DNA of 64,000 nucleotides from Erysipelotrichaceae bacterium (GCA_017441765.1 JAFRVK010000047.1:1-64000); one strand, 5' to 3'; positions 1-64,000 are shown, numbered from the stretch's first letter. Made by a program: numbers and translations. The notes: a model not told the origin generated them from the letters alone.

Positions 1-809
1 TCACCACTGTGTCCAATACGTATGCAGGTGAGATTCAGACGTACGAGTACGGAGAGGGCCTGGCGGAACATCTGCGTTATCACTCGGGGAAACTGCGCGG
101 CATCGTAAACGGTATTGATTACGATATCTGGGATCCAGCAAAAGACAAGGACATCGCTGCGCAATACAGCAACAAAGATGCGATTGCCAAAAAGAAGGAA
201 AACAAGCTGGCTCTGCAGAAGGAACTTGGCCTTGAAGAAGACGAAAACAAATTCGTGATCGGACTCATTTCGAGACTGACAAACCAGAAGGGTCTCGACC
301 TGGTCAATGCCTGCATCCCGCAGATCATGGATGAGTTCACACAGGTCGTGATACTCGGTACCGGCGACCCCGAATATGAGAATTCCTTCCGCTACTATGA
401 GAATGAATACAAGGGACAGTTTGCCGCATGCATCCAGTATGACGAGGCAAGAAGCCATCGTATCTATGCCGGATGCGATGCACTGCTCGTACCTTCGCGG
501 TTTGAACCGTGCGGACTGACCCAGCTCATCGCCATGCACTATGGAACAGTTCCGATCGTCAGAGAGACCGGCGGCCTTAAGGATACTGTAGAACCTTACA
601 ATTTATATTCCGACTGGGGCAACGGCTTTACATTTGACAGATATGAGACAGAGCTTCTCTTTGATGCGATCAACCGGGCAAAAACGCTGTATTTTGAGAA
701 CCGTTTCTACTGGGATGAGATGGTTCAGCGCGATATGAACAAAGATGTTTCGTGGGACAATTCAGCGAAACAGTATAAGGATCTGTATCTGGAACTCACT
801 AACTGGTAA
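1..809 (+). CDS. glgA: Glycogen synthase, C-terminal part (5' end outside window)
   Basis: ADP-glucose-dependent GT5 glycogen synthase, which extends alpha-1,4-glucan chains. The reading frame is already open at the window edge and begins with the TTVSNTYAGEI segment, matching the conserved TVSPTYAxEI region in the middle of GlgA, so the N-terminal Rossmann domain with the KxGG motif lies outside. The visible C-terminal domain has GLISRLTNQKG (nucleotide-sugar binding) and the EPCGLTQLIAMHYG segment holding the acidic donor-site residue, followed by a typical GGLKDTV. It ends at TAA (807-809), just before a bidirectional terminator. It is probably the last gene of a glycogen operon lying upstream. 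The family assignment is very secure; only the upstream part is unseen. Confidence 0.95.
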   Translation, partial: TTVSNTYAGEIQTYEYGEGLAEHLRYHSGKLRGIVNGIDYDIWDPAKDKDIAAQYSNKDAIAKKKENKLALQKELGLEEDENKFVIGLISRLTNQKGLDLVNACIPQIMDEFTQVVILGTGDPEYENSFRYYENEYKGQFAACIQYDEARSHRIYAGCDALLVPSRFEPCGLTQLIAMHYGTVPIVRETGGLKDTVEPYNLYSDWGNGFTFDRYETELLFDAINRAKTLYFENRFYWDEMVQRDMNKDVSWDNSAKQYKDLYLELTNW

Positions 810-830
810 TAAGTCAAAAGAACAACCTAT

Positions 831-870
831 ATATAAAAACAGAAGTTGATGATCACTTCTGTTTTTATAT
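831..870. terminator. Bidirectional rho-independent terminator
   Basis: A perfect 16-bp inverted repeat (831-846 and 855-870) with an 8-base loop, A-rich on the left and T-rich on the right. It can therefore stop transcription from both the glgA side and the convergent aldo/keto reductase, whose stop codon is 10 bases away. Confidence 0.9.
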
Positions 871-879
871 CAAGATAGT

Positions 880-1842
880 TTATTCCTGTGTTGTCACTTT
901 TGAGGAAGCTTCATCAAGGATCTTCCTTTCTTCCTCGCTAAGCGACCAGTCAAGAGCTTCGACATTCGATCTGGCATGTCTGATCTTGCTGGTACCGCAG
1001 AGAGCCGTTGTGATAGCAGGATGGGTACAAGCCCAGTTGACAGCTACCTGTGAGACATCAACACTGTGGATTGCTGCGATCTCATCCATTACTTTGAGAA
1101 GTTCCTGACACTTTGAGAAAATCGGTTCCTTGAAGAAAGGATAGAAATTCAGACGCATGTCATCTTTCGCAAAATCAGGAATGCTGCGGAAAGCACCGCT
1201 GAGAATACCTCCGCCCAAAGGACCGTAAGCCATTGTGGCGACACCTTTGTCGTGATAGTCGTGAAGGATTCCTGTCCACTTGTTTTCGACCATGGAAAAA
1301 TGGTACTGGGTAAAGTCCAGAGCCCCAAGTTCATAGAATTCCTTGATCTGTTCCTCATCGAAATTACAGATACCGCTAAAGCGGATCTTGCCTTCCTTCT
1401 TGAGTTGTTTCAGAGCATCCGCAGTCTCCGCAAACGGCGTATTGACATCAGGCCAGTGAATCAGTAAAACATCAAGGCGATCTGTTTTCAGCCTTTCCAG
1501 GCTCTCTTCGACCTGCCTGATGATCATCGGTCCGCTGCTGTCACGGACCGGACCGCCAGATCCGAATCCTGTCGCTTTCCTGCGGGTGATACCGCACTTG
1601 CTGACAAGAAACACTTTGTCCCTGATGCCTTCAAGCGCTTTTCCAACGATTTCTTCCGAATGTCCCAGTCCGTAGACAGGTGCCGTATCGACGAGATTGA
1701 CACCGTGATCGGTCATATAGCGGATCGATTCGATCGACTCGTCATCATTGATCTCTCCCCAGCCTGCTGCGCCAACACCCCAGGTTCCACAAGCCAGCGC
1801 CGAGATGCTTATACCCAAACGATCGACATCATGATATATCAT
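880..1842 (-). CDS. Aldo/keto reductase
   Basis: NAD(P)H-dependent reductase or dehydrogenase of aldehydes and sugars, cytosolic, (beta/alpha)8 barrel, 320 aa. The catalytic tetrad is visible: Asp52 and Tyr57 in DTAPVYG, Lys82 in LVSKCG and His129 in LLIHWPD. I chose the ATG at 1842 because GAGGAG sits just upstream at the right distance and the protein then begins IYHDVDRLG, like the family; a longer frame to 1884 has no ribosome site. Single gene, convergent with glgA. The fold GGILSGAF and the C-terminal GTSKIRHARSN (cofactor phosphate-binding region) resemble the AKR groups acting on sugars or galactose. The true substrate cannot be told from sequence. Confidence 0.9.
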   Translation of the reverse strand: MIYHDVDRLGISISALACGTWGVGAAGWGEINDDESIESIRYMTDHGVNLVDTAPVYGLGHSEEIVGKALEGIRDKVFLVSKCGITRRKATGFGSGGPVRDSSGPMIIRQVEESLERLKTDRLDVLLIHWPDVNTPFAETADALKQLKKEGKIRFSGICNFDEEQIKEFYELGALDFTQYHFSMVENKWTGILHDYHDKGVATMAYGPLGGGILSGAFRSIPDFAKDDMRLNFYPFFKEPIFSKCQELLKVMDEIAAIHSVDVSQVAVNWACTHPAITTALCGTSKIRHARSNVEALDWSLSEEERKILDEASSKVTTQE

Positions 1843-2022
1843 TTTACTTCTCCTCTTTATCTGTTTTCTCTTGTATGATATCACAGGTAAACTCAGATAA
1901 TCTGGCTGTATTCAATAGTCAGGCACAGATAGCCTTGTCGTAAGATTTTGTTAAAACGAATTATAATAATAGAAACGGATACACAAGAAACATCATCAAC
2001 AAACAAAAGAAAGGCTGAAATC

Positions 2023-2358
2023 ATGAAATACTATGTCACATTAAGCGAAAGCAAGAAACAGGATTCCGGAAACGGCCATTTTTCTTATCCGCTTCTGGAT
2101 GAATCCAACGGCTGCGGTAAAGACTGCGCAACCGGCATCAGCTATTACACAGCGTGCGAATTCACGCCGCCCGCTGTCCACGAGTTCCATGAAGGATTCA
2201 TGGTTCTTTCCGGCAAAGGCTATGCCAGAGTAGGCGAAGAAGAATTTCCGATCAATGATCAGGTATCTTTTTTTGTTCCTGCAGGCACGGAGCACGCTTT
2301 GAAGTCCGGGAGTGAAAAAGCGCCGCTGGTTCTCTTCTGGTTCCATGCGAAGGTATGA
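2023..2358 (+). CDS. Small cupin-domain protein
   Basis: A 111-aa single-domain cupin. VHEFHEGFMVLSGKGYARVGEE is the first cupin motif with its His/Glu metal ligands, and the later VPAGTEHALKSG is the second motif. Such small cupins are metal-dependent sugar-binding, isomerase or sensor proteins. I start at the ATG at 2023, preceded by AAAGAAAGG; the in-frame extension to 1948 lacks a ribosome site and is unlike a cupin. A TATAAT box at 1962-1967 could be its promoter. Two Cys pairs (NGCGKDCATG) near residue 26 are unusual for the family. The GH3 lipoprotein gene follows after 32 bases and may be cotranscribed. Function is unknown beyond the fold. Confidence 0.75.
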   Translation: MKYYVTLSESKKQDSGNGHFSYPLLDESNGCGKDCATGISYYTACEFTPPAVHEFHEGFMVLSGKGYARVGEEEFPINDQVSFFVPAGTEHALKSGSEKAPLVLFWFHAKV

Positions 2359-2390
2359 TAAAACCTGCTGACAAAAAAACGAAGTAACCA

Positions 2391-4199
2391 ATGAACATTC
2401 ACAAGACAACCAAAACAACGGTCCTGATCCTGTTGCTGTTCCTCATATTCGCGTCATGTGCAAAAAAGACAAACGATACAGATGCCAACAGATATCTTCA
2501 GTATGCGCAGATGAGCGCAGACGAGATCGTATCTTCGCTCACGCTTGAACAGAAAGCCATGCAGATGGTACAGCCAGCCTGCTACAATACGGATCTGAAA
2601 GAAATGAAGAAAAACTGCTACGGCAGCATCCTTTCACGTAATTTTTATTATGACTACAAAGAATGGCAGGATTATGTCGATCGGTTTCAGGAAATGGCAG
2701 TCAGTTCCGAGGCAGGCATTCCTTTCCTCTATGGACAGGATGATGTTCATGGCGTCAATTATGTGCTTGATACGGTGATTTTTCCGCACAATATCGGTCT
2801 GGGTGCCGCAAACAACGAGGAACTGATGTATCAGATCGGTCTGATTACTGCCGATGAAGCGAAACTGTGCCACATGTTATGGAACTTTGCGCCATGTATC
2901 GCTCAATCAGTCGATCCCCGCTGGGGCAGGACGTATGAAAGCTATGGTTCGGATCCTGAGATGATTCAGAGACTGAGCACAGCTTATACGAAAGGTCTGC
3001 AGGATGGCGGGATCATCGCCTGTGCCAAGCACTTTTTCGCAGATGGGAATGTCGTTTATGGAACAGGGGAAGGAACGATGCTGATCGACAGAGGAGATGC
3101 TGTTTTGAACAATGAAGAAATACAGGAACTGCTTTCCGTCTATCAGGCTCAGATCGATGCCGGAGTCAAAACGATCATGATCAGTCATTCTTCCTTGAAT
3201 GGCGTAAAGATGCATGAAAACAAGCAGTACATCAGTCTCTTGAAGAATGAAATGGGTTTTGAAAGATTCATCGTCAGTGACTGGAATTCGGTACAGAACA
3301 CTTCGGGACCTTCCTATTATGAACAGATCGTTACCGCAGTAAACGCTGGAATAGATATGCTGATGGAGGTCGATTATTATAATGAAGCAGCCTCGACCAT
3401 TGTTGAGGCCGTTCAGAACGGAGACATCACGCAGGAACGGATCGATGATGCAGTAAGAAGGATCATTCAGGTCAAAATGGATACAGGAATCATAGCAGAT
3501 CCGTTCTGTGAGAAGATGGAAACGGTACAAAAGGAAACAGGTTCGACAGAATACCGGAATGTCGCGGAACAGGCAGTTGAAGAAAGCCTGGTGTTGATCA
3601 AGAATCAGAACGATGTCCTTCCAATAAAAGAAAACACAAAGATATATATTATGGGTCCTGCTGCGGATAATGATGTTTCACAATGTGGAGGCTGGACGAT
3701 GGACTGGAATCAGAGCGGTCTCTCCGATATCCCGGGCGTGACTTCGATCAGAGAAGGCTTTGAAAGGAGAGCGCAGAAATATGGAATCAGTATCGTCAAC
3801 AATCCAGAGGAAGCGGACACTATCATTCTGGCAGTCGGAGAAATCGCTTATGCGGAATGGAACGGCGATGCCGAGGATCTTGATCTCTGTGGCGAGTTGG
3901 GCTTACCTGGCAACAGGGATGCGATCGACGAAGCGAAAGCCAGCAACAAGCCTATCGTGACATGTATCGTTGCCGGAAGGAATGTCTTTATCAATAACTA
4001 TATCAATGACTGGGATGCGGTCGTGATGTGCTATCTGCCCGGTTCCGAAGGTCAGGGTATTGCGAATATGTTGTGCGGAGAATCTGATTTCAAAGGCAGA
4101 CTGCCAAGCCCCTGGTACGCTTCGATCAGCCAGATCGAGTCAGGAAAACCGTGGATGGAAGCGGGTTACGGTCTGACCTGTAATGATACGAACGAATAA
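2391..4199 (+). CDS. Glycoside hydrolase family 3 lipoprotein
   Basis: Exo-acting beta-glycosidase (GH3; beta-glucosidase or similar), probably anchored outside the membrane. Residues 1-23 form a lipoprotein signal ending in the lipobox FASC. The GH3 barrel follows: PFLYGQDDVHG, FPHNIGLGAA, ACAKHFFADG, and the catalytic nucleophile Asp297 in FIVSDWNS. The C-terminal alpha/beta sandwich starts around residue 395 (ESLVLIKNQNDVLPI). The 602-aa length fits the compact two-domain form without fibronectin or PA14 insertions. Its ribosome site is weak, so translation may depend on the cupin gene 32 bases upstream. The nearby Cof phosphatase lies on the same strand. Substrate is not determined; an outer-surface beta-glucan or cello-oligosaccharide role is an inference. 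Confidence 0.92.
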   Translation: MNIHKTTKTTVLILLLFLIFASCAKKTNDTDANRYLQYAQMSADEIVSSLTLEQKAMQMVQPACYNTDLKEMKKNCYGSILSRNFYYDYKEWQDYVDRFQEMAVSSEAGIPFLYGQDDVHGVNYVLDTVIFPHNIGLGAANNEELMYQIGLITADEAKLCHMLWNFAPCIAQSVDPRWGRTYESYGSDPEMIQRLSTAYTKGLQDGGIIACAKHFFADGNVVYGTGEGTMLIDRGDAVLNNEEIQELLSVYQAQIDAGVKTIMISHSSLNGVKMHENKQYISLLKNEMGFERFIVSDWNSVQNTSGPSYYEQIVTAVNAGIDMLMEVDYYNEAASTIVEAVQNGDITQERIDDAVRRIIQVKMDTGIIADPFCEKMETVQKETGSTEYRNVAEQAVEESLVLIKNQNDVLPIKENTKIYIMGPAADNDVSQCGGWTMDWNQSGLSDIPGVTSIREGFERRAQKYGISIVNNPEEADTIILAVGEIAYAEWNGDAEDLDLCGELGLPGNRDAIDEAKASNKPIVTCIVAGRNVFINNYINDWDAVVMCYLPGSEGQGIANMLCGESDFKGRLPSPWYASISQIESGKPWMEAGYGLTCNDTNE

Positions 4200-4229
4200 T
4201 AAAAGCATATATAAACAAAAGGAAGAAAT

Positions 4230-5054
4230 ATGGAAGGAATTAAACTGATCATCACCGACTTAGATGAAACGCTTCTGACAAAAGAAAAGAAGGTGACAGA
4301 TTATGCCACAGAAGTGATTCATGAACTGAAAAAGAGAGATATCCTGTTTGGGATCGCTTCAGGAAGAATGGTTCCGGTCATGAAAAGGATGATGAAGGAT
4401 TTCGGTGTATTCGAGGACATATCGGTATGGCTTGGCGCCAACGGAGCCGATTATGAGGACAAAGACGGATACAAAGAAACAGCGCCATATCTGAATACCG
4501 GACAGATGCTGGACATCTATCACAAGACAGTCGGACTTGACACGTCGTGCGGTGTTTTTGATGACGAGAATCAAAGGCTTGTCGTAAGCAAAGAAAACGA
4601 CGCGATTGCTGCCGTAGCCAGAAGCAACAGATACGCTTTTGAAGCGTTGGACCTGGAAGAGTATCTTATCGGCAAATCCTTCAACAAGTTCTTTCTTGTG
4701 GATGAAAAAGAGAAAATATTGAAGCACAAAGAATATCTGGATTCACTTAGCAACAAGGACTATGCCGGAGTCTATTCCGGAGCGAAAATGTATGAATTCA
4801 TGCATTCTTCGGTATCAAAATCTTCCGGAATCAAAGCGATCTGCAAACATCATCAGATCGAAACAGGGAACGTACTGGCTTTGGGTGACAGCGAAAACGA
4901 TGTGGGCATGCTGAAAACGGCAGGAATAAGTATATGCATGGGAAACGGACCGGATCACGTCAAAGAGATCGCAGACTATATTGCTGACACAAATGAAAAC
5001 GATGGCTGGGCCAGGATACTGGATCAGCTGTTAGAACTGAATCTGAGATCATAA
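4230..5054 (+). CDS. Cof-type HAD phosphatase
   Basis: HAD-superfamily phosphatase of the Cof/YidA class (type IIB cap), 274 aa, cytosolic; these hydrolyse sugar phosphates and related phosphoesters. Motif I is ITDLDETLL near residue 10 with the nucleophile Asp; motif II is the Ser of GIASGR; motif III a Lys around residue 200 (SVSKSSGIK); motif IV ALGDSENDVGML binds Mg2+. The start has AGGAAG six bases upstream. It follows the GH3 gene by 30 bases with no visible terminator between, so a joint transcript is likely, ending at the hairpin at 5066-5090. Confidence 0.93.
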   Translation: MEGIKLIITDLDETLLTKEKKVTDYATEVIHELKKRDILFGIASGRMVPVMKRMMKDFGVFEDISVWLGANGADYEDKDGYKETAPYLNTGQMLDIYHKTVGLDTSCGVFDDENQRLVVSKENDAIAAVARSNRYAFEALDLEEYLIGKSFNKFFLVDEKEKILKHKEYLDSLSNKDYAGVYSGAKMYEFMHSSVSKSSGIKAICKHHQIETGNVLALGDSENDVGMLKTAGISICMGNGPDHVKEIADYIADTNENDGWARILDQLLELNLRS

Positions 5055-5065
5055 AAGTCCCATAA

Positions 5066-5090
5066 AAAAGCAGGATCCTGTCCTGCTTTT
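5066..5090. terminator. Rho-independent terminator between convergent genes
   Basis: AAAAGCAGGA (5066-5075) and TCCTGCTTTT (5081-5090) pair perfectly around a 5-base loop. The A/T-rich arms let it serve both the Cof phosphatase and the NERD-like gene. Confidence 0.85.
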
Positions 5091-5115
5091 GTGAATAAAG
5101 TGTATCTATGAAATA

Positions 5116-5784
5116 TCAGTTCCTGGTCTTTCCGCCCAGTTTCTTGAAGATCTCATCGATCTCTGTCTCATTGAGACCGTAGCCGCAGTCTGTCTGTGCG
5201 ATCACCTCGTCTAACTGGGAATAATTGACCACTTTGAATGAACTGTGAACATCGCTGATGTCGCATCCATCAGATACGGCAATGACACTTTCTATTTTTC
5301 TGTCACCCAATACCTGGTGAAGATGCGAAATGTATTCTTTGAGATAGACAGCTGGATTCTCGATCCGGTATTTCTTTTTTTGTCCGTCTTCCTCTCTTTG
5401 TATATTCCAGAAGCCGCTGTCGCCTCCGCTGATCTTTCCGTCGCTGCTCAGATAAGCGATCGACAGGATCCCTTTTCCATGGATCAGAGTCAGGATGTGT
5501 GAAGCAAGCTTTCCCTCCTTGTTGGCGATATTGGCATAGACCAGGCGGTGATAGCCGATCTTTTTCTTCAGAAGCTGGGAAACGGAAGCGTCCTGAAAGA
5601 CGTTGAGCTTATAGTAGTAATCAAGCAGATAGTTATCGTAGATGTGCGGGAAGATCGATGTCTTGTAATGACGGTAGCCCAACGCGGCACGAAACAGGAA
5701 GATCAGGATCATGAAGGAAAAGATCACGTAAATGAATATCGTGGTGTTTGTAGAGCTCTCGGCAGCTTCTGTCAGTTTCAGCAT
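5116..5784 (-). CDS. Single-span membrane protein with NERD-like domain
   Basis: A 222-aa protein with one membrane helix (about residues 15-36, rich in Ile, Phe and Leu) and a cytosolic alpha/beta domain. The domain order of GKLASHIL, then GILSIAYLSSDGKISGG, then W.IQREED, then NPAVYLKEYISHLHQVLG, then SVIAVSDG follows the pattern of nuclease-related (NERD) domains, where acidic and Gln/Lys residues form the putative active site. Here the usual E-x-K strand reads IAYLSSD, so the nuclease residues may be lost. Start at the ATG 5784, with AAGGAG nine bases upstream; a TTG at 5790 is too close. Monocistronic and convergent with the Cof gene. The NERD assignment is tentative. Confidence 0.6.
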   Translation of the reverse strand: MLKLTEAAESSTNTTIFIYVIFSFMILIFLFRAALGYRHYKTSIFPHIYDNYLLDYYYKLNVFQDASVSQLLKKKIGYHRLVYANIANKEGKLASHILTLIHGKGILSIAYLSSDGKISGGDSGFWNIQREEDGQKKKYRIENPAVYLKEYISHLHQVLGDRKIESVIAVSDGCDISDVHSSFKVVNYSQLDEVIAQTDCGYGLNETEIDEIFKKLGGKTRN

Positions 5785-5917
5785 AAACAATTACTCCTTG
5801 TTGATTCCATTATATAAGAAACAGCGGCAATCGATCCGTTTATCTTTCAAACAGAATATGCTTCTGATCCTGTGAAAAACAGGCAGAAGGACCGGAACCG
5901 GTGTCAAATTGCTTTCT

Positions 5918-5967
5918 TGAAATCGAGTCGTGTTTGATTTAACATTAATTTATGGAAAGCGTTTTCA
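5918..5967 (+). promoter_or_regulatory. ABC-importer promoter with cre-like site
   Basis: TTGAAA (5918-5923), a 16-bp gap and TAACAT (5940-5945) form a plausible sigma-A promoter. GGAAAGCGTTTTCA (5954-5967) matches 13 of 14 positions of the CcpA cre consensus TGWAARCGYTWNCW and lies just after the expected start, where CcpA blocks transcription. It suggests glucose repression of the importer. Confidence 0.65.
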
Positions 5968-5991
5968 GCGCTTTCTTAAAAAGGAGAATTT

Positions 5992-7215
5992 ATGAAAAAA
6001 CTTTTATCTGTTTTATTTGTTCTCTTACTGGCTGTCAGCCTGTTCGGCTGCGGCTCAAAAGAAGAGAATCCGACTCCTCAGGGAAATGACACTCCTACTG
6101 CAGAAGTCGACACAGCAACATTTGAAGAACTGCTGGAAGCAGGCATTGCCAACGGCAACAAGCTGACGATCTATACGACGCACTCCGTAGCAGTCAGCGC
6201 TCTTCAGGCGTTCATGAGAAAGTATGCTCCTGGAGTTGAATACGAAGGAACACAGATCGGCGATACCAACCAGGTTACGCAGGTCGCTCAGGAAGTCAAG
6301 GAAGGCGTCAACGGCGCTGATATCATCTTCATTCAGGATGGCGCGCGCGTGCTGACTGACCTGGTCGAAGAAGGCTATGTCTACAACTGGTACAACCAGG
6401 AAATCAAAGACCTGGTAGGTGACGATTGCGAACCTCTGCTTGTCTGGGATTACTGCAACAAGGTCATCATGTACAACAACGGCGGCGAAAAAACTTACAA
6501 CGAAGGCGATATCACAAACATCTGGTACTGCACGGATCCTGCCAACAAAGGTTCCTTCTGCATGAAAGACCCGACAACGGAAGGCGTCAACATGAACTTC
6601 CTAGTCAACCTGGTATCTGATGAAAATTCTGCCAAACTGGAAGCTGCATACAAAGACTACTATGGAACAGATCTCGTTCTGGATGACGACTGCCCGAATG
6701 CCGGCTATCAGTTCATCAAGATGATCTATGCCAATGATATGGTTCTTGGCTCTTCTGACTCTACGATCGCCAAGGATATCGCGGCAGCTGAAAAACCGAT
6801 GAGCGGTCTGCTGACCCTGAACAAGTATCTGAAGTCCCGTGGTCTGAGAGAAGATGAAAAGACCTACAACCTCTTATACACGACAAACAACGTCAATCCG
6901 GTTGCCGGTTTCATTTATCCGATCTATGGCTTGCAGGTAGCAAACGCTGACAACCCTGAACTGGCAAAAGCGTTCCTGATCTGGCTGTATTCTGAAGAAG
7001 GCTGGTATGGCAATGGCGAACTGACCTGTGATGATGATTCTGTCTATAAAGGCATGCAGGGCAGATACGGCGATTACAGCGGCAATACTTCCAACCCGAT
7101 TGCTGATGGCGATATGTCTGTCAAAGAATGGAAGAAGATCCTGGTTCAGGAAGATCCGGAACAGGCAGCTGAATACAGAGCTGATGTCGAAGACTTCATC
7201 CAGCTGATCAAATAA
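5992..7215 (+). CDS. ABC importer solute-binding lipoprotein
   Basis: Extracellular binding protein, 407 aa, of the broad AfuA/FbpA/PotD-like group. The signal peptide ends in the lipobox LFGC (Cys20), followed by a Gly/Ser/Glu/Pro linker. The mature part opens with KLTIYTTHS, the phosphate- or anion-contacting strand of this group, and contains GADIIFIQDG and VAGFIYPIYGLQ in the hinge and C-lobe. Neighbours are a double-length permease and an ATPase, as in FbpABC and AfuABC. Substrate could be ferric ion, a phosphonate, a polyamine or a sugar phosphate. The cre-like site in its promoter argues for a carbon source. AAGGAG lies eight bases before ATG. Confidence 0.88.
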   Translation: MKKLLSVLFVLLLAVSLFGCGSKEENPTPQGNDTPTAEVDTATFEELLEAGIANGNKLTIYTTHSVAVSALQAFMRKYAPGVEYEGTQIGDTNQVTQVAQEVKEGVNGADIIFIQDGARVLTDLVEEGYVYNWYNQEIKDLVGDDCEPLLVWDYCNKVIMYNNGGEKTYNEGDITNIWYCTDPANKGSFCMKDPTTEGVNMNFLVNLVSDENSAKLEAAYKDYYGTDLVLDDDCPNAGYQFIKMIYANDMVLGSSDSTIAKDIAAAEKPMSGLLTLNKYLKSRGLREDEKTYNLLYTTNNVNPVAGFIYPIYGLQVANADNPELAKAFLIWLYSEEGWYGNGELTCDDDSVYKGMQGRYGDYSGNTSNPIADGDMSVKEWKKILVQEDPEQAAEYRADVEDFIQLIK

Positions 7216-7236
7216 TCATCCTTAACGATATGTTTT

Positions 7237-7271
7237 AAAAGGGCTTAGGCCTCAAGCCTAATCCCTTTTTT
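7237..7271 (+). terminator. Intra-operon terminator or attenuator hairpin
   Basis: AAAAGGG-C-TTAGGC (7237-7250) pairs with GCCTAA-T-CCCTTTT (7256-7269) around a 5-base loop, one internal mismatch, then T-rich. Lying between binding protein and permease, it probably lowers downstream expression so that the binding protein is made in excess. Confidence 0.8.
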
Positions 7272-7291
7272 ATTATTAGAGGGGAAAGAAT

Positions 7292-9085
7292 ATGAAAAAA
7301 CGATGGAATAGAATTAAAACTTTTTTCAGTAAACCTTACAACGTTCTTTTGATACTCTTCCTGGTCGTGCTGTCTTTTCTGGTTGTTTTTCCTTTGATTT
7401 CGATCATCAAGGATACGTTTATCGTTCATTCTTCTGAGAAATCAAGGATCCATCAGGCTGTTGGAACATTTACGGATTACCACTGGAAGCGTCTGTTTGC
7501 TTCAGAATTCAGCAAGTCTCTTTTGTGGGATCCGTTAAAGAACAGCCTGAAGACATCTGCCCTCAGCTGTGTCGTATCCATCCTGATCGGCGGAACCTTT
7601 GCCTGGCTGGTATCCAGAAGCGACATGCGCTGGAAGAAACTGCTGACCAAGCTGTTTATCTTCCCATACATCATGCCAAGCTGGACCTTGGCTCTGGCCT
7701 GGAAGAACTTCTTCAAGAACATCGCTGTCACCGGATCAAACGGTATCTTCTATTCCCTGACCGGAATACAGGTGCCGACATGGTTTGCCTATGGCGAGTT
7801 CCCGATCATCATTGTAACTGGCATGCATTATGCACCGTTTGCCTATATCCTGATCGGCGGCATCCTCCACAACATGGATGCGAACCTCGAAGAGGCAGCG
7901 ATCATTCTGAAGACCAAACGTCTCAGAATGTTCACCAGGATCACGATCCCGATCGTCATGCCGGCGGTATTGAGTACGATCATCCTGGTCTTCTCCGGAG
8001 CGATGGCTTCCTTTGCGACGCCGCAGTTCCTGGGTCTGCCGGTAAGATACTACGTACTGACCACGGAACTCTACGCTTCAATCAACGGAACCAATCCGGG
8101 CGTAGGCTACATCCTGGCACTGCTGATGATCTTTATCAGTATCGTCATCATGTTCATCAACCAAAGAATGATCGGCAACCGCAAGTCCTATGCGACCGTC
8201 ACCGGCAAGAGTGCCAATATCTCGATTTTCCATCTGGGTATCTGGAGAACACCGATCTCCATTATGGCGTTCCTGCTGGTCATGTGCATGTCTGTCATTC
8301 CTCTGGTAACCTTTGCTTTGGAATCTCTCTTAAGCTATACCGGTGTCTATGATTTCAGCAATCTTACCTTAAGCTTCTGGATCGGACAGGCCCAGGGCCA
8401 TGATACATGGCAATCCGAGCCTGGCATTCTGCGTAACTCGGAAGTCTACCGTACTTTGTGGAACAGTATCAAACTGTCGTTCACCTGTTCCATGGGAGCG
8501 GGAACCTTGGGCTTCCTGGCTGGCTACAGTATCGTCAGAAGAAGAGGAAGCCTGCTGTCACAGACCGTAGAGAATCTGACCTTTATCCCATATCTGATCC
8601 CATCCATGGCCTTCTCGGCAATTTACCTGTCCATGTTTGCGACCAGAAGAGGCATCATCCCATCTTTGTATGGAACCTTTGCGATCCTAGCCCTGATCGG
8701 TACAGTCAAGTATCTGCCGATGGCTTCCAGAAGCGGTGTCAACTCGATGCTGCAGCTTTCACCGGAAATCGAAGAAGCGGGTATCATCATGGGTGTGCCA
8801 TGGGTCAAGCGCATGACCAGGATCATCATCCCGATCGAAAAGACGACGATCGTTTCCGGTTATCTGCTGCCTTTCATTTCGGCTATGCGTGAACTGAGCC
8901 TGTTTGTTATTCTGGTTACCGCAAACAACCGGGTACTGACGACGCTGCTGCTGTTCTATGATGAGAAAGGATATACGCAGTTCTCTAATGCCGTCAACCT
9001 GCTGATCATCATCGTCGTGCTGATCATCAACTTTACGGTAGAGAGAATTACCGGTGCTTCAATTGAGAAAGGTGTGGGAGGTTAA
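7292..9085 (+). CDS. ABC importer permease, tandem-duplicated (FbpB/AfuB type)
   Basis: Integral membrane permease of 597 aa made of two fused copies of the usual permease domain. Each half ends in an EAA loop that contacts the ATPase: EEAAIILKTKR with ITIPIVMPA near residues 200-220, and EEAGIIMGVPW with IIIPIEK near 490-515. About twelve hydrophobic helices are visible, the first near residues 10-35. The fused architecture is typical of FbpB, AfuB and PhnV/U-like importers. AGGGG lies upstream of ATG. The ATPase gene begins 4 bases after the stop, so the two are translationally linked. Substrate as uncertain as for the binding protein. Confidence 0.93.
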   Translation: MKKRWNRIKTFFSKPYNVLLILFLVVLSFLVVFPLISIIKDTFIVHSSEKSRIHQAVGTFTDYHWKRLFASEFSKSLLWDPLKNSLKTSALSCVVSILIGGTFAWLVSRSDMRWKKLLTKLFIFPYIMPSWTLALAWKNFFKNIAVTGSNGIFYSLTGIQVPTWFAYGEFPIIIVTGMHYAPFAYILIGGILHNMDANLEEAAIILKTKRLRMFTRITIPIVMPAVLSTIILVFSGAMASFATPQFLGLPVRYYVLTTELYASINGTNPGVGYILALLMIFISIVIMFINQRMIGNRKSYATVTGKSANISIFHLGIWRTPISIMAFLLVMCMSVIPLVTFALESLLSYTGVYDFSNLTLSFWIGQAQGHDTWQSEPGILRNSEVYRTLWNSIKLSFTCSMGAGTLGFLAGYSIVRRRGSLLSQTVENLTFIPYLIPSMAFSAIYLSMFATRRGIIPSLYGTFAILALIGTVKYLPMASRSGVNSMLQLSPEIEEAGIIMGVPWVKRMTRIIIPIEKTTIVSGYLLPFISAMRELSLFVILVTANNRVLTTLLLFYDEKGYTQFSNAVNLLIIIVVLIINFTVERITGASIEKGVGG

Positions 9086-9088
9086 TAT

Positions 9089-10204
9089 ATGCCAACAATT
9101 AAACTGATAGATGTAACAAAGAAATTCGGTAAGGGATCGCTGGCAGTCGATCATCTGAATATGGAAATCAAAGATGGAGAATTCGTTTCTCTGCTAGGTC
9201 CTTCGGGTTGCGGCAAGACCACGACTTTGCGAATGATTGCCGGTCTGGAAACGCCTACCGAGGGCGAGATCTATTTCGATGATGAATGTGTCTTCTCTGA
9301 TGAGAAAGGTGTCAATCTGTCTCCGGATAAACGTAATGTCGGTTTCCTGTTCCAGAACTATGCTTTGTGGCCGCATATGACCGTCTATAACAATATTTCT
9401 TTCGGTCTGGAAAACATGAAGTGGCCTAAGGAAAAGATCGATGCCAGAGTGAAAGAGATCTGCGAGACGATGCGTATTTCCGAATATATGAACCGTTATC
9501 CGGCAGAGCTCTCCGGCGGTCAGCAGCAGCGTGTAGCGATTGCGCGTACGCTTGCTCCGAATCCAAGAGTCTTGCTGATGGATGAACCGTTATCCAATCT
9601 GGATGCCAAGCTGCGTAATGACATGCGTACTGAACTGAAACGTCTGCATAAGAATTCAGGTTCCACTTTCGTTTATGTCACGCATGACCAGTCCGAAGCC
9701 ATGACCTTAAGTACAAAAGTCGCTTTGATCCGGAACGGTCTTCTGCAGCAGTACTGTCCGCCGCTACAGCTTTACGGTGAACCGAACAACGTGTTCTGTG
9801 CCGACTTCATGGGCAATCCGAGCATGAATTTTGTCGAGATGCATGGCGTTCGCAAGGGTGATGATGTCCTGCTTGAAAACAAGGAATTCAAACTGCTGTT
9901 CAAGCCGAACGATCCGATCGATATCAAAGAAGAAAACGATTATGTTTTAGGTATCCGTCCGGAGTTCATCAAGATCGCTGACAAAGGCATCAGATCCAGT
10001 GTCATTTCCTCGCTTCCGTCCGGTATGGAGACGACCTTGTCTCTGGGTGTCGGCGATATCGTGCTGTCCGCTGTCGTTTTCGGCAGCATCGACTTTGCGA
10101 TGGAATCGACGGAATACTTCGATTTTGAAGGCAATGGCTATGTGTTGTTTGATAAGGAGAGTCAGGAAAAACTGACGCTTGGTTCATTAAAGATCGTGGA
10201 GTAA
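9089..10204 (+). CDS. ABC importer ATP-binding protein
   Basis: ATPase of 371 aa of the CUT1/iron/putrescine class that energises the duplicated permease. Walker A is GPSGCGKTTT (about residue 35), the Q-loop LFQNYALWPHM, the signature LSGGQQQRVAIA, Walker B VLLMDEPLSNLDAKL and the switch His in YVTHDQSEAM. A C-terminal regulatory TOBE-like domain (about residues 240-371) contains LGIRPEF, the usual start of that fold. YALWPH, with Trp, is common in iron and sugar-phosphate importers. The next gene begins on the base after the stop, showing tight coupling. Confidence 0.95.
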   Translation: MPTIKLIDVTKKFGKGSLAVDHLNMEIKDGEFVSLLGPSGCGKTTTLRMIAGLETPTEGEIYFDDECVFSDEKGVNLSPDKRNVGFLFQNYALWPHMTVYNNISFGLENMKWPKEKIDARVKEICETMRISEYMNRYPAELSGGQQQRVAIARTLAPNPRVLLMDEPLSNLDAKLRNDMRTELKRLHKNSGSTFVYVTHDQSEAMTLSTKVALIRNGLLQQYCPPLQLYGEPNNVFCADFMGNPSMNFVEMHGVRKGDDVLLENKEFKLLFKPNDPIDIKEENDYVLGIRPEFIKIADKGIRSSVISSLPSGMETTLSLGVGDIVLSAVVFGSIDFAMESTEYFDFEGNGYVLFDKESQEKLTLGSLKIVE

Positions 10205-10849
10205 ATGAACCGGGACGTTTCTGATGAAAGAATAGAAAAACTGGCAGGGCGATTATCCAACATCGTCCTGCTTGGTTTTTTGACTGTCCTGTGTTCTTTG
10301 CCTGTCATCACGGCAGGAGCTTCGCTGACGGCTTTAAACAAGGCAACGCATGAGATGGTCAACGGAGAGGATAAACCGCTCAGAATCTTTTTATCGGCCT
10401 TTAAAGAGCAATTCAAACCGGCGACGATCCTGTTTCTGATCCATTTCGTTCTGATCGCGGTCTTTGCGGTCGATCTGATCTGGTATCGGGCAGGGACATC
10501 GATCCTGGATATCGTCGCCCAGTCAGCTGTCTTTGTGTTACTGGTGGTAGCGGTATGGGATCTGATCCTGACACTTATCCTGTTATCGTTGGGAGAAACG
10601 AAGGAAATAGGAAAGCTTTTCAGAAAAGCAGGAGATCTTGTGGTTTACTGCCCTTTCGAGACGCTGTCCCTGCTGTTGTTGGCAGTCGCTATATCACTGG
10701 CCGCTTTCTTTTTGTTTAAAGGCGCGCTGGTCATCCTGCCCGGCATTATCGCCTACTGTCACTGGCAGATCGTTCCCGAGATGCTGAAAAAATACAAGTT
10801 CAAAAAAGGCAACCGGGAATATCAGAAAAACAAAGAGAACCAAAAATAA
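10205..10849 (+). CDS. DUF624 (YesL-like) membrane protein
   Basis: A 214-aa protein with about five membrane helices. LTVLCSLPVITAGASLTAL (about residues 25-43) is the hallmark of DUF624/YesL proteins, found beside carbohydrate ABC importers of Bacillota. Molecular role is unknown; an accessory or regulatory part of sugar uptake is assumed. The ATG starts at the base after the ATPase stop codon with no independent ribosome site visible beyond AAGATCGTGGAG, so it is translated by coupling. Its presence supports a carbohydrate rather than iron substrate for the importer. The C-terminal tail is strongly basic (KKYKFKKGNREYQKNKENQK). The stop codon lies inside the terminator palindrome. Confidence 0.85.
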   Translation: MNRDVSDERIEKLAGRLSNIVLLGFLTVLCSLPVITAGASLTALNKATHEMVNGEDKPLRIFLSAFKEQFKPATILFLIHFVLIAVFAVDLIWYRAGTSILDIVAQSAVFVLLVVAVWDLILTLILLSLGETKEIGKLFRKAGDLVVYCPFETLSLLLLAVAISLAAFFLFKGALVILPGIIAYCHWQIVPEMLKKYKFKKGNREYQKNKENQK

Positions 10850-10867
10850 CGCAGCTGCGTTATTTTT
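10842..10867. terminator. Perfect palindromic bidirectional terminator
   Basis: Twenty-six bases with exact two-fold symmetry (10842-10854 against 10855-10867), a GC core and A5/T5 ends. It includes the TAA of the DUF624 gene and touches the stop of the convergent dehydrogenase at 10866, serving both. Confidence 0.9.
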
Positions 10868-12017
10868 ATTTATAGATCTTCCTGTAGAGTTCCTTCATAT
10901 CTTCCACAGCGATCGGTTTGATGGTGTTGGAAGGGGATCCGGACGCATAGGCATCCTGAGCCATTTTATCGATGTGAGAGAAATAGGTCTCTTTATCTAT
11001 GCCGTACTCGGACATGGAAGGAACATGCAGATCTTTCAGAAGCCGTTTCAGCTGTTTCAGGAAAATCTCTGTCGCTGTTTTATCGTCTTCCTTTGAGGCA
11101 AAACCCAGATGGCGGGATATCTCTGCAAAGCGGTCATAGGCGGCATCTGCGACATAATTCATACATTCTTCCAGCAGCATCGCATTGCTTAAGCCATGCG
11201 GCACATGGAACAGCGCTCCCAAAGGTCTGGACATACCATGGACGATGGTCACGGAAGAGTTATTGAAGGAGATGCCCGCTTCCAGAGCAGCAAGGGACAT
11301 TTCTATCCTGGCTTCTTCGTTGTTTCCGTTTTCGTAGCATAAAGGCAGACTGGTAAAGATCCGTTTGATCGCGCTTAAAGCAAAGGTATCCGACAAAGGC
11401 TGCGCCTTTCTTGAAGCATAGGATTCGATGGCGTGGCACAGAGCATCGATGCCGGTGTGGGAAGTCACAGACGGCGGGGCCGACATCGTGAAAGCAGGAT
11501 CGATGATGGCCAGATCCGGAATCAGGCAAGGTCCGCTCAGCAGCATCTTGGTCTGGGTGGCTGTATCGTTGATGATGGTGAATCGGGTGGCTTCCGATCC
11601 TGTTCCGGCAGTCGTTGGAATGGCAGCCAGAGAAGGACGGACGACATCGATTACCTTACCCATATGGACAGACAGAGGACGATCATCAGCCAGCAGGACA
11701 GCGGCGGCTTTGGCGGTATCGATCGGCGAGCCTCCGCCCAAGGCAATCAGAAAATCGCAGTTATCTTTCTGATAGACTTCTTTTGCCTGATTTACGACAA
11801 GATCGTTGGGTTCGAAATTAACCTCCGGGAAGATGACATAATCTGTATCAGCTTCTTTCAATACTTTTTCCAGCAAAGCGACATTTCCCAGCTTGACCAT
11901 TGTCGCATCCGTAACGATCAACGCTTTTTTGCCCATCTTCTGCAGATCGCCGGCAGCCAGTGCCAGCGCATCCTTGCCGGAGATGATTTTTTTCGGAGTC
12001 AGAAATATATTTGCCAT
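10866..12017 (-). CDS. Iron-containing alcohol dehydrogenase
   Basis: Type III (metal-dependent) alcohol dehydrogenase, 383 aa, cytosolic. The N-terminal Rossmann-like domain carries LIALGGGSPIDTAKA (NAD(P) binding, about residue 90-105). Metal ligands are seen as Asp and His in GIDALCHAIES and the two His of HGMSRPLGALFHVPHG. AGTGSEATRF is also family-conserved. It reads away from the DeoR regulator and the two share a 113-base control region, so it probably belongs to the same sugar regulon as the kinase/PTS genes, perhaps reducing an aldehyde made by the aldolase. That role is an inference; the substrate is unknown. Confidence 0.92.
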   Translation of the reverse strand: MANIFLTPKKIISGKDALALAAGDLQKMGKKALIVTDATMVKLGNVALLEKVLKEADTDYVIFPEVNFEPNDLVVNQAKEVYQKDNCDFLIALGGGSPIDTAKAAAVLLADDRPLSVHMGKVIDVVRPSLAAIPTTAGTGSEATRFTIINDTATQTKMLLSGPCLIPDLAIIDPAFTMSAPPSVTSHTGIDALCHAIESYASRKAQPLSDTFALSAIKRIFTSLPLCYENGNNEEARIEMSLAALEAGISFNNSSVTIVHGMSRPLGALFHVPHGLSNAMLLEECMNYVADAAYDRFAEISRHLGFASKEDDKTATEIFLKQLKRLLKDLHVPSMSEYGIDKETYFSHIDKMAQDAYASGSPSNTIKPIAVEDMKELYRKIYK

Positions 12018-12076
12018 AGCAGTTTACCAAGTCCTTTCTATGATTGATTCTTTTTGGTGATTTCTGTACGCATATT

Positions 12077-12114
12077 TGATAATGTCCCGATTACATTTTA
12101 TAATAATATTATCA
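12077..12114. promoter_or_regulatory. Divergent adh/deoR control region, probable DeoR operator
   Basis: TGATAAT (12077-12083) and ATTATCA (12108-12114) form an inverted repeat in a very AT-rich gap between the divergent genes. The extended TGATAATGT also occurs at 12939-12947, and its complement at 12902-12910 before the kinase gene, which points to one regulator binding both places. Confidence 0.5.
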
Positions 12115-12130
12115 GAAATAGGTGATAATC

Positions 12131-12886
12131 ATGAAATATAACAGACAACAGGAGATGAAATTCTATATCAGGGATAAGAAGTCGGTCAGAAATGAGGAAT
12201 TGCTTAAAAAATTCAACATTTCCATTCAGACGTTAAGAAGAGATCTGAAACAGATGGAAGATGAAAACCTGATTACCAAGGTCTATGGCGGCGTCATCAG
12301 CAACGAGTCTCCGGAGACTTTGAGAAGCGTAGATTCCTATGAGGCACGCAGCACTTCCTTCTGTGATGAGAAGGAGTACATCGGGAAACTGGCGGCAGAA
12401 ACGGTCCAAGATGGCGATGTCGTCTTTATCGATTCAGGAACGACGGCCTACCGTATGCTGCACTACATACAGGAACGGAAGAATGTGACCGTCATTTCCC
12501 ACTGTCTTGATGTCATGAATGCGCTGAGAGACATGCCCAACATCACCGGAATCTGTGCCGGAGGAACGATGCTTCACAAAGCGGGATCTTTCATCGTCGA
12601 TACGAGTTTTTATCCTTACAACTATACCAAAGCCTATATCTCTACCGTAGGCATTTCGATTGCGAAGGGCCTGACCAACACCATCATGCAGGAAGGATAC
12701 ATGAAATCGCATGCCATTTCGCAAAGCAATACGGTCTGCCTGCTTGCCGATCATTCCAAATTCGATGTCATCGCCTACAACCATTTTGCGGATCTGTCGC
12801 ATGTCGATGTCGTGATCACCGATCAGCGTCCCGAGGAGAAGTATCTCAGTATCTTTGAATCAAATCACACAAAGGTGATTTATTAG
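12131..12886 (+). CDS. DeoR-family transcriptional regulator
   Basis: Sugar-phosphate-responsive repressor, 251 aa. The N-terminal winged helix spans about residues 3-57 (NEELLKKFNISIQTLRRDLKQMEDENLITKVYGGV with the typical RRDL recognition helix; quoted here in parts). The C-terminal DeoRC effector domain follows with DGDVVFIDSGTTAYRML and a sugar-phosphate loop. Start chosen at the ATG 12131 behind TAGGTG; an in-frame GTG at 12122 is possible. It sits between the divergent dehydrogenase and the kinase-PTS-aldolase genes and most likely controls both. AT-rich inverted repeats on both sides are candidate operators. The inducer is probably a phosphorylated intermediate of that pathway. Confidence 0.9.
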   Translation: MKYNRQQEMKFYIRDKKSVRNEELLKKFNISIQTLRRDLKQMEDENLITKVYGGVISNESPETLRSVDSYEARSTSFCDEKEYIGKLAAETVQDGDVVFIDSGTTAYRMLHYIQERKNVTVISHCLDVMNALRDMPNITGICAGGTMLHKAGSFIVDTSFYPYNYTKAYISTVGISIAKGLTNTIMQEGYMKSHAISQSNTVCLLADHSKFDVIAYNHFADLSHVDVVITDQRPEEKYLSIFESNHTKVIY

Positions 12887-12900
12887 TTCTGATAGATTAT

Positions 12901-12977
12901 AACATTATCACAATCAGATATTTTTTATGAAAGTATTATGATAATGTTGATTATATTGTGATTATTTGTGCTATAGT
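12901..12977 (+). promoter_or_regulatory. Kinase/PTS operon promoter with inverted-repeat operators
   Basis: AACATTATCA (12901-12910) and TGATAATGTT (12939-12948) are a perfect 10-bp inverted repeat; ATCACAA (12907-12913) and TTGTGAT (12956-12962) form a second one. A TGCTATAGT extended -10 (12969-12977) follows. The layout suggests looping or cooperative binding by the adjacent DeoR protein. Confidence 0.5.
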
Positions 12978-12996
12978 ATGAATAGAGGTGAATGTT

Positions 12997-14007
12997 ATGT
13001 TTTCAATCCCTGAAAAAAGAGAATTAGACTGTATTCCAGTCGGCAGGCTGGCGATCGACATCAATCCGCTGGTGATGCCGCAGACGTTTGCGGAATGCAA
13101 TGCGTTCGGCAAGTATGTCGGAGGTTCTCCGGCGAATACGGCAGTCGGTCTGGCAAGGCTTGGCGCCAGGACCGGATTCATCGGCAAGATCACCGATGAT
13201 TCGCTTGGTGATTTCTGTTACGACTATTTCAAGAAAGACGGGATCGATCTGAGAGGGATCGTCCGCAGCGAAGAGAATATCCCTCTGGGAGTCACGTTTA
13301 CTGAGGTCATCGATGGCAGAACCAATCTGATGCTTTACCGCGATCGGATCACGGCAGACATGCTGCTGAAACCGGAAGAAATCGATGAGGAATACATTGC
13401 GTCTTCCCGTAGTGTGATCGTTTCAGGTACGGCTCTGGCAGCTTCTCCTTCCCGGGATGCCTGTTTCAAGATCCTTGAACTGGCCAGGAAACACGGCCTG
13501 CTGATCATATTCGATATCGACTATCGCGCGCCGATCTGGCAGAGCATGGAAGAGGTGAGCATCTACTATACGATGGCAGCCAGATATGCCCATATCATCA
13601 TCGGATCCAGAGAGGAATTCGATCTGATGGATTCCATCTTCCATAAAGACAGCAGCGATGAAGAGACTGCGAAACGCTGGTTTGCGGAAGCGGCAGAGCT
13701 GATCATCATCAAACATGGCAAGGACGGTTCGATGGCTTATGAAAAAGACGGCAAGCGTTATCAGATCGATATCGCACCGGTCAATGCTGTGAAATCGACG
13801 GGAGGCGGAGATGCCTATTCATCTGCATTTGTCTATGGTGTGCTTTCGGGCAGGCCGATAAAGAACTGTCTGGAAATGGCGACTGTTCACGCATCGCTTG
13901 CGGTTGCCTGCAATTCCTGCTCGGATGCGATGGTGGATCTGAAGACCCTGGAAGAAGCGATCGTTAGAGCCAAAAACGAACATGGCGAACTTGTGAAGGA
14001 ATACTAA
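12997..14007 (+). CDS. PfkB-family sugar kinase, IolC-like
   Basis: Ribokinase-fold kinase of 336 aa closest in look to IolC (5-dehydro-2-deoxygluconokinase). Features: DCIPVGRLAIDINP at the N-terminus, GKYVGGSPANTAVGLARLG (substrate lid and GG motif), FDIDYRAPIW (IolC has DYRxxxW) and the ATP/anion-hole segment STGGGDAYSSAF with the catalytic Asp. ATG 12997 is preceded by AGAGGTG; a GTG at 12988 is less likely. No other inositol-pathway gene is beside it; instead it leads a fructose-type PTS, an aldolase and an RpiB-type isomerase. It may therefore phosphorylate a ketose phosphate or keto-sugar acid. PTS IIA follows after 12 bases. Confidence 0.85.
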   Translation: MFSIPEKRELDCIPVGRLAIDINPLVMPQTFAECNAFGKYVGGSPANTAVGLARLGARTGFIGKITDDSLGDFCYDYFKKDGIDLRGIVRSEENIPLGVTFTEVIDGRTNLMLYRDRITADMLLKPEEIDEEYIASSRSVIVSGTALAASPSRDACFKILELARKHGLLIIFDIDYRAPIWQSMEEVSIYYTMAARYAHIIIGSREEFDLMDSIFHKDSSDEETAKRWFAEAAELIIIKHGKDGSMAYEKDGKRYQIDIAPVNAVKSTGGGDAYSSAFVYGVLSGRPIKNCLEMATVHASLAVACNSCSDAMVDLKTLEEAIVRAKNEHGELVKEY

Positions 14008-14019
14008 GGAGGAAACAAC

Positions 14020-14556
14020 ATGCCATTAAACGATATTCTGAATGCTGATATCATCGATCTCAATGTGGAAGGGATCACAAAGGATGAAGTGCTGCGCAAT
14101 ATGGCGAAGACCTTGCTGGAGAACGGCTATATCAATGATACGGAACTGTTTGTCAAAGACATTTATGAAAGAGAAGCGGAAGGCCCTACAGGTATGGGTG
14201 CCGGGATCTCCATTCCTCACGGAAAGAGCACGAGCGTGACCAGGAACGGCATCATGATCGGAAAGACAGTCAACCCGATCCGCTGGGAGTCCAGCATGTC
14301 GGATGACGGATATCAGGATACCCATCTGATTTTCCTGTTCTGCGTTTCCGCTGACGAAGAGTTTGCCAGAAACCATATGATGCTGCTGAGCGAACTTGCC
14401 GGAAAGCTGGGCAATGATGTCAGAGTCACAAAACTGTCAGGCGCTCAAAGCAAAGAGGAGATCCTTGATCTGATCCTGTGCGAAGATGACCAGCTCGGTG
14501 AAGTCGATCAGCTGCTGAACGAGGAAGAGATCGTTGATCTGGATATCGATTTCTAA
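14020..14556 (+). CDS. PTS fructose-family EIIA protein
   Basis: Cytosolic phosphocarrier of the fructose/mannitol EIIA superfamily, 178 aa. The phospho-accepting His67 is in ISIPHGKST, within the expected GMGAGIS context. It passes phosphate from HPr to the separate EIIB encoded next. AAGGAGG precedes ATG by eight bases, and the gene follows the kinase by 12 bases. The usual domain ends around residue 155. It is followed by an acidic tail whose last residues, EEEIVDLDIDF, reappear almost exactly at the end of the EIIC of the same operon, an odd feature for unrelated proteins. A perfect TGTGATCACA palindrome (14557-14566) follows the stop. Confidence 0.92.
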   Translation: MPLNDILNADIIDLNVEGITKDEVLRNMAKTLLENGYINDTELFVKDIYEREAEGPTGMGAGISIPHGKSTSVTRNGIMIGKTVNPIRWESSMSDDGYQDTHLIFLFCVSADEEFARNHMMLLSELAGKLGNDVRVTKLSGAQSKEEILDLILCEDDQLGEVDQLLNEEEIVDLDIDF

Positions 14557-14689
14557 TGTGATCACAACTTATCCAATTATTCAAAAAAGATATCCAATCT
14601 ATCAATAAGATACTCAAATACATTGTTTCTATATTTAAAAGATTATAGAATTAAGGTAACTAATTCAAGAAAATGAAAGGAGTTTCTAT

Positions 14690-15004
14690 ATGAACATTGT
14701 TGCAATTACTGCTTGCACAGCGGGCATCGCCCACACCTACATTGTGGCGGAGAAACTGCAGACTGCTGCAGAAGAACTGGGTCACAACTGCAAGGTCGAA
14801 ACGCAGGGATCTGCCGGTATCGAGAATGAACTGACAGCGGAAGACATCGAAAAGGCTGATGTTGTCATTTATGCTCATGATATCGCGATCCGTGGCACGA
14901 ACCGTTTTGCAAACAAAAAGGTAGTCGATGTTCCGATCGGCGTAGCGATGAAACAGCCTAAGAGCCTGATCACTACGATCGAAAAGAAATTGGCTGCAAA
15001 GTAA
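14690..15004 (+). CDS. PTS fructose-family EIIB protein
   Basis: Small cytosolic EIIB, 104 aa, with the phospho-cysteine Cys9 in ITACTAGIAHT. The usual family text is CPTGIAHT, so Pro is replaced by Thr and Thr by Ala, which suggests a divergent subfamily. The IEKADVVIYAHDIAIRGTNRF stretch (about residues 55-78) is the second conserved block of EIIB-Fru. AAAGGAG is placed correctly before ATG. A 133-base AT-rich gap separates it from EIIA and contains no gene; a secondary promoter there is possible. EIIC begins 32 bases downstream. Confidence 0.92.
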   Translation: MNIVAITACTAGIAHTYIVAEKLQTAAEELGHNCKVETQGSAGIENELTAEDIEKADVVIYAHDIAIRGTNRFANKKVVDVPIGVAMKQPKSLITTIEKKLAAK

Positions 15005-15036
15005 CTTTTCTATTTAAGGGAGGAAAAATTCTATCT

Positions 15037-16152
15037 ATGAAATTTGCTGAATTGAGAAAGCATGTCATGACCGGTATCTCATTCCTGATTCCTATGGTTG
15101 TCATGGCTGGTATTACTGGTGCTATTCAGAAGGCTTACTCATGGTCCGGTGTTCCGCTCTCTGATCCTACGATCGGCGGTCTGGCTTATTCCGGCTATTC
15201 TCTGACTAAGATTTCTGACTACATTCACATGTTAGGCGAAATGAATGGCAATGGCTTCAACTGGGCTTATGCATTCTTGTGTGCAGGTATTGCTTATTCG
15301 ATCGCTGACCGTCCGGGTATTGTTCCTGGATTCGCTATCGGTTACTATGCCGGTGGTCCTACCAAGACCGGTTTCGTCGGCGCTATGCTGATGGGCTTCT
15401 TTGTAGGTTACTTCGTCAAATGGATGAAGACTTGGAAACTTCCTAAACCGTTACAGGGTCTGATGCCTGTTCTGATCATTCCGGTTCTGGCAACATGTGT
15501 CGCTACATTTGTCTTCTTCGGTTTCCTGATGAAACCGTTATCTGCTCTGATGATCGCTTTCCAGCACTGGATCGAAGGCCTGTCCGGATCTTCTCTGTTC
15601 GTTGCTGGTGCTGTTATCGGTGCTTGCATGGGCTTCGATATGGGTGGTCCTGTCAACAAGACTGCTTCCATGGCTGCCAATGCTCTGTATGCTGATAACG
15701 AAGCAAACGGCGGTATCGGTGCTTGTGCAGAAACAGCCAAGATCCTTGGCGGTATGACTCCTGCATTAGGTGTCGGCTTAGCTGCTTTGATCGCTCCTAA
15801 GAAGTTCACGCAGAGACAGAAAGATGCTGCTTACACTTGCATTCCTATGGGTCTGTGCTTCATTACCGAAGGTGTCCTGCCGTTCGTTGCTGAAGATGCA
15901 GTAAGAGTTGTTCCGGCTTCCATGATCGGTTCCGCTGTTGCCGGCGGTCTGGCTATGGCTTCCCGTGTTTCAACTGAAGCTGCTCATGGCGGTGTCTTCG
16001 TTGCTCCTACTTCCAACAACATCGGTATGTGGTTCCTTTGCCTGGCTTTAGGTTCCGTCATTACTGCTGTGATCTACGCCGTCATCAAGAAGACTCCTTC
16101 TGAGGAAGACGTTCAGGAAGAAGAAGTCGTTGATCTGGATATCGATATCTAA
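15037..16152 (+). CDS. PTS fructose-family EIIC permease
   Basis: Membrane channel of the fructose-family PTS, 371 aa with about nine or ten helices. The N-terminal ELRKHVMTGISFLIPMVVMAG is the standard EIIC-Fru opening, and MGFDMGGPVNKTA (about residue 205) is the diagnostic substrate-site segment. GGPTKTGFVGAMLMGFFVGY is another conserved loop. A GGGAGG ribosome site lies upstream. The C-terminus is a hydrophilic acidic tail ending EEEVVDLDIDI, nearly the same peptide and the same DNA as the end of EIIA. Sugar specificity is unknown; fructose is not implied, since the neighbouring kinase and isomerase point to another sugar. Confidence 0.93.
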   Translation: MKFAELRKHVMTGISFLIPMVVMAGITGAIQKAYSWSGVPLSDPTIGGLAYSGYSLTKISDYIHMLGEMNGNGFNWAYAFLCAGIAYSIADRPGIVPGFAIGYYAGGPTKTGFVGAMLMGFFVGYFVKWMKTWKLPKPLQGLMPVLIIPVLATCVATFVFFGFLMKPLSALMIAFQHWIEGLSGSSLFVAGAVIGACMGFDMGGPVNKTASMAANALYADNEANGGIGACAETAKILGGMTPALGVGLAALIAPKKFTQRQKDAAYTCIPMGLCFITEGVLPFVAEDAVRVVPASMIGSAVAGGLAMASRVSTEAAHGGVFVAPTSNNIGMWFLCLALGSVITAVIYAVIKKTPSEEDVQEEEVVDLDIDI

Positions 16153-16222
16153 AAAAGATCATCTGTATCAAAAACTTGAATTAGATTGAAACAATCGTCA
16201 TTCATATAGAAAAATAACATTT

Positions 16223-17107
16223 ATGTATGTAAACATGAAATACATCCTTGATAACGCAAACCGTGACGGCTACGCTGTCATGGCGATCAACTGCGTTAAC
16301 ATGGAGATGGCAAGAGCGGCAATCGAAGCTGCCGATGAGGAACATTCCCCGATCATCGTCCAGTTCGGTGTCGGACAGATGGCCAAACTGGCTCATCCGA
16401 CGGAAATGGTTCCGATGATCAAGGCGATGGCTGAAAGAGCCAGTGTTCCGGTGTGTCTGAATCTGGACCACGGACCTTCTCTGGAAGCGGCAGTAAACGC
16501 CATTCAGATGGGTTTCTCAAACGTCATGATCGATGCTTCTTCTCTGCCATATGAAGAAAATGTGAGACGCACCCGCCAAATCGTCGATCTGGCCCATGCC
16601 AAAGGGATCAGCGTAGAAGCTGAGCTCGGTCATGTCGGACAGGCTGCCGATGGCGATGGAAGAACGGCTGACATGTACACAAACGTGGAACAGGCTGTGG
16701 ATTTTGTCAAGGAAACAGGCTGCGATGCGCTTGCTGTAGCGATCGGTACCGCACATGGCAAGTATCCGGAAGGATTCGTTCCTGTGCTGGATTTCAACCG
16801 GCTGGCTGAACTGAAAGCAGCCCTGAAGATGCCTCTGGTACTTCATGGCGGTTCGGGTTCAGGCGAAGAGAACATCAGGAAAGCGGTTGCTGGCGGTATC
16901 AACAAGATCAATGTCTGCACGGATGCTTTCCATGCTGCCGAAAAAGCGATGAAAGCGAAGTGGGAAGCCGAACCGAATACGGATTATCTCGGAATCTGCA
17001 TGGTTGCTGAAAAAGCAGTCAAAGAGTTTGTCAGAGACTATATCCGCCTGATCGGTTCAAACAACCGCTACACTTTCGAAGCTGCCGATAACGGTAGCAA
17101 AGAGTAA
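16223..17107 (+). CDS. Class II (Zn) ketose-bisphosphate aldolase
   Basis: Class II aldolase of 294 aa, FbaA/GatY/IolJ type, splitting a ketose 1,6-bisphosphate or similar into DHAP plus an aldehyde. Zinc ligands and active-site segments: LNLDHGPS (His, with Asp as the proton donor), EAELGHVGQ (Glu/His), AIGTAHGKYP (His) and LVLHGGSGS (His), then INVCTD for phosphate. No recognisable Shine-Dalgarno sequence precedes ATG 16223, although the N-terminus MYVNMKYIL aligns well with the family. Being in one operon with an IolC-like kinase suggests IolJ-like, tagatose-bisphosphate or fructose-bisphosphate activity; sequence alone does not decide. Confidence 0.9.
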   Translation: MYVNMKYILDNANRDGYAVMAINCVNMEMARAAIEAADEEHSPIIVQFGVGQMAKLAHPTEMVPMIKAMAERASVPVCLNLDHGPSLEAAVNAIQMGFSNVMIDASSLPYEENVRRTRQIVDLAHAKGISVEAELGHVGQAADGDGRTADMYTNVEQAVDFVKETGCDALAVAIGTAHGKYPEGFVPVLDFNRLAELKAALKMPLVLHGGSGSGEENIRKAVAGGINKINVCTDAFHAAEKAMKAKWEAEPNTDYLGICMVAEKAVKEFVRDYIRLIGSNNRYTFEAADNGSKE

Positions 17108-17110
17108 AAC

Positions 17111-17134
17111 AAAGGCGGAAGCAATTCCGCCTTT
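17111..17134 (+). terminator. Hairpin after the aldolase gene
   Basis: AAAGGCGGAA (17111-17120) pairs with TTCCGCCTTT (17125-17134) around GCAA; a short T-rich run follows. It may partly separate expression of the isomerase gene downstream. Confidence 0.75.
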
Positions 17135-17185
17135 CTTAAATGTGAATATGATACTCATTGAGTTGTAAATATAGGAGGAAAAACA

Positions 17186-17842
17186 ATGAAAATTGCGATG
17201 ATCAATGAATTTTCTCAGTCTGCGAAAAACGATCTGGTATTGAGCTGTCTGAAAGAAGTCGTCGAACCGATGGGACATACCGTATACAATACAGGAATGA
17301 GCACAGAAGATGCGCCGCTGCAGCTGGGTGAACCGGGATATCTGACTTATCTGAATATCGGTGTACAGGCTGCGCTGCTGCTGAATTCCGGTGCTGTCGA
17401 TTTCGTGGTGACCGGATGCGGTACCGGACAGGGAGCGCTGATGGCCTGCAACATGATGCCGGGTGTCGTCTGCGGCTACTGCATCGAACCGAGCGATGCC
17501 TATCTGTTCCTGCAGATCAATAACGGCAACGCTCTGTCTCTTCCTTATGCCAAAGGCTTTGGCTGGGGAGCCGATGTCAACCTGAAGAATATCTTCAAGA
17601 TCGCTTTCGGTTCGCCGAAAGGAATGGGTTATCCGAATGAACCAGGCAGAAAAGAATCGCAGAACAGAAACGCTGCCAAGCTGGATGAAGTCAAGAAAGC
17701 CATTGCCAAACCGCTGGTACAGGCTTTGAAGGATATGGATCAGGATATCGTCAGAAAATCACTGACTCCGAGATTCCTGGAGTGCTTCAATGAAGGATGC
17801 AAAGATCCGGAACTGAAAGCGCTGGTAGACAGTCTGTTATAA
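17186..17842 (+). CDS. RpiB/LacA/LacB-family isomerase, DhuI-like
   Basis: Sugar isomerase of 218 aa in the RpiB/LacAB fold. FVVTGCGTGQGALMACN (about residues 73-89) is the active-site loop with the Cys used by RpiB-type enzymes. The long form with GYCIEPSDAYLFLQINNGNALSLPYAKGFGWGAD-type sequence (described in pieces: SDAYLF, INNGNALS, GFGWGADVNL) is, from memory, characteristic of DhuI, the 4-deoxy-L-threo-5-hexosulose-uronate isomerase of streptococci and lactobacilli, rather than of RpiB (about 150 aa). AGGAGG precedes ATG. It is separated from the aldolase by a hairpin and from uxaB by a terminator, so it could work with the PTS sugar or with the uronate genes. Confidence 0.78.
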   Translation: MKIAMINEFSQSAKNDLVLSCLKEVVEPMGHTVYNTGMSTEDAPLQLGEPGYLTYLNIGVQAALLLNSGAVDFVVTGCGTGQGALMACNMMPGVVCGYCIEPSDAYLFLQINNGNALSLPYAKGFGWGADVNLKNIFKIAFGSPKGMGYPNEPGRKESQNRNAAKLDEVKKAIAKPLVQALKDMDQDIVRKSLTPRFLECFNEGCKDPELKALVDSLL

Positions 17843-17858
17843 AAAACGATCACAAGGA

Positions 17859-17880
17859 AGACTCCCATCCGGGAGTTTTC
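17859..17880 (+). terminator. Terminator after the isomerase gene
   Basis: ACTCCC (17861-17866) and GGGAGT (17871-17876) form a stem with a 4-base loop, followed by TTTC. It separates the PTS/isomerase operon from the uronate genes. Confidence 0.75.
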
Positions 17881-17939
17881 TCATGCACAAAGGAGCATGT
17901 CTGAATGAAAGAAAAAAGAAGCAGTGTTCTGTTTCGTGT

Positions 17940-17971
17940 CGTTTCAAAACGTCTTTCGGAAACGTTATAAT
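17940..17971 (+). promoter_or_regulatory. uxaB promoter with inverted-repeat operator
   Basis: TTCAAA (17943-17948), 17 bases, then perfect TATAAT (17966-17971). CGTTTC (17940-17945) and GAAACG (17959-17964) are an inverted repeat overlapping the -35 box and spacer, a good repressor position. A LacI/GntR-type uronate repressor or CcpA could bind; neither is proven. Confidence 0.55.
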
Positions 17972-17991
17972 GAAATCAAGGGAGACCAGTT

Positions 17992-19467
17992 ATGAATCAT
18001 CTGAATAAAGAAATGACCAAGGCAGCAGACAGGCCGATCAGGATCATGCAGTATGGCGGGGGCAATTTTTTAAGGGCTTTCGTGGATTATTTCATCGATC
18101 TTGCGAATGAGCAGGGTCTGTTCGATGAAAATATCGCCGTCATCGAATCGCTTCCCAACAGCAATGTATCGCGTTTCAGGGATCAGGATTGCCAGTATAC
18201 ACTGCAGCTCAGGGGCATCGTCAATGGCGAAGAATACATCGAGACAAGAGTCATCACTTCGATCGCCAAAGCGCTGACCGTATTTCATGATTATGAAGAA
18301 TACATCGCTCTGGCAAAGGAAAAAGACTTGCGCTTTGTTGTTTCGAACACGACGGAAGCCGGTATCGTTTTTCATGAGGAAGACAGTTTTGACGACAAAT
18401 TCAATGTGACCTTTCCTGCCAAGCTGACGCAGTTTCTTTATGAACGATACAAAGCGTTTGATGGAGACCTGAACAAAGGACTGGTCATGCTGCCGGTAGA
18501 ACTGATCGATGACAACGGGATTGTCTTGAAACAGTATGTCCATGATTATATTGCGCTCTGGAAACTGGAAGAAGAATTCCAGAATTGGATCGATGAAGCC
18601 TGCATCTTTACCAGTACGCTGGTCGACAGGATCGTTCCGGGATTTCCGCGCGAGGAAAAGGATAAGATTTGTGAAGAGCTCGGTTATGATGACGATCTTC
18701 TCGATACGGCAGAACCATTTGCCTTATGGGTCATAGAATCAGAAAAAGACATCCGCAAGGAGCTTCCGCTGGATCAGGTCCTTGAAAACAAGACGGGGAT
18801 GGATGTGATCTTTACCAACAACCAGAAGCCTTACAAACAGAGAAAGGTCAGGATCCTCAATGGTGCGCATACCTCTTTCGTTCTGGCAAGCTATCTAATG
18901 GGAAATGATACGGTCAAAGAATCGATGGATGATGAACTGGTCAGAAACTTCATGAATGAAACGATCGAAGAGGAGATCATACCGACATTGACGCTGCCAA
19001 AAGAAGAACTGGAGACATTTGCCGCGGCTGTCGTCAACCGTTTCAACAATCCGTTCATCCGGCACGAACTGCTGTCGATCTCCCTGAATTCCGTATCCAA
19101 GTGGAGAGCGAGATGTCTGCCTTCCCTGCTTGGCTATCTGAATAAATACGGAAAGCTCCCGAAGAATCTGGTATTCTCGATCGCTGCACTGATCGCTTTC
19201 TATCAGGGAAACGAGATCATCGATCATGCGTTGCAGGGAGACAGAAACGGACAGTCCTACAGCATCAAGGATGATCCGGAGGTTCTGGATTTCTTCAAAG
19301 AGAATTCCGGTCTTCCTTCTTCAGAGCTTTCGGAAAAATATCTCAGCAATGTCTCGTTCCATGGCCAGGATTTAAGTAAGATCGAAGGACTTGTGAAACT
19401 GGTGGCCGAGGATCTTGAGAATATCAGGAATTTCGGTGCCCGCAAAGCCATGGAGATGCTGAAATGA
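17992..19467 (+). CDS. uxaB: Tagaturonate reductase (altronate oxidoreductase)
   Basis: NADH-dependent enzyme of the long-chain mannitol dehydrogenase family, 491 aa, interconverting D-tagaturonate and D-altronate. N-terminal IMQYGGGNFLRAFVDYF is the nucleotide-binding start with the GGGNFLRAF motif usual in UxaB, and KVRILNGAHTSF (about residue 283) carries the catalytic Lys, Asn and His. Length matches E. coli UxaB. The stop overlaps the start of uxaA by four bases (ATGA), so both are translated together, supporting altronate as product. AGGGAGA lies upstream. Assignment over the sister enzyme UxuB rests on the direct partnership with uxaA. Confidence 0.92.
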   Translation: MNHLNKEMTKAADRPIRIMQYGGGNFLRAFVDYFIDLANEQGLFDENIAVIESLPNSNVSRFRDQDCQYTLQLRGIVNGEEYIETRVITSIAKALTVFHDYEEYIALAKEKDLRFVVSNTTEAGIVFHEEDSFDDKFNVTFPAKLTQFLYERYKAFDGDLNKGLVMLPVELIDDNGIVLKQYVHDYIALWKLEEEFQNWIDEACIFTSTLVDRIVPGFPREEKDKICEELGYDDDLLDTAEPFALWVIESEKDIRKELPLDQVLENKTGMDVIFTNNQKPYKQRKVRILNGAHTSFVLASYLMGNDTVKESMDDELVRNFMNETIEEEIIPTLTLPKEELETFAAAVVNRFNNPFIRHELLSISLNSVSKWRARCLPSLLGYLNKYGKLPKNLVFSIAALIAFYQGNEIIDHALQGDRNGQSYSIKDDPEVLDFFKENSGLPSSELSEKYLSNVSFHGQDLSKIEGLVKLVAEDLENIRNFGARKAMEMLK

Positions 19468-20942
19468 AACGATATCTGAAAATAAATGAAAAGGACAATG
19501 TGGCAGTTGCACTGCTTCCTTTGAAAAAAGGCGATATCACAGAGGAAGGGATCTGTCTGAACGAAGATATCGAAGCAGGACACAAATTTGCCCTGAAGGA
19601 TATAGAAAGCAATGAAGCTGTCATTAAATATGGGAACCTGATCGGCTATGCCACAAAAGACATCGCTAAAGGCGATCATGTGCATACACATAACATCAGG
19701 ACTTCTCTCGGGGACAATGACAGCTATGTCTATGAACCGATCAATATAGAAGAAAAAACAAAAGAAGAGGATACTTTTGAAGGTTTCCTCAGACCTGATG
19801 GCAGAGCCGGGGTCAGAAACGAGATCTGGATCGTTCCGACTGTTGGCTGTGTCAATTCCGTCGTAAAGAAGATGGAGACGGAAGCACAGAAGTTTGTTTC
19901 AGGAACATTGGAAGGTATCGTGTCTTTCAATCATCCTTATGGCTGTTCCCAGATGGGAGATGACCAGGAAAACACCAGGAAGATCCTGGCCGATCTGATC
20001 CGTCACCCCAATGCCGGAGCGGTTCTGGTCGTCGGTCTTGGATGCGAGAATTCCGGGGTCGATGAGATCAGTAAGTATCTTGGTTCCTATGATGAGGAAC
20101 GGATCCGTTTCATGGTCTGTCAGGAGGAAGAAGATGAGATCGCAAAAGGCTTGAGCATCCTGGAAGAACTCAGCGAACTGACCAAGAAAGACAGAAGAGA
20201 AAAGATCTCCATGGACAGACTGATCGTCGGTCTCAAATGCGGAGGATCCGATGGTTTCAGCGGCATCAGTGCCAACCCGACTGTAGGAAAATTCTCCGAC
20301 CTGCTGATCGAAAGAGGCGGAACGACGATCCTGACAGAGGTCCCGGAAATGTTTGGAGCAGAAAAAGGGCTGATGAACCGGTGCATAAATGAAGAGACCT
20401 TTACAAAAACCGTTTCTTTGATCAACAACTTTAAAGACTATTACCGCGAGAATCATCAGACGATCTATGAGAATCCTTCTCCAGGCAACAAGAAGGGCGG
20501 CATCTCCACATTGGAAGACAAATCCAACGGCTGTGTCCAGAAATCGGGAACTGCAGCGATCATGGATGTGCTGGAATATGGCGATACAGTCAAAAGGAAA
20601 GGCCTCAATCTTCTGAGTGCTCCGGGCAATGACCTGGTAGCTTCGACGGCTCTGGCTGCAGCAGGCGCACAGATCATCCTGTTTACGACGGGAAGAGGGA
20701 CGCCGTTTGCCTCGCCGGTACCGACAGTCAAGATCTCATCCAATACAGGACTGTATGAAAGAAAAAAGAACTGGATCGATTTCAATGCCGGTGAACTGAT
20801 CGACAGCGAAGAGATGAGTCTAGATCAGATAGGCCGGAATCTGTATGATCTGGTAAAGGAAACGGCTTCAGGCAGGAAGGTCAAGGCAGAAGAGGAAGGT
20901 TACCATGATCTGGCGATCTTCAAGAAAGGCGTAACGCTGTAA
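19464..20942 (+). CDS. uxaA: Altronate dehydratase
   Basis: Iron-dependent UxaA/GarD-family dehydratase of 492 aa that converts D-altronate to 2-keto-3-deoxygluconate. An N-terminal SAF domain (about residues 1-90, ending in GDHVHTHNI) joins the large catalytic part with GFLRPDGRAGVRNEIWIVPTV (quoted as GRAGVRN and VGCVN), NHPYGCSQMGDD, VGLGCENSG, KCGGSDGFSGISANP and TTGRGTPF, all hallmark segments including metal-binding Cys residues. It overlaps uxaB by four bases, and an AEC-family permease starts three bases downstream. Complete and intact. Confidence 0.95.
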   Translation: MKRYLKINEKDNVAVALLPLKKGDITEEGICLNEDIEAGHKFALKDIESNEAVIKYGNLIGYATKDIAKGDHVHTHNIRTSLGDNDSYVYEPINIEEKTKEEDTFEGFLRPDGRAGVRNEIWIVPTVGCVNSVVKKMETEAQKFVSGTLEGIVSFNHPYGCSQMGDDQENTRKILADLIRHPNAGAVLVVGLGCENSGVDEISKYLGSYDEERIRFMVCQEEEDEIAKGLSILEELSELTKKDRREKISMDRLIVGLKCGGSDGFSGISANPTVGKFSDLLIERGGTTILTEVPEMFGAEKGLMNRCINEETFTKTVSLINNFKDYYRENHQTIYENPSPGNKKGGISTLEDKSNGCVQKSGTAAIMDVLEYGDTVKRKGLNLLSAPGNDLVASTALAAAGAQIILFTTGRGTPFASPVPTVKISSNTGLYERKKNWIDFNAGELIDSEEMSLDQIGRNLYDLVKETASGRKVKAEEEGYHDLAIFKKGVTL

Positions 20943-20945
20943 AAA

Positions 20946-21938
20946 ATGAAAGATCTTGCTTTCTCATTGAATATCGTGATGCCCATGACATTCATGATGG
21001 CGTTGGGTTATATTTTCAGAAAGATCGGCTTGTTCGACGATCCTTTTCTGCGTACGGGAAAGAAGTTCTGTTTCTATGTGCTGCTGTCGTGTTCGCTCTT
21101 CAAAAATCTCTATGATTCCGATCTTGACGATTTGCCTTGCCGTTTCATCATCTATCTGATCATTGCGATTTTTGTCGAGATCGCACTGTCCTTCTTTGCG
21201 GCGAAGCTGATCGCCGATAAGAAGCAGGAAGAAGGCGTGATCGCCCAAGGCTGTTTCCGCAGCAATTTTGCGTATATCGGTTTTCCTTTAGCGACGATGT
21301 TTTTCAGCGATGAACTGCTGATCCAGAGAACGAATTCCGAGATCTCTCTGGCATCGATCTTCGTGATCCCGTTGTTCAATATCTTCGCGGTGATCGCGCT
21401 GTTGAAGGGGAATGAAGATGGAGATAAAAAGACGATGTTGAAGAGATCGATCAAAGGAATCCTCAGGAATCCCTGCATCCTTTCGGTCTTTGCCGGGATG
21501 CTGGTGCTGTTTACGCGTATCCTGTTTCCTGCGGTATCGTTCCTGTTCAGGGATGAAATGCCTTCCTTGTATAAGGCGCTGTCCTATCTGGCATCCATGT
21601 CGACGCCTTTTGCCTTCCTGCTGGTGGGAGCGGATATGGACTTTTCCCGCAGCGTGAAGGATCTGGGAAAGCTGATGAAGGTCATCGCTTTAAAGGACTT
21701 TGTGTTCCCTGTGCTTTTTATCTTAGGCGCATATCTCTTCCGTGCGGCGGACAGCGTGGAATATGCGATCCTGGTCTCTGTTTTCGCTTCACCGACAGCC
21801 GTCTCTTCAGCGATCATGGCACACGAAATGAACGGAGACAGCGACCTGGCAAGCGAGATCGTCGTCTATACGACACTAGTCTCGATCATCAGTCTGCTGG
21901 TGATCATCTACCTGCTCAGGATCACCGGTCTGGTATGA
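20946..21938 (+). CDS. AEC (auxin efflux carrier) family permease
   Basis: Membrane transporter of 330 aa with about ten helices in two five-helix repeats; the second repeat begins near residue 170 after the loop KGNEDGDKKTMLKRS. The segment QGCFRSNFAYIGFPLA (about residues 99-114) is the conserved crossing helix of the family, with the matching ASPTAVSSAIMAHEM in the second half. AEC carriers move malate, malonate and other organic anions. Its position three bases behind uxaA makes it the likely sugar-acid or uronate transporter of this locus, or an exporter of an acid end product. No other uronate importer is visible in the window. Confidence 0.88.
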   Translation: MKDLAFSLNIVMPMTFMMALGYIFRKIGLFDDPFLRTGKKFCFYVLLSCSLFKNLYDSDLDDLPCRFIIYLIIAIFVEIALSFFAAKLIADKKQEEGVIAQGCFRSNFAYIGFPLATMFFSDELLIQRTNSEISLASIFVIPLFNIFAVIALLKGNEDGDKKTMLKRSIKGILRNPCILSVFAGMLVLFTRILFPAVSFLFRDEMPSLYKALSYLASMSTPFAFLLVGADMDFSRSVKDLGKLMKVIALKDFVFPVLFILGAYLFRAADSVEYAILVSVFASPTAVSSAIMAHEMNGDSDLASEIVVYTTLVSIISLLVIIYLLRITGLV

Positions 21939-22020
21939 AACCATAAATATACTTGTTGTGCCTAAATGCTTCTATGAAGGCAAAGAACGATTATAAAATA
22001 TAGATACAGGAGAAAATGAT

Positions 22021-23445
22021 ATGAAGGAATTCATGGGAAAAGACTTTCTTTTGACCAACGATGTTGCGAAGCATCTTTATCATGACTATGCAGCAAAGAT
22101 GCCGATCATCGATTATCACTGTCATATCTCTCAAAAAGAGATCTACGAGAACAGACAGTTCAAGACGATTACGGAAGTCTGGCTTGGCGGCGATCACTAC
22201 AAATGGAGACAGATGCGGACCAACGGCATCGATGAGAAATACATTACCGGGGATGCTTCCGATCTGGAGAAATTCAAAGCATGGGCAAAAACCCTGTCCC
22301 ATCTGATCGGAAACCCTTTGTATCACTGGTCGCATCTGGAACTGCAGAGATATTTCCATATCTATGAACCTCTGACGGAGGATAATGCCGAAGAGATCTT
22401 CAACAGATGCAACGAGATACTGAAGACCCTGACCGTCAGAAAGATACTGGAAGATTCCAGAGTAAATATCATCTGTACGACTGATGATCCTTGCGATGAT
22501 CTGCATTATCACAAACTATTGAAAGAGGATCAGACTCTCAAGACGCTGGTCGTTCCCTGTTTCCGTCCGGATAAGGCAAACAACATAGAGAAAAAGGATT
22601 ATCTGGAATATATCGCTAAATTGGAAGAAGTCAGTGAAAGGAAGATCACAAACTTCAAGGAACTGTGCGATGTTTTAGATGAAAGGATCGATTTCTTTGC
22701 ATCTATGGGCTGCAGAGCTTCGGATCACGCTTTGGAATATGTTATGTATGAACCGGCGGAAGAGGAAGAGATCGAGAGGATCTTTGCCAAGAGACTGAAT
22801 GGTGAAATGGTCGATAGAAAAGAAGAACTGCGATTCAAGACGGCATTAATGAGACATCTGGCAAAAGTTTATTACGAGAAAAACTGGGTCATGCAGCTGC
22901 ACTATGGCGCAAGACGCGATAACAATACGCGCATGTATGAGAAACTGGGACCGGATACCGGCTATGATGCGATCAACAATCAGGCTCCGAGTTCGGAAAT
23001 GGCAGCTTTCCTCGACAGTCTCGAGAAAGAAAACAGTCTGCCTAAGACAGTCATCTATTCGCTGAATCCTAACGACAACGCCGTGATCATGGCGACGATA
23101 GGCTGTTTCCAGGGCGAAAGCAAAGGCAAGCTTCAGCACGGCTCGGCCTGGTGGTTCAACGATCACAAGAAAGGAATGCTGGAACAGATGGAGACTCTGG
23201 CCAACGACGGAATGCTGGCAAACTTCATCGGCATGCTGACAGATTCGAGAAGTTTCCTGTCCTATACCAGACACGAATATTTCCGTCGTATCCTGTGTGA
23301 TTTTATCGGTACTCTGGTAGAAAACGGCGAATATCCGAATGACGACGAGATCCTGAAAGAAATCGTTGAAAACATATCCTATTACAATGCAGTCGAATAT
23401 CTGGGATTCAATGACCAGAAACAGACAGATCAGGAGGAAGAATAA
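22021..23445 (+). CDS. uxaC: Uronate isomerase
   Basis: Converts D-glucuronate to D-fructuronate and D-galacturonate to D-tagaturonate, the first step of the pathway. A 474-aa amidohydrolase-like barrel: PIIDYHCHIS gives the HxH metal site near residue 35, followed by EVWLGGDHYKWRQMRTNG split by the conserved WLGGDHYKWR, TTDDPCDDL in the middle and NFIGMLTDSRSFLSYTRHEYFRR near the end (here TDSRSFLSY). AGGAG precedes ATG by seven bases. It heads a long co-directional series that runs to 35.5 kb. An 82-base gap without a terminator separates it from the AEC gene. Confidence 0.96.
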   Translation: MKEFMGKDFLLTNDVAKHLYHDYAAKMPIIDYHCHISQKEIYENRQFKTITEVWLGGDHYKWRQMRTNGIDEKYITGDASDLEKFKAWAKTLSHLIGNPLYHWSHLELQRYFHIYEPLTEDNAEEIFNRCNEILKTLTVRKILEDSRVNIICTTDDPCDDLHYHKLLKEDQTLKTLVVPCFRPDKANNIEKKDYLEYIAKLEEVSERKITNFKELCDVLDERIDFFASMGCRASDHALEYVMYEPAEEEEIERIFAKRLNGEMVDRKEELRFKTALMRHLAKVYYEKNWVMQLHYGARRDNNTRMYEKLGPDTGYDAINNQAPSSEMAAFLDSLEKENSLPKTVIYSLNPNDNAVIMATIGCFQGESKGKLQHGSAWWFNDHKKGMLEQMETLANDGMLANFIGMLTDSRSFLSYTRHEYFRRILCDFIGTLVENGEYPNDDEILKEIVENISYYNAVEYLGFNDQKQTDQEEE

Positions 23446-23446
23446 T

Positions 23447-24406
23447 ATGAATGATATCTGCAAGAAGATCCATGACATCGGTATCGTACCAGTGATCGCT
23501 CTGGATCATGTCGAAGACGCAGCGCCTCTGGCGAAAGCGCTCTGTTCAGGAGGGCTTCCGGTTGCGGAAGTTACCTACAGGACGGAAGCGGCTCATGATG
23601 CGATGATCGAAATGCGCAAAGCCTGTCCGAAAATGCTGATCGGTGCCGGAACCGTCACAAGCAGAGCACAGGTCGATTCCGCTCTGGAAGCAGGCGCGCA
23701 GTTTATCGTTTCTCCGGGTATCAATGCCGATACGGTAGCGTACTGTCTGGAAAAAGGCGTGCCGATCCTGCCAGGGACATCCTGTGCTTCAGATCTGGAG
23801 ATCGCCATGTATTATGGCCTGGATGTAGTGAAATTCTTCCCAGCGGAACAGCTGGGCGGACTGAAGATGATCAAGGCTCTGGCTGCCCCCTACAACAAGC
23901 TTAAATTCATGCCGACCGGCGGGATCAAGGAAAGCAACGTCAATGACTATCTGAATGATCCGGTGATCCTGGCCTGCGGCGGTACCTGGATGATTGACAA
24001 GAAAGCGATTGCCGATAAGGATTTCGGTAAAATCGAAGAACTTACCAGAAACGCGGTCAAGGCGATGCTTGGACTGAAGATCAAACACATCGGTATCAAT
24101 TCCGAGAATGGTAACGGTATTGCTCTGGCTCAGAAGTTTGCGAAGTTCTTCAATGGAAATGTCAGGGAAACATCCAAAGGCTGGTTCGGTTCGGACTTTG
24201 CCGAGGTCATGGATGAAGATCATCCATTCGGCAAGCACGGACATATCGGTGTCCAGGTCAACAACGTCGACAGAGCAAAGAGATACTATGAATCGCAGGG
24301 CTATCAGTTTGATGAATCGACCGCTTCCTATGATGAGAAGGGCGATCTGAAATTTATCTATTTTAAAGAAGAAATCGGTGGATTTGCGATCCACCTGGTC
24401 AGATAG
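23447..24406 (+). CDS. KDPG/KHG aldolase fused to a VOC (glyoxalase-like) domain
   Basis: Residues 1 to about 205 are a complete class I 2-keto-3-deoxy-6-phosphogluconate aldolase: Glu41 and Arg45 in VAEVTYR, GAGTV at 66-70, and the Schiff-base Lys129 in DVVKFFPAEQ. It yields pyruvate and glyceraldehyde 3-phosphate. Residues from about 215 (KHIGINSENGNG) to 319 form a VOC domain with GKHGHIGVQVNNVDRAKRYY and GFAIHLV, the usual betaalphabetabetabeta pattern. What it binds is unknown. Start at ATG 23447, two bases after uxaC, with AGGAGG upstream. The same fusion occurs in other gut Bacillota to my knowledge. kdgK follows after 10 bases. Confidence 0.92.
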   Translation: MNDICKKIHDIGIVPVIALDHVEDAAPLAKALCSGGLPVAEVTYRTEAAHDAMIEMRKACPKMLIGAGTVTSRAQVDSALEAGAQFIVSPGINADTVAYCLEKGVPILPGTSCASDLEIAMYYGLDVVKFFPAEQLGGLKMIKALAAPYNKLKFMPTGGIKESNVNDYLNDPVILACGGTWMIDKKAIADKDFGKIEELTRNAVKAMLGLKIKHIGINSENGNGIALAQKFAKFFNGNVRETSKGWFGSDFAEVMDEDHPFGKHGHIGVQVNNVDRAKRYYESQGYQFDESTASYDEKGDLKFIYFKEEIGGFAIHLVR

Positions 24407-24416
24407 GAGGATCAAT

Positions 24417-25436
24417 ATGAAGATCGTAACAATGGGCGAGATCATGCTGAGGCTGTCTTCGCCCGGCAATTCCCGTTTTGTGCAATGTGACAGTTTCGAT
24501 GTCTGCTACGGCGGCGGAGAAGCCAATGTGGCGGTATCGCTGGCCAACTACGGCCATGATGCCTACTTTGTCTCCAAGGTACCTTCACACGAGATCGGAC
24601 AGTGCGCCGTCAACGCCTTGAGAAGATATGGTGTCCATACCGACTACATCGCCAGAGGCGGAGACCGGCTTGGCATCTATTATCTGGAGACCGGCGCTTC
24701 CATGCGTCCTTCCAAAGTCATCTACGACAGAGCAGGATCATCCATTGCCGAAGCAAAACCCGAAGACTTTGATTTTGACAGGATCTTTGAAGGTGCCGAC
24801 TGGTTCCACTGGTCAGGCATCACACCGGCGATCTCCGATGCTTCCGCAAAGAATCTGGAACTGGCGCTGATCGCCGCCAAGAAGGCGGGAGCGACTGTCT
24901 CCTGTGACCTGAACTTCCGCAAGAAACTGTGGACTTCGGAAAAAGCTATCTCCATCATGCGTCCGCTGATGAAATATGTCGATGTCTGCATCGGCAACGA
25001 AGAGGACGCCCAGCTCTGTCTCGGTTTCAAGCCGAAAGCGGATGTCGAAGCAGGAAAGACGGATGCGGAAGGATACAAAGAAATCTTTAAACAAATGGCA
25101 GAAGAATTCGGTTTCAGTTATGTCGTCTCAACATTAAGAGAATCCTATTCAGCGACACATAACGGCTGGAAGGCACTGATCTATAACGGCAAGGAATTCT
25201 ATGAATCCAAGCATTACGATATCTTCCCGATCATCGACCGGGTCGGCGGAGGAGATTCCTTCTCCGGCGGCATCATTCATGGCCTGCTGACGATGAATGA
25301 TCAGGCAGAAGCTCTGGAGTTCGCGGTGGCAGCCAGCGCTTTGAAACACACGATTCCGACGGATTTCAATATGGTCAGTGAAGCGGAAGTGAAAGCTCTT
25401 GCACAGGGCAATGCTTCCGGTAGAGTACAGAGGTAA
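24417..25436 (+). CDS. kdgK: 2-keto-3-deoxygluconate kinase
   Basis: PfkB-family kinase of 339 aa that phosphorylates KDG to KDPG, feeding the aldolase just upstream. VTMGEIMLRLSSPG is the N-terminal strand, CYGGGEANVAVSLANYG the substrate motif, CDLNFRKKLW and CIGNEEDAQ the central region, and RVGGGDSFSGGIIHGL the C-terminal signature with catalytic Asp near residue 280. RLGIYYLETGASMRPSKVIYDRAGS-type sequence (see YYLETGASMRPS) is typical of KdgK. AGGAGG precedes ATG. It lies between the aldolase and a 5-keto reductase-like SDR, so all three act on KDG or its precursors. Confidence 0.93.
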   Translation: MKIVTMGEIMLRLSSPGNSRFVQCDSFDVCYGGGEANVAVSLANYGHDAYFVSKVPSHEIGQCAVNALRRYGVHTDYIARGGDRLGIYYLETGASMRPSKVIYDRAGSSIAEAKPEDFDFDRIFEGADWFHWSGITPAISDASAKNLELALIAAKKAGATVSCDLNFRKKLWTSEKAISIMRPLMKYVDVCIGNEEDAQLCLGFKPKADVEAGKTDAEGYKEIFKQMAEEFGFSYVVSTLRESYSATHNGWKALIYNGKEFYESKHYDIFPIIDRVGGGDSFSGGIIHGLLTMNDQAEALEFAVAASALKHTIPTDFNMVSEAEVKALAQGNASGRVQR

Positions 25437-25441
25437 ATAAT

Positions 25442-26248
25442 ATGGCAGAATTTTCTATGAACAGTTTCCTATTAACAGACAAGGTAGCATTAGTCACAGG
25501 AGCCAGTGACGGTATCGGTTTCGGTATCGCCTGCGGAATGGCTAAAGCTGGAGCGAAGATCGTCTTCAACAGCAGAAACCAGGAAAAAGTAGATGCGGCG
25601 ATCGCCAGATACAAAGAGAACGGAGTCGATGCCAGAGGTTTTGTCTGCGATGTCACGGATGAAGAAGCCGTCAGGGAAATGGTTAGAACGATCAAGGAAG
25701 AGATCGGGGTCATCGATATCCTGGTAAACAATGCGGCCATCATCAAGAGAGTACCGATGACGGAAATGGATGAAAAGGATTTTCGAAAGATCATCGATAC
25801 CGATCTGGTGGCGCCTTATATCGTATCCAAAGCCGTCATTCCCGATATGATCGAAAAAGGTCACGGCAAGATCATCAATATCTGCTCGATGATGTCTGAA
25901 CTGGGCAGGGAGACGGTATCGGCATATGCGGCAGCCAAAGGCGGACTGAAGATGCTGACAAGAAACATCTGTTCAGAATACGGCGGAGCCAATATCCAGT
26001 GCAACGCCATCGGCCCGGGCTATATCGCAACCAAACAGACGGCACCGTTAAGAGAAAGACAGCCTGACGGATCAAGAAGCCCGTTCGATCAGTTTATCAT
26101 CTCCAAGACTCCTGTCGGCAGATGGGGAGATGTCGAAGATCTGATGGGACCGGCCGTATTCCTGGCCAGCGATGCTTCTGATTTCGTCAATGGACATATC
26201 CTTTATGTCGATGGCGGTATCCTTGCCTATATCGGGAAACAGCCATAA
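25442..26248 (+). CDS. SDR oxidoreductase, gluconate 5-dehydrogenase / DhuD-like
   Basis: Classical short-chain dehydrogenase of 268 aa. Cofactor motif TGASDGIGFGIA (about residue 19), NNAA, the catalytic Ser of NICSMMS, and Tyr/Lys in SAYAAAKGG; GPGYIATKQT follows. It resembles gluconate 5-dehydrogenase and KduD/DhuD proteins that reduce a 5-keto sugar acid. In DhuI/DhuD pathways the SDR reduces 3-deoxy-D-glycero-2,5-hexodiulosonate to KDG; its place directly after kdgA and kdgK favours that role, with the DhuI-like isomerase at 17.2 kb as partner. An IdnO-type role on 5-ketogluconate cannot be excluded. Confidence 0.85.
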   Translation: MAEFSMNSFLLTDKVALVTGASDGIGFGIACGMAKAGAKIVFNSRNQEKVDAAIARYKENGVDARGFVCDVTDEEAVREMVRTIKEEIGVIDILVNNAAIIKRVPMTEMDEKDFRKIIDTDLVAPYIVSKAVIPDMIEKGHGKIINICSMMSELGRETVSAYAAAKGGLKMLTRNICSEYGGANIQCNAIGPGYIATKQTAPLRERQPDGSRSPFDQFIISKTPVGRWGDVEDLMGPAVFLASDASDFVNGHILYVDGGILAYIGKQP

Positions 26249-26272
26249 GAGGCACGGTAGAAAGAGATCATT

Positions 26273-27337
26273 ATGAAACAGAATTTCCTTCCGAGATATA
26301 CGATCGGCACAGACGCTTTTGAAATGATCCGGAAGATCGTTCTGCCTTATGGAAACAGGATAGGACTGATCTATGGAGAAAAAGCCTTTTCAGCCAGCAG
26401 AGAAAAGCTTCTTCCTGCCTTAGAGGATTTCGAGATCGTTCATCAGGAAGTCTATGGAAAAGAGGCATCCTATGCCAATATCAACAGGCTGAAGAACTGT
26501 CCCCAGCTCAAGGAAGCAGACGCTCTTCTGGCAGTCGGAGGAGGCAAATGCCTTGATGTCGTCAAGACCGTAGGAGACATGCTGGAGAAACCGGTATTCA
26601 CGGTTGCCAGCATCGCTTCGACCTGCGCTGCCGTAACAAAGATCGCCATCATTCACAACGATGACGGATCGTTCAAAGAGATCTATCGGCTGAAGAATGT
26701 CCCGGTACACTGCTTCATCGACCCGGAAATCATCGTCCATGCGCCATCAGAGTATTTCTGGGCAGGCATGGGGGATACGATGGCCAAACATGTGGAAAGC
26801 GTCTTTTCTTCCAGAAATGATGTGACGGATTTTGAAAGCAGTTTCGGCGTCGCCGTCTCTGAATTGTGCTATGAACCGATTCTGGAAAAAGGCGAGAAAG
26901 CCTATAATGATGTGCGAAGACATATCGTATCTGCGGAAGTGGAGGATGTGATCAAATCGATCATCATCGCTACCGGAACAGTTTCCGTCAGTGTCGATCC
27001 GAACTACAATTCCGCTCTGGCTCACGCTCTGTATTACGGGCTGACGGTCAGGGAGTGGATGGAGCGGAAACATCTGCATGGCGAGATCGTATCCTATGGG
27101 ACGCTGGTTCAGCTGATGCTGGATGGACAGCAGGAGGAACTGGAAAGAGTCTACGGATTCAACAGGAAAGTCAAGCTTCCTGTCTGTCTGAAGGATCTGG
27201 ATCTGGAAAAAGAAGATCCGCTGGATGATGTCCTGGATGCAACCATCATCAATCCGGAACTGGATCATATCCCGTATCCGATCACAAAACAGATGGTCAG
27301 AGATGCCATCGACAAACTGGAAGATTATAAGGGATAA
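26273..27337 (+). CDS. Glycerol-dehydrogenase-like metal-dependent dehydrogenase
   Basis: A 354-aa member of the GldA/EgsA branch of iron-type dehydrogenases. LLAVGGGKCLDVVKTVGD binds NAD; IASTCAAVTKIAI is the next conserved loop. Metal ligands are likely the Asp of AGMGDTMAKHVES, the His of SALAHALYYGL and the His of MERKHLHGEIVSYGT. Start ATG 26273 has AGAGAT only, a modest ribosome site, 24 bases after the SDR stop. It may oxidise or reduce glyceraldehyde, glycerol or a keto-acid from the uronate pathway; the exact substrate is unknown. A minus-strand terminator-bearing small gene follows. Confidence 0.85.
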   Translation: MKQNFLPRYTIGTDAFEMIRKIVLPYGNRIGLIYGEKAFSASREKLLPALEDFEIVHQEVYGKEASYANINRLKNCPQLKEADALLAVGGGKCLDVVKTVGDMLEKPVFTVASIASTCAAVTKIAIIHNDDGSFKEIYRLKNVPVHCFIDPEIIVHAPSEYFWAGMGDTMAKHVESVFSSRNDVTDFESSFGVAVSELCYEPILEKGEKAYNDVRRHIVSAEVEDVIKSIIIATGTVSVSVDPNYNSALAHALYYGLTVREWMERKHLHGEIVSYGTLVQLMLDGQQEELERVYGFNRKVKLPVCLKDLDLEKEDPLDDVLDATIINPELDHIPYPITKQMVRDAIDKLEDYKG

Positions 27338-27342
27338 AAAAA

Positions 27343-27356
27343 GAAGCTTACGCTTC
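27343..27356 (-). terminator. Terminator for the small minus-strand gene
   Basis: On the minus strand GAAGC-GTAA-GCTTC is followed by seven T residues, directly after the stop of the 74-aa gene. On the plus strand the hairpin has no T run, so it may leave the uronate operon readthrough intact. Confidence 0.65.
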
Positions 27357-27581
27357 CTATTGAAGATATCTGGTCGGTATGAGTGCCAGGATGATGGTTA
27401 TGGCCAGGATGACGATCGCCGTCTTTCTGAGCTTTATCTCTTTCTCGTTGTACTGCAGAGGAATGGAGGTCTTCTGCTGCCTGGTGGAAAAAGAGACTCT
27501 GACATAGCCGATCATAAAGATCCCGATGAAGGCACCGATATACATCAGGATATCTCTGATCGTAACAAACACTTTAATCAT
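27357..27581 (-). CDS. Small two-helix membrane protein, antisense inside the uronate operon
   Basis: A 74-aa protein with two hydrophobic helices (about residues 8-27 and 53-70) joined by a polar, charged loop (RQQKTSIPLQYNEKEIKLRK). I do not recognise a family. It is read against the surrounding uronate genes, has no strong ribosome site (only GAGTTT before ATG), but has a TATAAA-like box upstream and a good terminator right after its stop, so it is probably a real monocistronic gene. Role unknown. It splits the operon into uxaC-to-dehydrogenase and racemase-to-PPC halves. Confidence 0.5.
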   Translation of the reverse strand: MIKVFVTIRDILMYIGAFIGIFMIGYVRVSFSTRQQKTSIPLQYNEKEIKLRKTAIVILAITIILALIPTRYLQ

Positions 27582-27628
27582 AAACTCATTTTATAACATA
27601 CCTATCGTTCATACAAGGAGGACGAAAC

Positions 27629-28279
27629 ATGAAAGTCGTACTGATTCACACAAGCCCCGTTTCTTTAAATGATTTGAAAGCATTATTCAAGGAGATCGTT
27701 CCTGAAGTGGAAATGGTCAACATCATTGATGATTCCCTGCTGGATGAAGTCAAAAAGGTCGGTCATATCAATTCCAGCATCATCTCCCGCATGTGCAGCT
27801 ATGTCCAGGTTGCCAAGACGCTGGAACCTGATCTGATCTTCAATCAGTGTTCCTCGGTAGGAGAAGCTTTTGATATCGCCAGGACACAGGCTTCCTGCAA
27901 GACGCTGAAAATCGATGAACCGATGGCAGAAAAAGCAGTCGAGCTCGGTTCAAAGATCGGAGTCGTAGCGACAGTCGCTTCGACGATGGCTCCAAGCTGC
28001 AACCTGGTGAGACGCAAGGCTCTGGAAGCAGGCAAAGAAGTCGAGGTCAGAGAATATCTGGTCAACGGAGCGCTGGATATCCTGATGAGCGGCGATGTAC
28101 AGAAACACAACGAACTGGTCATCGAAGTGATCCGGAAAGCGGAAGAAGAAAACGATGTCGTCGTACTGGCACAGGGCTCTATGACAGCGATCCTGCCGTT
28201 GCTGACAGAAACAACGAAACCGATTCTGACCTCGCCAAGACTGGCTGTAGAAAGAGTCAGAAAGGAACTGGGTCTTTGA
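27629..28279 (+). CDS. Asp/Glu/hydantoin racemase-family protein
   Basis: A 216-aa protein of the aspartate/glutamate racemase superfamily. The N-terminal strand is VLIHTSPVS; the first-half catalytic Cys lies in IFNQCSSVGEA (about residue 73). VVATVASTMAPSCNLVRR carries a second Cys (about residue 130), and ALDILMSGDVQKHNELV is the C-terminal conserved part. AGGAGG precedes ATG. It overlaps the DUF1537 kinase by one base. These proteins are often linked with DUF1537 kinases in acid-sugar loci, where they may epimerise or decarboxylate a keto-acid sugar; no specific substrate can be named. Confidence 0.82.
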   Translation: MKVVLIHTSPVSLNDLKALFKEIVPEVEMVNIIDDSLLDEVKKVGHINSSIISRMCSYVQVAKTLEPDLIFNQCSSVGEAFDIARTQASCKTLKIDEPMAEKAVELGSKIGVVATVASTMAPSCNLVRRKALEAGKEVEVREYLVNGALDILMSGDVQKHNELVIEVIRKAEEENDVVVLAQGSMTAILPLLTETTKPILTSPRLAVERVRKELGL

Positions 28280-29703
28280 TGAATCTTTCTGCTGCGATCC
28301 TGAATGATTACGCTTATCCTGATCTGAATGCCGATGAACTGCTGAAGAAAGCAGCGACAGAAGACGATCGTGTTTTTGTCGTGCTGGATGATGATCCTAC
28401 CGGTGTGCAATGTGTCCATGACATCAATGTCTATACGGAATGGTCATATGAGACGATGCGGGAGGCGATGAGGAAGGAAAAACTTTTCTTCCTTCTGACG
28501 AATTCCCGTTCCCTTTCAGCAGAAAAATCAAAACAGATGCATCAGGAGATCGCGGAAACGATCGCGGCTGCCGCAAAAAAAACAAAAAGAAACTATCTTT
28601 TGGTGTCCAGAAGTGATTCGACATTAAGAGGACATTATCCCTTGGAGACCGATATCCTTTCAGAACAGCTGATCAGGGATTATGGAAAACTGGATGGCGA
28701 GATCCTTTTTCCGTTTTTCAAGGAAGGCGGAAGATACACCATAAACAATATCCACTATATCCGTTACGGAAACGAACTGATCCCCTGTGCGGAAAGCGAG
28801 TTCGCTCTGGATACGACTTTTTCATACAAATCTTCCGATCTGTGCGAGTACATCGAAGAAAAGACAGAAGGAAGATACAGAAAGGAAGATGTCATGTGCT
28901 TTTCGCTGGAAGAGCTGCGGAAAGCTGATATCAACGAACTGACACAGAAACTTTTAACAGCTTCAGATGGAAGAAAGATCGTTGTCAATGCGATCGATTA
29001 TATCGATGTCAAGATCTTCTGCATCGCTCTGTTCAATGCGTTGAAGCAGGGCAAGATCTTCGTGTTCCGCTGTGCCGGTTCTCTGGTGAAGTGTCTTGGT
29101 GCAGTAGAGGATAAGGATCTGCTGAAGAAAGAAGAGATGCTTCCAGAAGAAACGGAAGAAGGCGGAATCATCGCTGTAGGTTCCCATACCGATAAAACAA
29201 CAAGACAGCTTAAAAAGCTGCTGGAACTTGATGACGTGGAAGAGATCGCATTTTGTTCCTCGGTCATCCTTGAGGGAGAAGAAGAAACGGAAACGGAAAT
29301 CAAAAGGTGCCTGATACTGGAAGAAGAAGCGATCCAAAAAGGAAAGACAGCTGTCGTCTATACTGAAAGAGAAGTCATGCATCTCCCCGGAGAAAGCAGG
29401 GAAGAGGCGCTTGCGTTGAGTGTGAAAATCTCCGAAGCGTTCCTGCGTCTAGTCAGAGATCTGAAGGTCAAACCTGCATTTGTATTGGCTAAAGGAGGGA
29501 TCACTTCATCTGACATCGGCGTCAAAGCGCTCGGCGTGCGCAAGGCTCTGGTATTGGGACAGATCAGGCCGGGTGTTCCGGTCTGGAAAACAGACAGAGA
29601 CAGCCGATTCCCCGATATTCCTTACATCATCTTTCCGGGAAACGTGGGAGATGATGAAACGCTGAAAGAAGCAGTACAGATACTGACGAAGGAGAACGGA
29701 TAA
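28279..29703 (+). CDS. DUF1537 four-carbon acid-sugar kinase family protein
   Basis: ATP-dependent kinase of 474 aa of the family that includes OtnK, DtnK and LtnK tetronate kinases. The N-terminal substrate domain begins VVLDDDPTGVQCVHD and has NSRSLS and SRSDSTLRGHYPLE; the C-terminal ATP domain has LAKGGITSSDIGVKALG, GQIRPGVPVW and FPGNVGDDETL. It starts at ATG 28279, overlapping the racemase stop (TGATG), and its own stop overlaps the uxuA start (TAATG), so it is fully embedded in the hexuronate operon. No tetronate dehydrogenase or decarboxylase is beside it, so the true substrate may be a longer keto-acid sugar. Confidence 0.88.
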   Translation: MNLSAAILNDYAYPDLNADELLKKAATEDDRVFVVLDDDPTGVQCVHDINVYTEWSYETMREAMRKEKLFFLLTNSRSLSAEKSKQMHQEIAETIAAAAKKTKRNYLLVSRSDSTLRGHYPLETDILSEQLIRDYGKLDGEILFPFFKEGGRYTINNIHYIRYGNELIPCAESEFALDTTFSYKSSDLCEYIEEKTEGRYRKEDVMCFSLEELRKADINELTQKLLTASDGRKIVVNAIDYIDVKIFCIALFNALKQGKIFVFRCAGSLVKCLGAVEDKDLLKKEEMLPEETEEGGIIAVGSHTDKTTRQLKKLLELDDVEEIAFCSSVILEGEEETETEIKRCLILEEEAIQKGKTAVVYTEREVMHLPGESREEALALSVKISEAFLRLVRDLKVKPAFVLAKGGITSSDIGVKALGVRKALVLGQIRPGVPVWKTDRDSRFPDIPYIIFPGNVGDDETLKEAVQILTKENG

Positions 29704-30773
29704 TGGAAATGACCATGCGCTGGTACGGATCGAAGCACGATACCGTAACCCTGAAACAGATCAGACAGATCCGCTATGTCACAGGAGTGATCACGACACT
29801 CTATGATAAACAGCCCGGAGAAGTATGGAAACAGGAAGAGATCAGAGCCCTGAAGAAAGAAGTGACAGATGCCGGACTGAACCTTTCCGGAATCGAATCC
29901 GTGAATGTCCATGACGACATCAAGACCGGAAAGGGCGATAGGGAAAAGTATATCGACAACTATATAGAAACGCTGGAAAACCTGGGGAAAGAAGATATCC
30001 ATCTGGTGTGCTACAACTTCATGCCGGTCTTCGACTGGACCCGGACGGAACTGGCAAGAGTCAGACCTGACGGTTCGACCGTGCTGGCTTATACCCAGAA
30101 AGCTGTCGACGAACTGATACCGGAAAAAATGTTTGAATCCATATCCGGTGATATGAATGGTACAGTCATGCCGGGCTGGGAACCGGAAAGAATGGCTCAC
30201 GTCAAGGAACTCTTCGAGATGTATTCCGATGTCGATGAAGAAAAGCTCTTTGCCAATCTGAAATATTTCCTGGAAAGGATCATGCCTGTATGTAACGAAT
30301 ACGACATCCGGATGGCCATCCATCCCGATGACCCTGCCTGGTCCGTGTTCGGACTGCCAAGAATCATCACCAATAAACAGAACATTCTGAGAATGATGGA
30401 AATGGTCGATGATGTACACAATGGCGTGACCTTCTGTGCCGGATCGTACGGAACCGATCTGAAGAATGATCTTCCGGATATGATACGGTCACTGAAAGGA
30501 AGGATCCATTTCGCTCATGTCAGGAACCTGAAGTTCAATGCTCCTGATGATTTTGAAGAAGCAGCTCATCTGTCAGCGGATGGCAGCTTCGATCTTTACG
30601 AGATAGTAAAGGCTTTATATGAGATCGGCTTCGACGGACCGATACGTCCTGACCACGGAAGGATGATCTGGGATGAAGTCGCCATGCCAGGTTACGGGCT
30701 GTATGACAGGGCTCTGGGAGCGGCCTATATCTGTGGGCTTTGGGAAGCGATAGAAAAGAACGGAACACAATGA
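29703..30773 (+). CDS. uxuA: Mannonate dehydratase
   Basis: Mn/Fe-dependent UxuA, 356 aa, converting D-mannonate to KDG. The TIM-barrel start MRWYGSKHDTVTLKQIRQI is characteristic, followed by GIESVNVHDDIK, LVCYNFMPVFDWTRTEL, the metal-binding MAIHPDDPAWSVFGLPRI (seen as IHPDDP), CAGSYG in place of the more common CTGS, HFAHVRNLKF and RPDHGRMIW. All segments are in order. Start codon overlaps the DUF1537 stop by one base and its stop overlaps the uxuB-like start by four bases. It completes the glucuronate branch with uxaC and the reductase downstream. Confidence 0.96.
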   Translation: MEMTMRWYGSKHDTVTLKQIRQIRYVTGVITTLYDKQPGEVWKQEEIRALKKEVTDAGLNLSGIESVNVHDDIKTGKGDREKYIDNYIETLENLGKEDIHLVCYNFMPVFDWTRTELARVRPDGSTVLAYTQKAVDELIPEKMFESISGDMNGTVMPGWEPERMAHVKELFEMYSDVDEEKLFANLKYFLERIMPVCNEYDIRMAIHPDDPAWSVFGLPRIITNKQNILRMMEMVDDVHNGVTFCAGSYGTDLKNDLPDMIRSLKGRIHFAHVRNLKFNAPDDFEEAAHLSADGSFDLYEIVKALYEIGFDGPIRPDHGRMIWDEVAMPGYGLYDRALGAAYICGLWEAIEKNGTQ

Positions 30774-32266
30774 AACTCGAAGATGTAACGAAAGAAAAAG
30801 AACTCTGGATCAGAAAAGGATATGAAATCTTTTCCTATGACCGGGAGAAGATGATCACAGAAACAAAAGAAGAACCGGAATGGGTCCACTTCGGATCAGG
30901 AAATCTCTTTCGGGCTTTCCAGGCTGTCTTCTGCGACAGGCTTCTTGATGAAGGTGTATTGGATAAAGGAATCATTCTGGTCGGAGGAAGAAACTCCGAA
31001 CTGATCGACAGATACTACCGCGCTTTTGACAATCTGCATATCGCCGTAACGCTGAAGGCGGATGGAAGCATCATCAAGAGAGTCGTCGGATCGATCGCTG
31101 AATCACTGAAGATCGAAGACACGGAAAGGCTGAAAGAAATCTTTGCGCGTCCATCTTTAAAAGTCGTATCGTTTACGATCACGGAAAAAGGCTACCGTAT
31201 CGACGAAGAGAATCCTTATTTTGAAACGATCGCTTCCTTGCTGCATCACAGATACGAAGAAGGCGCCTATCCTCTGACAATGAGTTCCCATGACAACTGT
31301 TCCCATAACGGAGATGTCCTGAAGAAAGCTGTCATGCATTATGTCGATAAATATGATGATGAATCATTCAAGAACTACACAGAATCAAAGATCAGCTTCC
31401 CAATCTCGATGATCGACAAGATCACGCCTCGGCCCGATCAGAGGATCGCCAAGATCCTGAAAGAAGATGGCGTGGAAGAGATCGATGATCTGGATCCGAA
31501 CTATTATCTCAACTGTTTTTCCAACGCGGAAGAAAGTGAATACCTGGTTATCGAAAACGATTTCCGCAACGGCCGTCCTGCCTGGAACAATGTCATTTTT
31601 ACCGATAGAGAAACTGTAGACAAGACCGAGAAGATGAAAGTCTGTACCTGCCTGAATCCCGTCCATACCTCCTTGGCTATCTTTGGCTGTCTTTTGGATC
31701 ACCACCTGATTTATGAAGAGATGAAAGACAGGGAACTGTCGCTGCTGGCCAGACACATCGGTTATGACGAAGGACTTCCGATGGTGACAGACCCGAAGAT
31801 CATGGACCCGAAAGAATTCCTGGATACGGTGATCGATATCAGGCTTCCTAACCCGTATATGCCTGATGCGCCGCAACGGATCGCCATGGATACCTCGCAG
31901 AAACTGCCGATCAGGTTTGGAGAAACCCTGAAAGCATACATCAGACAGGGGAAGGATCTGAACGAACTGACCTGTATCCCTCTGGTGTTTTCCGGCTGGC
32001 TCAGATATCTGACAGGCATCAATGACAAAGGTGAGACCTTTGAACTGTCGAGCGACCCTTTACTGGAAGAGGTCGTGCCATTGATGTCCGGATACCGTCT
32101 GGGTGACACAGTCAAGGAAGAGGATCTTCTTCCATTATTAAGCAACAAAAAGATCTTTGGCATCGACCTGGTGAAAGCGGGTCTGAGTGACAGGATCATC
32201 TCTTATCTCAATGAAATGATGAAGGGACCGGGAGCGGTCAGAAGGACGCTAAAGAAGTATGTTTAA
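30770..32266 (+). CDS. uxuB: Fructuronate reductase-like mannitol dehydrogenase family protein
   Basis: NADH-dependent reductase of 498 aa, expected to interconvert D-fructuronate and D-mannonate. HFGSGNLFRAFQAVF (about residues 38-52) is the nucleotide motif, and MKVCTCLNPVHTSLAI (about residue 290) carries Lys, Asn and His of the active site. It differs from the other family member at 17992, whose motif is GGGNFLRAF. Start at ATG 30770 overlapping the uxuA stop (ATGA). The pairing with uxuA supports the uxuB name; the CTC insertion in the K-x-N-x-H region is a slight departure from E. coli UxuB. Confidence 0.88.
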   Translation: MKLEDVTKEKELWIRKGYEIFSYDREKMITETKEEPEWVHFGSGNLFRAFQAVFCDRLLDEGVLDKGIILVGGRNSELIDRYYRAFDNLHIAVTLKADGSIIKRVVGSIAESLKIEDTERLKEIFARPSLKVVSFTITEKGYRIDEENPYFETIASLLHHRYEEGAYPLTMSSHDNCSHNGDVLKKAVMHYVDKYDDESFKNYTESKISFPISMIDKITPRPDQRIAKILKEDGVEEIDDLDPNYYLNCFSNAEESEYLVIENDFRNGRPAWNNVIFTDRETVDKTEKMKVCTCLNPVHTSLAIFGCLLDHHLIYEEMKDRELSLLARHIGYDEGLPMVTDPKIMDPKEFLDTVIDIRLPNPYMPDAPQRIAMDTSQKLPIRFGETLKAYIRQGKDLNELTCIPLVFSGWLRYLTGINDKGETFELSSDPLLEEVVPLMSGYRLGDTVKEEDLLPLLSNKKIFGIDLVKAGLSDRIISYLNEMMKGPGAVRRTLKKYV

Positions 32267-32459
32267 ACACAAAACGGATTATCTGATACTGCTGTTTATG
32301 ATCGTGATGATGGTGATTTCCTTAAAATGGAGCGGATCTTTGACTGACTGGTGGGATGCTCTGATCAACGGAAAACAGCTGAATGTGGTCTCGATCATTT
32401 ATCTGTGCTCGCTGATCGGGATCGTGATCTGCGTCTTTCTGAAGTATCAGGGAAAATAG
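32259..32459 (+). CDS. Small two-helix membrane protein
   Basis: A 66-aa protein with two hydrophobic helices (about residues 8-23 and 43-60) and a Trp-rich loop (SLTDWWDALINGK). It overlaps the 3' end of the uxuB-like gene by eight bases and lies 14 bases before the transketolase half, so it is part of the operon. I recognise no family. Its size and place suggest an accessory subunit or regulator of a membrane protein, but no partner transporter is encoded in the operon beyond the AEC permease. Confidence 0.6.
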   Translation: MFKHKTDYLILLFMIVMMVISLKWSGSLTDWWDALINGKQLNVVSIIYLCSLIGIVICVFLKYQGK

Positions 32460-32473
32460 GAAGGAACGCAAAG

Positions 32474-33331
32474 ATGGAAAAAGAAAAAATGATACATGAA
32501 CTGAAAGTCTTTGCAGCTGAGATTCGTCTGGAAACTCTGAAGATCATCGCTTCCCTGGGATCGGGACACGTGGGAGGCTCGATGTCGATCGCGGATGCGC
32601 TTGCCGTGCTGTATGGCGCAGTTATGAATGTCGATCCCAATGATCCTTTAAAGAAGGACAGAGACTGGTGTGTCTTATCCAAAGGCCATGCCGGTCCGGC
32701 GATGTATGCGACACTGGGGCTGAAGGGTTATTATCCTATAGAAGAAGCCTATACGCTCAACCGTTTCGGTTCCTCTTTTCCCTCTCATACCGATCATCTT
32801 ATGACAAAGGGTATCGATCTGACGACCGGCTCTCTTGGTCAGGGGATATCGGAAGCGGTCGGAGCGGCACTGGGCAACAGGATGCAGGGGATCGATTCCC
32901 ATGTGTTTGTGATCATTGGTGACGGGGAAGCGGACGAAGGTCAAGTCTGGGAAGCCGCCCAGTTTGCGGCACACTACAAACTGGATCATCTGATCTGTCT
33001 GGTCGATGCCAACGGACGTCAGCTGGACGGTTCGGTCGATGAAGTCATGTCGCATGGAAAGGGAATCGGTGCCAAATTTGATGCTTTCGGCTGGAAGGTG
33101 ATCGATGTCAGAGACGGAAACGATGTCGGGCAGATCTACGATGCCATAACAGAAGCCTATCAGATAACAGGACAGCCGGTCGTGCTGATCCTGAATACCG
33201 TGAAAGGAAAGGGAGCGTATTTTGCTGAAGAAACCGGAGAACACTCCTCCAAACCGTCTGCCGAGGTCATGAGCGAAGCGATCCGTCGTCTTGAAGCAGA
33301 CCTGGAAAACATCAGAAAAGAGGTACGCTGA
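32474..33331 (+). CDS. Transketolase N-terminal (TPP-binding) subunit
   Basis: A 285-aa half-transketolase. GSGHVGGSMSIADALAVLYG opens the fold, SKGHAGPAMYATLGLKGY (as SKGHAG) and TTGSLGQGISEAVGAALG follow, and GDGEADEGQVWEAAQFAAHY with LVDANGRQLDG (seen in parts) is the TPP/Mg motif GDG-N. It starts at ATG 32474 with AGGAA upstream; upstream frame extension is not supported. The C-terminal half starts at its stop codon (TGATG). Split transketolases serve secondary pathways such as apulose 4-phosphate (AptAB), sulfoquinovose (SqwGH) or DXP-like steps. Which one applies here is open. Confidence 0.92.
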   Translation: MEKEKMIHELKVFAAEIRLETLKIIASLGSGHVGGSMSIADALAVLYGAVMNVDPNDPLKKDRDWCVLSKGHAGPAMYATLGLKGYYPIEEAYTLNRFGSSFPSHTDHLMTKGIDLTTGSLGQGISEAVGAALGNRMQGIDSHVFVIIGDGEADEGQVWEAAQFAAHYKLDHLICLVDANGRQLDGSVDEVMSHGKGIGAKFDAFGWKVIDVRDGNDVGQIYDAITEAYQITGQPVVLILNTVKGKGAYFAEETGEHSSKPSAEVMSEAIRRLEADLENIRKEVR

Positions 33332-34302
33332 TGAACTATACACTGATTGGAAAACACGAGAAAGATGCACGTGACTGCCGCGACGGCTATGCCAACGCGA
33401 TGCTGAAGATCATGTCGGAAAACGACAGAGTCTTGCATATCGACTGTGACCTGGCAGGCTGTGTCAATGCCACAAAAATAAAGAAAGCATACCCTGACCG
33501 TTTCATCAATGCCGGCATCGCCGAAGCCAACGCGATGAGCATGTCCTGCGGTCTGGCTGCAACCGGTATGATCCCCTTTATGCATACCTTCGGTGTCTTT
33601 GCCGGAAGGAGGATGTTTGACCAGGCTTTCCTTTCTGCCGGATATTCGAATTGGCCGGTACATGTCGTTGGGACCGATCCCGGTGTCACTGCTGCCATCA
33701 ATGGCGCGACACACATGCCGTTTGAAGACGGAGGACTGTACAGGATCGTTCCCAATGCGGTCGTCCTGGATCCCTGCGACTATGCCCAGGCGTATTCTCT
33801 GACAGAAAAGCTGGTCGACTGCAAAAGCCTTTCCTATATGAGGCTGATCCGAAGAGGATTCAAGACAGTCTATGCGGATGGTTCTGATTTTGAAATCGGA
33901 AAAGGTGTCGTACTGAAGGAAGGAAACGATGCGACAGTGATTGCTTCAGGCATCATGATCGACAATGCCTTAAAAGCATATGAACTGCTGGAAACAGAAG
34001 ACATCCATGTCCGGGTCATCGACATGTTTACCTGGAAGCCGCTGGATGAACAGCTGGTGCTGAAAGCTGCCGAAGAAACAGGGGCGATCGTTTCTGCCGA
34101 GAATCATTTTGTCGGCAGCGGACTCGGTTCGGCGATAGCCAACCTGCTGGCAGAAAGAAAACCGACGGTCCAGGAATATATCGGTATCCATAACCGTTAC
34201 GGTCAGGTCGGTGCACAGGAAGAACTGGAAAAAGAATATGGACTGACGGCAGAAGATATTGCTGCCGCGGTAAGAAAAGCGATAGAGAGGAAGAAGATGT
34301 GA
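33331..34302 (+). CDS. Transketolase C-terminal (pyrimidine-binding) subunit
   Basis: The matching 323-aa half with the Pyr domain and the C-terminal transketolase domain. DRFINAGIAEANAMSMSCGLAATG contains the catalytic Glu that activates TPP (INAGIAEANA), PFMHTFGVFAGRRMFDQ gives the pyrimidine pocket, GTDPGVTAAINGATHMPFED lies over the substrate, and VIDMFTWKPLDEQ with SAENHFVGSGLGSAIA is the C-terminal domain. It shares one base with the N-terminal half, so equal amounts are made for a heterotetramer. The IolB-like gene begins one base after the stop. Confidence 0.92.
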   Translation: MNYTLIGKHEKDARDCRDGYANAMLKIMSENDRVLHIDCDLAGCVNATKIKKAYPDRFINAGIAEANAMSMSCGLAATGMIPFMHTFGVFAGRRMFDQAFLSAGYSNWPVHVVGTDPGVTAAINGATHMPFEDGGLYRIVPNAVVLDPCDYAQAYSLTEKLVDCKSLSYMRLIRRGFKTVYADGSDFEIGKGVVLKEGNDATVIASGIMIDNALKAYELLETEDIHVRVIDMFTWKPLDEQLVLKAAEETGAIVSAENHFVGSGLGSAIANLLAERKPTVQEYIGIHNRYGQVGAQEELEKEYGLTAEDIAAAVRKAIERKKM

Positions 34303-34303
34303 T

Positions 34304-35092
34304 ATGGAAAAGAAACTGTTCGGTTATCCGCAATTTGATGAAAACGGCGAAGAGATCCTGACGACTTATGACAATGAATACAGTGAAATGATGATGGATG
34401 TCCGCGTCTATCGTATGAAAGCCGGCGAAAAAAGAACGTTCTGCCGCACAGGAGAAGAAACAGCGCTGCTTTTGCTTTCCGGAGATGTCGTTTTCTGTTA
34501 TGAGGGAAAGTGTGAGAAGGCACATCGTCAGGATGTATTTACAGACGGACCTTTTGCTTTGCATGTCTGCAGCGGCAAGGAAGTTAAGGTAAAAGCGGAA
34601 AGCCCCGTTGAATTACTTGTGCAGCGCACAAAAAACGAGACAGAATTTGAAAGCAGACTCTACCTGCCGGAAGATGCGCCTTGGTCCTATTCCTGTGTCG
34701 GAAAGTTCGGCAATGTTGCGAAAAGAAGAGTCAACACGATCATCGACAAAGAGATCTCTCCTTCTTCCAATATGGTGCTGGGAGAAGTGCTGAACGACAG
34801 AGGCAACTGGTCAGGCTATCTTCCTCACAGACATCCTCAGCCGGAACTGTATTATTTCAAGTTTGATCGGCCGGAAGGTTTCGGTGCCAGCTTTATCGGT
34901 GATCAGGTCTTCAAGAGCGTCGATAATTCTTTCTCAGCCATTTCTCCGCAGGAACTGCATCCTCAGGCAGTCGCTCCGGGATTCCAGATGTATACCTGCT
35001 GGATGATCCGGCATCTTGATGGCGATCCATGGTTGCAGACGACCAGAAACGAGGATGAGAAATATCTCTGGCTGCATGAGGCGGAGTTTTAA
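34304..35092 (+). CDS. IolB-like 5-deoxy-glucuronate isomerase family cupin
   Basis: A bicupin of 262 aa in the IolB/KduI family. The metal site is YLPHRHPQPELYYFKF with His175, His177 and Glu181, and a further His in ELHPQAVAPGFQMY; YTCWMIRHLDGDPW follows as in IolB. IolB converts 5-deoxy-glucuronate to 2-deoxy-5-keto-gluconate in inositol breakdown; KduI acts on 5-keto-4-deoxyuronate. No iolE, iolD or iolG is near, but an IolC-like kinase is 20 kb away. In this operon a KduI-like role on a deoxy-uronate is at least as likely as IolB. Starts one base after the transketolase stop. Confidence 0.85.
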   Translation: MEKKLFGYPQFDENGEEILTTYDNEYSEMMMDVRVYRMKAGEKRTFCRTGEETALLLLSGDVVFCYEGKCEKAHRQDVFTDGPFALHVCSGKEVKVKAESPVELLVQRTKNETEFESRLYLPEDAPWSYSCVGKFGNVAKRRVNTIIDKEISPSSNMVLGEVLNDRGNWSGYLPHRHPQPELYYFKFDRPEGFGASFIGDQVFKSVDNSFSAISPQELHPQAVAPGFQMYTCWMIRHLDGDPWLQTTRNEDEKYLWLHEAEF

Positions 35093-35094
35093 AT

Positions 35095-35514
35095 ATGGAA
35101 TACAAAAGATTTGATAAAGTCATCGTCGTCCGGATGGACAGAGGTGAAGAGATCGTTGAAAAGCTGAAGGAACTGGCTTTGAAGGAGAATGTCCGATTAG
35201 CCAACATCAACGCGTTGGGTGCTGTCGATGATTTTACGGTCGGAGCGTATGATGTCAAGGAACAGAAATACAATTCCAATCGTTTTCAGGGTGTCTATGA
35301 GATCGTTTCTCTGACGGGGTCAATCAATACGATGAATGATGAATACTATTCTCATCTGCATATGTCTGCTGCAGATGAGACAGGAAAAACGGTCGGAGGG
35401 CACCTCAATGAAGCGCACATTTCAGCGACCTGCGAGATGTTTGTCTGGCTTATTGACGGTGAAGTAGACCGTTATAAGGATGAGGAAACAGGACTGAATC
35501 TGTTCCGGTTCTGA
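35095..35514 (+). CDS. PPC (DUF296) domain protein
   Basis: A 139-aa single PPC/DUF296 domain, fold shared by bacterial trimeric proteins and plant AT-hook regulators. VVRMDRGEEIVEKLKELALKENV, ANINALGAVDDFTVGAYD, GVYEIVSLTGSINT, HLHMSAAD and GGHLNEAHISATCEMFVW are the conserved blocks; the His-rich HLHMS/GGHLNEAHIS cluster may bind a metal. It begins two bases after the IolB-like gene and ends the operon before a strong terminator. Function is unknown; linkage to sugar-acid genes suggests a small-molecule enzyme or sensor. Confidence 0.85.
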   Translation: MEYKRFDKVIVVRMDRGEEIVEKLKELALKENVRLANINALGAVDDFTVGAYDVKEQKYNSNRFQGVYEIVSLTGSINTMNDEYYSHLHMSAADETGKTVGGHLNEAHISATCEMFVWLIDGEVDRYKDEETGLNLFRF

Positions 35515-35545
35515 CAGATAGAGCTTTTATGAGAACGTGATAAAA

Positions 35546-35570
35546 AACCTTCGCTGCCATGGCGAAGGTT
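35546..35570 (+). terminator. Terminator of the uronate operon
   Basis: AACCTTCGC (35546-35554) and GCGAAGGTT (35562-35570) pair around a 7-base loop, preceded by an A run and followed by T-G-T. It closes the series that starts at uxaC and can also work for the convergent nitroreductase. Confidence 0.8.
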
Positions 35571-35596
35571 TGTAATGAGTAAGAAACAGATTTCAA

Positions 35597-36112
35597 TTAA
35601 AGGATACTGACGTTCTTCTCAAAGTCGAAGAAATGCTGCTGCTTGGTCGTGTCCGGATGACCGATCGCAATCGCAATACGGAAGGAATAGCCTTCCGGAA
35701 TCTGCAGCTTTCTGTCGTATTCCGCTTTCTTGTCCCCGTTGAGAACTTTCTTGACACAGCCGATGACCAGGCTTCCCAAACCAAGAGACTTGGCAGCCAG
35801 ATGGATATTTTCAACAGCGATACCGGCATCGACATCGCTCCAGCCGAAAGTGTCTTCACCGGAAAGATACATCACGAGCGGAGCATCATAATAAAATGTC
35901 GTTTCCGCTTCGGGATTAAGATCGTTCTGGATCTCGCGGTTGACAGGGTCGTTTCCTTTGACAACGGTGAAATGGATCTCCTGCCGGTTGGTTGCGGTCG
36001 GAGCCATGAGCCCTGCTTCGATGAGAGTCTTGCAGTCTTCTTCCGATACCGGTTCTGCCGTGTATTTGCGGATCGAGCTTCGTTCGCTGATTGTTTTGAT
36101 TGTTTCGTTCAT
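35597..36112 (-). CDS. Nitroreductase family protein
   Basis: FMN-dependent nitroreductase-fold protein of 171 aa. SERSSIRKYTAEPVSEED is the FMN-binding start (RSSIRKY), LMAPTATNRQEIHFTVV contacts flavin, and the C-terminal GLGSLVIGCVKKVL is the conserved end of the fold. Start chosen at ATG 36112, preceded by AGAGGTA; a longer frame to 36184 would run into the neighbouring operon spacing and has no ribosome site. Convergent with the PPC gene. It may reduce quinones or nitro compounds; the physiological substrate is unknown. Probably transcribed after pepF (59 bases upstream). Confidence 0.88.
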   Translation of the reverse strand: MNETIKTISERSSIRKYTAEPVSEEDCKTLIEAGLMAPTATNRQEIHFTVVKGNDPVNREIQNDLNPEAETTFYYDAPLVMYLSGEDTFGWSDVDAGIAVENIHLAAKSLGLGSLVIGCVKKVLNGDKKAEYDRKLQIPEGYSFRIAIAIGHPDTTKQQHFFDFEKNVSIL

Positions 36113-36171
36113 TGTGTTACCTCTTTCCCTCAGTATAACAAAATCACATTTCACAGAAAGAAATAAGCATC

Positions 36172-37929
36172 TTACGCTTCGCAAAGCGCAATGAACTCAT
36201 CGATTTCATCCGCAAGTATCTGAAGCGATGCGCGCCAGAATTCCTTGTCGGTTAGATCGATGCCCGCAACAGCGGCTGCCCCTTCGACAGTCGTAGTTCC
36301 GGTCGCTTTCAGCAGCGTCTTGTAGAGAGGAACGAAGGATTCGCCTTCCTTGAGGTATTTTGCGTAGAGTCCTCTGGCAAACAGGCCTCCGAAGGCATAT
36401 GGGAAGTTGTAGAAGCTGAGATGACCGCTGTAGTAATGGCTCTTGCAGCACCACATATAAGGATGCAGATAGTTATAATCGAGACCGTCGCCATAGGCTT
36501 TCTTCTGTGCCTCCAGCATCAGTTCGCACAGTCTGTCCGCAAACATGAATTCGTTTTCCCGGTTCTCGAATACCGCCGTTTCAAACAGATATCTTGAATA
36601 GATATCGCAGATGATCTGGGCCGCATCCTGAAGCTGGTTCTCGATCAGAGCTCTTCTGGCGATCGGGTCTTTTTCCATGGAGATCGCCGCATTCATGGCG
36701 ACGACTTCATTGAATGTCGAAGCGGTCTCCGCTACCGGCATGGAGACATCCCGGTTCATCAGGCTGTTGTCCTTCAGGCAGTGGTTATGGAATGCATGAC
36801 CCAGTTCATGGGCCAGGGTGATCACATCGCCTAAAGCGCCTCCGAAATTGGTCAGGATACGGCTTTGGCCAACGGTTTCCAGTCCTGCGCAGAAGGCACC
36901 GCCTACCTTGCCATCATGAGGATAGAAATCGATCCAGGCTTCATCGAACGCCCGGGCGATCATCGCAGTCTCTTCTTCATCAAACGTAGAGAACAGCTCG
37001 ACCAGATAGTTTCTGGCATCTTCGGTCGTATATTCCTTGTCGTTGCCTTTCAATGGCGCAAACATTTCATAGAATGGCAGACCGTTTTCATAGCCAAGCA
37101 GTCTGGCTTTTGCTTTCATGTATTCCCAGAATTTGGGAAGATACTCTTCCATCGCTCCAAGCAAAGCATCCAGAGTCTCCTTCTTCATGTGGGCATCCTT
37201 CAGTGTTTCATCCAATGGCGACTCGTAGCCTCTGAGCTGGCAGTGCCGGATGACTTCCATCTTGATGGAATTCAAAGAGAACGCAATCGCATCCCTGATA
37301 CGGTCATAGGACTTGAGTTCCGCTTCATAGGCAGCCTTTCTTACCGCAGGATCGGGATCATAGGCCAGATTGCGGATATCGGAAAGGTTGGTCGTTTCTC
37401 CGTTATACTCCACCGGAACCGTCGAGGTCAGAAAGCCCTGCAGGTCCGACCAGGCGGAAGAACCGGAGATCTCGTAGAGACTGATGACTTTTTCAACTTC
37501 CGGAGATAACGTGTATTTTGCTTCTTCCTTGATGTTGCTGAGGAAGAATTCGTGTTCCTTCAGTAACGGATCGGAGTCGATGATCTGCTGCAGGTCATTC
37601 AAAGAAGCGATATACTGGACCAGTGCTGTTCTTGGAACAGCCATTGCCGACATTTTTCCAGAGAGCCTTCCCATAATGGAAGCAGCCTGTATATCCGATG
37701 TATTCGTCGCCTGGCTCAAAGAAACAAAGGAGAACAGATCGGATACCTTTGCGATCAGTTTCTGATTCAGCGTGATCGCTTTGACCAGTACGTCTTTCGG
37801 GTTTCCTTTCAGATCGGCAGCGAAGTCAGCGAACTCTTTGATCAGCCGATCGAGTTCAGCTTCATCTGCCGTAAATTTAGGATCATCATATCCTTTGTAA
37901 AGCACATCCAATGACCATTCTTTATTCAT
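36172..37929 (-). CDS. pepF: Oligoendopeptidase F
   Basis: Cytosolic M3B metallopeptidase of 585 aa that cuts oligopeptides. The zinc site HELGHAFH is near residues 373-380, with the third ligand Glu in AETASTFNEVVA about 30 residues later. SLDVLYKGYDDPKF opens the protein and the helical N-domain follows. AGGAG lies upstream of ATG 37929 (GAGAAGGAGTTTTAACT). A TATAAT -10 lies at 37954-37959, immediately beside a 15-base palindrome that may be an operator. Length is close to PepF of lactobacilli (about 600 aa). Confidence 0.94.
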   Translation of the reverse strand: MNKEWSLDVLYKGYDDPKFTADEAELDRLIKEFADFAADLKGNPKDVLVKAITLNQKLIAKVSDLFSFVSLSQATNTSDIQAASIMGRLSGKMSAMAVPRTALVQYIASLNDLQQIIDSDPLLKEHEFFLSNIKEEAKYTLSPEVEKVISLYEISGSSAWSDLQGFLTSTVPVEYNGETTNLSDIRNLAYDPDPAVRKAAYEAELKSYDRIRDAIAFSLNSIKMEVIRHCQLRGYESPLDETLKDAHMKKETLDALLGAMEEYLPKFWEYMKAKARLLGYENGLPFYEMFAPLKGNDKEYTTEDARNYLVELFSTFDEEETAMIARAFDEAWIDFYPHDGKVGGAFCAGLETVGQSRILTNFGGALGDVITLAHELGHAFHNHCLKDNSLMNRDVSMPVAETASTFNEVVAMNAAISMEKDPIARRALIENQLQDAAQIICDIYSRYLFETAVFENRENEFMFADRLCELMLEAQKKAYGDGLDYNYLHPYMWCCKSHYYSGHLSFYNFPYAFGGLFARGLYAKYLKEGESFVPLYKTLLKATGTTTVEGAAAVAGIDLTDKEFWRASLQILADEIDEFIALCEA

Positions 37930-37953
37930 AGTTAAAACTCCTTCTCGCTTTGA

Positions 37954-37973
37954 ATTATAACACTAATAGTGTT
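37954..37973. promoter_or_regulatory. pepF -10 box and adjacent 15-bp palindrome
   Basis: Minus-strand TATAAT (37954-37959) is followed upstream by AACACTA-A-TAGTGTT (37959-37973), a perfect palindrome placed where it would block RNA polymerase. It lies in the gap between divergent pepF and GH2 genes. The binding protein is unknown. Confidence 0.4.
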
Positions 37974-38033
37974 TCTTTTCTTCTTGCATGAATCGGCCAT
38001 GTTAGAATGAAGAAAAGAACACGGAGACAAAAA

Positions 38034-40361
38034 ATGATAAGTCTGAATGATAACTGGCAGTTTACGGAAAACTGGAACGAAGAGTTTCTGAATGGAAGCG
38101 ACAAGGATACAGAAACGGTACGCATCCCGCATACGGTAAAGATGCTGCCGCTGCATTATATCGATTCCGTTGATTATCAGATGATCAGCGGATATCGAAG
38201 AAAGATCATGATCCCTGCGGAAGCAGAAGGGAAAAGGGTCTTTCTGCAGTTTGACGGAGCCGCACATATCGCGACTGTTTATGTCGATGGAAAAGAGCTG
38301 TATAACCACAAAGGAGGATACACGGCATTCCGGGTGGAGATCACCGATCATGTGAAAGCAGGTACAGAATGTGAGGTCGCTGTACGTCTGGATTCGACAG
38401 AAAACCCGACGATACCGCCATTCGGTTATGTGATCGATTACCTGACTTACGGAGGCATCTACCGTCCGGTCTGGCTGGATATCAGGGAACAGGAATATAT
38501 CTCGGATGTTTTCGTTACGACACCGGAAAAAAATACCGTTCATCTTGAGATTACGACCGCAAGCGAGCGGAAACTGAATAAAACGATACGCATCAAGACA
38601 CTTGATGACGAGGTCCTTTATGAAACAGAGACGGATCGGGATGAAATCAAGTTCAAAGTCGAGGGAGTCAGGGAATGGAGCGTTGACGACCCGAAACTCT
38701 ACCTGTGTGAAGTTTCTTTAGAGAACGGTTCAAAGAAAGAAGTGCGCTTCGGTTTCCGTACGATACGTTTCAAGGCAGACGGTTTCTATCTCAATGGCAA
38801 GCGCCTGGTCATGCGGGGTCTCGATCGACACCAGTGCTATCCGTATGTCGGTTATGCGGTCAGCGATCCATTACAGAAAGAAGATGCCAGGATTCTGAAA
38901 AAGGAACTGTGCTGCAACGCGGTACGGACTTCCCATTATCCGCAATCTCAGGCGTTTATCGATGCCTGTGACGAACTGGGCCTTCTGGTCTTTACCGAGA
39001 TTCCGGGCTGGCAGCACATCGGTGACGAGAACTGGAAAGAGGTCGCCTGCCAGAATGTCGAGGAGATGGTCCTGCAGTACCGCAATCATCCGTCCATCGT
39101 GCTTTGGGGTGTCCGTATCAATGAAAGCCAGGATGATGATGAATTCTATACCAGGACCAACGCGATCAGCCATCTTCTGGATCCGAGCCGTCCGACTTCA
39201 GGTGTCCGTTATATCCTGAAATCTTCCCTGCTGGAAGATGTCTATGCCTATAATGATTTTTCGCACACAGGAGACAATCCGCCGGTCAGGAAGAAGAAAG
39301 ATGTCACGACCGACATGAGCAAAGCCCTTCTGATCACGGAAGCCTGCGGACACATGTATCCGACGAAATCGTTCGACAAATGGTCCGACCGTCAGGAACA
39401 TGCCCTGAGGCACGCCAGAGTCATGAACGGAGCGATGGGCAGCGGCGAACACGCAGGTGTCATCCAGTGGTGCATGTTCGATTACGCGACACACAAGGAT
39501 TTCGGCAGCGGCGACCGGATCTGCTATCATGGCGTTCTGGACAGTTTCCGCAATCCGAAGACGGCTGCCTATGTCTATGCGATACAGGGAGAAGAAGAGG
39601 ATGTCCTGGAAACATCTTCACCGATGGATATCGGTGATTATCCCGGAGGTCGTCTGGGCGATTTCTATGTCTTCTCCAACGCGGATAGCGTCAAGCTGTA
39701 TAAGAATGACGGTTTCATCAAAGAGTACCGCAGAAGCCGTTTTAGGGCTTTAAATCACGGGCCATTGCTGATTGATGACCTGATCGGCGATCTGATCCGT
39801 ACGAACGAAGGCTACGACAAAGCCGAGGCCAAAGCGATTCATGACAGTCTGCAGCTGTTAAGAAAACACGGAACAGAGAATGTTCCGATGATTCATAAAC
39901 TGAAAATCCTCCGATGGATGAAAAAATACAATATCTCTGAAAAAACATTGACAGATCTTTATGGCAAATATGTCGGCAACTGGGGAGGAGAATCCACGGT
40001 CTGGAGACTGGATGCGATCAAAGACGGGAAGGTCGTGAAAACAAAAATCATAAGTCCGAACCATGATCTGCATCTGGAGGTCAAGAGCTCTTCCTGTGTC
40101 CTGAAAGAAGGAGATACTTATGATATGGCTGCCATCCGGATCCGGGTCCTGGACGGCAACGGAAACATCACCCCGTACGCACAGCTGCCGATATCATACC
40201 GTGTCGAAGGAGACATCGAAATCGTCGGGCCATCCGTTTCGGTTGCCGAAGGAGGAATGACGGGAACCTATGTCAGAACAGTTGGCAGAAAGGGCAAAGG
40301 AAAACTGAGCATCCACACGGATGGACTTGAGGACGTGGTTATCGATTTTGTGATCGATTAA
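38034..40361 (+). CDS. Glycoside hydrolase family 2 enzyme
   Basis: A 775-aa GH2 protein, cytosolic (no signal peptide). N-terminal jelly roll: DNWQFTENW, RIPHTVK, YRRKIMIP, FDGAAHIATVYVDG. Immunoglobulin-like domain about residues 170-260 ending GFRTIRFKADGFYLNGK. The catalytic barrel has RTSHYPQS, the acid/base Glu364 in RINES and the nucleophile Glu436 in LLITEACGH. WCMFDYATHKDFGSGDR is a conserved beta-galactosidase-like segment. The N-x-K pair diagnostic of beta-glucuronidases is not visible, so beta-galactosidase or a related activity is more likely. Start ATG 38034 follows GGAG; an ATG at 38007 lacks one. Residues from about 650 form an extra C-terminal Ig-like domain. Confidence 0.92.
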   Translation: MISLNDNWQFTENWNEEFLNGSDKDTETVRIPHTVKMLPLHYIDSVDYQMISGYRRKIMIPAEAEGKRVFLQFDGAAHIATVYVDGKELYNHKGGYTAFRVEITDHVKAGTECEVAVRLDSTENPTIPPFGYVIDYLTYGGIYRPVWLDIREQEYISDVFVTTPEKNTVHLEITTASERKLNKTIRIKTLDDEVLYETETDRDEIKFKVEGVREWSVDDPKLYLCEVSLENGSKKEVRFGFRTIRFKADGFYLNGKRLVMRGLDRHQCYPYVGYAVSDPLQKEDARILKKELCCNAVRTSHYPQSQAFIDACDELGLLVFTEIPGWQHIGDENWKEVACQNVEEMVLQYRNHPSIVLWGVRINESQDDDEFYTRTNAISHLLDPSRPTSGVRYILKSSLLEDVYAYNDFSHTGDNPPVRKKKDVTTDMSKALLITEACGHMYPTKSFDKWSDRQEHALRHARVMNGAMGSGEHAGVIQWCMFDYATHKDFGSGDRICYHGVLDSFRNPKTAAYVYAIQGEEEDVLETSSPMDIGDYPGGRLGDFYVFSNADSVKLYKNDGFIKEYRRSRFRALNHGPLLIDDLIGDLIRTNEGYDKAEAKAIHDSLQLLRKHGTENVPMIHKLKILRWMKKYNISEKTLTDLYGKYVGNWGGESTVWRLDAIKDGKVVKTKIISPNHDLHLEVKSSSCVLKEGDTYDMAAIRIRVLDGNGNITPYAQLPISYRVEGDIEIVGPSVSVAEGGMTGTYVRTVGRKGKGKLSIHTDGLEDVVIDFVID

Positions 40362-40401
40362 AGGATTATAATAGAATCAGCAAACAGAAGGAGAGACTGT
40401 T

Positions 40402-40812
40402 ATGAAAAGAATCAGAATTACCATGATTTTATTATCACTGATCGCGTTGCTGCTGAGCGGATGCGGTGGCGCCAAGTTTGATATCACTTCATCTTCCAAA
40501 AACGCCAAGATCAAGATCAACGACGTGGAAGATGGAACCTACGCGGAAATCTCGACGATGTCGGTATCCAAAGGGAAGACGGTTCATGTGGAATCTTCTT
40601 TGAATAAAGGAAAACTGAAGATCGAATTCTGCGAAGCGATCGATATTTCGACAGGAGACGAACCTAACGAATATGTAGCCGGCGCTATCATTGAGACGGT
40701 AGAGATCGGCCCGGGAGAAACGCTTGAAGTGTCGCTTGATTCCGGAGAATATCTGTTGCAGCTGACGACGATCGGCCAGACCGAAGGAACGGTACAGATC
40801 AATATCAATTAG
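40402..40812 (+). CDS. Small secreted lipoprotein, unknown
   Basis: A 136-aa lipoprotein. Residues 1-21 are the signal with lipobox LLSGC. The mature part (FDITSSSKNAKIKINDVEDGTYAEISTMSV) looks all-beta, with alternating hydrophobic residues and a regular ending GEYLLQLTTIGQTEGTVQI, suggesting a small beta-sandwich. AAGGAGAG lies upstream and a TATAAT at 40367-40372 may be its own promoter just after the GH2 stop. I do not recognise a family. No catalytic motif is visible. Confidence 0.7.
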   Translation: MKRIRITMILLSLIALLLSGCGGAKFDITSSSKNAKIKINDVEDGTYAEISTMSVSKGKTVHVESSLNKGKLKIEFCEAIDISTGDEPNEYVAGAIIETVEIGPGETLEVSLDSGEYLLQLTTIGQTEGTVQININ

Positions 40813-40845
40813 ATAAACGCATCAAACCACAGAAAGAAGATCCGG

Positions 40846-41382
40846 ATGGAACGGGCAAAGGAACTGTTTCTTTATTATTGCGGAAATCAGTATTTTATGG
40901 ATCTCAACGGAGATGGAAACGAATACCGCGGGTATCAGATCTCCAAAGAAAAGGAAGAAGAATGGCGCAAGGAATATCTGGATCAGTTCCTGGTTCAAAA
41001 GTGCTATGGAAGGGAAGCGTTACGTTCATACGCAAACGCAGTAAAGTTCCTGAAAAGCAAGAGATGCGATAATAACGGAAAGGAATACCTGCATTATCCG
41101 CTTAGATCCGACTGGCTGGATGATGTGACGATTCTGTTTATGCTTCCATACAGTTTTCAACTGGCAGAGAAAAGGACAGAAAAGAGAAGTCTTTCAAAAG
41201 AGGAAATCAAAAACTATCTGCTGGTTCTGGATGGATATATCGAAGAGGTACAGAAACGGGTGGAAGACGGAACGATCACCCGGGCAGAGGATTATACCTT
41301 GCAGGAATTCTCTGATCCGACATATGTCGCGAAGTATCTGAAAGATCTTCGACAGGATTGGAACAGACTGACAGATATGTAA
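40846..41382 (+). CDS. Hypothetical protein, unknown family
   Basis: A 178-aa soluble protein, rich in Lys, Glu, Tyr and predicted mostly helical. It contains DLNGDGNEY near residue 20, which looks like a Ca-binding DxNxDG loop but is isolated, and a central WLDDVTILFMLPYSF stretch. No family recognised. It starts 33 bases after the lipoprotein gene, with no terminator between, so both may be one transcript ending at the hairpin 41381-41402. Ribosome site is weak (AAAGAAG). Codon use looks like that of the neighbouring genes. Confidence 0.6.
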   Translation: MERAKELFLYYCGNQYFMDLNGDGNEYRGYQISKEKEEEWRKEYLDQFLVQKCYGREALRSYANAVKFLKSKRCDNNGKEYLHYPLRSDWLDDVTILFMLPYSFQLAEKRTEKRSLSKEEIKNYLLVLDGYIEEVQKRVEDGTITRAEDYTLQEFSDPTYVAKYLKDLRQDWNRLTDM

Positions 41383-41402
41383 AGAAGCTGAAAAGCTTCT
41401 TT
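41381..41402 (+). terminator. Rho-independent terminator
   Basis: AAAGAAGCT (41381-41389), loop GAAA, AGCTTCTTT (41394-41402) then more T residues. It begins at the stop codon of the hypothetical gene. Confidence 0.85.
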
Positions 41403-41479
41403 TTATCAACGCTGATCTTTTATATATGACGGTTTGCCGTGGCAGGTCCATGATCTGACGCAGGAACAACAGTCAGAAT

Positions 41480-42769
41480 CTAAGAATCCGTATAATGATA
41501 GCTGTTCAGCCTTCTGCCAAAAATCAGACACACCGCGATTCCGGCAATACCCAGGACAAACATCATCAGTGCTGCTCCTGAGCCTTTTCCAACGCCAAAG
41601 AGCTTCGTAAGAAACGCATTGGAAGCGTTCGCTGCCATCAATGGCTCTGCGAACTCATCGGTCAGAAAGCCTCCCAGAAACAGACCCAAAGGAATCGTAA
41701 AGAACTGGAAGGTGTTACGGCAGGCATAGACCCTTCCCATCAGATGGACTGGAATCAGGTTTTTCATGATGACATTCTCGTTGGCGCTCATGATCGGCAC
41801 AAGGATCCAACCCAGAACCTGACCGACGCACCACACGACAGGGTTGCGGGAAAAAGCCAGAAAGAAATTCTCGGTGCCAAGCGCAAACAGCATCGTCAGA
41901 TAGATGACCTTTACTCTGTTTTTCGGTTTGGGCATCACTGTAGCGATCACGCTTCCGACGACCATCGCGATTCCTGCACAGGATGTCACGATGCCCAGTA
42001 TGGCATTTCCTCCTCTGGGATTTGGAATGATCAAAGCAGGCAGTACTGCATCAAACGCGGAAGCGATCAGATTGACGCCCGACATAAACAGCATGATATC
42101 AAGAATCAGCCTGTTCTCTTTCAGAAACAGAAGGCCTTCTTTCGTGAGCTCAAGGATGCTTTTATGATTTTTATTCTCATCCGAAACATTTGGGATCCTA
42201 ATAAACAGTAGCAAGATTCCAAACGCCAGAACAAACGTGATCAGATCCGCCGCGATCGCTCCTTCCAGTCCGGCAAAGCCATAGAGCATCGAAGAAATCA
42301 GCGGACTTCCCACAGAAATGACCGATCTGGACAGATACTGAAGCGCACTGGACTTTTGATAGTATTCCTTTGGCGTCAGCACGGTATAGGCGACTTCCGA
42401 AGCAGGCTGCTGAATGGTATTCATCAGACCGGAAAGAAGATTCAAGGCATAGAGATGCCAGCCCATAAGAAGATCGTTTCGATATAAAACAAAAACAGTA
42501 ATCGTACACAATGCCGCAAACACATCGCAGAACAGCATCGTCCGTTTCTTGTCGAAGCGATCTGATAGAGCCCCGGCAAAGATACTCATCACGACATAGG
42601 GAAGGTAAGTACAGATGGCTAAGGCCGCCGTACTTAAGGCCGAACCGGTCTTTTCGTAAAGCCACAGCGTCAGCGCAAACGCCGTGATGCTGCTGCCAAG
42701 CTGCGAAAGACTCTGGGTGATCCAGAGGGCATAGAATTTTTTCAATCCGTTTCCGTTGCTTTCAGACAT
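41480..42769 (-). CDS. MFS transporter (macrolide-efflux-like)
   Basis: Twelve-helix major facilitator of 429 aa. FYALWITQSLSQLGSSITAFAL is the first helix pattern typical of the MefA/DHA3 drug-efflux subgroup, SDRFDKKRTMLFCD the conserved loop 2-3 motif (normally G-x-L-a-D-r), and VYACRNTFQFFTIPLGLFLGG appears in the second half. The subgroup exports macrolides and other compounds but many members are uncharacterised. It reads away from the UTRA-only gene across a 121-base gap. Resistance cannot be concluded from sequence. Confidence 0.88.
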   Translation of the reverse strand: MSESNGNGLKKFYALWITQSLSQLGSSITAFALTLWLYEKTGSALSTAALAICTYLPYVVMSIFAGALSDRFDKKRTMLFCDVFAALCTITVFVLYRNDLLMGWHLYALNLLSGLMNTIQQPASEVAYTVLTPKEYYQKSSALQYLSRSVISVGSPLISSMLYGFAGLEGAIAADLITFVLAFGILLLFIRIPNVSDENKNHKSILELTKEGLLFLKENRLILDIMLFMSGVNLIASAFDAVLPALIIPNPRGGNAILGIVTSCAGIAMVVGSVIATVMPKPKNRVKVIYLTMLFALGTENFFLAFSRNPVVWCVGQVLGWILVPIMSANENVIMKNLIPVHLMGRVYACRNTFQFFTIPLGLFLGGFLTDEFAEPLMAANASNAFLTKLFGVGKGSGAALMMFVLGIAGIAVCLIFGRRLNSYHYTDS

Positions 42770-42838
42770 CTAACCCTCATTATAAACGAAGAAAGGGGTT
42801 GTTAAAATAAGACATTTTCTGATTTATAGGAGCAAAGC

Positions 42839-42890
42839 GGTATATATCACTTCACAAAAGTGGTATGGTTATGGTATCAAAGGTATATAC
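42839..42890 (+). promoter_or_regulatory. Control region of the UTRA-only/GntR genes
   Basis: GGTATATA at 42839-42846 and AGGTATATAC at 42881-42890 are half- and near-full HutC-type operator sequences (core GTATATAC). The second overlaps the ribosome-binding region of the gene at 42891, consistent with autoregulation. Confidence 0.45.
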
Positions 42891-43406
42891 ATGAAAAGTG
42901 ATTTATATATACTGAGAGAACACCACAAAGATCTGTCGACGACTGAGATGATCAGAAAGACGGGACACCGGATCGAAATCAGGATACTGAAGCAGGAAAT
43001 CGTTGAAGCCAACCATCATATTTCCCGTCAGTTGAATCTTCCTCTTGCCAGCAAGCTTTTATATGTGGAAAGACTGATCGTTGTTGATGGAGAAGCGCGC
43101 GCTTTTGAAAAACTGTATTTGAATCTGAATGAAATCAAAGGGATCGAAAATGTGAACCTGGATGATCGCTTCTTTCATGATTATCTAAACAAGGAAAAAG
43201 GAATCAATAAACTCTTCAATAAAGAAGAAGTCCTGATCGTCAAAGCCAACGAAACAGAAAAGAAAATGCTTGATCTGGATCAGGAAGAAGAAATCATCCT
43301 GATTAAGGGAATCGCAACAACGGAGAACGACACGCCGCTGGAATATTACGAAACAGCTGCCGATACCGCTTTCTATCGTTACAGGAGAGTGAGCAGCTAT
43401 GAATAA
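42891..43406 (+). CDS. UTRA effector-domain protein without DNA-binding domain
   Basis: A 171-aa protein that is only the effector-sensing UTRA domain of GntR/HutC regulators. It begins exactly at the interdomain linker (DLSTTEMIRKTGHRIEIRILKQEIVEA), then SRQLNLPLASKLLYVERLIVVDGEA, and ends with PLEYYETAADTAFYRYRRV, the standard UTRA finish. No winged-helix sequence is found upstream in any frame: the divergent MFS start is only 121 bases away. AAAGG precedes ATG. Its last eight bases overlap the start of a complete GntR gene, so the two are coupled. It may be a decoy or heterodimer partner, or a degraded duplicate; the intact frame argues for function. Confidence 0.8.
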   Translation: MKSDLYILREHHKDLSTTEMIRKTGHRIEIRILKQEIVEANHHISRQLNLPLASKLLYVERLIVVDGEARAFEKLYLNLNEIKGIENVNLDDRFFHDYLNKEKGINKLFNKEEVLIVKANETEKKMLDLDQEEEIILIKGIATTENDTPLEYYETAADTAFYRYRRVSSYE

Positions 43407-44136
43407 AGAGAATACGATTTATGGACAGCTGATGCAATCGATCCGTAACAAGATCATATCGGGAGAATTACAAATCGGCGATAAGATCGAGTCTGAAAGG
43501 GCCATGTCGGAAAAATACGGAATCAACCGGATGACAGTACGGAATGCGCTGAAGCACCTGGAAAATGAAGGCGTGCTGGAATCTATCAGAGGAAGCGGCA
43601 CTTATGTCAGAAAAAAGCCATATGTGGATGGCAAACTGACGATGGATCGGCAGCATGGCGTTCTGTCATTGAGCACACAGATCCGGCAGAAAGGAATGAA
43701 ATCATCCAGAATTCTTATTTCAATGAACAGAACGATTCCAACAGGCACAATCAGAGATGTCTATCCTGATGAAAATGAAATCTACGAAATCATACGGCTG
43801 TCATTGATCAACGACAATCCTTATGCTTTGCAGAAAGTGTATATCCCTTGCAGCCTGTTCAATGATGCCGAAAGGTTTGATTTTGAAGAAGGTTCCTTAT
43901 ATGACTACATGCAGGATAAAGGATATCGGCCGAAAACCGTAATTTCATATTTAAGGATCGAAGAACTGCCGGAAGAATATCTGAAGATCATGAGAAGCAG
44001 GAAAGAAAAGAAATACATGCTGTTCGACTACTATGCATATGATGGCGATCAGAAACTGATCGAATATACGATCTCTTATCATCATCCGGCATATACGAAA
44101 TTTACTTTTGAAACAGAAATCAATCTCGGAGGTTAA
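43399..44136 (+). CDS. GntR/HutC-family regulator
   Basis: Complete 245-aa HutC-type regulator. Winged helix about residues 6-72: IYGQLMQSIRNKIISGELQIG, ESERAMSEKYGINRMTVRNALKHLENEGV and IRGSGTYVRKKP. The UTRA domain follows (about residues 85-240) with IYEIIRLSLINDNPYALQKVYIP. Typical inducers are sugar phosphates. It overlaps the UTRA-only gene by eight bases and is followed two bases later by a HAD phosphatase, so all three form an operon. Its recognition helix (NRMTVRNALKHL) differs from that of the two other GntR proteins in the region. Confidence 0.92.
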   Translation: MNKENTIYGQLMQSIRNKIISGELQIGDKIESERAMSEKYGINRMTVRNALKHLENEGVLESIRGSGTYVRKKPYVDGKLTMDRQHGVLSLSTQIRQKGMKSSRILISMNRTIPTGTIRDVYPDENEIYEIIRLSLINDNPYALQKVYIPCSLFNDAERFDFEEGSLYDYMQDKGYRPKTVISYLRIEELPEEYLKIMRSRKEKKYMLFDYYAYDGDQKLIEYTISYHHPAYTKFTFETEINLGG

Positions 44137-44138
44137 TT

Positions 44139-44795
44139 ATGCTGAAAGCGGTGATTTTTGATATGGATGGGGTGCTGGTTGATTCTGAAAAAGAATATCT
44201 GAGAATGTGGAAGAAGTATTATTACACAAACGGTATCGACATCAGCGAAGAAGAATTGCGCACTATATGTGGCAGTCCGCACAGCTATGAAATCGAACTG
44301 CTGGCAAGAAAAGCCGGTATATGCTATGAGAAAGCGGCGAAGCTTAGAAGCGAGTATCTTAACAGAAACAAGATCGACTATCGGAAAATCAAAAAACCTC
44401 ATGTCGATGAGATCCTTGCATATATCAGAAATCAGGGCTTGAAAACGGCCCTGGCTTCCACTTCCACTTTTGAGAATATCAATGCCGCTCTAAATGAATG
44501 CGAAATTGCAGACCGTTTCGATTTCATCATTAGCGGCGAAATGTTCAAACGAAGCAAACCGGATCCGCAGATCTATGAAACGACAGTAAGAAAACTTGGC
44601 TGCAGCAAAAAGGAAGTGCTGGTGATCGAGGATTCGGATTACGGCATACAGGCGGCGAAAGCAGCAGGTTTGACGGTCATTGCGATTGATGATCCTGTTC
44701 TGAAATTCGACAATCATCTTGCCGATTATATCGTCAAAGACCTTGCGGAAACCAAAGAAATCCTAAAGGAACACGTATCATTAAATATCCCATAG
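44139..44795 (+). CDS. HAD phosphatase, beta-phosphoglucomutase-like
   Basis: HAD subfamily IA protein of 218 aa. Motif I FDMDGVLVDSE, motif II Thr/Ser in ALASTST (about residue 105), Lys of SKPDPQIYE, and motif IV VIEDSDYGIQAAKAAG. DxDGVLVDSE is shared by beta-phosphoglucomutase and sugar-phosphate phosphatases; cap differences do not allow a choice. GGAGG precedes ATG, two bases after the GntR stop. It is related to the HAD protein at 60149, so both may dephosphorylate sugars released by the SIS enzymes nearby. That link is an inference. Confidence 0.9.
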   Translation: MLKAVIFDMDGVLVDSEKEYLRMWKKYYYTNGIDISEEELRTICGSPHSYEIELLARKAGICYEKAAKLRSEYLNRNKIDYRKIKKPHVDEILAYIRNQGLKTALASTSTFENINAALNECEIADRFDFIISGEMFKRSKPDPQIYETTVRKLGCSKKEVLVIEDSDYGIQAAKAAGLTVIAIDDPVLKFDNHLADYIVKDLAETKEILKEHVSLNIP

Positions 44796-44800
44796 AAAGA

Positions 44801-44825
44801 AAATCCCGTCTCAAGGACGGGATTT
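44801..44825. terminator. Bidirectional terminator between convergent genes
   Basis: AAATCCCGTC (44801-44810) and GACGGGATTT (44816-44825) pair perfectly with a 5-base loop. It lies between the HAD gene and the GntR gene on the other strand. Confidence 0.88.
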
Positions 44826-45537
44826 AACGTGAAGTGTATGTATACAGATCGCCGTTGTAATAGTTTTCGATATATTCAAACGGAACGATCTCGTTCCTGA
44901 TTTCGGTATAGGTAATATGCGAAACACAAAGCAATGCGGTTTCGCTGATGCCTAAGAGCTTTTTCTGTTCCTCGTTAGGCAATCTGGCAGAAAACTGCAT
45001 CGTTTTTGCGACGCGGGGAATGCCGATCGTATCCAGGTATTCATAAAACGATTGATTCAGGCTTTCAATGTCTATCGCAGGCACGACTCTGGCACTGACA
45101 TATCCATAGCTGATTGCGACAGGCATGCCGTTTCCGCTTCGCAGGCGGACGATATAGTGAACCAGATCATCGTTGTTCAGGTTCAGCTTGTCTCTGACTT
45201 CCGGGACATCGGATGCTTTCAACGCCTGATAAGTCAGCAGTTTGGATCCGGCTTTCATGCCGATTTTACGCATATCTTCAGTGAAGCTGTCGGTACTGAC
45301 GCTGTCTTTCGCTACGGCAGGCGCCTGAACAAAGCTCCCTTTCCCCGGAATTCTGGTGATATATCCTTTTTCCGAAAGATGATTCATTGCTTTGTTTACG
45401 GTCATTCTGGATGATGAAAATTTCTGACACAGCTGCGCCTCTGTCATGATCTGATCGCCGTACTTCAATTCGCCCTGTTCGATCTGTGCGATGAAAAAAT
45501 CTTCGATCTGTTTATATTTGGCCTCTTTTATCTTCAT
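44824..45537 (-). CDS. GntR/HutC-family regulator
   Basis: A 237-aa HutC-type repressor. Winged helix about residues 5-72: YKQIEDFFIAQIEQGELKYG, the recognition helix SSSRMTVNKAMNHLSEKGY and IPGKGSFVQAP; UTRA about 80-235, with VHYIVRLRSGNGMPVAISYGYVS and a closing FEYIENYYNGDLY. The recognition helix is almost identical to that of the regulator at 55.2-56.0 kb (STSRMTVYKAMTNL), so the two should read the same operator, likely TGTATATACA. A TATAAT box (45560-45565) and two such operator-like sites lie in its own upstream region, suggesting autoregulation. Confidence 0.92.
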   Translation of the reverse strand: MKIKEAKYKQIEDFFIAQIEQGELKYGDQIMTEAQLCQKFSSSRMTVNKAMNHLSEKGYITRIPGKGSFVQAPAVAKDSVSTDSFTEDMRKIGMKAGSKLLTYQALKASDVPEVRDKLNLNNDDLVHYIVRLRSGNGMPVAISYGYVSARVVPAIDIESLNQSFYEYLDTIGIPRVAKTMQFSARLPNEEQKKLLGISETALLCVSHITYTEIRNEIVPFEYIENYYNGDLYTYTSR

Positions 45538-45583
45538 TGATAAACCTCATCTATAGACCATTATACTATCAGTCGTTTCTTTT

Positions 45584-45612
45584 TGTATATAAAAATGGTT
45601 TATATATATACC
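45584..45612 (-). promoter_or_regulatory. GntR gene upstream region with TGTATATA and TATATATACC sites
   Basis: TGTATATA (45584-45591) overlaps the expected -35 region of a minus-strand promoter whose -10 TATAAT is 45560-45565; GGTTTATATATATACC (45597-45612) lies further upstream. Both resemble the HutC-type GTATATAC core. Confidence 0.45.
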
Positions 45613-45618
45613 AGTTGA

Positions 45619-46995
45619 TCAAAAATCATGGTTTTGTATATTTTTAGCGCCGATACGGATTTCCTCCAGCAGTTTCCTGCAGAGAAAAACCGCATGAATG
45701 ACCGACAGCCAGTCAGAAAGCGGTTGAGCATAGTAGATGCCTTTTTCCTGTAACAGTTTCGGCAGCAGAATGATAAGCGGGATATAGATCAGACCGTGAC
45801 GGCTGATGGAAAGGATCATGGATTCTTTTCCCATTCCTGCAGCCTGCAGGGAAATGGTAAGAATATAGTAAGCGGCATAGACCGGCAAGGAAACAGTATA
45901 AGCCATGATGTATCTGACGCCGTAAGCGATCGAAGCTTCATTGGCGGCGAACAATCCGATGTATTCATAGCCGTATTTCCAGATCACCGCGTCTGCCAGC
46001 AAGGAATAGGCAGTCAGTACAGAAAGGCTCAGGATCATCGATTGATAAAGACGCTGATAATTGCGGGCGCCATAGTTATAGGAAGCGAAAGGCAGATATC
46101 CGTTTGCTGCGCCTTGAATAAAGAAATTCATGAAATAAGAAGCATTCTTTCCTACAGAACAGCCTGCAACAAAGTCGGTCGAAAAAGCAAACACCTGCTT
46201 ATTGTAGATTCCGGAAGCGAAACCGGGGATCACATTTCTGACGTAGCAGGAAGCACCGACTTTTGCGATTTCCTTAACGATGTGTTTATCCATATGCAGA
46301 TCCATGAATTTCCAATACAAGGCGGTCTTATGCGAATGCAGACGGTGCAGACAAAGAACGGCAGTAAAGCCGCGGCAGAATGCTGTCGCCAGGGCTGCGC
46401 CATAAATGCCAAGGCCCAAGCCGCGGTCAAACATCAAAAGAGGGTCCAGCACGATATTGAGGACTACGCTGGCGCTGATGATGACGGTAGAATAGCGTAT
46501 GTCGCCGACGGATCGCAAAAGATGCACGGCTGTTGTCCTTATCACAAAAAAGACCATCATGACAATATCGATGATCCCGTAAATCGTGGCATAAGAAATG
46601 ACCTCTGGATCATTTGTCTGCCACAGGATGTATGGCCTTAAGACCAGGATGCCCAGAACCATATGGACAAGACTCAGGACGATGCACAAAGTCATGGATG
46701 TGCGAACTGTCTCGTATACTTTTTCCGGATCGCTTCTGGCACCCAGGATCCTTCCCAGATAGGAAGCCCCACCTATGCCGACAAAAGCACCGACCGATTC
46801 AATAAAGATATTGATAGAAACATTCGTACTCATGGCAGCGATCATTGCGCTGTTTTTTAACTGACCGACAAAGTACTGATTGATCGTGCTATAGATCAGG
46901 TCGACGACAGAAACAAGGATCGAAGGCACAGCTAAAGCGATCATCGCCTTGCCGATCTTTTCTTTTTCAAACAAATAAGTACTGTCCCGATGCAT
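45619..46995 (-). CDS. MATE-family multidrug/organic compound exporter
   Basis: A 458-aa MATE transporter with about twelve helices. The first helix region IGKAMIALAVPSILVSVVDLIYSTINQYFVG is the usual MATE opening with the conserved Asn-Gln pair, ATAFCRGFTAV and GISAxPEKVY-like ILGARSDPEKVYETVR follow. MATE proteins export cationic compounds with Na+ or H+. It is divergent from the mannose-PTS operon, and HutC-type operators lie between the two (47041-47074), so it may belong to the same regulon, perhaps exporting a released amine; that is speculative. Confidence 0.9.
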   Translation of the reverse strand: MHRDSTYLFEKEKIGKAMIALAVPSILVSVVDLIYSTINQYFVGQLKNSAMIAAMSTNVSINIFIESVGAFVGIGGASYLGRILGARSDPEKVYETVRTSMTLCIVLSLVHMVLGILVLRPYILWQTNDPEVISYATIYGIIDIVMMVFFVIRTTAVHLLRSVGDIRYSTVIISASVVLNIVLDPLLMFDRGLGLGIYGAALATAFCRGFTAVLCLHRLHSHKTALYWKFMDLHMDKHIVKEIAKVGASCYVRNVIPGFASGIYNKQVFAFSTDFVAGCSVGKNASYFMNFFIQGAANGYLPFASYNYGARNYQRLYQSMILSLSVLTAYSLLADAVIWKYGYEYIGLFAANEASIAYGVRYIMAYTVSLPVYAAYYILTISLQAAGMGKESMILSISRHGLIYIPLIILLPKLLQEKGIYYAQPLSDWLSVIHAVFLCRKLLEEIRIGAKNIQNHDF

Positions 46996-47040
46996 TGCTG
47001 TCTCCTGAAAACCGATAAGGAAAGGTCCTGATTCAATTAC

Positions 47041-47096
47041 AGTATATACAAATTGATTTGATTATGTATATACAATATAATATAATAGAATATACA
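47041..47096. promoter_or_regulatory. Mannose-PTS-1 promoter with TGTATATACA operators
   Basis: TTGATT (47053-47058), 17 bases, TATAAT (47076-47081) form a strong promoter. The perfect palindrome TGTATATACA (47065-47074) lies in the spacer, AGTATATACA (47041-47050) is 24 bases away centre to centre, and ATATACA recurs at 47090-47096. GTATATAC fits the published HutC-type consensus GTMTAKAC. This is a textbook repressor layout for the nearby GntR proteins. Confidence 0.7.
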
Positions 47097-47190
47097 AAGA
47101 GAGAAGTGTTTTTGCTAAGAAATCGGCATAAACAAGATAAGTCAAATATCTAATCAAGAGGCCTTTCGACTTCGGTTCGTTCTGATACAA

Positions 47191-47218
47191 CAATATCTGA
47201 GGCCGTAAACAGATATTG
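47191..47218 (+). promoter_or_regulatory. Stem-loop in the PTS-1 leader
   Basis: CAATATCTG (47191-47199) and CAGATATTG (47210-47218) are a perfect 9-bp inverted repeat, 10-base spacer, in the long leader 32 bases before the first PTS gene. There is no T run, so it is not a terminator; it may be an RNA structure or a second operator. Confidence 0.4.
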
Positions 47219-47249
47219 CGAACATAAAATCATACAGGAGGGAGGATTT

Positions 47250-48035
47250 ATGAGTATTGTTCAAATTGTATTGCTGGCAGCGGCTTGCGCTTTCTGTCGT
47301 ATGGAAAGCGGATGGTTCGGCGAATGTAAATTCCGTCAGCCGATCGTCACAAGCTTTATTGTCGGCTTGATTTTAGGTGATGTTCCAAACGCACTTAAAA
47401 TCGGCGCTCAGTTCGAAATGATCTGGATGGGCGTAGCCGGTATCGGACCGGTAGCGCATCTTGACGTTACGACGGGCGGTTTCTTGGGCACTGTAATTGC
47501 TTTACAGTCAGGACAGGGATTTGAAGCGGCGATGTTGTTTGCGCTACCGGCTTCTATGATCATGCAGTTCTTAGAGAATTTCACGAATACGGCATTCGGT
47601 TACTTCGATGTTAAGATCGACAATGATGTAGAAAACGGCGTCTATGACAAAATCACTTCGACATTCCTGTTTGCCGGTGCATTAAGAGTTATTCTGGAAT
47701 TCACGGTCGTGCTGGTATTCTTGCTGGCTTCCAACGCGATTTCCGCAGCTTTGAGCAACGGCTTCCCGGTATGGCTTGAAAAAGGCTTAGGTGGCGCAGG
47801 TGTACTGTTATCTGCCTACGGATTCGCAATGCTGCTTTCGATCATGATGGAAAAAGAACTGATTCCGTTCTTTATCATCGGTTATACGCTGGCTGCATTC
47901 TCCGGCAGATCTTACAACATGATCGGTATCGGCGCGATCGGTCTTGCTTTGGCATGGATCTATTTCCTGATTGCTGACAAGCTTGGCGGCAGAAAAGCCG
48001 CTGTTGCCGATGCAGACGACGGATGGGAGGACTAA
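47250..48035 (+). CDS. PTS mannose-family EIIC
   Basis: Membrane subunit of 261 aa of a mannose/fructose/sorbose-family PTS. MSIVQIVLLAAACAFCRMES is the first helix; SFIVGLILGDVPNALKIGAQFEMIWMGVAGIGP carries the conserved LGD and E residues of the family (seen in parts). About seven helices and an acidic C-terminus. GGAGGGAGG lies upstream. It opens an operon with EIID, EIIB, two SIS proteins and EIIA. The gene content matches Salmonella gfrABCDEF, which imports fructoselysine and glucoselysine, but the substrate is not fixed by sequence. Confidence 0.94.
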   Translation: MSIVQIVLLAAACAFCRMESGWFGECKFRQPIVTSFIVGLILGDVPNALKIGAQFEMIWMGVAGIGPVAHLDVTTGGFLGTVIALQSGQGFEAAMLFALPASMIMQFLENFTNTAFGYFDVKIDNDVENGVYDKITSTFLFAGALRVILEFTVVLVFLLASNAISAALSNGFPVWLEKGLGGAGVLLSAYGFAMLLSIMMEKELIPFFIIGYTLAAFSGRSYNMIGIGAIGLALAWIYFLIADKLGGRKAAVADADDGWED

Positions 48036-48037
48036 TC

Positions 48038-48862
48038 ATGAGTGAATACATCAGTGAAAAAAATAATATTACCAAGAAAGATTTTGTAAAAACATTCTGG
48101 CGTTCTTTCCTGTTGCAGGCAAACTTCACTTATGCCAAGATGCAGGGTGTCGGCTTCTGTGTAGCCATTCAGCACATTTTACGGAAGATCTGGACAAATG
48201 ATGAAGACTACAAGAAAGCGTTGCAGAGACATCTTGCTCCATTCAACATGACGGTTGCTCCATCTCCATTGATCATGGGTATTTCCATCGCGATGGAGGA
48301 ACAGGCAAAAGAAGAGCCGGACTATGATTTTGAAGCGATCAACGCTGTCAAGGTCGCTTTGATGGGTCCGTTGAGCGGTGTCGGCGATGCCTTCTTCTGG
48401 GGAATCATCAAGCTTCTGGCTTCCGGTCTGGCTTTAGGTTTTGCTCAGGATGGCAATCCGATCGCTCCGTTCATCTTGCTGCTGGTCTTTAACGTTCCGA
48501 ACTTCTTAACCAGATGGTATGGTTTGAAGATCGGTTATGAAAGAGGACAGACTTTCCTTGGCGAACTTGAACAATCAGGCAAGCTGCAGCTTTTGACTTA
48601 CTGTGCCGGTATCTTGGGTATGGTATCTGCAGGCTGTATGATCGCGATGTGGTGCTCGATCACCTGCCCGTTGGTCTTTGAATTGGGTGGTGCTGAATTT
48701 GTGATCCAGGATACGCTGGACGAGATCTTCCCTCGCTTGCTGCCATTGCTGTTCGTGCTGTTTGACTACAACCTGATCAAGAAGGGCATGAGCTCAGGCA
48801 AGATCACGCTGCTGCTGGCTATTATCGGCTTTATATTAGGAGTATTTAATCTGATCGGTTAA
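48038..48862 (+). CDS. PTS mannose-family EIID
   Basis: Membrane subunit of 274 aa that pairs with EIIC. KKDFVKTFWRSFLLQANFTYAKMQG is the amphipathic N-terminal region, LRKIWTNDEDYKKALQRHLAPFN (as ALQRHLAPFN) and IAMEEQ the conserved middle, and VALMGPLSGVGDAFFWG the family signature; helices lie mainly in the last 110 residues. Start at ATG 48038 behind GGGAGG; an earlier in-frame codon inside the EIIC gene is not needed. Two bases separate it from EIIC. Confidence 0.94.
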   Translation: MSEYISEKNNITKKDFVKTFWRSFLLQANFTYAKMQGVGFCVAIQHILRKIWTNDEDYKKALQRHLAPFNMTVAPSPLIMGISIAMEEQAKEEPDYDFEAINAVKVALMGPLSGVGDAFFWGIIKLLASGLALGFAQDGNPIAPFILLLVFNVPNFLTRWYGLKIGYERGQTFLGELEQSGKLQLLTYCAGILGMVSAGCMIAMWCSITCPLVFELGGAEFVIQDTLDEIFPRLLPLLFVLFDYNLIKKGMSSGKITLLLAIIGFILGVFNLIG

Positions 48863-48882
48863 GCGATTGAAAGAAGAATATT

Positions 48883-49365
48883 ATGATACATCAGTATAAA
48901 ATCGATGACAGGCTGATCCATGGCATGGTCTATATGACGTGGTTCCCGAAGTTCAATATTAACCGAGCCATCATTGTCGATGATAACATCGTTAATAATG
49001 AAACAAGAAAAATGTCGCTGCGTTTGGGCATGCCGCAATCAGCGAAACTGGTTATCTGGTCTGTTGAGAAAGCAGCGGAAAAGATTCTGGGAGGAATCGA
49101 TCAGGGGAATAACGTTATCGTTATCGTCAATTCGCCGGTTTGGCTGAATGGTCTGATGGAAAAAGGCGTTGAAATCAAGGAGGTATGCTGCGGAAACTGT
49201 TCCGATAACGGCAAGGACTCCGTACAGGTTTCAGGTACCCTGTATGCCAGCAAAGAAGACGTTGAAGCCTACAAGGCGATGATCAGCAAAGGAGTCAGAT
49301 TCTATCGGCAGACGACGCCTGAAGTGACTCCTGAAGAATTGAACGACAAACTGACTAGCTTATAA
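48883..49365 (+). CDS. PTS mannose-family EIIB
   Basis: Cytosolic EIIB of 160 aa. The phospho-His is His13 in IDDRLIHGMV, and WFPKFNINRAIIVDD and KMSLRLGMP follow as in EIIB-Man/Sor. The Cys-rich stretch VCCGNCSDNGKDS (about residues 103-115) is unusual: family members carry a substrate or contact loop here, normally without three Cys. GAAAGAAGAA precedes ATG. EIIA for this system is encoded two genes downstream. Confidence 0.93.
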   Translation: MIHQYKIDDRLIHGMVYMTWFPKFNINRAIIVDDNIVNNETRKMSLRLGMPQSAKLVIWSVEKAAEKILGGIDQGNNVIVIVNSPVWLNGLMEKGVEIKEVCCGNCSDNGKDSVQVSGTLYASKEDVEAYKAMISKGVRFYRQTTPEVTPEELNDKLTSL

Positions 49366-49379
49366 AGAAAGGAAACATT

Positions 49380-50480
49380 ATGGGAAGCGAACAACCTACA
49401 GTATTGGGATACATGAGGACACAGCCTGAAGTTTTAAGATCTGTTTATGCAAACAGACAGGCTTTTACGGAACCATTTATAGAATACTTTGTAAAGAAGG
49501 AGATCAGAAAAGTGATCTTCTTCGGTTCAGGAACTTCCTATAATGTTTCTCATATCGCAGCTTATTATTTTAAACATCTGGTTGGAATAGATGCTGAGGC
49601 GCAATATCCGACAGTATACCTGAACTATGAATGTGCCAACAGAAATCATTATATTGAAGATGCGCAGATTCTTTGTGTCGGTATATCCCAATCCGGGACA
49701 TCTATTTCAACCGTACAGATGATGGATCACGCCAGAAAAAAGGGTTATTCGACCCTGGCTCTGACGGGCGATATTAACAGTGAAATCACCAGGCATGTCG
49801 ATGTCGTATGCCACCTTCTGGTAGGAGACGAACTGACCCCGCCGGAGACCAAAGGCTATACGACATCCGTCATCAGCACGTATCTGTGGGCGCTGGAATT
49901 ATGCAGAGCGATCAAAAAAATAAGTGATGAAGAGTATCGGAACGCCTGTGCGGAACTGGAAGACATGCTGGCTGATTTTGAAAATGTCGTTGCCGACAGC
50001 GAAGCGTGGTATGAAAGAATCAAAGCGGCCATATTGAACAGCAATCGCATTTATGTGCTTGGTTATGGCATCGATTATGGTTCGATGCTGGAAGGAACTT
50101 TGAAGATCTCCGAGATGTTGCGCTATCCGACAGTCGCCTGCGAACTGGAGGAGTTCATGCACGGTCTCACCACGACACTGAAAAAGGATGTCACGATTCT
50201 TATGATCGGCAGCGATGAAAAAGAACGGAACAGGATGCTGGAAATGCGTCAGGCATTCAAAAAGTATACGGATCGTGTATTTGTGATTTCCTGCGGGAAT
50301 CTGATCGATGATCCGACAGAAACGGATATTGTTTTTAAGAAGAGCTACAACAAGTACATTGCTCCGCTGGCTTATACGGTACCGATGCAGTTTATCGGAG
50401 CCAAAGGCGCGAAAGATATAGGAATCGATACCAATATCTGGCCGTTTACCGAGCTCAGCGGACATTTGGAGGAAGAATAA
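49380..50480 (+). CDS. SIS-domain deglycase/isomerase 1 (GfrE/GfrF-like)
   Basis: Double-SIS protein of 366 aa of the GlmS-isomerase/AgaS/FrlB group. First SIS domain: FFGSGTSYNVSHI and VGISQSGTSISTV, the phosphosugar-binding Ser/Thr loops. Second: LGYGIDYGSMLEG and the catalytic-region ELEEFMHGLTT. Such enzymes release ammonia or an amino acid from an amino-sugar or Amadori phosphate. It sits inside the PTS operon between EIIB and EIIA, so its substrate should be the phosphorylated import product. It is paralogous to the protein encoded at 56.1-57.2 kb, sharing ETKGY/ETRGY and ISDEEY/ISDEDY blocks. AAAGAAAGGA precedes ATG. Confidence 0.9.
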   Translation: MGSEQPTVLGYMRTQPEVLRSVYANRQAFTEPFIEYFVKKEIRKVIFFGSGTSYNVSHIAAYYFKHLVGIDAEAQYPTVYLNYECANRNHYIEDAQILCVGISQSGTSISTVQMMDHARKKGYSTLALTGDINSEITRHVDVVCHLLVGDELTPPETKGYTTSVISTYLWALELCRAIKKISDEEYRNACAELEDMLADFENVVADSEAWYERIKAAILNSNRIYVLGYGIDYGSMLEGTLKISEMLRYPTVACELEEFMHGLTTTLKKDVTILMIGSDEKERNRMLEMRQAFKKYTDRVFVISCGNLIDDPTETDIVFKKSYNKYIAPLAYTVPMQFIGAKGAKDIGIDTNIWPFTELSGHLEEE

Positions 50481-50903
50481 ATGATAGGATTTATTGTTAC
50501 CGGGCATGGCAATTTTGCCAGCGGGATCACTTCGGCTGTTACTTTGGTTACAGGCATTGAAGATGGTGTGATCGCCTGTGATTTTGATGACATGTCGTCA
50601 TTCGAATCGATCAGGACGAAACTTGAGAAAGCCGTAGAGGATCTGAAAGATTATGATGATATCGTTATTTTCTGTGATCTGTTAAGCGGGACGCCTTTTA
50701 ATCAGGCTCTGGATATGAAGGTGAGCAGCGGAACAGACAGGATCCATATCGTCTATGGTTCGAATCTACCTTTACTGATCGAAGCGATACTGGCAGGAAC
50801 CAATGGAGCAGATATGGATAGGATCAATGAAATTGTGGAAATGGCAAAGACAAGCATTGGCAAGGTAGAAGATCGCAATGTCAGTGATGAAGATGATTTC
50901 TGA
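50481..50903 (+). CDS. PTS mannose-family EIIA
   Basis: Phosphocarrier of 140 aa. The phospho-His is His9 in FIVTGHGNFASGI; CDLLSGTPFNQAL (about residue 68-80) is the second conserved segment, and VYGSNLPLLIEAIL the third. The ATG directly follows the stop of the SIS gene, with GGAGGA inside that gene's end as ribosome site. It is the only mannose-type EIIA in the window and would have to serve the second PTS too, unless another is encoded elsewhere. Confidence 0.93.
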   Translation: MIGFIVTGHGNFASGITSAVTLVTGIEDGVIACDFDDMSSFESIRTKLEKAVEDLKDYDDIVIFCDLLSGTPFNQALDMKVSSGTDRIHIVYGSNLPLLIEAILAGTNGADMDRINEIVEMAKTSIGKVEDRNVSDEDDF

Positions 50904-50928
50904 TTTAAAGAAACAGAAGGAGACACAA

Positions 50929-52035
50929 TTGGAAGAAAAGAAAGTATCAATGATCGATTATGTGCAGCAGACACCTGCACAAGTCAGATATAACGTTGAA
51001 AGAAGCAAAGAGCTGACACAGTCTCTTGTTGACGAATATATAAAAAAGGATTTTAGAAGGATACTGATCGTTGCCTGCGGATCATCGAACAATGGTTCAA
51101 GATGCGGTCAGCCTTTCTTGCAGATGATTACCAAAAAAGAAGTACAGGTGATTCCGCCATTCACTTTTGTGCATTTTTTTGATAACGTCGATGAGAATGA
51201 CTTTGTCGTGGTCGTTTCTCAATCCGGCCGCAGTACGAACGCGATCGAAGCGCTGGAACTGTTAAAAGAGAAAGGGCTCAGAACCATCGGCATCACTTCT
51301 GATGTCAACAGTGATTTTAAAGATATCTGTGATCTGACGATCGACTGGGGTGTAGGCAAGGAAACTGTCGGCTATGTCACCAAAGGCGTAGTCACGCTGG
51401 CAGAGTATTTCATGCTGTTTGGCATCGAAGCACAGCTGAAAAAAGGCGAAATCAGCGAAGAAACGGCAGAAGAGTACAAGAACGAGATCCTTAAGGCTAT
51501 GACTGCGCATGAACAGCTGCAGGATTCCGCATTGAAATACATCGATTCTCATGTGAAAGAATTATATAATCTGCAGGAGCTTTATGTGATATCTGCTGGA
51601 GCAAACATGGGTACGGTTAATGAAGCGGCATTAAAGATTTCAGAAACCGTAAAGATCCACGCGACAGCCTATGAATGTGAAGAATTCCTGCATGGCCCTT
51701 TGTATCCGATGACACCGAAGTATACGCTACTGGCTTACGATACCGCCAATAAAAAAGCCAACGAAAGAATCGAAGCCATTTATGCAGCCGCCAAAGAAGT
51801 ATGCGTACAGCCGATTCTGGTAAGGTGTGGAAGCTGCCAAGATCCCGACGTCATCAGCACCGATGTTGAGCTGATAGATGAAGTCATGCCTTTGGCGTAT
51901 CTGGCTGTCGCACCTCTGTTAGGCGATTTCGCCAGCAAGAGACTGACGGTCGAGGAACATCCGCTTCTTGAAGAATTCCAGAAAAAACTGGCAACCAAGA
52001 GCAAAAAATATCCGAAAGAATTCGGACAGTGGTAA
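50929..52035 (+). CDS. SIS-domain deglycase/isomerase 2 (GfrE/GfrF-like)
   Basis: Double-SIS protein of 368 aa starting with a TTG codon: AAGGAG lies six bases upstream of 50929, whereas the in-frame ATG codons at 50878 and 50887 sit inside the EIIA gene without a ribosome site. Motifs: VACGSSNNGSRCG, VVSQSGRSTNAIEAL, then SAGANMGTVNEAALKI and ECEEFLHGPLYPM (catalytic region with Glu and His). It closes the first PTS operon, before a terminator. Together with SIS 1 it repeats the gfrE/gfrF pair. Substrate presumably a 6-phosphorylated amino-sugar or Amadori compound. Confidence 0.9.
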   Translation: MEEKKVSMIDYVQQTPAQVRYNVERSKELTQSLVDEYIKKDFRRILIVACGSSNNGSRCGQPFLQMITKKEVQVIPPFTFVHFFDNVDENDFVVVVSQSGRSTNAIEALELLKEKGLRTIGITSDVNSDFKDICDLTIDWGVGKETVGYVTKGVVTLAEYFMLFGIEAQLKKGEISEETAEEYKNEILKAMTAHEQLQDSALKYIDSHVKELYNLQELYVISAGANMGTVNEAALKISETVKIHATAYECEEFLHGPLYPMTPKYTLLAYDTANKKANERIEAIYAAAKEVCVQPILVRCGSCQDPDVISTDVELIDEVMPLAYLAVAPLLGDFASKRLTVEEHPLLEEFQKKLATKSKKYPKEFGQW

Positions 52036-52040
52036 ATAAG

Positions 52041-52065
52041 AACAGAATGCCAGAGGCATTCTGTT
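52041..52065 (+). terminator. Terminator after the first PTS operon
   Basis: AACAGAATGCC (52041-52051) and GGCATTCTGTT (52055-52065), loop AGA, followed by TGTTTT. It separates the PTS operon from the FrlB/FrlD-like pair, although partial readthrough is likely because the next ribosome site follows closely. Confidence 0.85.
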
Positions 52066-52083
52066 TGTTTTAAGGAGGAACTC

Positions 52084-53082
52084 ATGATTAATTTTGATGA
52101 ACAGACAATCATTAGAAACTATGCATATATCTATGATAAGCGCAGGGAAATCGAAACGATAGCGGACGATCTTTGTGCCAAAGGTTTCGATCTGCTGTTT
52201 TTTACTTCATCCGGCGGATCAATGGCGATGATGCAGCCGTTTGAGCACTACATCAATGTCTATTCCCGGATCCCGACAGACAGTCAGATATCCGCAGATT
52301 TTCTCTTGACCGGCTGCAACAGGCTGACAGACCGAAGCGTCGCTTTCATGACTTCAAAATCAGGAAATACTAAAGAGACGATCGCATGTGCGAAGAAACT
52401 GAAAGAAATGGGAGTCAGGATCGTATCGGTATGCGGCGTAGAGAACAGCGAGCTGGCCGCTCTTTCCGATTATACTTTTACCTATCTGGATGGACGTCCG
52501 CAGGAACTGGTCTTCTATTTCATCGTAGGCAAGATCTTGTATCATCAGGGTTATTTTCCGGAATATGAAGAGTTCGCTGATAACCTGAAAGATCTGGGTG
52601 CCGCCTTGGCAAAAGTCAGGATCGCTTGCGATGACAAATGCAAGGATTATGCGGAAAAATACTGCAGAGAGCCTTATCATATCTGGATCGGTTCGGGAGA
52701 TCTGTGGCCAAACGCCTATTCCTATTCCATGTGCGTGTTAGAAGAATCGCTCTGGATCAGGACCAAATCCGTCAGTTCCGCTGAATTTTTCCATGGTACT
52801 TTGGAGCTGGTAGAGAAGGACGTGCCGGTAACGCTGATCATGGGCGAGGGAGTCACCAGGAGCCAGGACGAAAGGGTGAAGCATTTTGTCGAACCGCTTA
52901 CGGATAAATTCACCTGTTTTGATACCTGCGATTATGAGCTGGAAGGCATCAAAGATGAATATCGCAAATATCTTTCTCCGGTCGTCATGTCAGCCATCCT
53001 GCAAAGGATCGGAAAGAATATGGAAGTCATAACCGGACATTCTTTGGATATCAGAAGATATTATAGAAAGAGCGAGTATTAG
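52084..53082 (+). CDS. FrlB-like fructoselysine-6-phosphate deglycase
   Basis: Double-SIS protein of 332 aa, the one closest in look to E. coli FrlB (fructosamine 6-phosphate deglycase). Shared features from memory: AEFFHGTLELVEKDVPVTLIMG against FrlB EFRHGPLEIVE, RVKHFVEPLTDKF, and the ending DIRRYYRKSEY matching FrlB RRYYGGLVEY. First SIS loop is unusual (FTSSGGSMAMM) and the second is MTSKSGNTKET. AAGGAGG precedes ATG. It is two bases from the FrlD-like kinase, so the pair forms a kinase-deglycase unit. Amadori-type substrate is well supported; which amino acid is attached is not. Confidence 0.85.
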   Translation: MINFDEQTIIRNYAYIYDKRREIETIADDLCAKGFDLLFFTSSGGSMAMMQPFEHYINVYSRIPTDSQISADFLLTGCNRLTDRSVAFMTSKSGNTKETIACAKKLKEMGVRIVSVCGVENSELAALSDYTFTYLDGRPQELVFYFIVGKILYHQGYFPEYEEFADNLKDLGAALAKVRIACDDKCKDYAEKYCREPYHIWIGSGDLWPNAYSYSMCVLEESLWIRTKSVSSAEFFHGTLELVEKDVPVTLIMGEGVTRSQDERVKHFVEPLTDKFTCFDTCDYELEGIKDEYRKYLSPVVMSAILQRIGKNMEVITGHSLDIRRYYRKSEY

Positions 53083-53083
53083 G

Positions 53084-53947
53084 ATGAGAAGCGTATGTGT
53101 CGGCGATAATGTGATCGATTATTACGTCAACAGCAAGAGGATGTATCCGGGTGGAAACAGTGTCAATGTCTCTGTTCATCTGGCCAGACTGAAGGCGGAA
53201 TCGTCCTATCTGGGGAATCTTGCTGATGACATGATGGCGGAGGTCATCGTAAGAGCGTTGGATGCGAATCATGTCGATCATTCGCGCTGTAAGCAGATCG
53301 AAAATGCGACAACCAAGCATTGCAACTACGAGATCATCGATGGGGAACGAAGATTCATCAGTGTCGATACAGGAGATCGCTGGTCCGGGCCGATGGAACT
53401 GACAGAAGAACTGCTGGATTATATCGGAGGCTTTGATGTCGTCATCAGCAACTGCAATGCCAAGATGCAGGATGAAATGTCCAAGATCAGTCGCTTGGAT
53501 GTCCTGTATGTCTATGATTTCGGTGAAAAAGAAAAATACCACGCCGAGGAATATCTGGATAAGGTGTGTACGAATCTGGATCTGGCAATGTTTTCTTTTC
53601 CTGAGACCAGCGAAGATGAATTGAGATCATTTGCGAACAAGATCATCGGCAAGGGCTGCCGGAATGTGCTTATCACGATGGGTAGGAACGGCCAGTATCT
53701 GATCAACAGCGAGCTGGAGGTCCATGGCGACGCGCAGTATGTCGAGGCTGTTGATACGATGGGAGCCGGCGATTCTTTTCTTGCGGCCTTTGTCAATGAA
53801 GCGTATGAATCGGGCTGGAAGAAGAATATGATTTTGGATAAAGAAACAATAGAAAAAGCCTTGAATAAGGCTTCCCGGTATTCCTGTGAAAACTGTTTAA
53901 GTGAAGGAGGGTTCGGCTACGAAATCAGCGAAACGGCACTGCTGTAG
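53084..53947 (+). CDS. FrlD-like fructoselysine 6-kinase (PfkB family)
   Basis: Ribokinase-fold kinase of 287 aa. VCVGDNVIDYYVN with YPGGNSVNVSVHLARL is the N-terminal pattern shared with FrlD; VYDFGEKE gives the central DF-x-x motif, and VDTMGAGDSFLAAFVNEAYESGW the ATP-binding anion hole with the catalytic Asp (about residue 225). FrlD is 261 aa; this one is slightly longer at the C-terminus. It lies two bases after the FrlB-like gene. A cytosolic kinase is not needed for a PTS-imported compound, so this pair may use an unphosphorylated substrate delivered by another route. Confidence 0.85.
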   Translation: MRSVCVGDNVIDYYVNSKRMYPGGNSVNVSVHLARLKAESSYLGNLADDMMAEVIVRALDANHVDHSRCKQIENATTKHCNYEIIDGERRFISVDTGDRWSGPMELTEELLDYIGGFDVVISNCNAKMQDEMSKISRLDVLYVYDFGEKEKYHAEEYLDKVCTNLDLAMFSFPETSEDELRSFANKIIGKGCRNVLITMGRNGQYLINSELEVHGDAQYVEAVDTMGAGDSFLAAFVNEAYESGWKKNMILDKETIEKALNKASRYSCENCLSEGGFGYEISETALL

Positions 53948-53964
53948 GCGATATCGGAACCTGT

Positions 53965-55032
53965 TCAGATCCTTGTTTCGACAAGTTCGGTAAATTCATT
54001 ATTGGCATCGCGGTTCGGATCAAGGCCGTTCAGCTCAGGCGCATAAGCGCTGATGATCTGTATGAATTCCAGAATAATCAGCACAGATTCCGTCAGCGGA
54101 TAATTCTCAACATGCATGACTGTGGCATCGCTGTTTTCGCTGCCGGTTTCGATCATGAACACTTTTGCGATATCTTTAAAGTAATCGAAAATGCTTTGAG
54201 CCAGTTTCCCGTTCTGATCCGTTCTGATCAGCAAAAGACTGGTATCTTTATTGACCGACCTGTGTGTCCCATGTGAGAATTCTTCGCTGTCGACGGCACA
54301 AGTCGGAATGCACATGGTTTCCATGACTTTGATCTGCGCTTCCAAAGCCAGACCGTAATTCATATCGGAACCGATAATGTATAAATGATCCATCCCTAGA
54401 CCAAAAGCGTTGTTTCTGGCGAATTCAATACTTCTTTTTTTGACTTCTGCCAAGCTGTCGCACTGGCTGGACAGTTCACGAACGATCTCTTCTTTTGTAT
54501 CTTCTGTAAGATGATGATTCAAATGGCCGATGCAGGTCGCCAGAAGAAGCAGAACCAGAATCGTTGAGCTCATGCCTTTGGTTTTGGCATTGCTGTCTTC
54601 CTCGCCGCAGTTCAGGGGAAGAAAGAAATCGGTATATCGTTTTAATGCCGCCGAATCGTCCGCCGAAATACCCAGGGTCTTCAGATGATATTCTCTTGCC
54701 AATTCTGCGCTTTGCAAAGTACCTCTGCTGTTTCCGGTCTGAGAGATAAGGACGATCAGTGTACTTTCCGGATCCAGTAAGGCAGCCAGCTCTTTTGACG
54801 GTATGAAGTTGCCTGCGGTGATGCAACTGACATTCACATGTGCATATCTGCGAAAGAATGGCATTACCGTAACAGAAGCGTTGTAGGAACTGCCATGAGA
54901 GACGCAGTAGATCGTCTTGTATCCTTTGATCTGTCTGGCAAGTTCGTAAATGTCTTCCCGATCAAAATTCCGATGTAAAACATCCTGTTCCTCATCGATA
55001 TAATTCCACATGACGCTTTCAAACAGTTTCAT
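53965..55032 (-). CDS. SIS-domain deglycase/isomerase 4
   Basis: Double-SIS protein of 355 aa. First domain: CVSHGSSYNASVTVM and VLISQTGNSRGTLQSAELA; second: YIIGSDMNYGLALEAQIKVME and the Glu/His region VDSEEFSHGTHRSV. AAGGGGG lies upstream of ATG 55032. It is convergent with the FrlD-like gene (17-base gap without a clear hairpin) and is controlled by a TGTATATACA operator beside its -10 box. It is clearly in the FrlB/GfrE/AgaS group, but its second His-containing loop (SHGTHR) differs from the HGP or HGL of its neighbours, hinting at a different substrate. Confidence 0.87.
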   Translation of the reverse strand: MKLFESVMWNYIDEEQDVLHRNFDREDIYELARQIKGYKTIYCVSHGSSYNASVTVMPFFRRYAHVNVSCITAGNFIPSKELAALLDPESTLIVLISQTGNSRGTLQSAELAREYHLKTLGISADDSAALKRYTDFFLPLNCGEEDSNAKTKGMSSTILVLLLLATCIGHLNHHLTEDTKEEIVRELSSQCDSLAEVKKRSIEFARNNAFGLGMDHLYIIGSDMNYGLALEAQIKVMETMCIPTCAVDSEEFSHGTHRSVNKDTSLLLIRTDQNGKLAQSIFDYFKDIAKVFMIETGSENSDATVMHVENYPLTESVLIILEFIQIISAYAPELNGLDPNRDANNEFTELVETRI

Positions 55033-55072
55033 TTTTGTTTCCCCCTTATCATTGAATCGCTATCTACAGTTT

Positions 55073-55089
55073 ATCATATGTATATACAT
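55073..55089 (-). promoter_or_regulatory. Promoter and operator of the SIS 4 gene
   Basis: Minus-strand -10 TATGAT (55073-55078) adjoins ATGTATATACAT (55078-55089), a perfect 12-base palindrome containing the same TGTATATACA decamer as 47065-47074. The operator lies in the promoter spacer. Confidence 0.6.
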
Positions 55090-55170
55090 AATAAAAATAT
55101 TACATATACATATAACGATCCAGGAAGACATTATGTCAGATGTGATTCTGAATGAGGTGGACATTTAAAA

Positions 55171-55190
55171 AAACGCCTGAAAAGGCGTTT
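55171..55190 (-). terminator. Terminator of the GntR gene
   Basis: AAACGCCT (55171-55178), loop GAAA, AGGCGTTT (55183-55190); on the minus strand seven T residues follow. It ends the transcript of the GntR gene 31 bases upstream. Confidence 0.85.
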
Positions 55191-55221
55191 AAATCACAGC
55201 GATGTATGATAACCGATCTAT

Positions 55222-55995
55222 TCAGGCATTCTTGTCGCTGCCGTGTCTGATCGTTTTCATATAGATATCATCCCCGGTATCTTCATGATCCCTGTTGATC
55301 ACGATTGACATGCGCTCATCAAGATAATAGTGCGTGGTGATTTCAAACGGTTTGTTTGCATAGCGCCAGAAGATCTTCTGTCTGAGCAACGCTTTATTGG
55401 TAGAACCGATGATTTCAGCCTGCCTTTCATCAGGAAGGGCTGCAGAGAATTCCGTGTAGCCGGAAGACCGTTTCATGCCCAGCTCATTGAGATAGGCATT
55501 AAATGAATGCTGCAGGCAGCGGATGTCGAGCGAAGGCAATAAAGCATAATTGATATAAGTATAAGACAGGACAACCGGTTTTCCATCGCCGGTTCTGAGT
55601 CTAACGAAATAATGAATGAATTCGTCTTCTGCGACATTCAGTTCTTTTGCGATCTGTTTATTGTCTTTGCCTTGGATGATCTCATATTCCAGTAGTTCTG
55701 AACCCGGTTCCATGCCAAAGGCTCTGATTTCATCAGAAAGGGAGTGTTTACGGATCAGATCCCGTTCAGGATCGATGTAGGCATCATCTACAAAACTGCC
55801 GTTTCCCGGAACCCTTCTGATGTAGCCTTTATTGGACAGATTGGTCATGGCTTTGTATACGGTCATCCTGCTGGTAGAAAAGGTATCACAAAGATCTGCT
55901 TCGCTTGGCAGCAGCTGATTCAGTACATAGGTACCGTTTTCTATGTTTCTGATAAAGAAATCTTCAATCTGTGAATATTTGGCTTTTCTACCCAT
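55222..55995 (-). CDS. GntR/HutC-family regulator
   Basis: A HutC-type repressor of 257 aa. Winged helix about residues 3-68 (YSQIEDFFIRNIENG, STSRMTVYKAMTNLSNKGY, VPGNGSFVDD); UTRA from about 85 with FVRLRTGDGKPVVLSYTYI and EFSAALPDE. The start is placed at ATG 55995 by alignment with the sister protein at 44.8 kb (both read xKYxQIEDFFI); ATG 56004 is possible. No good Shine-Dalgarno sequence is seen, so it may depend on readthrough from the SIS 5 gene just upstream. Its recognition helix is nearly the same as in the sister, implying a common TGTATATACA operator. Confidence 0.9.
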   Translation of the reverse strand: MGRKAKYSQIEDFFIRNIENGTYVLNQLLPSEADLCDTFSTSRMTVYKAMTNLSNKGYIRRVPGNGSFVDDAYIDPERDLIRKHSLSDEIRAFGMEPGSELLEYEIIQGKDNKQIAKELNVAEDEFIHYFVRLRTGDGKPVVLSYTYINYALLPSLDIRCLQHSFNAYLNELGMKRSSGYTEFSAALPDERQAEIIGSTNKALLRQKIFWRYANKPFEITTHYYLDERMSIVINRDHEDTGDDIYMKTIRHGSDKNA

Positions 55996-56024
55996 TGTCT
56001 TCATAAATCGTACCACAAACAAAG

Positions 56025-56053
56025 AACAAGCGCCACATTCCGTGGCGTTTGTT
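56025..56053 (-). terminator. Terminator/attenuator between SIS 5 and GntR
   Basis: CGCCAC (56031-56036) and GTGGCG (56042-56047), extended by AACAA and TTGTT arms after a one-base mismatch. On the minus strand it lies between the SIS 5 stop and the GntR start; the T tract is weak, so partial readthrough could supply GntR. Confidence 0.65.
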
Positions 56054-57157
56054 TCAATCTCTAGGCATGTGTCCGGAAATGCTTCTGTCTTTGATCGGGC
56101 TGACTTTCGTATCGATTCCTATCGCTTCGCAAAGAAGTGCCGACAGCACCTGGTATGGAGTGACGTAGACGATCGTTGAAAGCAGATCGTTTGTCCTGAC
56201 AGAATATTTCAAGTCTTTCTCCGTTACTTCGATATCCTCACAGGTTGTAACAAAGACGTGTTCTGTAAAGACACGGCGATAGTAAGCTGCGACGTCGACA
56301 GCCCGTTTGAGTTCAAAATCGCCTTCCGAAGCGATCATGAACACATAGTTCCTGTCGTTATATGCACGTAACGGTCCATGAAGCTGTTCCTCCTGTTCGT
56401 AGTACATGCATGGTCTGGCATAGGTTTCAAAGAATTTAAGCCTTCCTTCCTGAGCAGTCGGCCAGTTGTTGCCATAGCCGCAGATGGAAGATTTTTCCAT
56501 CTTCAGGAATTCATCCATATTGCGATTGACCCAGTCTTCCGTCTCGCTGATGACGACAGGCATATCTTCGATCAGCTTACGGGCATCGGCATCCAGCCTC
56601 TCGTAGTCTTCGTCGCTGATCCTTCCAAGCACTTTGGCCAGTTCAAGAGCGATCAGATAGAACTGGAACAGCGTTTCGCTGTAGCCTCTTGTTTCAGGAC
56701 CGATCTCTTCCCTTTCACAAAGCAGATACACGGTCTGATCGGTGATTTTCGTGACAGGCGAATCGACTGCCTCGGTAACAGCAACTGTCAGATGTCCCAG
56801 ATCCTTCGCTCTCGTTAAGGCATCGCAAGTGGAAATGCTGTCACCATGCTGAGTCAGACCGAATACAGCGATCTGGTCGTTGCCGAAGATACCGCTGGGA
56901 TTCGTGTTTTCATGATAAGTAAATACATTTGGCTCCGGCGCATAAGCTTCGACTTTAACCAGGTCCATAAACAGATTCCTCATGACCAGGCTTGCATTAT
57001 GAGAAGTGCCGGATCCCAGGAAATAGACTTTTTTAATATCGTGATTCGTAAAAAGTTCCACCATCTGAGGAACATACTCGTTTTTATTATCGTATGCTTT
57101 CTTTAAAACCCTGGGAATATCCCTGATATGCCCGATCATTGAAAGAACTTCAGCCAT
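56054..57157 (-). CDS. SIS-domain deglycase/isomerase 5
   Basis: Double-SIS protein of 367 aa, paralogue of SIS 1. FLGSGTSHNASLVM is the first phosphosugar loop. The second, normally SQSGxS, reads FGLTQHGDSIST: two of the phosphate-binding positions change. The catalytic region is EQEEQLHGPLRAY. ETRGYSETLFQF and ISDEDYERL match SIS 1. AGGAGG precedes ATG 57157. It is divergent from the second PTS and the two share a control region rich in HutC-type operators. The loop changes may alter substrate or leave a sensing role. Confidence 0.88.
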   Translation of the reverse strand: MAEVLSMIGHIRDIPRVLKKAYDNKNEYVPQMVELFTNHDIKKVYFLGSGTSHNASLVMRNLFMDLVKVEAYAPEPNVFTYHENTNPSGIFGNDQIAVFGLTQHGDSISTCDALTRAKDLGHLTVAVTEAVDSPVTKITDQTVYLLCEREEIGPETRGYSETLFQFYLIALELAKVLGRISDEDYERLDADARKLIEDMPVVISETEDWVNRNMDEFLKMEKSSICGYGNNWPTAQEGRLKFFETYARPCMYYEQEEQLHGPLRAYNDRNYVFMIASEGDFELKRAVDVAAYYRRVFTEHVFVTTCEDIEVTEKDLKYSVRTNDLLSTIVYVTPYQVLSALLCEAIGIDTKVSPIKDRSISGHMPRD

Positions 57158-57202
57158 TGTTGTTTCCTCCTATATTTAATGGATAAGTAGTAGCGCAACT
57201 TA

Positions 57203-57303
57203 ATTATATGGTATAAATATACAATTTGTAAATAGTAAATATATACTTTAATGATTTATTAGTATATATTTACTATTGACATAAGTATATATTTGCATAT
57301 ACA
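57203..57303. promoter_or_regulatory. Divergent SIS 5 / PTS-2 promoters with inverted-repeat operators
   Basis: Plus strand: TTGACA (57276-57281), 16 bases, TATACA (57298-57303). Minus strand: TTTACA (57227-57232), 18 bases, TATAAT (57203-57208). AATAGTAAATATATACT (57231-57247) and AGTATATATTTACTATT (57261-57277) are a perfect 17-bp inverted repeat overlapping the plus -35. GTATA-AA-TATAC (57211-57222) lies in the minus spacer, GTATAT-N6-ATATAC (57285-57302) in the plus spacer. Confidence 0.7.
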
Positions 57304-57347
57304 ATTGTCTCATAAGTATAGCGCAATACAAAGGGGAGGTAATTATC

Positions 57348-57851
57348 ATGGTAGATCTAGTAAGAGTGGATGGAAGACTCATTCATGGAATGATCGTCGT
57401 TACCTGGTGCGGGGTACTTCATCCGGATATTCTGGCAGTAGCGAACGATGCCGCGGCTAACGATGAAATCCACAAGATGACTCTTAAACTAGCGAAACCC
57501 GGTAATGTAGAACAATGCCTGGTTTGGACGCTTGATAAGGCTGTTGCAAAACTACAGGAAGAAAAGTTCATCCGGAAGAAAGTGTTCTTAACTGTTGCTA
57601 CCGTAGAAGATGCCTATTACATTATCAAAAGAGTTCCGACGATCAAGAGATTGAACATCGGTCCTGAAGTAGATGGTGAAAAAGGCAGAGATACAACGGG
57701 TAAGACAGAGATCAGTGACGGAGTATATACCAGCACTGAAAAGTTTGTGTTATTGAAGGAATTGCATGACGATGGAGTCGAAGTGTTTGCCCAGATCACT
57801 CCTGCCATGTCTAAAACTGATTTTGCAGAGTTTGCAAAGAAATTTGAGTAA
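57348..57851 (+). CDS. PTS mannose-family EIIB (second system)
   Basis: Cytosolic EIIB of 167 aa. The phospho-His is His13 in RVDGRLIHGMI; VTWCGVLHPDILAVANDAAAND and KLAKPGNVEQ follow, and LNIGPEVDGEKGRDTTGK gives the contact loop. It resembles EIIB of the sorbose/N-acetylgalactosamine branch. AGGGGAGG precedes ATG. It opens a three-gene PTS (EIIB-EIIC-EIID) with no EIIA beside it. It lacks the Cys-rich loop of the first EIIB. Confidence 0.93.
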   Translation: MVDLVRVDGRLIHGMIVVTWCGVLHPDILAVANDAAANDEIHKMTLKLAKPGNVEQCLVWTLDKAVAKLQEEKFIRKKVFLTVATVEDAYYIIKRVPTIKRLNIGPEVDGEKGRDTTGKTEISDGVYTSTEKFVLLKELHDDGVEVFAQITPAMSKTDFAEFAKKFE

Positions 57852-57865
57852 AGGAGAAATAATTT

Positions 57866-58609
57866 ATGGTTTTTAAAGCATTTCTGGTTGCTTTGGTAGC
57901 CTTCTATGGTCGTGTGGAACAGGGCTGGTTCGGTCAGCAGATGATCGCGAGACCGATATGGCTCTGTACCCTAGTTGGATTGCTGCTTGGCGATCTACAG
58001 CAGGGCGTCATTATTGGAGGAACGCTTGAACTCATATGGGCAGGTGTCGTTCAGGTCGGAGCTACTCCAACAGAAGTCGTTACCGGTTCGACAGTTGCAT
58101 GCGGTTTGGCGATCATCAATAATTTATCGGTTGCTGAAGCTGTTACGATCGCTATCCCTGTCGGTCTGCTGGCAACAGTATTGAATGAATTGAATGGCAC
58201 GCTCGTTATGATGACTTGGTCACCAATGGCGAATGCGGCTGTTGAAGAGTGTGATACGAAGAAAATCTGGTGGTGCGGTATTGCCGGAGAACTGACCAGA
58301 GCTACATTGCTGGCGCTTGCAACGTTCATCGCTGTTTCTGCAGGTAGTGTGGCCGTCAACGCGGTGATCGATGCCATTCCGGACAAGATCAGACTTGGCT
58401 TGCAGAATGCCAGCAAGATCCTGCCGGCGATCGGTATCGGTGTCCTGATGCAGTTCGCATTTGATATGAAATATGTTGGATTCTTCTTGTTAGGATTTAT
58501 CCTTCCAACATATATGGGCTTTGGAAGTGTAGCTTGTGCGTTTGTCGGTGTAGTCGCAGCGCTGATCTACTTCTTCTTAAAACCAAATCAGGTAGAGGAG
58601 GATGACTAA
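57866..58609 (+). CDS. PTS mannose-family EIIC (second system)
   Basis: Membrane subunit of 247 aa. FLVALVAFYGRVEQGWFGQQMIARPIW is the start of the fold, LLLGDLQQGVIIGGTLELIWAGVVQVGATPTEV the signature region with the conserved Glu (seen in parts). The sequence ATPTEVVTGSTVACGLA belongs to the sorbose/GalNAc-type branch. Acidic C-terminal tail VEEDD. AAAGGAG precedes ATG, 14 bases after EIIB. Substrate is unknown. Confidence 0.93.
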   Translation: MVFKAFLVALVAFYGRVEQGWFGQQMIARPIWLCTLVGLLLGDLQQGVIIGGTLELIWAGVVQVGATPTEVVTGSTVACGLAIINNLSVAEAVTIAIPVGLLATVLNELNGTLVMMTWSPMANAAVEECDTKKIWWCGIAGELTRATLLALATFIAVSAGSVAVNAVIDAIPDKIRLGLQNASKILPAIGIGVLMQFAFDMKYVGFFLLGFILPTYMGFGSVACAFVGVVAALIYFFLKPNQVEEDD

Positions 58610-58610
58610 T

Positions 58611-59429
58611 ATGTCAGAAGAAAGAATCCAATTAACTAAAAAAGAATTAATGCCGGTATTCTGGCGTTCATACCAGGCTCTGGGTTGTTATTCATACGAT
58701 AAGCAGCAGGGTATCCCTTACCTTCGCGCGATGGTTCCAGCTTTGGAAAAACTCTATCCGGATCAGGACAGATTCAAAGAAGCTTTGAGAAGACACAACA
58801 CAATGTTCAATACCACTTGCGCATTCGTCCCGTTCTGCTTGGGTATCTCCTGCGCGATGGAAGAAGAATATGCCAACGATACGACCGGTACGATGGATCC
58901 GGAATCGATCGGTGCCGTCAAGATCGCGCTGATGGGTCCTTTGGCCGGTATCGGCGACAGTTTCTTCTGGGGCACGTTCAGACTGATTGCCTGCGGTATC
59001 GGCGCGCCGATGGCTGCAGAAGGAAACATCATCGGTGTCTTCCTGTATCTGATTCTTAACCTGGTACCTTCAACGTTAACGCGCTGGTACGGCTTCAAGC
59101 TCGGCTATGAGGGCGGTCGTCAGTTCCTGGCAAGGATTCAGGCGGATGGAACGCTGGCAAAACTGACTGAAGCGTCAAGAGTACTTGCAATGGTGGTTAT
59201 CGGTGGCATGATTCCGCAGATCGTAAAATTCCCCCTTGCTCTTACGCTGGAAATGGGTGGCGGTACCTTTGTCTTACAAGACGTGGTCAATCAGATCATG
59301 CCGAACCTCCTGCCGCTGCTGTTATCGATCACTGTATACAGGTTGATAATGAAAGGCACCAAGACAAACGTCATCATCTTTGCGTTGCTGGCGTTAGGCA
59401 TAATCTTAACCCTTCTTGGAATCATGTAA
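58611..59429 (+). CDS. PTS mannose-family EIID (second system)
   Basis: Membrane subunit of 272 aa. LTKKELMPVFWRSYQALGCYSYDKQQG is the N-terminal amphipathic part, LRRHNTMFNTTCAFVPFCLGISCAMEEE the middle (LRRHNTMFNTT), and VKIALMGPLAGIGDSFFWGTF the signature. Helices occupy roughly the last 110 residues. Start chosen at ATG 58611 with GAGGAGGA about ten bases upstream; ATG 58602 would lie too close to the ribosome site. It begins just after the EIIC stop (1-base gap). A terminator follows, so the PTS forms one transcript. Confidence 0.93.
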   Translation: MSEERIQLTKKELMPVFWRSYQALGCYSYDKQQGIPYLRAMVPALEKLYPDQDRFKEALRRHNTMFNTTCAFVPFCLGISCAMEEEYANDTTGTMDPESIGAVKIALMGPLAGIGDSFFWGTFRLIACGIGAPMAAEGNIIGVFLYLILNLVPSTLTRWYGFKLGYEGGRQFLARIQADGTLAKLTEASRVLAMVVIGGMIPQIVKFPLALTLEMGGGTFVLQDVVNQIMPNLLPLLLSITVYRLIMKGTKTNVIIFALLALGIILTLLGIM

Positions 59430-59437
59430 TCATAATG

Positions 59438-59465
59438 AAGCGGTAGAAATACCGCTTCTTCTTTC
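59438..59465 (+). terminator. Terminator of the second PTS operon
   Basis: GAAGCGGTA (59438-59446), loop GAAA, TACCGCTTC (59451-59459) followed by TTCTTT. It separates the PTS from the TPR-like/HAD genes. Confidence 0.85.
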
Positions 59466-59474
59466 TGTTGAATC

Positions 59475-60152
59475 ATGAATCATTTAACTGTAATTGTTCT
59501 CATTATTTTTGTTGCACTGCTTCTTTCTGTCGTGATCAGGCAGCTTTTTTTGAATCGATTAAGCCGGCAGCTCTATGATGCGGCTTATGTCAAGAAAGAT
59601 AAGGAGCTGTTTGAATTGCTGATTGGATCGCCGCAAGCAAAGATGGTTATGTCTAACGTATCAAGAGAGATCATGCTTTTGAATTTCTATCTCAGTATCG
59701 ATGATGAGGCATGCGTGACCGATACCGTTCAAAAACTGATGAAACAAAGAACGAACCTGAAAGAAGCACAGACGATCTATCCGGCTTCGATCGGCTATCT
59801 TTGCGAGAAGGGAAATCCTGCCACTCTGGACGTGCTTAATGATCTCAAGAAGAAATATGCGGATTCAAAGGATCTGAATATGCTGCTGATGATTTATGAC
59901 TGTGAACTTGCCTGTGATGTTTATATACGGAAAGACAAAGGCAGGATCAGCGATCTTGAAGAACTGTTGAAGGCGGATATTGATCTGAACAGTCGCGCCA
60001 TCTATCAGTACCGCCTGGCGAAACTGTATGATTATGATGGAAATCGAGAAAAAGCAAGGCAATTGTTGGCTGAAGCAAGAAGCAATACGCAGGATAAGAA
60101 CGCAAAAAAGAAAATCGACAAGATATTACAAGGCGATTGGGATCTTTTATGA
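59475..60152 (+). CDS. Membrane-anchored TPR-like protein, unknown
   Basis: A 225-aa protein with one N-terminal helix (about residues 5-24, VIVLIIFVALLLSVVI) and then a helical cytosolic part. LYDAAYVKKDKELFELLIGSPQAK, IYPASIGYLCEKGNPATLDVLNDL and IYQYRLAKLYDYDGNREKARQLLAEA show the A/G/Y spacing of tetratricopeptide-like repeats, clearest in the last one. No family recognised. Its only ribosome site is poor (TTCTGTTG before ATG). The HAD phosphatase overlaps its stop by four bases (ATGA), so the two are expressed together. Confidence 0.65.
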   Translation: MNHLTVIVLIIFVALLLSVVIRQLFLNRLSRQLYDAAYVKKDKELFELLIGSPQAKMVMSNVSREIMLLNFYLSIDDEACVTDTVQKLMKQRTNLKEAQTIYPASIGYLCEKGNPATLDVLNDLKKKYADSKDLNMLLMIYDCELACDVYIRKDKGRISDLEELLKADIDLNSRAIYQYRLAKLYDYDGNREKARQLLAEARSNTQDKNAKKKIDKILQGDWDLL

Positions 60153-60844
60153 TAAAAGGATTGTTGTTTGATTTGGATGGCGTGCTCATCGACTCGGAAC
60201 GATGGCATCTCAAACTGGATGAGAAGTGTCTGATAGATCTGGGATATGACGATATCGATCCCATGGTTTTCGTCTACCTGATCGGAGCCGGCAAAGGGAT
60301 GGATCCTTGGGAGAGCATCTACAGTAAGCTTCCGGAGGAATTCCGTTATAACGGTTTCAAGGAGAAGTTCAGATCATACAAGGCGTCCCAGTTTGATTAT
60401 CCGCCATTCAAAGAGCTGGTTTTTCCGGAAGTCAGAGAAGTGCTGCATAAACTGAAAGAAAAGAACTATTTGCTGAGCTGCTGTTCAAGTAGCAGGCCGG
60501 AATACATCGATAAAGCGTTAAAAGACTGTGATATCACAGACTGTTTTGATGTTGTTCTTTCGGGACATGATTTTGTCAGAAGCAAGCCGGATCCGGAGAT
60601 CTATCTGACAGCGATGGATCGGTTGAAGCTCAGGAACGATGAATGCATGGTGATCGAGGATTCGCCTTATGGAATAAAAGCTGGAAAAAGCGCAATGATG
60701 AAGGTGGGGTGCAGAAAGGACCATGATTTCGATTTGGATCAGTCGGAAGCAGATTATCTGTTTGAGGATCTGAATGAATTACTGAGTCTTCTGTCTGAAA
60801 AAAGAGACGATTCTTTGGCAGAAAGCATTGCGGGTAAGGAATAA
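60149..60844 (+). CDS. HAD phosphatase, beta-phosphoglucomutase-like
   Basis: HAD subfamily IA protein of 231 aa. Motif I LFDLDGVLIDSERWH (nucleophile Asp), motif II CCSSSRPEYI, Lys in SKPDPEIYLT and motif IV VIEDSPYGIKAGKSA. It is related to the HAD protein at 44.1 kb, though its cap region (VYLIGAGKGMDPWESIY) is its own. Start at ATG 60149 overlaps the stop of the TPR-like gene; an upstream in-frame start at 60137 is less likely. A sugar-phosphate phosphatase role for a deglycase product is plausible, not proven. Confidence 0.9.
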   Translation: MIKGLLFDLDGVLIDSERWHLKLDEKCLIDLGYDDIDPMVFVYLIGAGKGMDPWESIYSKLPEEFRYNGFKEKFRSYKASQFDYPPFKELVFPEVREVLHKLKEKNYLLSCCSSSRPEYIDKALKDCDITDCFDVVLSGHDFVRSKPDPEIYLTAMDRLKLRNDECMVIEDSPYGIKAGKSAMMKVGCRKDHDFDLDQSEADYLFEDLNELLSLLSEKRDDSLAESIAGKE

Positions 60845-60885
60845 AAAACCGCATGCTATACTTATTTTGAAAAGAGGTAAAAGAC

Positions 60886-62055
60886 ATGTTGAATTATACA
60901 CACGACATCCCTACGAAAGTATATTTTGGAAAAGGTATGATCTCCCATCTGGATGAAGCATTGAGACAGTTCGGTTCCAATGTCCTTTTGGGATATGGAG
61001 GCGGTTCGATCAAGAAGATCGGTCTGTATGATGAGATCATGAAGATCTTAAACGATGGCGGTTTCAAAGTGGTGGAACTGAGCGGAATCGAACCGAACCC
61101 GAGAATCGAATCGGTAGAGAAAGGCGTCGCGCTCTGCAAAGAAAACAACATCGATGTGGTCCTGGCTGTCGGTGGAGGCAGTACGATCGACTGCTGCAAG
61201 GCGATCTGTTCGGGATATTATTATGAAGGTGATGATCTGTGGCACATGGTCAAGTATGTGAAAGGACTAAAAAAGTCGCTGCCACTGGTGGATATCCTGA
61301 CGATCTCCGCAACCGGCTCTGATTTTGACCGGGGCGGCGTCATTACCAATTTCAAGACAAACGAAAAGCTTGGCGCTACCTTTACTTTCCCATCGGTATC
61401 GATCCTGGATCCGACCTATACATTCAGCGTTTCTGCTTATCAGACGGCGGCAGGTGGCGCAGATATCATGTCTCATATCATGGAAGGGTATTTTTCAAAA
61501 ACAGAAGACAGCGAACTGGCAGACGGAATCGCAGAAACGATACTGAAAACAGTCATTCGGAATCTGCCGATCGCTCTCAAGGAACCGGACAACTACTCGG
61601 CAAGAGCGAATCTGATGCATTGCGAATCTGTCGCCTGTTCAGGCATTCCTGAATATGGGAAACAGTCTACCGGTTGGCCTTGCCACGCGATGGAACACGA
61701 GCTTTCAGCCTATTATGACATTACACATGGTGTCGGTCTGGCGATCCTGACTCCGCGCTGGATGAGGTACATCTTAAAGAAAGACCCGACATGTCAGTGG
61801 AGATTCGTCCGTTTTGCGAAGAATGTCTGGAACCTGGATGGCGAGGATGAATATGAACTGTCATTAAAAGGTATCGATGCTTTGGAGAATTTCTTCAAAG
61901 AAAACAATATTCCTATGTCTTTAAGTGAATTGAATATCGATGAGACACATTTCAAAGCCATGGCGGACCACGCCTGTGAAGGCGGCAGACTGGAGAATGC
62001 TTTCGTGCCGCTGGACAGCGATGATGTCGTAGCGATATACAAAGACTGTCTGTAG
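60886..62055 (+). CDS. Butanol-dehydrogenase-type iron alcohol dehydrogenase
   Basis: Type III alcohol dehydrogenase of 389 aa resembling YqhD/BdhA, probably NADPH-dependent. LLGYGGGSIKKIG gives the first cofactor contact and VVLAVGGGSTIDCCKAI the second. SATGSDFDRGGVITN and the metal ligands Asp/His of GGADIMSHIMEGYF and the His of CHAMEHELSAYYDITHGVGLA follow. AAAAGAGGT precedes ATG, and an extended -10 TGCTATACT (60854-60862) may be its promoter. Single gene, ended by a strong hairpin. Such enzymes reduce butyraldehyde, glyoxal-type or other toxic aldehydes, which would suit Amadori breakdown; this link is speculative. Confidence 0.92.
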   Translation: MLNYTHDIPTKVYFGKGMISHLDEALRQFGSNVLLGYGGGSIKKIGLYDEIMKILNDGGFKVVELSGIEPNPRIESVEKGVALCKENNIDVVLAVGGGSTIDCCKAICSGYYYEGDDLWHMVKYVKGLKKSLPLVDILTISATGSDFDRGGVITNFKTNEKLGATFTFPSVSILDPTYTFSVSAYQTAAGGADIMSHIMEGYFSKTEDSELADGIAETILKTVIRNLPIALKEPDNYSARANLMHCESVACSGIPEYGKQSTGWPCHAMEHELSAYYDITHGVGLAILTPRWMRYILKKDPTCQWRFVRFAKNVWNLDGEDEYELSLKGIDALENFFKENNIPMSLSELNIDETHFKAMADHACEGGRLENAFVPLDSDDVVAIYKDCL

Positions 62056-62091
62056 AAGAAATACGGTATAACAGCTGAAATCAGTACAGAA

Positions 62092-62117
62092 TAAAACTCC
62101 GGAGAACCGGAGTTTTA
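62092..62117. terminator. Bidirectional terminator
   Basis: TAAAACTCCGG (62092-62102), loop AGAA, CCGGAGTTTTA (62107-62117), a perfect 11-bp stem. It lies between the convergent dehydrogenase and aldo/keto reductase genes. Confidence 0.9.
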
Positions 62118-62120
62118 TGA

Positions 62121-63032
62121 TCAAGGCAATCTGTTTCCTGCAGAGCGATACAGTCGATACCACTCTTCCCGTTCCAGAACGATATCGGCTCCTTTTGCTC
62201 CGCTTCGGATATGATCAGTACCGGTGCTGCCTAAAACGACCTGAGTCTTTATAGGATATCTAAACAGCCAGGCATAGGCGATCGCATCTTTTTCACAACT
62301 ATACTTTTCAGCCAGTTCTTCCAGCGTCTCATTCAGTTCCTTATAGTTATCGGAACCAAGGAAACTTCCTTCGAAATAACCGATCTGCAAAGGAGACCAC
62401 ACCTGAAGGATCATGTCCTTTTCCCTGAGATATTCCAGCGTACCCGCATCCCTCATCACGGAAGGATCGTTGTGCATATTCACATTGAAACCGGCGTCGA
62501 TCAGAGGCGTATGAACGATAGACATCTGCAGCTGATCCACCAGTATCGGTCTGTCGGTCTTCGACTGCAGCAGATCGACCTGGTATCGGTTCATATTCGA
62601 TACACCGAAATTCAGCACCTTGCCTTCGTTGTAAAGCCTGTTGAAAGCTCTGTTGACTTCTTCCGGTTCCATCAGGGCATCGGGCCGATGCAGAAGCAAA
62701 GAATCAAGATGATCGGTATGAAGCCTGGTCAGGATCCCTTCGACCGCACCGATGATGTGATCATAGGAAAAATCAAAGAATCCGTTTCTGATGCCGCACT
62801 TCGATTGAATATACATCTGATCACGGATCTGAGGGTTTTCCTTGAGATAGTTTCCAAACAGTTCCTCGCAATGTCCCCCTCCGTAAATATCCGCATGATC
62901 AAAGAAGTTGATGCCACAGGAAAGAACTTCCCTGATATACTGTTCCATCTCTGTCTCGTTCATTCTTGCGATACGCATCATTCCCGCAGCAATGACAGAA
63001 ACATTCATATTTCCGTATGTGATGTATTTCAT
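62121..63032 (-). CDS. Aldo/keto reductase (YdhF-like)
   Basis: AKR barrel of 303 aa. The catalytic tetrad is visible: Asp45 and Tyr50 in FDHADIYGGG, Lys78 in IQSKCGIRN and His115 in LLLHRPD. FGVSNMNRYQVDLLQS and the C-terminal VVLGSTGTDHIRSG (cofactor phosphate) resemble YdhF/YcsN-type reductases. Start chosen at ATG 63032 behind AAGGAG; a longer frame to 63071 lacks a ribosome site. It is the second AKR of the window but not a close copy of the one at 0.9 kb. Physiological substrate unknown. Confidence 0.9.
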   Translation of the reverse strand: MKYITYGNMNVSVIAAGMMRIARMNETEMEQYIREVLSCGINFFDHADIYGGGHCEELFGNYLKENPQIRDQMYIQSKCGIRNGFFDFSYDHIIGAVEGILTRLHTDHLDSLLLHRPDALMEPEEVNRAFNRLYNEGKVLNFGVSNMNRYQVDLLQSKTDRPILVDQLQMSIVHTPLIDAGFNVNMHNDPSVMRDAGTLEYLREKDMILQVWSPLQIGYFEGSFLGSDNYKELNETLEELAEKYSCEKDAIAYAWLFRYPIKTQVVLGSTGTDHIRSGAKGADIVLEREEWYRLYRSAGNRLP

Positions 63033-63160
63033 GATACACTCCTTGTCCGATTCTATTACAAATGATAGCACACCTCAATGACCGGAAGTTTCCACATGCT
63101 TCCATGGATCGCTTTCACAGGATCAGCAATAAACATATCCGATCATGTTTTTAAAGGATA

Positions 63161-63192
63161 GATATGGATTCATGATCCGTATCATTTATAAT
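63161..63192 (+). promoter_or_regulatory. Promoter region of the last lipoprotein gene
   Basis: TATAAT (63187-63192) is a clear -10. GATATGGAT (63161-63169) and ATCCGTATC (63175-63183) form an inverted repeat with one mismatch over the -35 and spacer, a possible operator. The -35 hexamer is poor. Confidence 0.4.
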
Positions 63193-63238
63193 GTAGATAT
63201 CAAAGACATCTGTTTATCAATTCAAGGGAGATCGAAGC

Positions 63239-64000
63239 ATGAGAAAATTCGTTTGTATCGTACTGATTGTATTCTCTATGTGTGCCTGCACGTTTCGTAA
63301 GAGTGAAGAGTATACAGTCGAAGAAATCATAAATCACAGCAACAAATCCGAGACCATCGGCATACCGTTTCAGACAGAAGTTGAATGGGTCGTCAAACCA
63401 TCGATGGTGATGGAATCGGTGGAAATGATAAAAACGGAACCGCCGCTTGGCTATCCGATTCTTGAACATGTCGGTTATCCGCAGGAATGGGATTATATGG
63501 CAGGAAAAGGGCCTTTTATCGTTGATAATGCGGAATATACCGGTTCCCCTGTTTACACCGCAAACGCCATCGCTGTAGCCCACAAGGGCATTTATGACTA
63601 TGATGGCAATCTGCTGAATAGCGGAGAATATACAGGCTTCAGTACGGAAGCGGGTGTAATATATCGGGATCTGGAGAATGGTCTGATTGAAGTCTGCTCC
63701 GGCGATTTCATCGGTACGGTGGAACGGAACGATATCGATGGTCTGTGCGGGGGAGGCATCGGGCTGTTTGAATACAATGGCACTTTGTATACAGACGTTT
63801 CTGAATATGACGACATCGGACGAGATATCGTGAATTTCGGATGCGATCTGTTCTGGGAAGACATCAATATCGAAGAATATCTGAAATACCGGAAAGCGAC
63901 AGCCGCAGATCTGTTTGGTCACAGAGCAGAGGTCGATATCGTCAATAAGACCGTATCGATGCAGTCGCATTACGATTCAGCGATTTATGACGAAAAAGGA
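63239..64000 (+). CDS. Lipoprotein, unknown, truncated by window end
   Basis: Open frame of at least 254 codons with no stop before the edge. MRKFVCIVLIVFSMCAC is a short lipoprotein signal (candidate Cys17). The mature part is acidic, with EEYTVEEIINHSNKSET, YNGTLYTDVSEYDD and DLFGHRAEVDIVNKT, and no family I recognise. AAGGGAG precedes ATG at eight bases and a TATAAT lies upstream. The long reverse-strand frame over the same stretch is antisense and has no ribosome site. The C-terminal end is outside the window. Confidence 0.75.
   Translation, partial: MRKFVCIVLIVFSMCACTFRKSEEYTVEEIINHSNKSETIGIPFQTEVEWVVKPSMVMESVEMIKTEPPLGYPILEHVGYPQEWDYMAGKGPFIVDNAEYTGSPVYTANAIAVAHKGIYDYDGNLLNSGEYTGFSTEAGVIYRDLENGLIEVCSGDFIGTVERNDIDGLCGGGIGLFEYNGTLYTDVSEYDDIGRDIVNFGCDLFWEDINIEEYLKYRKATAADLFGHRAEVDIVNKTVSMQSHYDSAIYDEKG

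Follow-up and report, generated by a model that had tools for sequence, protein, structure and literature searches.

A composite locus with five double-SIS proteins and two mannose-family PTS permeases, probably for the catabolism of several glycated amines, in an uncultured gut Erysipelotrichaceae bacterium

Five intact double-SIS open reading frames (ORFs), two mannose-family PTS permeases and a PfkB/FrlD-like kinase lie together at 47.25–59.4 kb of the window, the 64,000-nucleotide stretch of DNA analyzed here, which belongs to an uncultured gut bacterium known from a metagenome-assembled genome (MAG). Computational analysis of gene content, protein families, catalytic residues and module structure resolves this island into a composite of three modules that occur apart in relatives, and we consider it probable that these three modules, all Gfr-like, were assembled into a catabolic locus for several glycated amines. 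The glycated amines that we propose are Amadori-type fructosamines, together with related glucosyl or other sugar–amine conjugates. The evidence best supports a system for several substrates, and we infer a generalist range for the island. The functional unit is larger than 47250–59429, covering roughly 43.4–60.8 kb (Table 1).

The original prediction of five SIS proteins, an EIIABCD, a second EIIBCD and a kinase in ~12 kb was borne out, with every component found and PTS2 lacking an EIIA of its own. The ORFs of SIS1–SIS5 are all intact, each exceeds the Pfam SIS cut-off, and 7.8 kb covers all five genes in a 1.5 Mb MAG (77% complete) that holds 17 SIS matches in total. PTS1 is complete (EIIC, IID, IIB and IIA, 47250–50903); PTS2 comprises IIB, IIC and IID (57348–59429). 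A search for PTS EI in the MAG, at this completeness, came up empty, although 25 of 25 relatives have the protein; this counts against reading the island as a catabolic locus for glycated amines. The order IIC-IID-IIB-SIS1-IIA-SIS2-SIS3-kinase is repeated in L022 and L023, and in L023 a relative of SIS5 is present along with SIS4, which excludes chance and misassembly as explanations of the locus; the core gene order is found again in MAGs of other ruminants.

Table 1 Features of the locus, by position in the window (percentages are sequence identities)
Feature	Position	Strand	Family and relatives
GntR-type regulator	43399..44136	+	63–69% to GntR directly 5' of IIC-IID-IIB-SIS1 in L063–L065
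HAD phosphatase/beta-phosphoglucomutase-type, module A	44139..44795	+	52–53% to HAD within SIS1–SIS4 operon of L063, L064
GntR/UTRA (HutC-type) regulator	44824..45537	-	HutC-type profiles all below cut-off; 67% at equal position in L022/L023
MATE-type exporter	45619..46995	-	Divergent from PTS1; MATE call from reading the sequence
Two TGTATATACA-type operator-like sites	47041..47074	+	Before PTS1; motif kept upstream of IIC1 in L022, L023
EIIC, PTS1	47250..48035	+	Mannose-family; 33% to Klebsiella GfrC
EIID, PTS1	48023..48862	+	38% to Klebsiella GfrD
EIIB, PTS1	48883..49365	+	RLIHG active-site His; 26% to Klebsiella GfrB; pts-sorbose profile 85 bits, below cut-off
SIS1	49380..50480	+	GfrE-group deglycase-like; SIS5 its sister (clade 100/100); model (pLDDT 90.5) closest in fold to 2aml
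EIIA, PTS1	50481..50903	+	Sole EIIA of island; Pfam EIIA-man above cut-off
SIS2	50929..52035	+	GfrE-group; clade of its own, 100/99-100
Terminator-like hairpin	52041..52065	+	SIS2/SIS3 gap; 11-bp arms, then TTTGTTTT-like run
SIS3	52084..53082	+	Predicted GfrF-type fructosamine-6-phosphate deglycase; FrlB/FraB/GfrF clade 100/99
PfkB kinase, FrlD-like	53084..53947	+	DTMGAGDS motif; Pfam PfkB 100 bits
SIS4	53965..55032	-	GfrE-group, own clade (tree); model pLDDT 89.7; at SIS1-operon end in L063–L065
Perfect TGTATATACA operator-like site	55079..55088	+	Upstream of SIS4
GntR/UTRA regulator, module C	55222..56022	-	Pfam GntR and UTRA above cut-off; 77% in L059, adjoining SIS5
SIS5	56054..57157	-	GfrE-group, SIS1 sister; 83–84% in L059, L062, same module
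Inverted repeat GTATAT-N6-ATATAC	57285..57303	+	Between SIS5 and PTS2
EIIB, PTS2	57348..57851	+	31% to Klebsiella GfrB
EIIC, PTS2	57866..58609	+	32% to Klebsiella GfrC
EIID, PTS2	58602..59429	+	39% to Klebsiella GfrD, 40% to PTS1 EIID
Membrane-anchored TPR-like protein	59475..60152	+	Relatives in, or ending, other SIS/mannose-PTS operons
HAD phosphatase, module C	60137..60844	+	61–71% at equal position in L059, L062

The double-SIS architecture is evident from alignment along the SIS1–SIS2 half of GlmS, and the AlphaFold models of SIS1 and SIS4 are confident (pLDDT 90), with TM scores of 0.85–0.91 to 2aml/3g68. Translation of SIS2 could also begin at an ATG further upstream (50878), but the 368-aa orthologues agree with the start at 50929. 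The expectation that each protein would carry GSGTS/SQSG-type loops and an E-E-x-x-HG segment was roughly right, although not in its exact wording: the loops are GSGTS/SQSG in SIS1, ACGSS/SQSG in SIS2, SSGGS/SKSG in SIS3, SHGSS/SQTG in SIS4 and GSGTS/TQHG in SIS5, and the SIS3 version of the second segment is AEFFHG. All five contain an E...16...H pair that aligns to E214/H230 of FraB (probably the protein in PDB 9ou6, judging from a 20-residue offset), and the E214A variant of FraB is catalytically inactive (PMC12755824). The C-terminal lysine motif of GlmS and NagB-II was absent from all five proteins in a motif comparison, and none of the five reached an NCBIfam equivalog cut-off, SIS3 scoring 83.7 bits against the FrlB equivalog (cut-off 430). 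SIS3 is 38% identical to GfrF of Klebsiella, whose copy (L027) served as the Gfr reference for identities, and matches PDB 2a3n/8glr at 244 bits; for SIS1, SIS2, SIS4 and SIS5, identity to references of assigned function is only 20–28%.

A tree of 79 SIS proteins contains three clean groups, each on one side of a branch: FrlB/FraB/GfrF (100/99), GlmS/NagB-II (100/95) and GfrE (100/98). SIS3 is placed in a GfrF-type subclade (100/99) of the first, while the GfrE group holds the other four window proteins in three separate clades (SIS2; SIS4; SIS1 with SIS5), each conserved across species. The tree places all four outside the GfrE/Lmo0035 clade, and the island contains no GfrE orthologue. A companion tree that included AgaS gave the same picture, with a long branch leading to AgaS and none of the window proteins grouping with it; the best SIS score against the AgaS subfamily was 33.9 bits (cut-off 529). 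The phylogeny had been proposed as a check on whether all five would group with AgaS or GlmS, and none of them does (0/5), the tree and the lysine motif together ruling out a GlmS, NagB-II or AgaS identity. Two NagB-II outgroup candidates from plasmid hits were left out of the tree because they are full-length GlmS; the outgroup used was Deinococcus L162, with NagB-II as its best score, though below the cut-off, plus PDB 7kqa and 3fj1. Literature on STM0572/STM0573 function in Salmonella and on Amadori use in Erysipelotrichaceae yielded nothing on the SIS1/SIS5, SIS2 or SIS4 clades.

Module A comprises PTS1, SIS1, SIS4, a HAD enzyme and a GntR regulator (43399..44136, on sequence comparison its original partner); module B consists of SIS2, SIS3 and the kinase; and module C contains SIS5, PTS2, the TPR-like protein, the second HAD enzyme and a GntR regulator. 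The proposal that the locus unites both known designs and adds two extra SIS genes thus gives way to three modules, each separate in relatives, but the mixture of a Gfr-type PTS design with a kinase is real. The combination of a mannose PTS, a GfrF-type deglycase and a kinase is not unique, occurring also on a Liquorilactobacillus hordei plasmid and in L060, L101 and L103. One operon holds EIIABCD, SIS1 and SIS4 in L063–L065, and the SIS1 and SIS5 types share a single operon in L036. In two relatives a SIS2-type gene shares its operon with GfrF and a close Gfr-type PTS. The SIS2-type gene follows a GfrF-type SIS with close GfrABCD in L069, neighbors GfrF, a kinase and a Gfr-like PTS in L101, is transcribed away from the genes for a SIS3-type protein, a kinase and a PTS in L103 and is fused to HAD in L105; HAD–SIS2 and kinase–HAD fusions are found among L105, L060 and L103.

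The kinase gene adjoins the SIS3 deglycase gene, an arrangement kept in L021–L024, L057, L058 and L060. Its best NCBIfam match is FrlD (122.7 bits, below the equivalog cut-off of 247), and it is 28% identical to FrlD and 31% to the L. hordei kinase that adjoins a GfrF-type SIS. A search of 295 phylum genomes (E 1e-35) matched only the window's genome and G033, so kinase distribution was traced by neighborhood. The module A HAD enzyme matches the NCBIfam PGMB-YQAB-SF subfamily, but below the cut-off. No Pfam family matched the TPR-like protein; each of its 12 top-scoring loci lies beside SIS, HAD or mannose-PTS genes, but exclusivity to SIS/PTS operons was rejected, the wider family being spread through half of the genomes of the order in varied surroundings. 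The MATE-type exporter has counterparts at the equal position in L022/L023 (73–74%) and weak relatives adjoining the related operons L101 and L105. The TGTATATACA-type pattern has eight matches in the whole window against 0.9 expected, and on these motif counts the sites may be a shared operator of one regulon. A two-mismatch scan for the inverted repeat gave four matches, a number reached in 3 of 100 shuffles and thus weak by itself, and the site at 57285 is the only perfect one.

In the scheme that we infer for substrates, flux direction, kinase role and regulation, PTS1 and PTS2 would import conjugates with phosphorylation of the sugar at C6, PTS2 borrowing its EIIA from PTS1 or another system. 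SIS3 would convert fructosamine-6-phosphate to glucose-6-phosphate and a free amine or amino acid, SIS2 would perform the equivalent cleavage of a second conjugate (the role of GfrE in Salmonella), and SIS1, SIS4 and SIS5 may act on further conjugates with other sugar or amine parts. The kinase would phosphorylate conjugates entering unphosphorylated by a non-PTS route and so supply SIS3; the HAD enzymes may process or detoxify phosphorylated intermediates, and the GntR/UTRA proteins would act as repressors at the TGTATATACA-type sites.

An unlikely rival restricts Amadori chemistry to SIS2, SIS3 and the kinase, with modules A and C (SIS1, SIS4, SIS5 and the PTSs) providing hexosamine-type amino-sugar phosphate deaminases or isomerases, derivatives included. 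On the stretches covered of L059, L062, L063, L064 and L065, modules A and C indeed occur without a GfrF/FrlB-clade gene; distant SIS4 relatives in L118 and L119 have a PTS of another kind (PTS_EIIC) and a glycosidase of family GH4 as neighbors, a hint of glycoside-derived substrates; and the best profile score of the PTS1 EIIA is to AgaF, the galactosamine EIIA (107 bits, below cut-off). However, SIS1, SIS4 and SIS5 cluster with GfrE, apart from both GlmS/NagB-II and AgaS, they lack the C-terminal lysine motif that GlmS and NagB-II keep, and in L066 the SIS1 gene lies directly 5' of a GfrF-like operon. More speculatively, and with a rather small chance of being right, SIS1/SIS5, SIS2 and SIS4 may be three new deglycase specificity classes for glycated amines new as bacterial nutrients, working with the HAD partners and, at the PTS, the membrane TPR-like protein, while MATE and EamA exporters expel the amine once it is released, leaving the cell to strip off and consume the sugar alone. 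It is improbable that every one of the five SIS proteins, and both PTSs, are devoted to fructoselysine/glucoselysine, extending dosage or affinity range and not adding substrates: a Salmonella gfrF mutant retains residual growth on fructoselysine, which its authors suggest may reflect relaxed GfrE specificity (PMC12675984), but pairwise identity among the five is 20–31% where BLAST sees similarity at all, recent dosage duplicates would be expected to be more alike, and the separate, conserved clades are accompanied by different PTS sets. Least credible is a repair role in which SIS3 and the kinase clear glycated amino acids made inside the cell and the PTS modules alone are catabolic, since the pair, despite occurring without a mannose PTS within the stretch covered of L021 and L024, and despite the hairpin that splits SIS2 from SIS3 (with a counterpart of different sequence at the equal position in L022 and L023), lies inside a mannose-PTS operon in L060, L101, L103 and L. 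hordei and adjoins an amino-acid permease distantly resembling FrlA in L057.

The favored reading, a composite locus for several glycated amines, concerns compounds that arise when sugar reacts with protein, heated feed and food being rich in Amadori products. To our knowledge, only a handful of phosphorylated-Amadori deglycases have assigned substrates (FrlB, FraB, GfrE and GfrF). Three more clades of the GfrE group recur adjoining mannose PTSs in this bacterial order, ruminant gut MAGs included, and because this locus brings the SIS1/SIS5, SIS2 and SIS4 clades together next to an anchor of GfrF type, their substrates are directly testable. The locus shows Gfr-like systems to be built of exchangeable modules, and ties to them two unexplained partners, the HAD enzymes and the TPR-like membrane protein.

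Among known systems, Salmonella fra (FraB, fructose-asparagine) shares the catalytic Glu/His pair, the SIS3 superclade and a kinase in the operon (FraD), but SIS3 lies in the GfrF subclade and not with FraB. The fra system uses the transporter FraA and is not known to use a mannose PTS. Import via FraA rather than a mannose PTS is documented in part in PMC12755824. Salmonella gfrABCDEF, the fructoselysine/glucoselysine system (PMC12675984, citing Miller et al. 2015), likewise combines a mannose-family PTS A–D with two double-SIS deglycases, one of them GfrF-type as SIS3 is here, whereas the island has five SIS proteins, two PTSs, a kinase and GntR/UTRA regulators, and no GfrE orthologue; no ORF of the size of the sigma-54 activator GfrR is present at 43–62 kb, where GntR/UTRA genes occur instead. 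As in E. coli frlABCD and Bacillus subtilis frl, a PfkB kinase resembling FrlD adjoins a deglycase gene, but SIS3 is nearer GfrF than FrlB, and FrlA and FrlC are absent from the island. With no GfrE orthologue and a kinase below the FrlD cut-off, the Salmonella and E. coli substrates are not simply transferable. Faecalibacterium prausnitzii, also a gut Firmicute, has a seven-gene GFR operon with a Gfr-like PTS, GfrF and a regulator other than that of Salmonella; as described in an excerpt of PMC12136445, which mentions neither a kinase nor multiple SIS genes, it is a single module without GfrE. L. hordei plasmid pL11822-2 (L029) has a sigma-54 regulator fragment and, unlike the island, no GfrE-group SIS genes in its annotated stretch, but it carries, in this sequence, EIIA-B-C-D, a SIS gene (48% to SIS3) and a PfkB kinase gene (31%), and another SIS of GfrF type is close by.

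The five SIS proteins, two mannose-family PTS permeases and kinase of the original prediction were confirmed as an island: SIS domains scored above the Pfam cut-off in five intact ORFs, accompanied by PTS1 (EIIA-D) and PTS2 (EIIB-D only), and a PfkB kinase with a DTMGAGDS motif comes directly after SIS3. The order IIC-IID-IIB-SIS1-IIA-SIS2-SIS3-kinase is kept in two loci of relatives, L022 and L023, the latter additionally with SIS4 and a relative of SIS5. Among named genomes, the locus has its closest relatives in MAGs assigned to Erysipelotrichaceae or Firmicutes, which come from roe deer, sheep and goat, plus one whose assembly carries the label RUG521; SIS3 identity is ~86%. PTS EI was not found in the window's own MAG (G000; 1.5 Mb, 77% complete); as it is present in 25 of 25 relatives, its absence is taken as an assembly gap. 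On contig C7 of this MAG (locus L116), a further SIS gene and the mannose-PTS genes for IIB, IIC and IID form a single run.

Features of the window and of comparison loci (L numbers)
Feature	Location	Positions	Strand
GntR and HAD genes	window	43399-44795	
GntR gene with a site before it	window	44824	
Putative MATE exporter	window	45619-46995	
PTS1	window	47250-50903	
SIS1	window	49380-50480	+
SIS2	window	50929-52035	+
Hairpin, T-rich tail	window	52041-52065	
SIS3	window	52084-53082	+
Kinase	window	53084-53947	
SIS4	window	53965-55032	-
SIS5	window	56054-57157	-
PTS2	window	57348-59429	
TPR-like protein	window	59475-60152	
Kinase-HAD fusion	L060	10219-11718	
Kinase-HAD fusion	L103	2577-4034	
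HAD-SIS2 fusion	L105	6956-8686	
Sigma-54-type regulator, EIIA-D, SIS	L073	12361-18726	
Sigma-54-type regulator, EIIA-D, SIS	L105	6956-15499	
SIS, mannose-PTS IIB, IIC, IID	L116	6213-9481	
SIS4 relative, GH4, PTS_EIIC	L118	4627-8191	
SIS4 relative, GH4, PTS_EIIC	L119	7033-10589	

The island is a composite, as its modules A, B and C recur in relatives. Module A runs GntR, then IIC-IID-IIB-SIS1, then IIA and SIS4 in L063, L064 and L065, with an HAD gene inside the run in L063 and L064; in the window, GntR and HAD are set apart and SIS4 is inverted. The SIS3-kinase pair of module B occurs in L021, L024, L057, L058, L060, L101, L103 and L. hordei, often near a SIS2-type gene (L058, L060, L101, L103). 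In module C of L059 and L062, SIS5 is divergent from IIB2-IIC2-IID2-TPR-HAD. The motif TGTATATACA (≤1 mismatch) has eight matches in the window versus 0.9 expected, including two before PTS1, one before SIS4, one between SIS5 and PTS2 and one before the GntR gene at 44824; the PTS1 site is kept in L022 and L023. The motif is a candidate operator and a lead, as promoters rich in A and T may resemble it by chance. The SIS2-SIS3 gap holds a hairpin in the window and, with differing sequence, in L022 and L023, the same place in three lineages, suggesting a predicted conserved partial terminator.

The FraB variant E214A (325-residue numbering, PMC9609667) has no catalytic activity (PMC12755824). 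The Glu and His corresponding to the FraB pair lie at 234 and 250 in PDB 9ou6, which we infer to be FraB because a form of 345 residues would account for the shift of 20, and both are aligned in all five window SIS proteins; this alignment also showed the loop and catalytic motifs first described for them to be approximate only. The C-terminal lysine motif that ends GlmS and NagB-II (AKSVTVE, NKVTET) is absent from all five. AlphaFold models of SIS1 (pLDDT 90.5) and SIS4 (89.7) best matched the folds of 2aml (Lmo0035) and 3g68 (CD3275), with TM 0.85-0.91.

None of the five reached an NCBIfam equivalog cut-off in a profile search. In a 79-protein tree, a single branch separated each of the three reference groups from the rest (FrlB/FraB/GfrF, 100/99; GlmS/NagB-II, 100/95; GfrE group, 100/98). 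SIS3 fell in the FrlB/FraB/GfrF group, within a GfrF-type subclade; SIS1 and SIS5, as sister clades, and SIS2 and SIS4, each a clade of its own, fell in the GfrE group, and the clade of GfrE itself contained none of these four. Including AgaS, which lay outside on a very long branch, left the picture unchanged. The GfrE/GfrF reference, a Klebsiella locus (sigma-54 regulator, EIIA-B-C-D, SIS, SIS, beside opgB and dnaTC), is read as gfr from its gene order and because its second SIS is close to PDB 2a3n, the Salmonella GfrF protein. Among the compared proteins, no enzyme of known substrate fell in the SIS1/SIS5, SIS2 or SIS4 clades. The chief rival to a multi-substrate reading of the island has modules A and C acting on amino sugars.

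A common theme of deglycation of sugar-amine conjugates is supported by gene contexts and HAD fusions. In L069, which comes from a one-contig genome, a GfrR-like regulator, GfrA-D relatives (53-60% identity for IIB, IIC and IID), a SIS gene of GfrF type and one of SIS2 type stand in succession, SIS2 therefore standing as second deglycase of a Gfr operon. In L101, SIS2-type, kinase and GfrF genes form a single run with those of a PTS (46-54% identity for IIB-IID), and in L057 the SIS3-kinase pair has as its neighbour an amino-acid permease that matches FrlA weakly. The fusions of HAD to SIS2 and to the kinase tie a putative HAD phosphatase to both deglycase and kinase. A kinase beside a PTS would be most sensible if some conjugates come in unphosphorylated.

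Many Gfr-like operons with SIS and mannose-PTS genes contain, or end with, a gene of the TPR-like family (membrane-anchored, about 200-226 aa, no Pfam match), which has members in L059, L062, L065, L066, L069-L072 and L100 besides the window. In one search, the 12 loci with the best scores were all neighbours of SIS, HAD or mannose-PTS genes, with weaker members elsewhere. Exporter genes also recur in or beside these operons (putative MATE in the window, L101 and L105; EamA in L060 and L065) and possibly expel the freed amine. In L118 and L119, genes for a GH4 glycosidase and a PTS_EIIC protein are immediate neighbours of distant SIS4 relatives, which hints at a glycoside pathway that depends on SIS proteins.

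The window locus is real, conserved and of the Gfr/Frl kind, and a multi-substrate system, the best-supported reading, is somewhat favored. An expanded frl operon occurs in the same genus (L067, L068, L075), in L067 with FrlA (52%), two FrlD (42% and 36%), FrlC (53%) and a GfrF-type SIS, so that true frl systems exist there apart from the window's kinase. The loci in L073 and L105, with SIS genes like Salmonella STM0572 (43-47%), represent a second Gfr-like system in the order.
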